From a virus, in the IMG/VR virus record IMGVR_UViG_3300046009_001560, positions 1 through 21,138 of that record: a stretch of DNA of 21,138 nucleotides; one strand, given 5' to 3'. The position numbers and the translations under genes are program-made. Of the stretch, positions 1 through 21,138 are shown in pieces. The number at the start of each line of letters is the position of its first letter. Position 1 is the first letter of the stretch. Under the pieces are notes generated by a model that had not been told where the DNA came from, did not search any database, and saw only the letters and a list, made by a program, of their open reading frames with translations.

Positions 1-439
1 TGTCCTTGACGACTTCGCCGATGGCTTTCTCCATCTGAGCGACGGTGCAGCGCTCGAGCTGCGCGTCATGCAGTTCCATGACGGTGTTGGCCGCGTTCAA
101 CTCGGCCCCAGTGAACACGAAGCGGTCGCCCAAGCTGATGCCCCGCTTGCACATTGACAGCAGCGCGTCCTGCCCTGCCTTGATTTCCTGCGACCAGTCG
201 CGGCCAAGGGCCGGATCGACCCGCGCCAGCGCCTCTGTGATGTTGAACGCCTCGATGAGCACGTCCATGTCCTTGCGGGTGGCTGTGCCCTCCACCACGC
301 AGCGCATGGCCAGGTGGTTCTTGATCCGCACGTTGCCCATGACCTCGGTGGCGGTCAGGACGGGCCGAAGCCCGGAGATCACCCAGTTCAGCGGATCAGG
401 CAGCTGCGCCTTTGGGCGGTACTTGCTGCGCTTACGCAT
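1..439 (-). CDS. Conserved phage protein, 3' end cut by window edge
   Basis: Read on the minus strand from ATG at 439, the frame stays open to base 1, giving at least 146 residues with no stop, so the gene runs out of the window. It begins MRKRSKYRPKAQLPDPLNWV and includes a basic N-terminus, then RFVFTGAELNAANTVMELHDAQL. This resembles a small uncharacterised protein often met in Burkholderiales phages and prophages; that is recalled resemblance, not a search result. No catalytic motif or membrane segment is visible. Its start overlaps the stop of the preceding HTH-type gene by 8 bases, so it is probably translated by coupling as the last visible gene of the leftward operon. Function unknown. 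Confidence 0.72.
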   Translation of the reverse strand, partial: MRKRSKYRPKAQLPDPLNWVISGLRPVLTATEVMGNVRIKNHLAMRCVVEGTATRKDMDVLIEAFNITEALARVDPALGRDWSQEIKAGQDALLSMCKRGISLGDRFVFTGAELNAANTVMELHDAQLERCTVAQMEKAIGEVVKD

Positions 440-788
440 GGTCGGGCCTTGGGCAGTTGGGTGGGGCTGGATGCAGGCAGTAAACAGCAGCCCACTGACC
501 TCGGTGCGGGCCTGTCCATCGGTCGATGTAAACGTCTGGCATAGACTCAACCGTGTTGCGCAGCGTGTCCTCTCGGACGCCTGTTTCCTTGTGCAACTCC
601 GCCAGCGTCATGCCGTCAGGAGAATGGAGCAATATGACGCGGATTGCAGGAGCGTGTAAGGGCTTCATGAAATATCTGTAGGCGTTGATTGCAATTTTTA
701 GATCGTCTTGCAGTTGTAAAATTTCCAAACTTGCTTCTTTTGCAAATCGAGCAAGGTTCTTGGCCTCCCAAGATCGAAAATCAGTCAT
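432..788 (-). CDS. Small phage protein with C-terminal winged-helix-like segment
   Basis: This 118-residue protein starts MTDFRSWEAKN at ATG 788, preceded by GGAAAG 9 bases upstream. An in-frame TTG at 812 would add 8 residues but has poorer spacing. The N-terminal half is helical and charged. The C-terminal half has a helix-turn-helix pattern (LAELHKETGVREDTLRNTVE, about residues 61-80) followed by VYIDRW, which looks like the strand of a winged helix. It is therefore probably DNA-binding, perhaps a regulator, but no target is evident. Its stop overlaps the next gene by 8 bases and its start overlaps the stop of a 13-codon reading frame. Confidence 0.7.
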   Translation of the reverse strand: MTDFRSWEAKNLARFAKEASLEILQLQDDLKIAINAYRYFMKPLHAPAIRVILLHSPDGMTLAELHKETGVREDTLRNTVESMPDVYIDRWTGPHRGQWAAVYCLHPAPPNCPRPDHA

Positions 789-822
789 GTGATTTGGCTT
801 TCCATTGGTCAATTCGTTTCAT
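781..822 (-). CDS. Possible 13-residue coupled micro-ORF
   Basis: ATG 822 overlaps the stop of the zinc-ribbon gene as ATGA, follows an AAGGG Shine-Dalgarno-like stretch, and encodes MKRIDQWKAKSHD before a stop that overlaps the start of the next gene by 8 bases. It fills the gap between its neighbours with the same overlap pattern seen at real gene junctions in this operon. It may only carry ribosomes from one gene to the next. A chance reading frame of this length is quite possible. Confidence 0.25.
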   Translation of the reverse strand: MKRIDQWKAKSHD

Positions 823-926
823 TTGTTTCCCTTCAGCAATGCAAAGATCGACTTGTGACAGCGAGTGCATCGGTAGTGGTACTTGATGCCGCAGTTGGTT
901 AGCTGCCAGTTGTGTTTGCAGGTCAT
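819..926 (-). CDS. Tiny zinc-ribbon protein (35 aa)
   Basis: This 35-residue protein starts MTCKHNWQLTNCGIKYHYRC. It has cysteines at 3, 12, 20 and 23, with a CTRCH knuckle near the end, so it probably binds one zinc ion. AAGGAG lies 8 bases before ATG 926, and the start overlaps the previous stop as ATGA (923-926), which strongly supports it as a real gene despite its length. Zinc ribbons this small in phages usually bind nucleic acid or a host protein, but no specific role can be assigned. Confidence 0.72.
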   Translation of the reverse strand: MTCKHNWQLTNCGIKYHYRCTRCHKSIFALLKGNK

Positions 927-1138
927 GTGTTGCTCCTTGCTCGGATGTTTCGTGAGATGTACCCACCAACGTCATCTTGCCGCTTGCTCCACACGTCAGC
1001 CACTTTCGCACACGCCTCACGCTCTTGCTCGACTGCGGCCTCTACCAAGCGCCTTAGTTCAGGCGACACATAGGGCTGGCCCATAAAAACCAGCATCGGA
1101 TAGCCAACGGAACTGGCCAGCTCGGTGATGCTTTTCAT
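923..1138 (-). CDS. Small conserved phage protein (71 aa)
   Basis: The chosen start is ATG 1138 (MKSITELASSVGYPMLVFMG), which has a good AAGGAG 9 bases upstream. A longer frame reaching 1189 would overlap the upstream gene and lacks a site. The middle carries VEAAVEQEREACAKVADVW, a helical stretch common to small phage proteins of unknown function. There are no membrane segments and no catalytic motif. It lies 4 bases after the stop of the 234-residue gene and its own stop overlaps the next start as ATGA. Confidence 0.75.
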   Translation of the reverse strand: MKSITELASSVGYPMLVFMGQPYVSPELRRLVEAAVEQEREACAKVADVWSKRQDDVGGYISRNIRARSNT

Positions 1139-1142
1139 GCGC

Positions 1143-1847
1143 TTACTCCTTAATTGCGTAATCGTGAAATACCGTGCCCTTGCTTGCATCTCCTACTTTG
1201 CAAGATTTAACCCAGACATTTTTACCGGTTGACAGCCTTCTTAAATGGCCTCTGCGCTCGTGCAGTCGGGGCGATGCGTGTGTGCCGCCTTTGGGTTCTT
1301 GGCGAGGCTTAGATGGCTCAATCCACACAGTTGTCCAATCGTAGGTAGGCATCTTTTTTTGTTGCACCTTGCGGCGGTTAGTGAAGGTGTCCCGCACCGA
1401 TGGGATGTAGGCTTCAATACGCTGATTCATAGCGCTGTACCAAGCCCCAATTTGCGCCAACATGATTTCTGCCAGTTCTTTATCAACCGGCTCATCATCA
1501 CTGACTGCGCCGTATCGGATATTGTCATCCTCAATAAAGTAAAACATTGCAGGGATTGGGCGCAGCCTTGTCCCGGTTGGCCCTTTCCACATTGACACCG
1601 TGATGCCTTCATCTGGGTCAGTACCAGCCACCAGCATCAAAACTTCATAGCTTGGGTGACTGCGTGTCTTGCCTTGCCAAGTAACAAAGCATTTGTCAAA
1701 TGGTGGACGATGCGTCATCACGAAATCAAGATTGGCTTTTTGTTGATCTGAAAATGCGCCGGTTAAATCAAACCATTTAATGTCAACAATGTCTATGCCT
1801 GCCTCAGTCATAAGCCGCATGGAGTCACGGACTAATTTTGTTGTCAT
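1143..1847 (-). CDS. Conserved phage protein of unknown function (234 aa)
   Basis: Start is ATG 1847 (MTTKLVRDSMRLMTEAGIDI), with GGAGGAG upstream and an ATGA overlap with the stop of a tiny membrane-protein gene. An in-frame extension to 1994 would cover two other genes and is rejected. The C-terminal end has a conserved-looking basic block (SPRLHERRGHLRRLSTGKNV) followed by VWVKSCKVGD and HDY, a pattern I recall from uncharacterised phage proteins of Burkholderiales and Xanthomonadales. The histidine/arginine-rich block suggests nucleic-acid binding, but that is inference. No signal peptide or membrane segment is present. It is the largest gene of the second leftward block. Confidence 0.8.
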   Translation of the reverse strand: MTTKLVRDSMRLMTEAGIDIVDIKWFDLTGAFSDQQKANLDFVMTHRPPFDKCFVTWQGKTRSHPSYEVLMLVAGTDPDEGITVSMWKGPTGTRLRPIPAMFYFIEDDNIRYGAVSDDEPVDKELAEIMLAQIGAWYSAMNQRIEAYIPSVRDTFTNRRKVQQKKMPTYDWTTVWIEPSKPRQEPKGGTHASPRLHERRGHLRRLSTGKNVWVKSCKVGDASKGTVFHDYAIKE

Positions 1848-1921
1848 TTCTTGCTCCTCCAAAACGCCCAGACATACACGGCTGTGTGAGCAATGCCGAT
1901 AAGCCACATCCACCAAGTCAT
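1844..1921 (-). CDS. Tiny single-pass membrane protein (25 aa)
   Basis: ATG 1921 opens a 25-residue frame starting MTWWMWLIGIAHTAVYVWAF and ending in a basic RSKK tail. It is almost entirely one tryptophan-rich hydrophobic helix, so an inner-membrane location is expected, with the basic end probably cytoplasmic. AAGGAG lies 8 bases upstream. Both ends overlap neighbours as ATGA (1918-1921 and 1844-1847). Tight coupling plus a clean transmembrane pattern make a real gene likely. It might modify the host membrane or superinfection, but nothing in the sequence shows which. Confidence 0.62.
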   Translation of the reverse strand: MTWWMWLIGIAHTAVYVWAFWRSKK

Positions 1922-2133
1922 TGGTTGCGCTCCTTGATCTTGTTTTCGGTCGCTCTTGGCTCGCGAATACAGGCGTCTTCGTACTCCAGCACATCTTGCA
2001 TCCTGTAACGAATCAAGCCGCCAATCTTTAAATATCGACAACCCTGCTTGAGCGATCTGTCTCGCTCCAGTGTCGCCTCACTGATCTTCCATCGGAATGC
2101 CAGCTCCTCTTGTGTCATCAGTTGCTCGCTCAT
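1918..2133 (-). CDS. Excisionase/AlpA-like HTH protein (71 aa)
   Basis: The protein begins MSEQLMTQEELAFRWKISEA. It has the classic MerR/excisionase-like layout: a helix-turn-helix (TQEELAFRWKISEATLERDR, about residues 7-26), then a wing with YLKIGGLIRYRMQDVLEYE, near the usual K-x-G-x-x-x-R-Y-x-x-x-D-V pattern of helix_turn_helix_17 proteins. It probably binds DNA as a small regulator or recombination-directionality factor. No integrase is in view, so the second role cannot be supported here. GAGGAG precedes ATG 2133, and the start overlaps the upstream zinc-ribbon gene. Confidence 0.82.
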   Translation of the reverse strand: MSEQLMTQEELAFRWKISEATLERDRSLKQGCRYLKIGGLIRYRMQDVLEYEDACIREPRATENKIKERNQ

Positions 2134-2252
2134 TGTGGCTTCTCCTCGTCATCAAACGCCATGTCTGGGTGCGGCACGTTGTCATGCACCACCACACCAT
2201 CAACGGCCAGTAGGAATCTGCCGCAAACCACACAGTAGTAACCGTCATCCAT
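2130..2252 (-). CDS. Tiny acidic zinc-knuckle protein (40 aa)
   Basis: The frame from ATG 2252 encodes 40 residues beginning MDDGYYCVVCGRFLLAVDG. It has one CVVC knuckle, two later histidines (VVHDNVPH) that could complete a zinc site, and an acidic tail. AAGGAG lies 8 bases upstream. The stop overlaps the next start as ATGA and the start overlaps the previous stop by 8 bases. The CxxCGRFL...VHD..PHP arrangement recalls small uncharacterised phage proteins of Burkholderiales. Function unknown; nucleic-acid or protein binding is likely. Confidence 0.72.
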   Translation of the reverse strand: MDDGYYCVVCGRFLLAVDGVVVHDNVPHPDMAFDDEEKPQ

Positions 2253-2604
2253 TGTTCTTCTCCTTGAGTCTGGCTTCGATGGCTCGGGCAAGGTTGTAAA
2301 TCCCGCTCACCTCATAACTCTCAGGCTGGTAGTGCAAGTGCTCATTGGCGAGTGGGTACACATCCTCATCCGTCAGCCCAACCCATGTGCGCTGTGCTGG
2401 TGGGGATGTGTAGAGGGGAGTAACCGTATGCCCTTGCTCTTGCAAAGTCTCCCAATCAATTTCTTCCGGGTAGTACAAATCACCGTCTACTAGAAACGCC
2501 ACAGGCTCCTGCTGTGCTGGCTGCTCTGCATCGCGGCAATCAGGCAAATCTGGGCATGGGTAGCTGCATTTTGGATACTTGCAATGTGCTTCTTTGCTCA
2601 TCAT
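2245..2604 (-). CDS. Phage protein with cysteine-rich head and conserved PLYTSP segment (119 aa)
   Basis: ATG 2604 (MMSKEAHCKYPKCSYPCPDL) overlaps the upstream stop as ATGA; ATG 2601, one codon later, is equally possible. The first 25 residues hold five cysteines (HCKYPKCSYPCPDLPDC), which could bind metal. The middle has EPVAFLVDGDLYYPEEIDW and VTPLYTSPPAQRTWVGLTDE, a block I recognise from many short phage proteins of unknown function in Burkholderiales and enterobacterial prophages. The C-terminal part is helical (IYNLARAIEARLKEKNNG). There is no enzyme motif. The gene sits in the string of small accessory genes. Confidence 0.78.
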   Translation of the reverse strand: MMSKEAHCKYPKCSYPCPDLPDCRDAEQPAQQEPVAFLVDGDLYYPEEIDWETLQEQGHTVTPLYTSPPAQRTWVGLTDEDVYPLANEHLHYQPESYEVSGIYNLARAIEARLKEKNNG

Positions 2605-2855
2605 GCCCCCCTTGTGCCCCAATCGGGCATTGTTTCTTTTGAGGCCAATGCCTCCAACTTGACGTTCAGATCATCCAACTCTTGCACGCCAAAGCTGCGG
2701 CTGCAATAGTTGGACCAAAACCATGTGGCTTCTTCCCACAAGCAGTCTTTGAACAGCCTGTCCCGAACAAAACATCCGGGGCTGCTGGGCATGTATAGCT
2801 TCAGCGGATTGTCAATCTCGGCCTGCATTGCTGATGCGATGGCGGTGTAGTTCAT
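2601..2855 (-). CDS. Hypothetical phage protein (84 aa)
   Basis: The chosen start is ATG 2855 (MNYTAIASAMQAEIDNPLKL), which overlaps the stop of the 31-residue membrane-protein gene as ATGA. The frame could extend upstream to 2879, but that would overlap further and lacks a ribosome site. The protein is mixed helical with several aromatics (CLWEEATWFWSNYCSRSFG) and three cysteines, and shows no motif I recognise. Its stop overlaps the next start as ATGA. The coupled position is the main support. Confidence 0.68.
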   Translation of the reverse strand: MNYTAIASAMQAEIDNPLKLYMPSSPGCFVRDRLFKDCLWEEATWFWSNYCSRSFGVQELDDLNVKLEALASKETMPDWGTRGA

Positions 2856-2947
2856 GCTGACCACCCGTAAAACAGGCAAGCTGCCAAGCCAACGCCAATG
2901 GCGATGACTGTGAGGTAGTCGAGGAGGGTTTCAGTGTGTTGTTTCAT
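2852..2947 (-). CDS. Tiny single-pass membrane protein (31 aa)
   Basis: ATG 2947 opens a 31-residue frame: a polar start (MKQHTETLLDYL) then one hydrophobic helix (TVIAIGVGLAACLFYGWSA). AAGGA sits 8 bases upstream and the stop overlaps the next gene as ATGA. It should sit in the inner membrane with its N-terminus inside. It is the second tiny membrane protein of this block. No function can be read from it. Confidence 0.6.
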   Translation of the reverse strand: MKQHTETLLDYLTVIAIGVGLAACLFYGWSA

Positions 2948-2962
2948 GGTGGAGTCCTTGAT

Positions 2963-2977
2963 GGGGCCAGTGGCCCC
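2963..2977. repeat. Perfect GGGGCCA/TGGCCCC hairpin between two genes
   Basis: GGGGCCA and TGGCCCC are separated by one base, so a 6-bp stem with a 3-base loop can form on either strand. It lies in the 39-base gap between the 78-residue gene (stop 2987-2989) and the 31-residue membrane gene. On the minus strand it falls between the stop codon and the next Shine-Dalgarno and has no U-run, so it may slow decay or modulate the next gene. On the plus strand a T5 run follows after 6 bases, a poor terminator. Confidence 0.5.
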
Positions 2978-2986
2978 GGTTGGTTT

Positions 2987-3223
2987 TTATGCGTCCAGAC
3001 GCGCTGGCAAAGGCTTGTAAACCGCCTTGGCTTCCAAGGTGAAGTACGCCTTCACCAAAATGTTGTTGTGGTTCATCACACGACCTGCAAAAGCGTTGCC
3101 GCGCTTGCAAACGCGCTCCATCTGGCGGCGCAGCTCTGGCTCAAGGTAAGCAGCAATTACGTAGCCATTGTTGGCCAATGCCAATTCGTTGTGTGCGTCT
3201 GCGAGGGTTTTCAGTGTTGCCAT
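2987..3223 (-). CDS. Hypothetical phage protein, first gene of the second leftward block (78 aa)
   Basis: Start ATG 3223 (MATLKTLADAHNELALANNG) has GGAG 9 bases upstream and is the first start after the promoter at 3260-3268. The protein is helical and basic in its second half (LEPELRRQMERVCKRGNAFA, then HNNILVKAYFTLEAKAVYKP). No known motif or membrane segment is evident. A GGGGCC hairpin follows the stop, separating it from the genes downstream. Confidence 0.75.
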   Translation of the reverse strand: MATLKTLADAHNELALANNGYVIAAYLEPELRRQMERVCKRGNAFAGRVMNHNNILVKAYFTLEAKAVYKPLPARLDA

Positions 3224-3252
3224 GTCGGTTACTCCGGTTTGGTTTGTTGCGA

Positions 3253-3293
3253 TGACTGAATCATAACATTACTTCCCACAATTCCACACAATT
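3253..3293 (-). promoter_or_regulatory. Extended -10 promoter with tandem AATTGTG repeats
   Basis: On the minus strand, TGTTATGAT (3268 to 3260) matches the extended -10 form TGnTATAAT with one mismatch. The start point would be near 3253, giving a 5' leader of about 30 bases before ATG 3223. Two direct repeats of AATTGTG (3293-3287 and 3283-3277), 10 bp apart, cover the -35 area. They are one helical turn apart, the spacing expected for tandem ribbon-helix-helix dimers. The neighbouring RHH gene ends only 24 bp away, so autoregulation or control of the next block is plausible. Confidence 0.55.
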
Positions 3294-3299
3294 ATTTTA

Positions 3300-3314
3300 T
3301 AGGGACAAACCCTA
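3300..3314 (-). terminator. Weak terminator-like hairpin after the RHH gene
   Basis: TAGGG and CCCTA pair perfectly around a 5-base loop just past the stop of the RHH gene. On the minus strand it is followed by an AT-rich TAAAATAATT rather than a U-run. It may be a weak or partial terminator separating the recombination block from the small-gene block, whose own promoter lies immediately downstream. Confidence 0.35.
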
Positions 3315-3316
3315 AG

Positions 3317-3469
3317 TCACTTCTTTTCTTTTGCCAGACCCTGTTTGATGTAGTGCAGCACCTGTGCGGCCAGTGTTCTGGTGTGGCGCTCGGCATGTTT
3401 GCGGACCTCCAGCTCCACATCAGCAGGCAGGCGAATGGTCATGTACTTGTCTTTGATTTGCTCGGTCAT
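3317..3469 (-). CDS. Ribbon-helix-helix DNA-binding protein (50 aa)
   Basis: The 50-residue product starts MTEQIKDKYMTIRLPADVEL. It has the Arc/MetJ layout: a short beta strand YMTIRLP (9-15), helix A ADVELEVRKHAERH (16-29), a turn, and helix B RTLAAQVLHYIKQGLAK. Such proteins dimerise and insert the strand pair in the DNA major groove, usually repressing transcription. It is the last gene of the recombination block and overlaps the VRR-NUC stop as ATGA. Downstream lies the next promoter with tandem repeats, which it might bind. Confidence 0.85.
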   Translation of the reverse strand: MTEQIKDKYMTIRLPADVELEVRKHAERHTRTLAAQVLHYIKQGLAKEKK

Positions 3470-3822
3470 GGTGTTCCTTTGTGTTGGTTGAAAAAGGCAG
3501 TGATCTGCTCCTTGGCATCGTCAGCACCCTTGCACACTTTAGCACAATAACCCACTTCTTCCAGATACTTAATCCAATCCTTCTGATCGGCGCTCACTAC
3601 GCCACCTTTAATGCGCTTCATCTCAATCCAGAGTTTCCACGCAGGGATGAACAGATCAGGCACACCAGCGGATACCCCCTCAACCTTCAGCCTGGCGGCT
3701 GCTGCAAGGCTGCGCTGGCCCCCGTTGGGGATTGCAAAGATGCGAACGCCTCGGTGCGTCTGGCGGAACCAGCGCACCAGCTCGCGCTGCTCCTCATGTT
3801 CGGTTGGGATGCGATCAGTCAA
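3466..3822 (-). CDS. VRR-NUC domain nuclease
   Basis: This is a small stand-alone VRR-NUC protein of the PD-(D/E)XK superfamily, a phage Holliday-junction or branched-DNA nuclease type. From the TTG start (118 residues), the conserved PD is GVPDLF (D56), the E-x-K is WIEMKR (E67, K69), and QKDW (Q80) and GY follow. The N-terminus EHEEQRELVRWFRQ is also typical. TTG 3822 overlaps the upstream stop and has GAGGTG 5 bases before it. An in-frame ATG at 3852 would add 10 residues lying inside the upstream gene and has no clear site, so it is the second choice. It may resolve recombination or replication intermediates made by the Sak4/helicase module. Confidence 0.88.
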   Translation of the reverse strand: MTDRIPTEHEEQRELVRWFRQTHRGVRIFAIPNGGQRSLAAAARLKVEGVSAGVPDLFIPAWKLWIEMKRIKGGVVSADQKDWIKYLEEVGYCAKVCKGADDAKEQITAFFNQHKGTP

Positions 3823-4010
3823 AACGGCACCTCGCGTTCCCACTTGGGGCATTCGCCAATAGCCTGTGCAAACTCGGCAGGCGGTTGCATGAAAAACTCA
3901 ACGCATTGGCCATCGTTGCCGTAGTGCTCGCAGGTGTGGCAGCACTTGGGTGGCCCGGCGGCCAGCCACTGTTTGTAGGTTTTCACCATCTCAGGCTCGG
4001 CGTGTCTCAT
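3819..4010 (-). CDS. Small cysteine-rich protein (63 aa)
   Basis: The chosen start is ATG 4010 (MRHAEPEMVKTYKQWLAAGP), which has AAGGGG 5 bases upstream and overlaps the previous stop. A frame extending to 4106 would run over the preceding gene. Cysteines at CCHTCEHYGNDGQC and a further GECPKW form a likely zinc or iron-sulfur site. Proteins with this C-x-x-C...C...C-P-x-W pattern are frequent among small phage genes near recombination nucleases, without known function. Confidence 0.72.
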   Translation of the reverse strand: MRHAEPEMVKTYKQWLAAGPPKCCHTCEHYGNDGQCVEFFMQPPAEFAQAIGECPKWEREVPF

Positions 4011-4153
4011 TTCAGCCCCTTCTGCATTGCCTTGACCCAGCACCGGGCGCAGTGCCACTTCTCGCGCACCTCGATGCCGCCCCTCGGCTCCTTGGGCAGC
4101 TTGCACAAATCACACAGACGCAGCTTCTGCGCTTTCACCATTTCATCAATCAT
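4007..4153 (-). CDS. Tiny zinc-ribbon protein (48 aa)
   Basis: ATG 4153 (MIDEMVKAQKLRLCDLCKLP) has AAGGAG 8 bases upstream and overlaps the helicase stop by 8 bases. ATG 4141 is an internal alternative. Two knuckles, CDLC (14-17) and CARC (35-38), are separated by a basic stretch (KEPRGGIEVREKWH), a four-cysteine zinc ribbon. The stop overlaps the next start as ATGA. Probably nucleic-acid binding; the position right behind the helicase, which has its own zinc ribbon, hints at a shared process. Confidence 0.75.
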   Translation of the reverse strand: MIDEMVKAQKLRLCDLCKLPKEPRGGIEVREKWHCARCWVKAMQKGLK

Positions 4154-5738
4154 TCCACTTTCTCCTTGTTACCTTGAAAAATTTACCGTCCTTGCGAAAC
4201 TCAATCGTTGATGGCGGTGTGGCATTGTTCATGTTCTGCACCATCTCAATCATCGTTGGCACATTCAGGCCACCAGAAACAACCTGAGAGCGCTCCGCAA
4301 TTGTGATCAGCTTCTGCAAGGCCACCTGACCCGCATAGCCTTCGTGTGCGATGGGCAAATATTCGGTGATCGGGGCATCACTCAGGCTGCCGTAATACGT
4401 CACCGCCAGCATCTCTTTGCCTGATTGCTTGCTGATGTGCTTTCGCCAGGCCCAGCTGCTCACCTCCAGCTCTTGCCCCTCCAGCCCCATGATGTCGTCA
4501 TTGCGCAGTTGTAGCTTCTTGGCCTCCCTAACAGGGAAAGGATGGCCGCAGGCTGGGCACACCGTTGCCGAGATGTGGACCAGCTCATCGCAGTTCTCGC
4601 AGGCTTTCACTGGTGCCTCGCCATTACCATCGCCGCCCTTCTTGGGTGGCTGCACGTTGGTGATTGGGCCATGTGTGGCCACCACCCCGGCAAAGTCCAG
4701 CACAAGGCAGTGATCGGTATGGCTCTTTACCCTCATGCCGCGACCTGCCATCTGCACATAGAGGCTGGCGCTCATGGTTGGGCGCAGCATCACCACCAGA
4801 TCAATGTCGGGGTAATCAAAGCCAGTTGTCAGCACATTGGCGTTCGTGAGCGCTTGCAGCTTGCCAGCCTTAAAGTCGGCAATGATTTCATCGCGCTGCT
4901 TCTTTGGTGTGTCCCCAGTCACGCACGCAGCGGCTACCCCCTGCTGGCGCAGCGCCTTGGAAATGTGCTGGGCGTGCTGGACACCGGCGCAAAAGAACAG
5001 CCAAGCCTTGCGCTCGCCAGCCAAAGCCATGACCTCTTGCACCACGGCCTGATTCTTGTCATCGGTGTCCACCGCAGCCTGCAACTCGGATTCAATGAAC
5101 TCGCCGCCGCGCTTGTGAACGCCAGTCACATCCAGCTTGGCCTTGGTGACCTTAGATCGCAGCGTGGACAGGTAGCCCTTGTAGATCAACTCCTCGATGC
5201 TGATCGGCTCAATCAGGGCATCAAAGAGCGCAGGCTTGTCGGTGATCAGGCCATGCCCCAAGCGGTAAGGAGTGGCCGTTAAGCCCACCACCCTGATGGC
5301 CGGGTTGATGGCTGCAAGCTGTTCCAGTAGCGTGCGGTAGCCGCCCTCGTCCTTGTGGTTGACCAAGTGGCACTCGTCGATGATCACCAAGTCAATGTGG
5401 CCTAACTCACGCGCCTTGGTGCGCACCGACTGGATGCCAGCAAATGTGATCGGCTCGCCCAATTCTTTGCGGCCAATGCTGGCGCTGTAAATGCCCATCG
5501 GGGCACCGGGCCAATGCTGGCGCATCTTCTCGGCGTTCTGCTCGATCAGCTCCTTAACGTGTGTGAGCATCAAGACGCGGGTCTCAGGCCAGTTTTGCAA
5601 GGCGTCCTTGCACAGCGCAGCCACAATGTGCGACTTGCCAGAGCCTGTTGGTAGAACCAGGCAAGGATTTCCACGGCCACCAGCCTTAAACCAGGCATAG
5701 AGCTGGTCGATGGTGCGCTGTTGGTATTTACGCAGCAT
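4146..5738 (-). CDS. SF2 DEAD/DEAH-type helicase, RadD-like
   Basis: A 530-residue superfamily 2 helicase. Visible motifs are Walker A LPTGSGKS (29-36), motif Ia LTHVKEL, Walker B IIDECH (119-124, DECH in place of DEAH), motif III GLTATP (152-157), a second RecA lobe with TGFDYPDIDLVV, and motif VI QMAGRGMR (329-336). After the helicase core a CENC...CPAC zinc ribbon (380-397) and about 130 further residues follow. This order (helicase, zinc ribbon, tail) is that of Escherichia coli RadD/YejH-like proteins, which act in DNA repair and recombination. ATG 5738 overlaps the nuclease stop; the preceding in-frame TTG is less likely. It probably unwinds or remodels DNA together with the upstream PD-(D/E)XK nuclease. 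Confidence 0.93.
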   Translation of the reverse strand: MLRKYQQRTIDQLYAWFKAGGRGNPCLVLPTGSGKSHIVAALCKDALQNWPETRVLMLTHVKELIEQNAEKMRQHWPGAPMGIYSASIGRKELGEPITFAGIQSVRTKARELGHIDLVIIDECHLVNHKDEGGYRTLLEQLAAINPAIRVVGLTATPYRLGHGLITDKPALFDALIEPISIEELIYKGYLSTLRSKVTKAKLDVTGVHKRGGEFIESELQAAVDTDDKNQAVVQEVMALAGERKAWLFFCAGVQHAQHISKALRQQGVAAACVTGDTPKKQRDEIIADFKAGKLQALTNANVLTTGFDYPDIDLVVMLRPTMSASLYVQMAGRGMRVKSHTDHCLVLDFAGVVATHGPITNVQPPKKGGDGNGEAPVKACENCDELVHISATVCPACGHPFPVREAKKLQLRNDDIMGLEGQELEVSSWAWRKHISKQSGKEMLAVTYYGSLSDAPITEYLPIAHEGYAGQVALQKLITIAERSQVVSGGLNVPTMIEMVQNMNNATPPSTIEFRKDGKFFKVTRRKWND

Positions 5739-6766
5739 CAACCCACCACCCTTCCACTAAACTGCTTGCGCAAATCATGCAACTGCGTCCAGCCTTTGTC
5801 TGCGCACGCCCCAGCATTTGCCAACAGTTCACGCGAACTGAACACACCCTCTTGCTCTGGGTCGCCATTGGCCACAGTCGTGCCATTGATCTCGTAGACC
5901 GCAGTGAACTCGTCCGGCCCATCCTTGCGCTGCCAAGGCACCAAATCAGGATGCAGCACATGGCCATCACAGCCAGTGCGCTGCGCGTCCACGGGAATCA
6001 CATCGTCCCATTTGCCGCAGTGCCAGGTCGAGTCCGACAGCGGTGTGGCCATGGCACAGGTGCGGCAGTTCACATGCTTGGTGGTCTTGGACTCATGGCA
6101 GAACTCATGGGCATCACAGAACTTGCACTGATACCAACTCGCATCGGTGCTGATCGGTGGCGGCATGTTGTCGCTCAAAGCAATGTAGTGCCCTCGGCGT
6201 ATGGCCTTATCAGCCATATCTTTGTCTAGCTTCACGCGCTCGGTGTGGATCCGGTCATCGTCCTTGCACACGGCAACATACAGCGCACGGTCTAGACCAG
6301 TTCCGGCCATGTAAACCTGCATCTGCACAAAGTGCTCGGGCTTGGATTTCTCCACGCCGTCCTTCACCAGTGCATCAAACGACTTTTTGCTGTGCGTCTT
6401 GAACTCGGCAACATGCTTGGTCTTGGGCGCTTCAGGCACGCCAGAATCAATGATGGCATCAAGCGACCCCGAAACATGGCTACCAAAATCGACCCGGTGC
6501 TGACTTGAGACCTTGCGCACATCTACACCAATGGCACGCAGGTCGCTGATGATGTTGGCTTCTTCTTGGTGGCCACGGCGAAACAGGCGCAGGATGCGGC
6601 CAGAGAACTCAGGCTGCACAGCCCACCGAAACGACAGCCACAGCCACCGATCACACACATGGCCCAGCGTACTGGCCCCAAGGTGCGGGCGTGGCACCTC
6701 GGCAATGGCCTCATGGTGCTTGTCAATTAGCGCGTGAATGTTATGATCACTCTCGGGTATTTTCAT
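5738..6766 (-). CDS. Cas4/RecB-like PD-(D/E)XK exonuclease with cysteine cluster
   Basis: A 342-residue nuclease. A lone cysteine near the start (C38 in HVCDRWLW) and a later cluster (C214, C217, C223 in YQCKFCDAHEFC) match the four-cysteine iron-sulfur arrangement of Cas4/AddB-type nucleases. Catalytic candidates are GHQEE (67-69), GSLDAIID (D103), VAEFKTH (E121, K123) and QMQVYM (Q148, Q150). A further set of cysteines (CRTC, HC) follows, so a second metal site is possible. Start ATG 6766 is backed by GAGGAA 6 bases upstream; the frame extends to 6814 through a hairpin and is not used. There is no CRISPR nearby; the role is DNA-end resection in phage recombination. Its ribosome site is overlapped by a predicted antisense RNA. 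Confidence 0.88.
   Translation of the reverse strand: MKIPESDHNIHALIDKHHEAIAEVPRPHLGASTLGHVCDRWLWLSFRWAVQPEFSGRILRLFRRGHQEEANIISDLRAIGVDVRKVSSQHRVDFGSHVSGSLDAIIDSGVPEAPKTKHVAEFKTHSKKSFDALVKDGVEKSKPEHFVQMQVYMAGTGLDRALYVAVCKDDDRIHTERVKLDKDMADKAIRRGHYIALSDNMPPPISTDASWYQCKFCDAHEFCHESKTTKHVNCRTCAMATPLSDSTWHCGKWDDVIPVDAQRTGCDGHVLHPDLVPWQRKDGPDEFTAVYEINGTTVANGDPEQEGVFSSRELLANAGACADKGWTQLHDLRKQFSGRVVG
6720..6747 (+). promoter_or_regulatory. Predicted sigma70 promoter antisense to the nuclease start
   Basis: TTGTCA (6720-6725) and TATGAT (6742-6747) each match consensus at five of six positions with a 16-base spacer, and TG at 6739-6740 gives an extended -10. The direction is plus, opposite to the gene it lies in. 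The start point would be near 6753-6755. A perfect intrinsic terminator lies 35 bases beyond, in the same direction. Confidence 0.5.
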
Positions 6767-6820
6767 GATTGTTTCCTCGATGAAGTTTGCCCCGACCTTA
6801 AACAGTCGGGGCATTTTTTT
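6754..6820 (+). ncRNA. Predicted ~65-nt antisense RNA over the nuclease ribosome site
   Basis: The span from the predicted start point to the end of the terminator U-run would be a short RNA complementary to the first codons, ATG, Shine-Dalgarno (GAGGAA) and leader hairpin of the Cas4-like nuclease mRNA. Its terminator loop (CUUAAACA) and the sense loop (UGUUUAAG) are complementary, as in kissing-loop antisense systems of plasmids and transposons. The expected effect is repression of nuclease translation. The prediction rests on promoter and terminator motifs only. The start point is approximate. Confidence 0.4.
6789..6820 (+). terminator. Perfect intrinsic terminator on the plus strand
   Basis: GCCCCGAC and GTCGGGGC form a perfect 8-bp stem around an 8-base loop, followed by A and seven T. 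It reads as a rho-independent terminator only on the plus strand. On the minus strand the same hairpin lies upstream of the nuclease Shine-Dalgarno and has no U-run. No plus-strand gene ends here, so it either ends the predicted antisense RNA or blocks opposing transcription. Confidence 0.8.
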
Positions 6821-6910
6821 GGGTGGGCCTACTCGCTGCGTCTGGGTGCTACAAGGCTTTCGCCTACTCTCTTACGGCGCGTTGCCCAGCATCCGCTTTC
6901 GGCCCAAAAC
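6821..6910 (-). other. Structured leader between DUF669 gene and nuclease gene
   Basis: This gap is by far the longest within the leftward recombination block, where junctions otherwise overlap or nearly touch. On the minus strand it can be closed by TTTTGGG against CCCAAAA. Inside are CCG/CGG, CTGGG/CCCAG and a GAAA-capped AGGC/GCCT hairpin, with an alternative CGCC/GGCG pairing that excludes the last. GCCTACTC occurs twice on the plus strand, 35 bases apart (6827 and 6862). No reading frame looks real here. It could be a cis-regulatory RNA; I recognise no known riboswitch family. Confidence 0.4.
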
Positions 6911-7405
6911 TTACTTCTTAGCCCAAGGTGGCGCGGCCTTGCCAACACTGATCTGCGCAGCAGCCGGTGCTGCAAAAGACGCAGCCGATGGCGCAGCACT
7001 ACCCGAGACAGACTTAAAAGCCTTAACCTCGTTGCTGGCGCCATACTGCTCGTCTTGCTTGACCTCCAGCTTGATGCTGATCTGACCACCAATCAATTGG
7101 TCGGTGTCAGTCACCTTTGCCAAGCCAATCGCACGCATGATGTCGCCCAACTGCTGGCGACCAATCTCCTCAGCCTTGGGGTTGGCGTTCTTGATGTTCA
7201 AGTTGCCAAACACAACCCGGCCTTGATGGCTTGGGCCAGTGATGTCGTAACGCAGCTTGATGTACTGGCCATTGCCAGCCTTGGTAGCCTTCAGCTCGGC
7301 TTGCGAGATTGTGGCGGTGTACCAGCCAGCAGGCAAAGGCTCAAAACTGCCAGTGTTGCCAACAGGCATGTCGTTGACGTTAAATTCTTCGTTCAGAAAA
7401 GCCAT
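6911..7405 (-). CDS. DUF669 family protein, probable ssDNA-binding recombination partner
   Basis: A 164-residue protein starting MAFLNEEFNVNDMPVGNTGS, with AAGGAG 7 bases before ATG 7405. The core PLPAGWYTATISQAELKAT...NGQYIKLRYDITGP..QGRVVFGNLNIKN and IGLAKVTDTDQLIGGQISIKL is the pattern of the DUF669 family found in phage recombination clusters. The C-terminal linker is alanine/proline/serine rich and ends PPWAKK, like the disordered tails of ssDNA-binding proteins. It probably coats single strands for the Sak4-like protein. A structured 144-base gap separates it from the nuclease gene downstream. Confidence 0.88.
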   Translation of the reverse strand: MAFLNEEFNVNDMPVGNTGSFEPLPAGWYTATISQAELKATKAGNGQYIKLRYDITGPSHQGRVVFGNLNIKNANPKAEEIGRQQLGDIMRAIGLAKVTDTDQLIGGQISIKLEVKQDEQYGASNEVKAFKSVSGSAAPSAASFAAPAAAQISVGKAAPPWAKK

Positions 7406-7408
7406 GAT

Positions 7409-7804
7409 TTACTCCTTGGGGATGATTTTGAAAGATGGGCGGCCAGGCTTGGCCGTAATAGCACCAGCCAAAGGCCCGGTGATGGATTCGTCGGCTGATT
7501 TCCAGACCGACATGTTGATCTCCGGCTTCCACCGGAAAAGTGTTGCAAGGTGATCACTCAGTCCTGCTTCAGTGGCAAGCATTTGCAGCTTCTCTGAATC
7601 GACCTTGCGGTCGATGCGGCCTTCGATCTTGATCTCAAACCCTGCTGCGCCGACGGTTTCGGTGCTGTCAAGCTGGTCTGAGATTCTTGCCAGCTTCTTA
7701 ATGTGGTCTTCAATATCTCGGCGATCTTCTGTCGCATCTTTTTCTTCCTGTTTTGCTCTGAGCCACATCTGGGCCAACTCGGCCATATCGGTGGTTTCGA
7801 TCAT
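7409..7804 (-). CDS. Phage recombination-cluster protein of unknown function (131 aa)
   Basis: Start ATG 7804 (MIETTDMAELAQMWLRAKQE) has GGAGG 9 bases upstream and overlaps the previous stop as ATGA. The longer frame to 7879 would cover the upstream gene. The N-terminal 50 residues are charged and probably coiled coil (RAKQEEKDATEDRRDIEDHI). The rest has a strand-rich stretch (GFEIKIEGRIDRKVDSEKLQ) and ends KPGRPSFKIIPKE. Similar small proteins sit between Sak4 and DUF669 genes in siphophage recombination blocks, where they seem to be accessory factors. Confidence 0.8.
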   Translation of the reverse strand: MIETTDMAELAQMWLRAKQEEKDATEDRRDIEDHIKKLARISDQLDSTETVGAAGFEIKIEGRIDRKVDSEKLQMLATEAGLSDHLATLFRWKPEINMSVWKSADESITGPLAGAITAKPGRPSFKIIPKE

Positions 7805-7989
7805 TTCTTTCTTGCCTCCAGCATGGCGTCGGCCATTGCGTAGGACTGAAGAGCAGTAGCCACATAGTCTCCGCCCCATGTATCGGCAGAAACATCTGCC
7901 TGCATCGCCTTAGCCGCAAAGTAATCTCTGAGCGTCATACCCTCGTGCCCGTTGTAGCCAACTGGAAAGGCTTGGTCGTTCTTTTTCAT
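7801..7989 (-). CDS. Small conserved phage protein (62 aa)
   Basis: The product contains GMTLRDYFAAKAMQADVSAD and ends in a helix ALQSYAMADAMLEARKK. The MTLRDYFAAKAMQ...YAxADAML pattern is very common in short phage and prophage proteins, always without known function. The start at 7989 overlaps the Sak4-like stop as ATGA and the stop overlaps the next start as ATGA. It is soluble, with no cysteine or metal motif. Confidence 0.82.
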   Translation of the reverse strand: MKKNDQAFPVGYNGHEGMTLRDYFAAKAMQADVSADTWGGDYVATALQSYAMADAMLEARKK

Positions 7990-8663
7990 GCCTTGCCCCC
8001 GATCTTGTTAATGATTGCACCCAAATCTGGCGCTTCCCAAGCCTCCAGCTTGCCCGAGCGATCTTTGGCTAGCCAAAGCCCATCGCTGTCGCACATCAGC
8101 GCTCGCTGGGTGTTGCCCTCACCGTCACGCTCGACACGCAGCGCCAGCACTTCATCAAAGAAGTAAGGCAAGCCTTGGGTCAGGCTCTTGCCGGGCATAC
8201 CGGGGTTGTAGAGCATCTTGCCCATCTCGTCGGTGGACTTTTCCAGTTTGGCACTCATGTAGACGTGCTTTCCCGGCAAGTCACGGAAAGCACGGATCAG
8301 CTCTTGCATGGTGGTGTTCATCTCACCATAAGCAGCCCGACCGTCCTTGGACTTCTTCATCTCATGGGCCAGCACAACCTCGGCCACCTCGCTGATCGAG
8401 TCAAGCGCCACCGACTGAAAGCCAGTTGCCTCTTGGCTGTCACGGCACCATGTAAATGCTTCACGCAGATCGTCCATGCTCGCAATCTCGATGTATGGCA
8501 GATCAGCGTCCTGAATGGACAGCAAACCACCCTCCGCAGACAGTACGATTACATTAGGCAACGTCTTGACCAAAGTGGTCTTGCCTGCACCAGCTTGCCC
8601 GTAAACAAGCAACTTCACACCATTGGCAGTTAAACCGCCAGTCGATTTCAAATTGATAGCCAT
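7986..8663 (-). CDS. Sak4-like RecA-fold single-strand annealing ATPase
   Basis: A 225-residue P-loop ATPase: Walker A VYGQAGAGKTTL (GQAGAGKT at 22-29), EGGLLSI after the first strand, Walker B FQSVALDSISE, and a late core HVYMSAKLEKS...MLYNPGMPGKS. Size and motif order match phage Sak4 proteins, a RecA/Rad51-related annealing family that works with a phage ssDNA-binding protein (here DUF669). GGAG lies 7 bases before ATG 8663. It is the first gene behind the leftward promoter at 8717-8744, so it heads the recombination operon. Confidence 0.9.
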   Translation of the reverse strand: MAINLKSTGGLTANGVKLLVYGQAGAGKTTLVKTLPNVIVLSAEGGLLSIQDADLPYIEIASMDDLREAFTWCRDSQEATGFQSVALDSISEVAEVVLAHEMKKSKDGRAAYGEMNTTMQELIRAFRDLPGKHVYMSAKLEKSTDEMGKMLYNPGMPGKSLTQGLPYFFDEVLALRVERDGEGNTQRALMCDSDGLWLAKDRSGKLEAWEAPDLGAIINKIGGKA

Positions 8664-8769
8664 CTGGCTCTCCTTTTTTGCACCACTGTCAGGGAATCTG
8701 TTTGTGGTGTAGCGACATTGTAGCGTATGATTCGCACATCACAACATTTTTTTTTAACAAGGACAAAAC
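8664..8769. promoter_or_regulatory. Divergent control region between leftward and rightward genes
   Basis: The leftward promoter is TTGTGA (8744-8739) and TACAAT (8722-8717) with 16-base spacing. The rightward candidate is TTGTGG (8702-8707) and TATGAT (8726-8731) with 18-base spacing. The two overlap, so one bound protein could block both. TGTAGCG occurs twice in direct orientation (8708-8714 and 8719-8725), 11 bp apart, as a possible operator for the Cro-like protein. A T9 run follows at 8747-8755 before the rightward Shine-Dalgarno AAGGAC. Confidence 0.6.
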
Positions 8770-8955
8770 ATGATGACCCTAGAACAGATACGCCACGCAC
8801 TTTCAGACCGAATGCCAATCAAGGTGGCAGAGGCCACTGGCGTTCACTACAACACCATTCGCCAAGTGCGAGATAACCCCAAAGCAAACCCCACGCACAA
8901 AGTCTTGCAGGCTTTGTCGGACTATTTGGAAAGCCGGAAGGTGACGCATGGCTGA
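8770..8955 (+). CDS. Cro/CI-type HTH regulator (61 aa)
   Basis: The protein starts MMTLEQIRHALSDRMPIKVA and has one helix-turn-helix of XRE/Cro type (IKVAEATGVHYNTIRQVRDN, about 17-36). LQALSDYLE then forms a closing helix. AAGGAC lies 5 bases before ATG 8770; the second ATG at 8773 is an equal choice. It is the first rightward gene after a divergent promoter region, the classic place of a Cro-like switch. No opposing CI-like repressor gene is in the window. Its stop overlaps the next start by 8 bases. Confidence 0.85.
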   Translation: MMTLEQIRHALSDRMPIKVAEATGVHYNTIRQVRDNPKANPTHKVLQALSDYLESRKVTHG

Positions 8956-9775
8956 TCCTTTCAAGATCACAGAGCCGACCTGCATCAGCTTTAGTGGTGG
9001 CCGCACCAGTGCTTACATGCTTTGGCGGGTGCTTCAGGCTCACCAGATGAGCCTGCCTGATGAGGCAATTGTGTGTTTTGCCAACACCGGCAAGGAGGAT
9101 GAAGCAACCTTGCGCTTTGTTCAGGACTGTTCAGACCGATGGAATGTAGAGATTCATTGGGTTGAGTTCCAAGATGCTGATCCCGCTTTTAGGCGGGTTT
9201 CATTTGAAACTGCAAGCCGAAACGGTGAGCCATTTGAGGCTTTGATCAAGAAGCGAAACTATCTTCCAAATCCAGTTACTAGGTTTTGCACTGCCGAGTT
9301 GAAAATTCGCACCATCCACAAATATTTGAAATCTCTAGGCTGGGATCACAACGAGCAGATGGATTGGGTCGGGATGAGGGCAGATGAACAACGCCGAGCA
9401 GCCAAAATTGCTGACAAATCTCGCATCCCATTGGTGACGGCTGGCATTACAAAAGAAGATGTTGGCGCTTTCTGGAAAGCCCAGCCATTTGACCTCGGCC
9501 TTCCAAACAACAATGGGGTGACTATGCACGGGAACTGTGATCTCTGTTTTTTAAAAGGCGGGGCACAAGTTTTATCTTTGATTGCCGAAAAACCAGAACG
9601 CGGTATCTGGTGGGCCAAAATGGAGGCGTTGGCGTTGGCGTTGGCGTCCAAGCCAAGCGGCGCGGTATTTCGTTCCGACCGCCCATCCTATGCCTCAATG
9701 ATTCAATTTGCAGCAGACCAAACCGACATGTTCGACAAAAATGAAGAGGCAATCGCTTGCTTCTGTGGAGACTAA
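8948..9775 (+). CDS. PAPS reductase / DndC-like PP-loop protein
   Basis: A 275-residue protein with the PP-loop SFSGGRTS (14-21), which binds ATP or a nucleotide in PAPS reductases, DndC and related enzymes. FANTGKEDEATLRFV, RFCTAELKIRTI (C114) and VGMRADEQRR follow in the family order. GNCDLCFLKG (C197, C200) and a terminal CFC (C271, C273) could hold an iron-sulfur cluster. Phages often carry such a gene; proposed roles are DNA or nucleotide sulfur chemistry, or sulfur assimilation, and none is settled. The partners DndB/D/E are not present here. AAGGTG precedes ATG 8948. Confidence 0.88.
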   Translation: MADPFKITEPTCISFSGGRTSAYMLWRVLQAHQMSLPDEAIVCFANTGKEDEATLRFVQDCSDRWNVEIHWVEFQDADPAFRRVSFETASRNGEPFEALIKKRNYLPNPVTRFCTAELKIRTIHKYLKSLGWDHNEQMDWVGMRADEQRRAAKIADKSRIPLVTAGITKEDVGAFWKAQPFDLGLPNNNGVTMHGNCDLCFLKGGAQVLSLIAEKPERGIWWAKMEALALALASKPSGAVFRSDRPSYASMIQFAADQTDMFDKNEEAIACFCGD

Positions 9776-9778
9776 TTA

Positions 9779-11794
9779 ATGGCCAACCTTTCAAACATCC
9801 TCGGCGGCCCTTGGTCGCCACCCCCCGAGAAAATCGTTGCATCACCAGAGGCGCAGCTCATTGACGCCATCAGGGCCGCTGGCCTTGAGCCACCAGATCA
9901 CATTGAGATGGATGGCAAGATTCACCGCTTCAAATCTGGCACCAAAGGCAAGCCAGGCATCGATAAGCCAGGCTGGTATTTGGTGTTTGGCGATGGCATC
10001 CCAGCGGGTCGCTTTGGCTGCTGGAGGGCTGGCATCGAGGCCACTTTCAGGGCAGACGTTGGCCGCAAGCTCACCCACACCGAGGAAATGATCCACGTCA
10101 AGCGCCTTGCTGAGTCCAAGGCAGTGCGGGATGCGGAAATCATTCGCCAGCACCAAGTCGCCAGCGAGACGGTTGAGCAAATCTGGGCCACAGCCAACCC
10201 GGCCAGCCCCGAGCACCCTTACTTGGCCAACAAGGGCATCGGCGTGCATGGCGCACGAATCACAGGCGATGGCCGCCTGATGGTGCCCCTGTACGACCAG
10301 AACGGCACCCTCTCGAGTCTCCAGTACATTGCGCACGACGGCGGCAAGCTCTACCACCCCGGTGGTCAGACTGGCGGAAAGTTCTGGCAGCTAGGCTCAC
10401 TGGATGAGCCTGGACCACTGTATATCGCAGAAGGCTTTGCCACAGCGGCAACCATCCATGAGACCACTAACCGCCCCTGCATCGTGGCCTACAGCGCCAG
10501 CAACTTGGTGCCCGTGACCGGCAAGCTGCGCGATCTGTACGGCCCAGCCCAAGAGATCGTGATCGTTGCCGACAACGACGCCTCCGGCGTTGGCCAGCGC
10601 TACGCCGAGCAGGCCAGTGCCAAATACGGCGCTCGCACGGTGATGCCACCGGTCCAAGGAGACGCCAACGATTATGTGCAGTCCGGCAACGACCTGGCCA
10701 GCCTCCTAACCCCAACAGCAGACGACTGGCTCATCCCAGCCGATGAGTTCTCAGCCCAGCCCAGCCCCATCTCATGGCTGGTCAAGCGCTGGATTCAGGA
10801 CCAAGCCCTTGTGATGGTCCACGGCCCATCCGGTGGTGGCAAGACGTTTGTGGTGCTGGACTGGTGCCTGCGCATTGCCAGCAGCACCCCGAGCTGGTGC
10901 GGCAACAAGGTTCGCCCCGGTCATGTGGTCTATCTGGCCGGCGAGGGTCACCACGGCCTGCGAGGCCGAATTGCCGCCTGGAAGCACCACCATCAAGCAG
11001 GCAAACTGAACATGTGGCTGTCCAAGCACGGCTGCGACCTCAACACCCCAGCCGGTTACCTCAAAGTGGTCGAGCACATCCGAATGCTGCCTGAGACCCC
11101 CAAGGTGATCGTGGTCGATACCCTGCACCGCTTCCTTGCAGGCGACGAGAACAGCGCCCAAGACGCCAAGACCATGCTGGACGCCTGCGGCAACCTGATG
11201 ATGGAGTTCAACTGCACCGTCATTCTTGTCCACCACACCGGCGTCTCAGACGAAGCCCAGCACCGCGCCCGAGGCTCAAGCGCCTGGCGAGGAGCCCTCG
11301 ACATTGAGATCAGCGTCATCCCCGGCAAAGACAACCAGCCCATGCAGCTGGTCCAGCGCAAGAGCAAAGACGCCGAAATGGCCGAGCCAATCTACCTCGA
11401 CCTCCAGCAAGTCACCATCCCAGGCTGGTACGACGAGGACAACCACCCCGTCACCAGCGCCATCACCATAGAGGCCGAAGCCCCAGCCGCGCCAACCAAG
11501 AAAGACTCCAAGATCGATGGCCACCGCAAGACATGGGAAAACGCCTGGTGGGCATCCGGCGCTGAGGTCAGGGATGATCTGCCCTACCTCAGCCGGTCAG
11601 CCCTCAAAGACAAACTGACCCAAGACGGCAACGCCGAGCGCACCGTGAGGAATATGATCAATCCGTCTTACAACGACAAATTGATAGGTGCGCTGCTCCA
11701 GGCTGACATGATTCAGAACACCGAGCACGGCTGGGTGATGGTCGATGAGGTGAACGCCAGTACCATGATGATGCGGAAAAACTCAGAGCAATAA
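9779..11794 (+). CDS. Primase-helicase: Toprim domain plus RepA-like AAA helicase
   Basis: A 671-residue bifunctional replication protein. The N-terminal third includes WYLVFGDGIPAGRFGCW, the usual primase-associated domain, without a CHC2 zinc finger. The Toprim centre is IAEGFATAATIH (E218) and VIVADNDASG (D265, D267). The helicase centre has Walker A HGPSGGGKT (348-356), Walker B KVIVVDTLH (442-450), VILVHHTG (481-488) and RGSSAWRGALD, as in RepA/DnaB-like hexameric helicases. Similar fusions replicate many phages and integrative plasmids. GGAG lies 8 bases before ATG 9779. The origin-like repeats begin 12 bases after its stop, so it probably acts there. Confidence 0.93.
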   Translation: MANLSNILGGPWSPPPEKIVASPEAQLIDAIRAAGLEPPDHIEMDGKIHRFKSGTKGKPGIDKPGWYLVFGDGIPAGRFGCWRAGIEATFRADVGRKLTHTEEMIHVKRLAESKAVRDAEIIRQHQVASETVEQIWATANPASPEHPYLANKGIGVHGARITGDGRLMVPLYDQNGTLSSLQYIAHDGGKLYHPGGQTGGKFWQLGSLDEPGPLYIAEGFATAATIHETTNRPCIVAYSASNLVPVTGKLRDLYGPAQEIVIVADNDASGVGQRYAEQASAKYGARTVMPPVQGDANDYVQSGNDLASLLTPTADDWLIPADEFSAQPSPISWLVKRWIQDQALVMVHGPSGGGKTFVVLDWCLRIASSTPSWCGNKVRPGHVVYLAGEGHHGLRGRIAAWKHHHQAGKLNMWLSKHGCDLNTPAGYLKVVEHIRMLPETPKVIVVDTLHRFLAGDENSAQDAKTMLDACGNLMMEFNCTVILVHHTGVSDEAQHRARGSSAWRGALDIEISVIPGKDNQPMQLVQRKSKDAEMAEPIYLDLQQVTIPGWYDEDNHPVTSAITIEAEAPAAPTKKDSKIDGHRKTWENAWWASGAEVRDDLPYLSRSALKDKLTQDGNAERTVRNMINPSYNDKLIGALLQADMIQNTEHGWVMVDEVNASTMMMRKNSEQ

Positions 11795-11805
11795 GGAAAT
11801 TACCC

Positions 11806-11825
11806 TGTGGATAACCTGTGGATAA
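11806..11825 (-). promoter_or_regulatory. Two tandem consensus DnaA boxes
   Basis: TGTGGATAA occurs at 11806-11814 and 11817-11825, each the exact complement of the DnaA box TTATCCACA. Both have the same orientation and are one helical turn apart, which favours cooperative binding. Confidence 0.8.
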
Positions 11826-11837
11826 CTTTTATTTGGT

Positions 11838-11950
11838 TGACCCTAAATGACCCTAGGGTCAAAGTCAGGGTCAGGGTCAAAAACGGGCAAAACAGCGCCA
11901 AAGTTGACCCTCCCTGACCCCCAACCCTTTAGGGTTGGGGTCAAGGGTCA
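11838..11950. repeat. TGACCCT iteron cluster
   Basis: Exact TGACCCT is at 11838, 11848 and 11905; exact AGGGTCA at 11855, 11867, 11873 and 11944; one-base variants are at 11915 (TGACCCC) and 11937 (GGGGTCA). The pair at 11848-11861 forms a perfect 14-bp palindrome, and the copies at 11867 and 11873 share a base. Nine copies in 113 bp cannot be chance. They look like binding sites for the phage initiator. Confidence 0.8.
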
Positions 11951-11974
11951 AGGCGTTGCAGGGGTTTTAGGGTT

Positions 11975-11996
11975 GCTGAGTTTTTTGGGACTCAGC
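11975..11996. repeat. Origin hairpin GCTGAGT/ACTCAGC
   Basis: A perfect 7-bp stem with an 8-base loop (TTTTTGGG) stands one base before the third consensus DnaA box. No gene ends here. On one strand such a hairpin could serve as a single-strand priming or protein-binding site. Confidence 0.5.
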
Positions 11997-11997
11997 C

Positions 11998-12006
11998 TGT
12001 GGATAA
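11998..12006 (-). promoter_or_regulatory. Third consensus DnaA box
   Basis: TGTGGATAA, same orientation as the tandem pair 190 bp to the left; an A/T-rich stretch follows. Confidence 0.7.
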
Positions 12007-12056
12007 CTTTTCTAGTTCAATGATTTTTTGGTCGCACACTTTTTAGAGGCATGGTC

Positions 12057-12275
12057 ATGGTCGGCAAGGCAACTCCAACGGTTAAGTACTTCCAGCGCCA
12101 GCTCGGTGATGCTGAACGCGCCATCCTACTGGCGGCAGGTAGTGGTGACATGTCCGCTGGCTTCTTGGAAGTCATCGATACATATCGGCATTTCTACAAT
12201 CTTGGATTGCGGCCCGATACGCCGCTTGAGAGCGTTATCCTTGTCATCCCACAGGCGTCGTTTGATACGGCCTAG
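12057..12275 (+). CDS. Small hypothetical protein inside the origin region (72 aa)
   Basis: From ATG 12057 the product begins MVGKATPTVKYFQRQLGDAE and has a protein-like helical body (ERAILLAAGSGDMSAGFLEV, TYRHFYNLGLRPDTP) with a short C-terminal tail. AGAGG lies 7 bases before ATG 12057, while ATG 12051 is too close to it. The D-M-S-A-G-F-x-E-x-x-x-T-Y pattern recalls small phage proteins of unknown role near replication genes. It is flanked on both sides by DnaA boxes, so it might influence initiation; that is inference. Confidence 0.65.
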   Translation: MVGKATPTVKYFQRQLGDAERAILLAAGSGDMSAGFLEVIDTYRHFYNLGLRPDTPLESVILVIPQASFDTA

Positions 12276-12463
12276 AACGCCAGATTAAGGGCATTGGCGA
12301 GGCATTGGTGATGGTGAGATGGGTGGATGTTTTAAAGATGAATGATTTGATAAAGCTATCGGATTGGCATGGTGATTGGGATTGGCTATTGGCAGTGGAC
12401 CCCAGGAAATGGACCCGCCGCCTCTTTCCCTTTTTTCTCCCCAGGATTTCCCAGCCGAGCCAG

Positions 12464-12552
12464 TTGTCCACAGCCTCGCTGGCTGACTTGTCCACAGTTG
12501 CCTGTGCATAACCATGGCGTGCTGCAATCAGTATGCTTTTTTCTGTGCATAA
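12464..12552. promoter_or_regulatory. Cluster of four near-consensus DnaA boxes
   Basis: Two TTGTCCACA copies (12464, 12488) and two TGTGCATAA copies (12503, 12544) each differ from consensus at one position, and the two pairs face each other. They lie on the far side of the small gene from the consensus boxes. Confidence 0.55.
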
Positions 12553-12627
12553 CTCTGACTCGACTTTACATAATGGACGTTGTAGGAAGCAGAATCGGGA
12601 AAACCCTCGGAACTGGGCGATTTCGAT

Positions 12628-12680
12628 AGGGGGGGAGGGGGTCGGCGGCGATTGTGAAATTTGATGTACCCGCCCCCCCT
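12628..12680. repeat. G-run/C-run inverted repeat
   Basis: AGGGGGGGAGGG (12628-12639) pairs with CCCGCCCCCCCT (12669-12680) with one mismatch and a 29-base loop. GGCGGCG (12644-12650) can also pair with CGCCGCC further right near 12712-12718. Such a GC-rich site upstream of terminase genes could be a packaging or terminator structure, but neither is shown. Confidence 0.5.
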
Positions 12681-12744
12681 CCGAAAAAACCAAAATTCGA
12701 CTTTTCGCCCCCGCCGCCTGAAAAAACAAAAAAGAACTTAATTC

Positions 12745-12753
12745 TGTTATATT
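12745..12753 (+). promoter_or_regulatory. Extended -10 promoter for the ParB-methyltransferase gene
   Basis: TGTTATATT matches TGnTATAAT with one mismatch. The start point would fall at about 12760-12761, on the ATG itself. No good -35 hexamer or Shine-Dalgarno is visible, so the mRNA may be leaderless. Confidence 0.45.
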
Positions 12754-12760
12754 TTGGCGC

Positions 12761-14056
12761 ATGAGTATCACCATCACACAGCGCAGCGTAGGCGACTTAA
12801 TACCTTACGCACGGAACAGCCGCACGCACTCGGATGAGCAGGTGGCGCAGATTGCGGCGAGTATTAAGGAGTTTGGCTGGACCAACCCGATACTGGTGGA
12901 CGCCGAGGGCGTGGTGATTGCCGGGCACGGGCGACTGATGGCAGCCAGGAAGCTGGGGTATACCGAAGTCCCGACCATTGAGCTGGGCGATTTGACCGAG
13001 ACGCAGAAAAAGGCGTATGTCATTGCTGACAACCGGCTGGCGCTAAATGCCGGCTGGGACAATGAGATGCTGACCATTGAGTTAAATGAGCTGCTGGCCG
13101 ATGGGTATGCGCTGGATATTCTGGGATTTGATGCCAAGGAGCTGGACGCCCTGCTCGAGCCGGAGGTGCTCGAGGGCCTGGTGGATGAGGACGAGGTGCC
13201 CGAGGTTGGCCCCGAGCCTGTGACCAAGCCTGGAGATATTTGGGTGCTGGGGCGGCATCGATTGATGTGTGGGGACTCGACAAGCATCGAAGCTGTCGAG
13301 AAACTTACAGAGGGGAAGTTGGTTGACATGGTGTGGACCGACCCGCCTTATAACGTGGCGTATGAGGGTGGCACGGGCATGACCATTCAAAACGACGACA
13401 TGGGCGACGCGCAGTTCAAGCAATTTTTGACTGATGCGTTTGTTTCTGCATATGCGGTGACGAAAATGGGTGGGCCGATTTATATTGCGCACGCCGACTC
13501 GGAGGGGATTAACTTTCGCACGGCGATGACTGACGCGGGCTGGGACCAAAAGCAGACCTTAATCTGGGTTAAAAACTCTTTGGTCATGGGGCGCCAGGAT
13601 TATCAATGGCAGCATGAGCCTATTCTTTATGGCTGGAAGCCGGGCGCGGCGCATTGCTGGTATGGCTTTCGAGACAAGACCACCATTGTCAATGATGACG
13701 TGAAGCTGGGCAGTCTTGACAAAAAAGAGCTGGTCAAGATTATCAAGGCGATGCAGAACTCGGGCAAGACGACGATTATCCGAGAAGACAAGCCGCACCG
13801 AAACGACATTCACCCGACCATGAAGCCTGTTGCGCTGGTCCAATCGATGCTCGAGAACAGCAGCCAGGAGCGCGACACGGTGCTGGACTTGTTTGGTGGG
13901 GGCGGATCTACTCTGATTGCCTGCGAAAAAACCAAGCGCCAGGCGCGGCTGATGGAGCTTGACCCCAAGTATTGCGACGTCATCGTCAAGCGCTGGGAGG
14001 ACTTCACCGGCAAGAAGGCGGTGCTGGAGGAGCAGGATGAACTTGCAGACGCTTGA
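12761..14056 (+). CDS. ParB-like domain fused to DNA (N4/N6) methyltransferase
   Basis: A 431-residue fusion. Residues 1-90 are a ParB/Srx-type N-terminal domain (LIPYARNSRTHSDEQVAQIA, GHGRLMAARKLGY at 55-67). The methyltransferase has the catalytic DPPY at 194-197 (WTDPPYNVAYEG), a middle region probably involved in target recognition, HPTMKP (351-356), and the cofactor motif LDLFGGGGST (375-384) near the C-terminus. DPPY before FxGxGxT is the class beta order. Such ParB-methylases are frequent in phages and probably protect phage DNA or alter gene expression; the target sequence is unknown and no matching endonuclease is present. The start has no Shine-Dalgarno. The end overlaps the small terminase gene by 20 bases. 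Confidence 0.92.
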   Translation: MSITITQRSVGDLIPYARNSRTHSDEQVAQIAASIKEFGWTNPILVDAEGVVIAGHGRLMAARKLGYTEVPTIELGDLTETQKKAYVIADNRLALNAGWDNEMLTIELNELLADGYALDILGFDAKELDALLEPEVLEGLVDEDEVPEVGPEPVTKPGDIWVLGRHRLMCGDSTSIEAVEKLTEGKLVDMVWTDPPYNVAYEGGTGMTIQNDDMGDAQFKQFLTDAFVSAYAVTKMGGPIYIAHADSEGINFRTAMTDAGWDQKQTLIWVKNSLVMGRQDYQWQHEPILYGWKPGAAHCWYGFRDKTTIVNDDVKLGSLDKKELVKIIKAMQNSGKTTIIREDKPHRNDIHPTMKPVALVQSMLENSSQERDTVLDLFGGGGSTLIACEKTKRQARLMELDPKYCDVIVKRWEDFTGKKAVLEEQDELADA

Positions 14057-14645
14057 ATACACCCCAACGCCCGAGCATCGCCGGCTGGTGGAGTCGACCA
14101 GCGGCATCGGCCTGCCGTACAACGAGATCGCGGCGCTCATTGGTGTGGATGAGCAAACGCTCTTTGAGCACTATGGGCGCGAGATAGAGCTCGGCCAGGC
14201 CAAGGCCAACGGACAGGTGGCCAAGGCCATCTACAACAAAGCGGTGGACGGCGACGCCGCCTCCATCAAGCTGTGGAATGAAAACCAGAACAAAATCAAA
14301 CGGGGCCGGGGCAGGCCAAAGGGGTCGTTTAAGACGCCCATGCACAGGCTGGCTGAAAACAAGCTGCCAGAGATAATACAAAAGACCGACAATCAAAAAA
14401 TAAAAGAATTGAAAAAGATTCTTTTGGACAGTGCCGGCTCGGGTGTTGTGACGAAGGCGATTGAGATTGCGATGAACGACGACCATCCGGCGCAGGCGGC
14501 GATGATTAAGCTGTGCATGGACCGGATGCTGCCGGTGTCCATGTTTGAAAAAGAAAAGCATTTGCGTTCGGCGGTGACGATCAACATCACCGGCTTGGGG
14601 CAAGAGCCGACCATCATTGAGCCGCAGGACATAACTGATGTCTGA
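14037..14645 (+). CDS. Terminase small subunit with AT-hook
   Basis: A 202-residue DNA-binding subunit. The HTH part is YNEIAALIGVDEQTLFEHYG (28-47), followed by helices. KRGRGRPKGS (88-97) is an AT-hook, which reads the minor groove of A/T DNA. The C-terminal half (DDHPAQAAMIKLCMDRMLPV, then an ITGLG end) resembles small phage proteins around terminase genes. Start ATG 14037 has GGAGGAG 4-5 bases upstream; a longer frame starting at 13959 is inside the methyltransferase gene. It should recognise the packaging site and load the large subunit, whose gene overlaps its stop by 8 bases. Confidence 0.85.
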   Translation: MNLQTLEYTPTPEHRRLVESTSGIGLPYNEIAALIGVDEQTLFEHYGREIELGQAKANGQVAKAIYNKAVDGDAASIKLWNENQNKIKRGRGRPKGSFKTPMHRLAENKLPEIIQKTDNQKIKELKKILLDSAGSGVVTKAIEIAMNDDHPAQAAMIKLCMDRMLPVSMFEKEKHLRSAVTINITGLGQEPTIIEPQDITDV

Positions 14646-15897
14646 CTTAAACTTTAGCCTCCTGCCATGGCAGCAACAGGTCTACACCGACCAGACGCGC
14701 TTCAAAGTCATCGCCGCAGGGCGGCGCTGTGGAAAAAGTCGGCTGGCGGCAACGACTCTGATCATCGAGGGCCTGCGCTGCCCACCTGGCTCAGCCGTCT
14801 TGTACGTCAGCCCGACGATGGGTCAGTCGCGGCAGATCATCTGGGACTTGTTGCTTGATCTGGGCAAAGAGGTGATCCAGGGCAGCCACGTCAACAACTT
14901 GGACATCACGCTCATCAACGGCGCGCGCATCTACGTCAGAGGTGCAGACCGGCCCGACACACTGCGAGGCGTCAGCCTGACGTATGCCGTGCTGGACGAG
15001 GTCGCCGACATCAAGCCCGAGGCGTGGGAGCAGGTGATCCGGGCCAGCTTGTCAGACAGGAAAGGTCGGGCGATGTTCATCGGCACACCCAAGGGACGCA
15101 ACTGGTTTCACGACCTGTGGAAGCTGGGGCAAGACGAGCAGGACAAAGACTGGAAAAGCTGGCACTTCACCACGCAGGACAACCCGCTGATCGACCCGAC
15201 CGAGATCGAGAGCGCAAAAAAGACCCTCAGCTCGTTCGCGTTCAAACAGGAATACCTTGCCTCGTTCAGCAACGCGGGCGCGGACGTCTTCAAAGAGGAG
15301 TGGCTGAAATACGGCGAGGAGCCGGGCTACGGCAGTTATTTCGTCGCCGTGGACCTGGCTGGCTTCGAGGAAGTGGCCAAACAGGCGGCGAATAGCAAAA
15401 AGAGGCTGGACGAGTCGTCGATTGCGGTGGTCAAGGTGACCGACGACGGCACTTGGTTTGTCAAAGAGATACAGCACGGGCGGTGGGACATCCGCCAAAC
15501 GGCGTCCAAGATACTGATGGCCATGCGCGACTACCGGCCATTGAGCATCGGAATCGAGCGCGGGGCACTGAAAAACGCAGTTTTACCGTATTTGTCAGAT
15601 TTGATGAGAAAAAATAACGTCTACAGCCACATTGTGGACCTGACGCACGGGAACCGGAAGAAGACTGATAGAATCATTTGGTCGTTGCAAGGCCGCTTCG
15701 AGCATGGCAGAATCGTGCTCAACAGCGAGGAGGACTGGGACGTGTTCGTGGACCAGTTGCTTATGTTCCCTTCGCCTGGCGTGCACGACGACCTGCCGGA
15801 TTCACTGTCCTACATCGACCAACTGGCTGTCACAAGCTACTTTGAGGACGCCGACGACAGCGACTGGGAGCCGATGGATGTAATTTCAGGGGTCTGA
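14638..15897 (+). CDS. terL: Terminase large subunit
   Basis: A 419-residue packaging motor. ATPase: adenine contact WQQQVYTD, Walker A AGRRCGKS (27-34), Walker B AVLDEVAD (117-124) and coupling motif IGTPKGRN (148-155). Nuclease: VAVDLAG (D239), GIERGAL (E307), and the HDDLPDSL block (384-390) fit the RNase H-like metal site. It cuts concatemers and drives DNA into the prohead through the portal encoded just downstream. The length is close to the usual 420-500 residues. ATG 14638 overlaps the small-subunit stop by 8 bases. Confidence 0.95.
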   Translation: MSDLNFSLLPWQQQVYTDQTRFKVIAAGRRCGKSRLAATTLIIEGLRCPPGSAVLYVSPTMGQSRQIIWDLLLDLGKEVIQGSHVNNLDITLINGARIYVRGADRPDTLRGVSLTYAVLDEVADIKPEAWEQVIRASLSDRKGRAMFIGTPKGRNWFHDLWKLGQDEQDKDWKSWHFTTQDNPLIDPTEIESAKKTLSSFAFKQEYLASFSNAGADVFKEEWLKYGEEPGYGSYFVAVDLAGFEEVAKQAANSKKRLDESSIAVVKVTDDGTWFVKEIQHGRWDIRQTASKILMAMRDYRPLSIGIERGALKNAVLPYLSDLMRKNNVYSHIVDLTHGNRKKTDRIIWSLQGRFEHGRIVLNSEEDWDVFVDQLLMFPSPGVHDDLPDSLSYIDQLAVTSYFEDADDSDWEPMDVISGV

Positions 15898-15898
15898 T

Positions 15899-17938
15899 AT
15901 GGATCAAAACGAGTTTGACGAGCCGACACAATCCGACAAGGAGCTGACGGACTTCGTCGTCAGCCACTGTGATCGTTGGAGAGACTGGCGCGACACCAAC
16001 TACCTTGATAAATATCTTGAGTATGAGCGCATCTTTAGGGGTGAGTGGGCCTCTGAAGATAAGACCCGTGAGTCAGAGCGCAGCAGGATTGTCACGCCAG
16101 CTACGCAGCAGGCGGTAGAGACGCGCCATGCAGAAATTCTCGAGGCTATCTTCGGTCAGGGCGACTTTTTCGACATCGAGGACGACCTGAAGGACATCAA
16201 CGGCAACCCGTTGGACGTTGAGGTGCTCAAAGCGCAGCTCATGGAGGACTTCAAGCAGGACAAGATCAGAAAATCGATCGATCAGATCGAGCTGATGGCT
16301 GAAATCTACGGCACGGGCATCGGCGAGATCATCGTCAAGACGGAAAAGATATTTGAACCGGCCACGCAGCCGATTCCGGGGCAACCGGGCCAAGCGGCCA
16401 TCGGTGTGGTGGAGAAAAGCCGCATTGCCGTCAAGATCAACCCCGTCAACCCTAAGAATTTCTTGTTTGACCCCAACGGCACCAGCATCGACGACTGCAT
16501 GGGTGTGGCGGTCGAGAAGTATGTGGGCATCCACAAGGTGGTCGAGGGCATCGAAAAGGGCATCTACCGCAAGGTGAACATCCAGCCCGCCGCCGAGGAC
16601 ACCGATCTGGAGCCAACGCAAGAGCTGAGCCAGTACCGCGACGAAAAAGTGCGTCTGTTGACATATTACGGCCTGGTGCCACGCGAGTATCTGGAGCAGC
16701 TCGAGAACGAAGACGGCGAAGTGACCGATCTGTTCCCCGAGGACAGCGCGGCCGACGACTACTCTGACATGGTGGAAGCCATTGTCGTGATCGCCAACGA
16801 GGGCCAGCTGCTCAAGGCCGAGGCGAACCCCTACATGATGAAGGACCGCCCGATCCTGAGCTACCAAGACGACACGGTGCCTAACCGCCTGCTTGGTCGT
16901 GGCACGGTGGAGAAGTCCTACAACATGCAAAAGGCGATTGACGCCCAGGTGCGCTCGCATCTGGACTCGCTGGCGCTGACGACCAGCCCTATGATGGGTA
17001 TGGACGCCACCCGCCTGCCGCGTGGGGCTAAGTTCGAGGTCAAGCCCGGCAAGGCGTTCATGGTCAACGGCAACCCAGCCGAGATTTTGTACCCGTTCAA
17101 GTTCGGCGAGACCAGTCTGAACAACCTGAACACGGCCAAAGAGTTCGAGCGCATGCTGCTGCAAGCCACGGGCACGCTGGACGGCCAAGGCATGGTCAGC
17201 CAAGCCACACGCGACGGCGCGGGCATGAGCATGGCCGTGGCCACGATCATCAAGAAGTACAAGCGCACGCTGGTCAACTTCCAAGAGGACTTCCTGATCC
17301 CCTTCATCCAGAAGGCCGCGTTCCGCTACATGCAGTTCGACCCCGAGCGCTATCCGAGCGTGGACATGAAGTTCCTGCCAACGGCCACGCTGGGCATCAT
17401 CGCCCGCGAGTACGAGCAGCAGCAGTTCATCGGTCTGTTGCAGACCCTGGGGCCAAACACCCCAGTGCTGCCTCTGATCTTGAAGGGCATCATGAACAAC
17501 TCGAGCTTGAGCAACCGCTACGAGCTGATGGCGGCTTTGGACCAGATGAGCCAGCCAGACCCACAGGCCAAGCAGATGCAAGAGGTGCAGCAGCAGCTGG
17601 CCTTGCAGGCAGCGCAGGCTCAGATCGCGGTCAACACGACACAGGCCGAGCAGAACAGGGCAGAGGCTACCAAGCTGATGACCGAGGCGCAGCTCATGCC
17701 GCAAGAAGTGCAGGCCAAGGTGATCGCATCGACGACCAAGAACCTGCCTGCTGGCAACGAAAGCAACGAGTTCGACAAGCGTGTCAAGATCGCCGAGCTG
17801 ATGCTCAAAGAGGCGGACATGAAAAACAAGTCGAAGATAGTCGAATTGCAAATGGCCGAAAAGCGCAACAAGGTTGCAGGCATGGAAGAAGACTTTTTGG
17901 ATCAGTTGACACAGGAGTTGAACGATGGACGCGGATAA
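15899..17938 (+). CDS. Large portal protein
   Basis: A 679-residue protein with the portal start EFDEPTQSDKELTDFVVSHC...DWRDTNYLDKYLEYERIF and AGGGG 6-7 bases before ATG 15899. Features include an acidic N-terminal clip/wing region, AEIYGTGIGEIIVKTEK, YYGLVPREYLEQ, and the core DDTVPNRLLGRGTVEKSYNM with KAIDAQVRSHLDSLALTTSP. The last 130 residues are glutamine/alanine/lysine-rich and probably a long coiled-coil barrel, as in large P22-type portals (around 700 residues). It forms the dodecameric ring for packaging and tail attachment. Position right after terL agrees. Its end overlaps the fibre gene by 14 bases. Confidence 0.9.
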   Translation: MDQNEFDEPTQSDKELTDFVVSHCDRWRDWRDTNYLDKYLEYERIFRGEWASEDKTRESERSRIVTPATQQAVETRHAEILEAIFGQGDFFDIEDDLKDINGNPLDVEVLKAQLMEDFKQDKIRKSIDQIELMAEIYGTGIGEIIVKTEKIFEPATQPIPGQPGQAAIGVVEKSRIAVKINPVNPKNFLFDPNGTSIDDCMGVAVEKYVGIHKVVEGIEKGIYRKVNIQPAAEDTDLEPTQELSQYRDEKVRLLTYYGLVPREYLEQLENEDGEVTDLFPEDSAADDYSDMVEAIVVIANEGQLLKAEANPYMMKDRPILSYQDDTVPNRLLGRGTVEKSYNMQKAIDAQVRSHLDSLALTTSPMMGMDATRLPRGAKFEVKPGKAFMVNGNPAEILYPFKFGETSLNNLNTAKEFERMLLQATGTLDGQGMVSQATRDGAGMSMAVATIIKKYKRTLVNFQEDFLIPFIQKAAFRYMQFDPERYPSVDMKFLPTATLGIIAREYEQQQFIGLLQTLGPNTPVLPLILKGIMNNSSLSNRYELMAALDQMSQPDPQAKQMQEVQQQLALQAAQAQIAVNTTQAEQNRAEATKLMTEAQLMPQEVQAKVIASTTKNLPAGNESNEFDKRVKIAELMLKEADMKNKSKIVELQMAEKRNKVAGMEEDFLDQLTQELNDGRG

Positions 17939-20510
17939 ACTGGCTATCGAGCTGCTCTTAAAGGGCATGACACAAGACCAACAAACAGCAGCTCTGGAGT
18001 CCATCAAGGAGTCTGTGGCCAAAGCCAAAGCGGTGCAAAAGCAGCGCATCGGCGAGAACGTGCAAGTCGTGGTGCAAGCCCTCAAGAAGCTGGAGGCGGA
18101 CATCCGCAGCCGCTACGACGAGGTCGGCAACAAGATAGAAAAGCGTGTGGCCACCATCAAGGACGGCCAAGACGGGCGCAACGGCGTCAACGGCAAGGAC
18201 GGCAAAGACGGCCGCCCAGGCCGTGACGGCGGCACGGGGCCACGCGGCGCTGACGGCCTGAACGGGCGCGACGGCCGTGACGGTGATGACGGTGTTTCTG
18301 TCACCGACGCGCACATCGACTTCGACGGCTCGCTGATCATCAGCCTGTCGTCCGGCCGCACGATCAACGTGGGCGAGGTCGTGGCTCCTGATCTGGCCGA
18401 GAAAATCAAGGTGATCACCAACGGCGGCGGCACCAGCCAGCAAGTGCTCGACACACTGGCCAGCCTCCAGACCCAGATCGACAACCTAATCCCTAGCCAG
18501 ACCGGCAACGCTGGCAAGTTCCTGACGACCAACGGTTCGGCCTTGTCTTGGGGCAGCGCGGTGGGTGGCTTGAGCTATGAAGGTACTTGGAACGCAAGCA
18601 CCAACACGCCCACACTGGCGTCTGGCACAGGCACCAACGGTTACTACTATGTGGTGGCCACGGCTGGCTCGACCAACCTAGACGGCATCACGGACTGGCA
18701 GATCGGCGATTGGCTGATTTTCAACGGCACCGTGTGGCAGAAGATCGACCAGTCGAACTTGGTGACTTCGGTTGCCGGTCGAACTGGTGCTGTGGTACTG
18801 GCGAACACCGACATCAGTGGCCTTGGCACTATGTCTACGCAGAACGCCAATGCTGTTGCTATCACTGGTGGCACAGCGACATTGACTAGCCTAACGGTCA
18901 ACGACAACACCACGCTGGGCAGCAGCAACACCGACACAATCAATTTTGTCGGACGCATAAATTCGGACTTTGATCCGGCAACAGATAACACCTACGATTT
19001 GGGGCGTGTTGGCCACGAATGGCGTGATTTGTACATTGACGGCACGGCCAACATTGACAGTTTGGTTGCTGACACAGCCGACATCAATGGCGGCTCAATC
19101 GACGGTACATCTGTAGGCGCTACAACAGCGTCTACAGGTGCTTTCACCACCCTTGCTGCTTCTGGCACAACCACACTTAGCGGCAATCAAATTATTAGCG
19201 TTACTGATAACTCTAATGCTGCTCTGCGTATCACTCAGCTTGGCACAGGCAATGCTTTGTTGGTTGAGGACAGTACCAATCCTGATGCTTCTCCGTTTGT
19301 GATTGATGCAAGTGGCAACGTAGGTATTGGGACGAGTTCGCCAACTTCTAAATTGGTTGTTGGTGATAACGCAACTACTACCGCAAAACCCACTGTTGCA
19401 ATTACGGACACAACCAGTGGTGCATCTATAACTTTGCGTGGTCAGTCTCCAATATTATCATTTGATGTTACTTCAGCTGGTGTTCCTAAAATATTGATGG
19501 ACGGTGCGGGGATTGAGTTTAAAACTGGGACATTGGATGCTCAAGGTGATGTTGATTTAAAAATCGACAGCTCCGGCAACCTCGGCTTGGGAGTTACTCC
19601 GAGTGCGTGGAGTACGTTGCGTGGGTTTGACATTGGAACCACTGGAAGCCTATCAAGCCACTCATCTGGCGCAACTGATTCTGCTTTTGTTTCAGGAAAT
19701 GCTTACTTTAATGGTACGAACTGGATTTATAAAGCAACAAGCACAGCCACTCAATACAAAATGTATGGTGGTGTTCACTCTTGGTACACCGCCCCCTCCG
19801 GCACAGCAGGTACGGCTGTTACGTTTACTCAGGCGATGACGCTCGACAGCTCGGGTAACTTGCTGGTGGGGAAAACTGCAACAACCATTACTGGTGTTGG
19901 TATAGGGTTAATTGCAAACGGTAAAGGAAATTTTACTGTTGATTCTGATGAAGTACTAAATGTTAATCGGCTAACAAATGATGGGAACCTTATTCGTTTT
20001 TATCAAGCAAGCACAGAAGAGGGCAACATCTCCGTCTCAGGCACAACAGTCTCTTACAACGGCGGTCACTTGTCTCGCTGGGCGCAAACCACAGCACCAA
20101 AAGACAATACGCTGCTCAAGGGAACTGTGCTGTCTAACCTTGACGCAATGAATGTTTACACAGACGCTGATGGCAACCCTGTAGACAACGAGCAGTTAAA
20201 CAAGGTCAAAGTGTCTGATGTTGAAGGCGATGCAAATGTTGCTGGTGTGTTTGTCAACTGGACGCATGATGACCAGCACAACGTAGACGAGATCAACATG
20301 GCGATGACGGGTGACATGATTATCCGCATCGCTCAAGGCACAACTGTGTCCCGTGGTGATCTTCTGATGTCTGCTGGTGATGGCACTGCCAAGCCACAGG
20401 GTGACGACATTGTTCGCGCCAAGACCATCGCCAAAGTCACCTCAACCCATGTCACTTGCACCTACGCAGACGGTTCATACTGTGTGCCGTGTGTGCTGAT
20501 GGCTTGCTAA
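17925..20510 (+). CDS. Collagen-containing tail fibre protein
   Basis: An 861-residue fibre. A coiled coil (about 20-78) precedes 15 uninterrupted collagen-like Gly-X-Y triplets (81-125; GKDGKDGRPGRDGGTGPRGA), which make a trimeric stem. A beta-rich shaft follows, with three D-x-S-G-N-(V/L) turns at about residues 464, 551 and 644, the kind seen in fibre beta-helices (GNVGIG, GNLGLG, GNLLVG). The C-terminal 140 residues (AMTGDMIIRIAQGTTVSRGD, CTYADGSYCVPCVLMAC) form a separate domain common to many aquatic-phage fibres, perhaps for trimer folding. GC drops sharply in the middle, so the shaft and head may come from another phage. AGGAG is 7 bases upstream. Finding a fibre before the capsid genes is unusual. 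Confidence 0.85.
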   Translation: MDADKLAIELLLKGMTQDQQTAALESIKESVAKAKAVQKQRIGENVQVVVQALKKLEADIRSRYDEVGNKIEKRVATIKDGQDGRNGVNGKDGKDGRPGRDGGTGPRGADGLNGRDGRDGDDGVSVTDAHIDFDGSLIISLSSGRTINVGEVVAPDLAEKIKVITNGGGTSQQVLDTLASLQTQIDNLIPSQTGNAGKFLTTNGSALSWGSAVGGLSYEGTWNASTNTPTLASGTGTNGYYYVVATAGSTNLDGITDWQIGDWLIFNGTVWQKIDQSNLVTSVAGRTGAVVLANTDISGLGTMSTQNANAVAITGGTATLTSLTVNDNTTLGSSNTDTINFVGRINSDFDPATDNTYDLGRVGHEWRDLYIDGTANIDSLVADTADINGGSIDGTSVGATTASTGAFTTLAASGTTTLSGNQIISVTDNSNAALRITQLGTGNALLVEDSTNPDASPFVIDASGNVGIGTSSPTSKLVVGDNATTTAKPTVAITDTTSGASITLRGQSPILSFDVTSAGVPKILMDGAGIEFKTGTLDAQGDVDLKIDSSGNLGLGVTPSAWSTLRGFDIGTTGSLSSHSSGATDSAFVSGNAYFNGTNWIYKATSTATQYKMYGGVHSWYTAPSGTAGTAVTFTQAMTLDSSGNLLVGKTATTITGVGIGLIANGKGNFTVDSDEVLNVNRLTNDGNLIRFYQASTEEGNISVSGTTVSYNGGHLSRWAQTTAPKDNTLLKGTVLSNLDAMNVYTDADGNPVDNEQLNKVKVSDVEGDANVAGVFVNWTHDDQHNVDEINMAMTGDMIIRIAQGTTVSRGDLLMSAGDGTAKPQGDDIVRAKTIAKVTSTHVTCTYADGSYCVPCVLMAC
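18165..18299 (+). repeat. Collagen-like Gly-X-Y repeat DNA (15 triplets)
   Basis: The codon pattern GGC-N-N / GAC repeats here, giving Gly-X-Y triplets with asparagine, aspartate and arginine instead of much proline, as is usual in phage collagen domains. GC is high. The recurring GACGGC unit makes the region prone to slippage and length variation. Confidence 0.8.
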
Positions 20511-20527
20511 TTTTTAAAGGAACCACC

Positions 20528-20833
20528 ATGACCACCACATTCAAAATCTCTCAAATGGACCGTGCAACCTCTGACGGTTTCGTGCAAACGGTGCATTGGA
20601 CAGCCTCACAAGTTGATGGCGACTTCTCTGCATCAACATACAGCACAGCCAGCTTCACCAAAGAAGACGGTATCAACTACGTGCCTTATGCTGACCTGAC
20701 AGAAGCTGCTGTTGTGGAGTGGGTCAAGGCATCCTTGGGCGAAGAAGGCGTTACTGCTGTGGATGCTGCTCTGGCTGCAAATATTGCTGACCAGAAGGCT
20801 CCTAAAGTTGCAAGCGGTACACCTTGGGAGTGA
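20528..20833 (+). CDS. Small conserved phage protein (101 aa)
   Basis: Start ATG 20528 (MTTTFKISQMDRATSDGFVQ) has AAAGGA 5 bases upstream; the frame extends to 20456 inside the fibre gene and is not used. The segment TVHWTASQVDGDFSASTYST and the ending ANIADQKAPKVASGTPWE match a small protein seen in many cyanophages and pelagiphages beside fibre and tail genes; its role is unknown. It has no cysteine and no membrane helix. It may be a minor structural or fibre-assembly factor. Confidence 0.82.
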   Translation: MTTTFKISQMDRATSDGFVQTVHWTASQVDGDFSASTYSTASFTKEDGINYVPYADLTEAAVVEWVKASLGEEGVTAVDAALAANIADQKAPKVASGTPWE

Positions 20834-20836
20834 TAG

Positions 20837-21016
20837 ATGGCAAGCATTGACGCTACTGAAGCACGGCTGTCAACTCACGAAGAAGTCTGCGCTTTGCGCT
20901 ACGAGCAAATCAATGCTCGGCTAAAGCGTCTTGAAGCGATCATGCTCAAGACTGCTGGCGTGATGTTGTTGTCTATGGGAGGCACAATATTCTCTGCTGT
21001 TTGGATACTCAAATGA
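20837..21016 (+). CDS. XhlA-like coiled-coil/membrane protein (59 aa)
   Basis: The product starts MASIDATEARLSTHEEVCAL, continues as a helical charged stretch (RYEQINARLKRLEAI) and ends with one transmembrane helix (TAGVMLLSMGGTIFSAVWIL). This N-in coiled coil plus C-terminal helix is the shape of XhlA-type holin-associated proteins. GGGAG lies 6 bases before ATG 20837. Its stop overlaps the next membrane gene as ATGA. A role in lysis is likely by analogy but not shown. Confidence 0.7.
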   Translation: MASIDATEARLSTHEEVCALRYEQINARLKRLEAIMLKTAGVMLLSMGGTIFSAVWILK

Positions 21017-21111
21017 AAGACTTTGCCGAGGCTCTGGTCGCGGCGATTTTCATTGTCGGTATTGTCATTTGGACAGCCAAAATAATAATTGAGGTTTTAT
21101 GGACCCGCTAA
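21013..21111 (+). CDS. Tiny membrane protein (32 aa)
   Basis: ATG 21013 opens a 32-residue frame starting MKDFAEALVAAIFIVGIVIW, nearly all one hydrophobic helix, ending IIIEVLWTR. Overlap as ATGA with the preceding gene and overlap with the next start (21099) support coupled translation. It probably belongs with the neighbouring coiled-coil membrane protein in lysis or in membrane attachment of the virion. Confidence 0.62.
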   Translation: MKDFAEALVAAIFIVGIVIWTAKIIIEVLWTR

Positions 21112-21138
21112 CCGCATTAGCAGCAGTCAGTGCTCCCC
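21099..21138 (+). CDS. Start of a gene cut by the window edge
   Basis: ATG 21099 with GAGG 4 bases upstream encodes MDPLTALAAVSAP and runs off the window. The alanine-rich start resembles small phage proteins that begin MDP-x-T-A and carry a hydrophobic helix, often beside lysis genes. Only 13 residues are visible, so no assignment is made. Confidence 0.5.
   Translation, partial: MDPLTALAAVSAP

Follow-up and report, generated by a model that had tools for sequence, protein, structure and literature searches.

On the plus strand of the DNA analysed here, the whole of a virus record of 21,138 bases (the window), the start of a gene for a Cas4-domain exonuclease is probably overlapped by a cis-antisense RNA gene, whose RNA would block translation of the nuclease in the manner in which sar of phage P22 acts on ant. 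A sequence-only reading of the window had proposed such an antisense RNA gene, and the comparison of related phages described below strongly supports it: the promoter and the terminator are conserved and tend to be lost together. We regard it as a strong inference from these sequences that the two elements form a functional unit that has been conserved on the antisense strand.

The locus and the antisense unit

The genes around the nuclease run leftward on the minus strand. The first leftward gene encodes a Sak4-like annealing ATPase (7986–8663) and is followed by a DUF7173 ORF (7409–7879), a DUF669 protein like phage single-strand DNA binding proteins (6911–7405), the Cas4-domain exonuclease (5738–6766, 342 aa) and a helicase (4146–5741). 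The DUF669 gene is immediately upstream of the nuclease gene and shares an operon with it. The nuclease matched the phrog_1990 Cas4-domain exonuclease with an E value of 9.2e-96, scored 17.2 bits against Pfam YqaJ, which is under the cut-off of 22 bits, and gave zero matches to PDB sequences at E 0.1. Its translation start comprises the ATG at 6764–6766 and the Shine-Dalgarno sequence GAGGAAA at 6772–6778, both on the minus strand. At the other end of the gene, the stop codon overlaps the helicase start (TTGATG), and therefore translational coupling is likely and the helicase is probably co-regulated.

All the elements of the plus-strand promoter that had been proposed opposite the nuclease start were found where they had been placed. 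The −35 hexamer, TTGTCA (6720–6725), lies inside nuclease codons 14–16, and after a spacer of 16 nt the −10 hexamer TATGAT (6742–6747), together with its TG extension (6739–6740), lies inside codons 7–10. Further downstream on the plus strand is an intrinsic terminator (6788–6820), in which a stem of 9 pairs (6788–6813; 7 are G–C) closes an 8-nt loop and is followed by T7 (6814–6820); the perfect 8-bp terminator stem described earlier forms the core of this longer stem. With the 5′ end set at 7 nt past the −10 hexamer, the predicted antisense RNA is ∼67 nt long (6754–6820, plus strand), close to the ∼65 nt suggested before, and it spans codons 1–4, the ATG and the Shine-Dalgarno sequence of the nuclease gene, with full complementarity to the latter two for these predicted ends. 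It is predicted to fold into a weak 5′ stem and the terminator hairpin (−20.9 kcal/mol, z −2.7). Against the proposal, the 5′ tail is only moderately open in the predicted folds (median unpaired 0.56). Rfam gave zero matches at the gathering score over the whole window, and no tRNA was called in the gap between the two genes, either in the window or in the eight loci that were also tested. A short peptide encoded by the antisense RNA was set aside by reasoning alone: the plus-strand ORF at 6765 continues beyond the terminator.

Related sequences

The nuclease is frequent in viral contigs, with 562 stretches encoding a relative, of which the best 80 of the 562 were kept; four more scans from other starting proteins enlarged this set. 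We thus had 307 entries, of which 305 have a usable start, representing 201 distinct start regions, 197 of them with at least 120 nt upstream. Most comparisons were made on 128 sequences, the window among them; for inclusion, the nuclease had to share at least 70% identity with that of either the window or the related locus L065 and to start at the expected codon. Three loci with a shifted start (L040, L155 and L189), from which both elements are absent, were left outside the 128. Among annotated phages, MW202867 was the only near nucleotide match. Its nuclease is 72% identical, and at the position seen in the window it carries TTGTCA-16-TATTAT, likewise with TG, followed by a terminator that differs in sequence. 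A scan of genome contigs for prophage homologues returned 7 loci, the best segment being at most 63% identical.

Chance occurrence of the promoter and terminator

Promoter-like sites occur nine times in positions 1–20000 of the window, where shuffling predicts 9.2, and therefore the promoter match alone means little. The antisense promoter, with 10 of 12 matches, is among the two best of these nine sites and is the sole one having a TG extension. We defined a unit as a promoter score of at least 10 combined with a strong terminator ∼20–105 nt downstream. The window contains a single such unit, the one at the nuclease start, and there were none in 60 random windows generated by a first-order Markov model. 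The same scan was applied to the related loci, which are the 201 distinct entries without the window and L001, total 963,633 bp and extend no further than about 5 kb from the nuclease on either side. At the nuclease start, 95 units were found on the antisense strand; these are not independent events because the loci are kin. Two more lay elsewhere, in L246 and L285, at positions homologous to each other. The combination of promoter and terminator is not a matter of chance.

Conservation of the terminator and its loss with the promoter

We called terminators by a strict rule that demands a hairpin of −8 kcal/mol or better followed by a T-tract. In the antisense direction, 110 of the 128 sequences have such a terminator, as against 1 of 128 in the sense direction. 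The 110 terminators include 46 distinct hairpins, which were delimited with RNAfold (one of the 46, representing 2 sequences, was cut to its inner piece). As pairing and the T-tract are built into the rule, what is informative is the direction of the terminators and how varied their sequences are, not the pairing itself. The G–U pairs in the hairpins do not tell the strands apart (23 of 462 pairs in the antisense reading versus 30 of 476 in the sense reading). The hairpin ends 43–69 nt from the ATG in the 110 sequences, and the predicted RNA would thus be ∼63–89 nt long.

Presence of the terminator follows presence of the −10 hexamer closely. Both elements occur in 110 of the 128 sequences and neither occurs in 10; the remaining 8 have the −10 but no terminator under the strict rule, and the reverse combination was never seen (Fisher p 2e-10, uncorrected for kinship). 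Seven of the 8 sequences with the −10 only carry an imperfect terminator, having an interrupted T-tract or a long loop. The eighth, L030, is the only one that has the −10 and is clearly devoid of a terminator, and it has lost the TG as well. In two further sequences, L126 and L159, the hairpin is kept, and the T-tract and the A of the −10 are both lost. Homologues that keep the nuclease start and lack the promoter or the terminator had been named as the observation that would speak against the antisense RNA; the outcome in the 128 sequences favours the sequence-only reading, L030 being the only clear case. The unit is not indispensable, because it is absent in the 10 sequences without either element and also in L040, L155 and L189.

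When the whole promoter was scored with a matrix in 130 sequences, 106 had both elements, 11 had neither, 10 had the promoter only and 3 the terminator only. These last three, L161, L163 and L167, fall just under the promoter threshold because of a poor −35, TGGTCG. We also accounted for kinship using a FastTree tree of 192 proteins from which the first 22 residues had been removed. Across 13 independent pairs differing in the promoter, the terminator, called by a relaxed rule, differed in the same way in 7.7, in the opposite way in 0.0 and not at all in 5.3 (median p 0.008). Reading the tree from the terminator gave 7.4 versus 0.8 with 3.8 undecided for the relaxed call (p 0.04), and 6.8 versus 0.9 with 6.2 undecided for the strict call (median p 0.07).

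Apical loops

In kissing-loop antisense RNAs of the CopA, RNAI and RNA-OUT type, pairing is started by a recognition loop with a YUNR turn. Such a mechanism had been suggested for the window on the grounds that the sense and antisense hairpins carry complementary loops. This complementarity is true but trivial, as any hairpin in an overlap yields complementary loops. The motif itself is over-represented: YUNR is present in 17 of 31 distinct antisense apical loops, which share kinship, where 6.7 are expected and the maximum in 2000 shuffles was 15; for the sense loops, the count is 13 of 31, with 7.9 expected and a maximum of 14 in 2000 shuffles. On the other hand, the loop sequences are not conserved, and 14 of the 31 are without the motif. 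These counts weakly favour kissing-loop recognition at this locus.

Selection on the promoter

The promoter is embedded in the coding sequence of the nuclease, which allowed us to compare the conservation of its bases with that of the encoded protein. In 122 sequences with less than 96% DNA identity to each other, we measured synonymous variation relative to an expectation drawn from the amino-acid averages of the gene. At codons 7–9, where the −10 and the G of its TG extension lie, synonymous variation is 0.30 of that expected, and none of the 321 three-codon segments from codon 17 onwards is as low. Codon 8 is CAT, AAT or TAT (His, Asn or Tyr) in 112 of the 122 sequences and codon 9 is AAC, ACC or AGC (Asn, Thr or Ser) in 116. 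The bases of the −10 and TG are thus fixed while the encoded amino acids change, and therefore the promoter is under selection apart from the protein.

At the −35, codon 15, which contains the position of its G, is GAC in 113 of the 122 sequences (0.41 of the expected synonymous variation). Taken as a segment, the −35 codons are unexceptional, 85 of the 321 segments being equally low. The spacer codons 10–13 are unconstrained, at 1.1–1.6 of expectation. We also noticed that codons 17 and 35 of the nuclease, which are outside the promoter, have low values in the relatives (0.32 and 0.18 of expectation) without a known reason.

The hexamers themselves recur widely in the set of 128: TTGTCA is present in 102 sequences, TATGAT, TATGCT or TATTAT in 112 and the TG in 125. 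The antisense promoter score in 130 sequences has a median of 12.0, and 114 of the 130 are at or above the 99th percentile of segments taken elsewhere in the same genes (2391 segments; mean 2.75, 99th percentile 8.75). A promoter embedded in a coding sequence can hence be recognised by bases that are fixed while amino acids vary, and the same test is usable on other phage genes.

Distant relatives and other devices at the junction

We extended the comparison to 67 more distant relatives, 61 of which are 50–67% identical to the nearest query protein (from the window, L065 or L083). A strict antisense terminator, weak in some cases, was found in 21 of the 67. An antisense promoter above the 97.5th percentile accompanies 13 of these 21, as compared with 3 of the 46 others; the remaining 8 antisense terminators are without a promoter above this level. 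The position of the promoter is unchanged in L157, at 66% identity to L065. In six loci (L270, L288, L289, L291, L292 and L299) an antisense TATAAT lies in nuclease codons 4–5 and is combined with an antisense terminator; this shifted promoter means that the arrangement may have arisen more than once.

We also looked at distant named phages, namely Salicola CGphi29, Alteromonas PB15, Idiomarinaceae 1N2-2, MW202475, Pseudoalteromonas H40/1, Roseobacter CRP-902, Sphingomonas MMDA13, Variovorax VCLv21 and the E. coli phage CAjan. Among them, the automatic rules called an antisense promoter and a terminator together in H40/1 (L087) alone, with TTGCGT-16-TAAATT and TG and a terminator with a weak T-tract; as a simpler scan lists neither element, the presence of an antisense unit in this phage is doubtful.

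Other structures occupy the same junction in several relatives. CAjan has a sense intrinsic terminator (L091, 2322–2345) in the gap between its DUF669-type gene and its Cas4-domain exonuclease. A GC hairpin between the Shine-Dalgarno sequence and the ATG, 8–10 nt before the latter, is present in 16 of 62 distant relatives versus 0 of 130 near ones. In L229, L238, L257, L281, L285, L294, L304 and others this hairpin is often followed by a T-run, resembling a sense terminator inside the ribosome binding site. Another compact gap hairpin, varying in sequence and roughly GGGGGGATGCGTACTCCATG ... GAGGCAAGTCCCCCC, was seen in L169, L185, L187, L190, L191 and L192, which are without the antisense unit; Rfam returned for these loci only a chance-level microRNA match, elsewhere in L192.

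As a tentative view, which we hold with less than even confidence, the junction between the genes for the single-strand binding protein and the Cas4-type nuclease may be a dosage-control point at which phages repeatedly place different devices, and restraint of the nuclease may be general in Sak4-type recombination operons. Equally tentatively, and as part of that same view, the devices could be the antisense RNA in this clade (with a shifted promoter in the L270 group), the terminator-like hairpin between the Shine-Dalgarno sequence and the ATG, the sense terminator of CAjan and, at 6821–6905 in the window, an undescribed structured RNA with a possible role in processing or tuning of the message.

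Proposed function and alternatives

In P22, the promoter Psar fires backwards over the ribosome binding site of ant, and the sar RNA ends in the intercistronic gap. The unit in the window has the same geometry, running backwards over a ribosome binding site and ending in a gap. The two differ in their targets, which are the ant antirepressor of the lysogeny switch for sar and a Cas4-domain exonuclease for the window RNA, and also in that sar has been seen and tested whereas the window RNA is predicted; no sequence relation is claimed. According to PMC12197685 and PMC13397905, sar is a phage-encoded RNA of 68/69 nt that pairs with a phage mRNA and inhibits synthesis of the corresponding product; the former source classes it as trans and the latter as antisense to ant.

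Lambda OOP, as outlined in PMC12197685, is a 77-nt RNA cis-antisense to cII that has its own promoter, pO, and it leads to RNase III cleavage near the cII 3′ end, as stated in PMC5415839. It is likewise a phage cis-antisense RNA with its own promoter, but the window RNA covers the start of its target. The virulent phage PAK_P3 has cis-antisense RNAs that may limit gene expression. Of 20 such RNAs, 15 map to the region of structural genes; by size, 8 are small, with a mean of 176 nt, and 12 exceed 300 nt. These were found by RNA sequencing, and the portion of that paper available to us names no nuclease target (PMC4933390), whereas the window RNA is predicted. In the sections of reviews that deal with phage antisense RNAs of known function, most act on lysogeny or immunity switches. 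The earlier statement that no antisense RNA had been described for a phage Cas4/RecB-like nuclease agrees with our searches: in the accessible portions of the open-licence literature, including work on phage antisense RNAs and transcript mapping, none was found against a phage Cas4, exonuclease, Sak4 or YqaJ gene. Most likely, a cis-antisense RNA of a known kind, placed on a translation start, would here have a new target, the Cas4-domain exonuclease.

From its position, the RNA is likely to lower nuclease expression. Host sigma-70 RNA polymerase would initiate at the promoter inside nuclease codons 7–16, read ∼67 nt backwards through codons 1–4, the ATG and the ribosome binding site, and terminate at the intrinsic terminator that separates the genes for the single-strand binding protein and the nuclease. 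The RNA would pair perfectly with the nuclease mRNA, such that ribosome binding would be blocked and/or the duplex exposed to RNase III. We infer transcription, pairing with the mRNA in the cell and repression as the result. The nuclease would then be made sparingly in comparison with the annealing and single-strand binding proteins encoded upstream, as probably would the helicase, through its overlapping start. Overexpressed Cas4-family nucleases of mycobacteriophages inhibit host growth, and 25 of 66 tested genes of Adephagia, a Cas4-family one included, are toxic or inhibitory, as reported in PMC11373665 and PMC11797047. This toxicity offers a reason for restraint, the link to the window nuclease being one at the level of the family.

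Conservation of promoter and terminator would fit equally if what mattered were the antisense polymerase, colliding with leftward transcription of the operon, the 67-nt RNA being a by-product and the terminator only protecting the upstream gene from read-in. The placement of the terminator before that gene agrees with such transcriptional interference. We consider this unlikely, since interference needs neither the exact cover of the ribosome binding site nor the length of 63–89 nt predicted for the 110 sequences with strict terminators. It is very improbable, on the other hand, that the hairpin acts in the sense mRNA, whether as a shield for the 3′ end of the upstream message or as a modulator of nuclease translation, beside an antisense promoter that is accidental. 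The hairpin exists in the mRNA by necessity, and at this junction distant relatives carry hairpins or terminators in the sense direction; against this stand the preponderance of terminators in the antisense direction (110 of 128, versus 1 of 128 in the sense direction), the conservation of the −10 bases against amino-acid change and the two sequences, L126 and L159, that retain the hairpin yet lose the T-tract together with the −10.

Less likely than interference, and still ahead of a sense-strand hairpin, is an sRNA acting in trans, whose anti-Shine-Dalgarno tail would repress host or other phage mRNAs and whose overlap with the nuclease would be incidental. The predicted RNA gave a full-length but sub-threshold match to RF02278, a toxic sRNA of Betaproteobacteria (29.5 bits where the gathering score is 50; E 4e-4); other sRNAs that combine a pyrimidine-rich tail with a strong terminator matched less well. 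The score is far under the cut-off, and much of it comes from the terminator, judging by the alignment. The tail between the anti-Shine-Dalgarno segment and the hairpin varies across relatives when compared by eye, and no seed was seen beyond the constraint of the nuclease start. The RF02278 family is toxic to E. coli when on a cloning vector, and its function in Burkholderia is given as unknown in PMC4603805; the window RNA resembles it in length class, in the anti-Shine-Dalgarno-like tail and in the strong terminator. Membership in this family was rejected on the score, the sub-threshold sRNA matches looking mostly like terminator.

With a cis-antisense RNA that blocks nuclease translation as the preferred reading, a recombination/repair nuclease becomes a predicted antisense target, with signs of selection in more than 100 related environmental phage sequences, and how a phage restrains its own DNA-degrading enzyme becomes directly testable.

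A candidate second RNA element in the gap

The gap also holds, in the sense direction (6821–6905, minus strand), a candidate new covarying structured RNA that is separate from the antisense RNA. It is composed of a P1 stem, the conserved GAAAGCGGATGCTG ... GCAGCGAGTA and a variable hairpin. The element recurs in at least 120 viral contig stretches, with copies in L139, L150, L219 and many of L315–L433. All four P1 pairs are formed in 111 of 122 distinct copies, where 29.6 are expected and the maximum in 2000 shuffles was 43; the presence of 12 G–U versus 4 A–C pairs favours the sense strand as the RNA.

For 112 copies lying at a sufficient distance from contig ends, we located the closest upstream ORF. 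It shares the strand of the element in 91 cases, with a median distance of 9 nt from its stop, and an ORF of at least 100 aa overlaps the element in 31 of the 112. Rfam gave no match at the gathering score over the element in the window or in ten other loci, the sole match in those ten being int-alpA in L392, elsewhere in the locus. The exact pattern of the element is absent from the 27 bacterial genomes searched. In L256 (positions 1–270), the same GGGGGG...CCCCC frame encloses a tRNA-like sequence whose T-loop is TTCGAATC and which ARAGORN does not recognise.

Follow-up and report, generated by a model that had tools for sequence, protein, structure and literature searches.

The 216 bp that lie directly behind the stop codon of a 671-aa primase-helicase gene (gene 9779-11794; region 11795-12010) are very probably a phage replication origin that carries a hairpin, and the 671-aa protein would serve as its all-in-one initiator by binding the iterons. 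Computation established the sequence elements, how far they are conserved, and the co-variation of the iterons with a helix of the protein and of the two hairpin arms with each other. The DNA is a 21,138-base virus record, probably a fragment, which was analysed over its whole length (hereafter the window) and compared with its relatives.

Sequence elements behind the primase-helicase gene

The window has nine TGACCC sites within 113 bp (11838-11950), seven of them TGACCCT and two TGACCCC (11915, plus strand; 11937, minus strand), against 0.22 expected by chance and a maximum of 2 in 2000 dinucleotide shuffles. The same shuffles gave 0.001 DnaA boxes of sequence TTATCCACA, compared with the three observed. 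When all 216-bp stretches of the window were compared, 11795-12010 came first for copies of any single hexamer. The region thus presents what characterizes an iteron origin, namely a group of short repeats adjoining a (proposed) initiator gene. A sequence-only reading had described nine TGACCCT-type heptamers in 113 bp, a 14-bp palindrome, two tandem consensus DnaA boxes plus a third, and two hairpins. All of them were recovered: the repeats far exceed the shuffled expectation, the palindrome TGACCCTAGGGTCA occupies 11848-11861, the boxes at 11806, 11817 and 11998 are perfect and the only perfect ones in the window, and the hairpins correspond to 11893-11958 and 11975-11996. The iterons are arranged as two dyads separated by a GGGCAAAA linker that is conserved in relatives; the right-hand dyad sits within the long hairpin, and short A/T-rich stretches adjoin DnaA boxes 2 and 3. 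The features are:

9779-11794, plus strand: 671-aa gene, proposed initiator (Toprim 214-303, AAA_25 320-490, winged-helix-like domain 572-671)
11492-11791, plus strand: codons of the C-terminal winged-helix-like domain, proposed to bind iterons (AlphaFold2 model, co-variation columns)
11636-11674, plus strand: codons of helix 620-627 and residues 631-632, proposed specificity determinants (residue 625 at 11651-11653)
11806-11814, minus strand: DnaA box 1, TTATCCACA (pair spacing of 11 or 12 bp kept)
11817-11825, minus strand: DnaA box 2, TTATCCACA, pairing with box 1
11838-11844, plus strand: iteron 1, TGACCCT
11848-11854, plus strand: iteron 2, TGACCCT, left half of the 14-bp palindrome
11855-11861, minus strand: iteron 3, TGACCCT, right half of the 14-bp palindrome
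11867-11873, minus strand: iteron 4, TGACCCT
11873-11879, minus strand: iteron 5, TGACCCT, overlapping iteron 4 by 1 base
11885-11892, plus strand: linker GGGCAAAA between the iteron dyads, conserved (GGC[A/G]A-type motif across loci)
11893-11958, plus strand: main stem-loop with iterons 6-9 and loop TTTA at 11928-11931 (DNA fold, arm co-variation)
11905-11911, plus strand: iteron 6, TGACCCT
11915-11921, plus strand: iteron 7, TGACCCC
11937-11943, minus strand: iteron 8, TGACCCC
11944-11950, minus strand: iteron 9, TGACCCT
11975-11996, plus strand: second small hairpin, GCTGAGT/ACTCAGC (different or absent in other clades, by reading)
11998-12006, minus strand: DnaA box 3, TTATCCACA, 181 bp from box 2 (178-181 bp in most box-bearing relatives)
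12464-12552: second DnaA-box cluster (TTGTCCACA at 12464 and 12488, plus strand; TTATGCACA at 12503 and 12544, minus strand)

Conservation among relatives

Five scans of viral contigs, together with cultured phages, yielded about 300 loci, 206 of which have distinct downstream regions, and 204 of these have enough downstream sequence to judge. The hosts of the cultured relatives are Salicola, Idiomarinaceae and Alteromonas; a scan of bacterial genomes found no relative. A hexamer repeat cluster above the 98th percentile of same-locus sequence windows lies behind the homologous gene in 162 of the 204 distinct relatives. The top hexamer takes 40 forms across the cluster-bearing loci (among them GGTAAC, the GGGTCA of the window, AACGGA/GGGAAC, AGGGGG, GGTACA, GGTTCA, GGGACA, CGTACA and GGACAA), but the true iteron types are somewhat fewer, since these strand-canonical hexamers include shifted readings of one iteron. 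The layout is constant in the relatives: forward and inverted iterons, the G-rich GGGCAAAA linker, forward iterons, a palindrome with a TTTA-type loop, and inverted iterons. The sequence-only reading would have given up its origin had the repeats not been conserved in relatives; cluster and layout turned out to be kept, while the letters of the repeats drift together with the neighbouring protein. About 22 relatives within L151-L190 have no repeat cluster, and another gene or unrelated sequence stands right behind their primase-helicase gene, so the origin of this clade must be elsewhere or of another type. One further relative (L284) has a GGTAAC-type helix, yet unrelated sequence follows its gene.

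The 671-aa protein

The 671-aa protein is a Toprim primase combined with an RSF1010-RepA-like SF4 helicase and a C-terminal domain that is winged-helix-like in its predicted structure. Pfam recognizes Toprim_3 (8.7e-13, residues 214-303) and AAA_25 (2e-36, residues 320-490), and PHROGs matches fall in phage primase and helicase families; no P4-type helicase family appears among its Pfam or NCBIfam matches. Its sole sequence match in the PDB is RSF1010 RepA (1g8y, E 7.9e-5, residues 322-490), the hexameric helicase of that plasmid. No Pfam family matches the final 100 residues. The winged-helix-like domain (about 572-671) is small and was modelled confidently by AlphaFold2 on 69 relatives (pLDDT 88.6); the model shows four helices (574-592, 606-615, 620-627, 635-641), then a wing of two strands and a final helix. 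Foldseek returned nothing significant for this domain (best E 0.18) and VIA-align gave middling matches (Z up to 7.1), many of them winged-helix proteins. The P4 alpha domain is absent among the matches listed by both programs, and the two domains may still be kin.

Co-variation of the iterons with the C-terminal domain

The identity of the iterons follows the C-terminal domain of the protein encoded beside them. All 596 variable columns of the protein were scanned in 164 iteron-bearing loci (12788 pairs), the identity of the remaining protein being controlled for, and the best 20 of the 596 columns tracking iteron identity all fall in residues 612-668, with N625 at the top (0.494, against 0.003 for the median column). 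Since the scan took in every column, the C-terminal domain picked itself. A finer comparison was made among 65 relatives with more than 70% identity to L063, whose iterons are of the GGTAAC or the GG(G)AAC type. Residue 625 separates all 65, since the 33 loci of the GGTAAC type all have Q there and the 32 of the GG(G)AAC type all have V or T. Its mutual information with the iteron class is 1.000 of 1.000 bit, followed by residues 632 (0.957) and 631 (0.721), the next column reaching 0.401. The class switched 13 times on the best tree (residues 1-560), and at least 9 times on supported branches. Residue 625 follows the class in 9 of 9 independent pairs (sign test p 0.0039, a value that is not independent of the choice of column 625, which was picked on the same data). 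Residue 625 is no universal code, and alone it does not predict the iteron in distant relatives; some more distant GGTAAC-type relatives have M or L there (by reading). Because the sequence of the iterons co-varies with its C-terminal domain, the 671-aa protein is a candidate iteron binder, as the co-variation suggests.

The same pattern could arise if the 3' end of the gene were swapped along with the iterons as a linked cassette, residue 625 hitch-hiking rather than determining the binding. The helix codons and the iterons do lie within about 200 bp of each other, and the frequency of class switches on the gene tree suggests recombination. The most telling pair of loci is L063 and L071, whose genes are 92-100% identical, dropping to 82% at the helix codons and returning to 100% over the last 80 bp; beyond the gene, identity is 60-72% in the iteron region and then 87-95%. 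The helix codons and the iterons thus form two islands of difference around 80 identical bp, not a single linked block, although other pairs are less clean. Moreover, the helix correlates with the iterons more strongly (up to 0.49) than columns 640-671, whose mean is 0.11 although they are nearer to the iterons on the DNA. A functional coupling is therefore the better reading of these sequences than a block exchange, and the cassette seems improbable.

The hairpin and its linker

Folded as single-stranded DNA, 11882-11965 reaches -24.5 kcal/mol (z = -4.5), and it contains the 66-nt main hairpin. A palindrome could be recognised in 80 non-redundant loci; 45 of these have a TTTA loop, and 64 have a GGC[A/G]A-type linker about 41 nt 5' of the loop, compared with 18% expected from shuffles. 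GGGCAA is found in 17 of 30 iteron classes. For 48 distinct arm pairs the share of Watson-Crick pairs is 86%, compared with 39% (at most 49%) after the right arms were dealt between loci. The 86% is partly so by construction, because the palindromes were chosen on pairing (at least 6 of 8). The information lies in the variation of the arms between loci at a constant place in the module (each of pairs 1-7 is seen as several base-pair types) and in their length, which exceeds that in shuffles (mean 7.9 versus 4.8). The outer arm may partly hold iteron sequence and the inner arms are mostly free of it. Base-stem complementarity is 6.36 for cognate and 5.88 for non-cognate flanks, a small difference between related sequences with conserved motifs.

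The DnaA boxes

Where DnaA boxes are present, the usual arrangement is a pair spaced by 11 or 12 bp on one side of the iterons and a third box on the other, about 178-181 bp further on. All are on the minus strand in the clade of the window and all on the plus strand in the GGTAAC and GG(G)AAC clades, and 116 of the 204 distinct loci have none within 260 bp of the gene. Other TGACCC-type relatives have second clusters similar to that of the window about 600-880 bp behind the gene. Two of this type (L025 and L047) are without the first set of boxes but have a rich second cluster, which in L025 consists of two inverted box groups with 11-bp spacing. Since the boxes occur only in some lineages and are flipped together between clades, DnaA is probably an accessory factor, a helper that lineages seem to have gained, lost and re-oriented. 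The proposal that host DnaA and a phage protein bind the origin together stands in part: the co-variation backs the 671-aa protein as the iteron binder, but joint binding with DnaA can at most be a lineage trait, given the loci that lack the boxes.

Alternative functions of the repeats

Iterons and DnaA boxes can also serve as regulatory sites, and the repeats might be an operator by which the primase-helicase or another phage regulator controls its own or the next gene, replication starting elsewhere. A small reading frame does begin at 12051, about 100 bp past the last iteron. However, no sigma-70-type promoter was found between 11600 and 12800, and the sequence behind the module differs between relatives (by reading). 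The iterons also lie behind the rep gene and not before it, and they are not enriched within 1500 bp upstream (38 seen, 51 expected), which gives no support to upstream autoregulation. Nine sites plus a 66-nt hairpin whose arms co-vary go beyond the needs of an operator, and this explanation is considered unlikely. The strong co-varying stem-loop behind the gene could instead suggest that the module acts chiefly as RNA, perhaps as a terminator or as a stabiliser of the rep mRNA, and that the iterons merely form its stem. This appears the least credible alternative, as a terminator scan detected no terminator-like site on the plus strand at the stem and no terminator-like T run behind the hairpin on the coding strand, Rfam has no family for the hairpin region, and an RNA stem would explain neither the left iteron dyad and the DnaA boxes nor the way in which iteron sequence follows the recognition helix of the primase-helicase.

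Repeat arrays are also typical of partition (centromere) and packaging sites, and genes whose products might read such a site are nearby, namely the ParB-domain methylase at 12761 and the terminase at 14638. Yet the co-variation singles out the C-terminal domain among the 596 columns of the primase-helicase, the only protein covered by that scan, and a partition or packaging function is judged very unlikely. TIGR arrays were considered because one relative (L320), the Salicola phage CGphi29, carries TasH and is cited as the carrier of a TasH TIGR system (PMC12045711). Judged by layout, the inverted and direct hexamers around a palindrome do not look like such an array.

A model for initiation

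From these sequences we infer iteron binding, origin activity, hairpin extrusion, a priming site and a role for DnaA, which could be assembled as follows. The C-terminal winged-helix-like domain would bind the TGACCC(T) iterons, helix 620-627 and residues 631-633 providing base specificity, and the bound protein would thereby have its RepA-like hexameric helicase and its Toprim primase in place at the origin. The duplex would then open and the hairpin be extruded, or the single strand would fold, leaving the conserved GGGCAAAA next to the hairpin base as a candidate loading or priming site. In the lineage of the window, host DnaA on the flanking boxes probably aids opening or the recruitment of the replisome. 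The primer might be extended by host enzymes or the host polymerase, a step proposed because four cultured relatives have no annotated full-length DNA polymerase (according to their annotation).

GC skew, which had been put forward as a check on the origin, gives a divided answer. The turn falls at the site in the window, with the minimum at 11644, and of 14 other genomes two agree, being offset by -161 and -357 bp. In four cultured phages it turns 1.1-2.5 kb upstream, near the switch in gene direction, which it follows there, and in others it turns elsewhere. It was accordingly rejected as an origin marker.

It is conceivable, though we advance it tentatively, that these loci represent a distinct class of phage origins, in which a fused primase-helicase-initiator reads iterons in the stem of an extrudable hairpin. 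Diversifying selection would act on iterons and recognition helix, the advantage being for instance evasion of satellites, of rival phages or of nucleases directed at the origin, and a few changes around residue 625 would have repeatedly re-written the identity of the origin.

Comparison with known replication systems

The helicase of P4 alpha belongs to SF3, the P4 origin has a separate crr element, and P4 is not known to have DnaA boxes; here, in contrast, the helicase is an RSF1010-RepA-like SF4 enzyme (AAA_25), and the hairpin that immediately follows the gene contains iterons and has DnaA boxes on either side. The two proteins resemble each other in uniting a Toprim primase, a helicase and a C-terminal winged helix (here a predicted model). 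Membership of the P4-alpha family, which would require an SF3 (P4-type) helicase, was rejected, the AAA_25 match (2e-36) and the match to RSF1010 RepA having been found instead. In the P4 system, the alpha protein, with its Toprim primase, hexameric helicase and winged helix, binds repeats in the origin and then unwinds and primes (PMC4234260).

With RSF1010 the present system shares a RepA-type helicase, by sequence homology over residues 322-490, as well as iterons and stem-loops. The oriV of RSF1010 uses RepC, RepA and RepB' with iterons and ssi stem-loops for priming (PMC4234260). The three proteins are separate there, and the ssi hairpins are small and stand away from the iterons, whereas a single protein and a single iteron-containing hairpin are found here. 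pRN1 needs a stem-loop behind its replication gene, and the origins of pRN1 (ORF904) and of phage BIP-1 consist of a stem-loop of roughly 100 nt directly behind a primase-helicase gene with a C-terminal winged helix (PMC4234260). The likeness lies in the stem-loop behind the replication gene, kept in structure and variable in sequence. Those systems have an archaeo-eukaryotic primase, an SF3 helicase and no iterons, unlike the Toprim primase, SF4 helicase and clear iterons described here. Since both primase and helicase (Toprim and AAA_25) differ, the locus was not assigned to the pRN1 type. By analogy, the present system would work like a fusion of the P4 alpha, RSF1010 and pRN1 modes.

The Rep proteins of the plasmids P1, F, RK2 and pSC101 have winged helices but are not known to have a helicase or a primase. 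These plasmids combine iterons with DnaA boxes, P1 having two arrays, and inverting one DnaA box of RK2 abolishes replication (PMC4980987). The clade of the window and others likewise have iterons with consensus DnaA boxes at conserved places, but in contrast to RK2 all boxes flip together between clades and are missing in other clades. In the PLE satellites of Vibrio cholerae the initiator RepA and its iterons change together, and an origin-directed nuclease may drive the change (PMC8263062). The PLE iterons are semi-palindromes of about 30 bp, the initiator has a RepA_N domain, and whole domains are exchanged in a few PLEs (PMC8263062), whereas here the iterons are hexamers to heptamers and the change is resolved nearly to single residues over about 40 hexamers.

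Iteron origins, P4 alpha, RSF1010 and pRN1 are thus already known, but the present combination and its natural specificity code were not found described; the openly accessible literature searched, outside which most subscription papers lie, held no description of this origin type. The roughly 160 natural initiator-origin pairs, with about 40 hexamers, constitute a ready-made experiment on changing the DNA specificity of an initiator, in which the change is resolved down to single residues with repeated independent switches. They allow a direct and cheap test of origin incompatibility between phages, would permit the prediction of origins in uncultured aquatic phages of this group, and offer orthogonal origin-initiator pairs as possible laboratory tools. 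They also raise the question of what drives so fast a change in an essential site.

Neighbouring genes and other repeats

Long runs of six-base repeats (GCCGTA/GCCGGA, GCCAGA/GCCATA) occur in L089 (about 1801-2050), L098 (about 701-950) and L284 (about 651-900); one reverse-strand frame reads them as Gly-Tyr/Gly-Ser repeats, perhaps of a glycine-rich protein. Directly upstream of the primase-helicase gene, the window has a PAPS-reductase-like gene (8948-9775), a place that in the cultured relatives is taken by no more than a small gene, which the annotation of three of them calls a transcriptional regulator. A 61-aa HTH-like reading frame at 8770-8955, which has no Pfam match and whose start overlaps a lone TGACCCT at 8774, occupies the place of the XRE/Cro gene of relatives. 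On the other side of the module, 12761-14056 encodes an N6/N4 DNA methylase fused to a ParB N-terminal domain.
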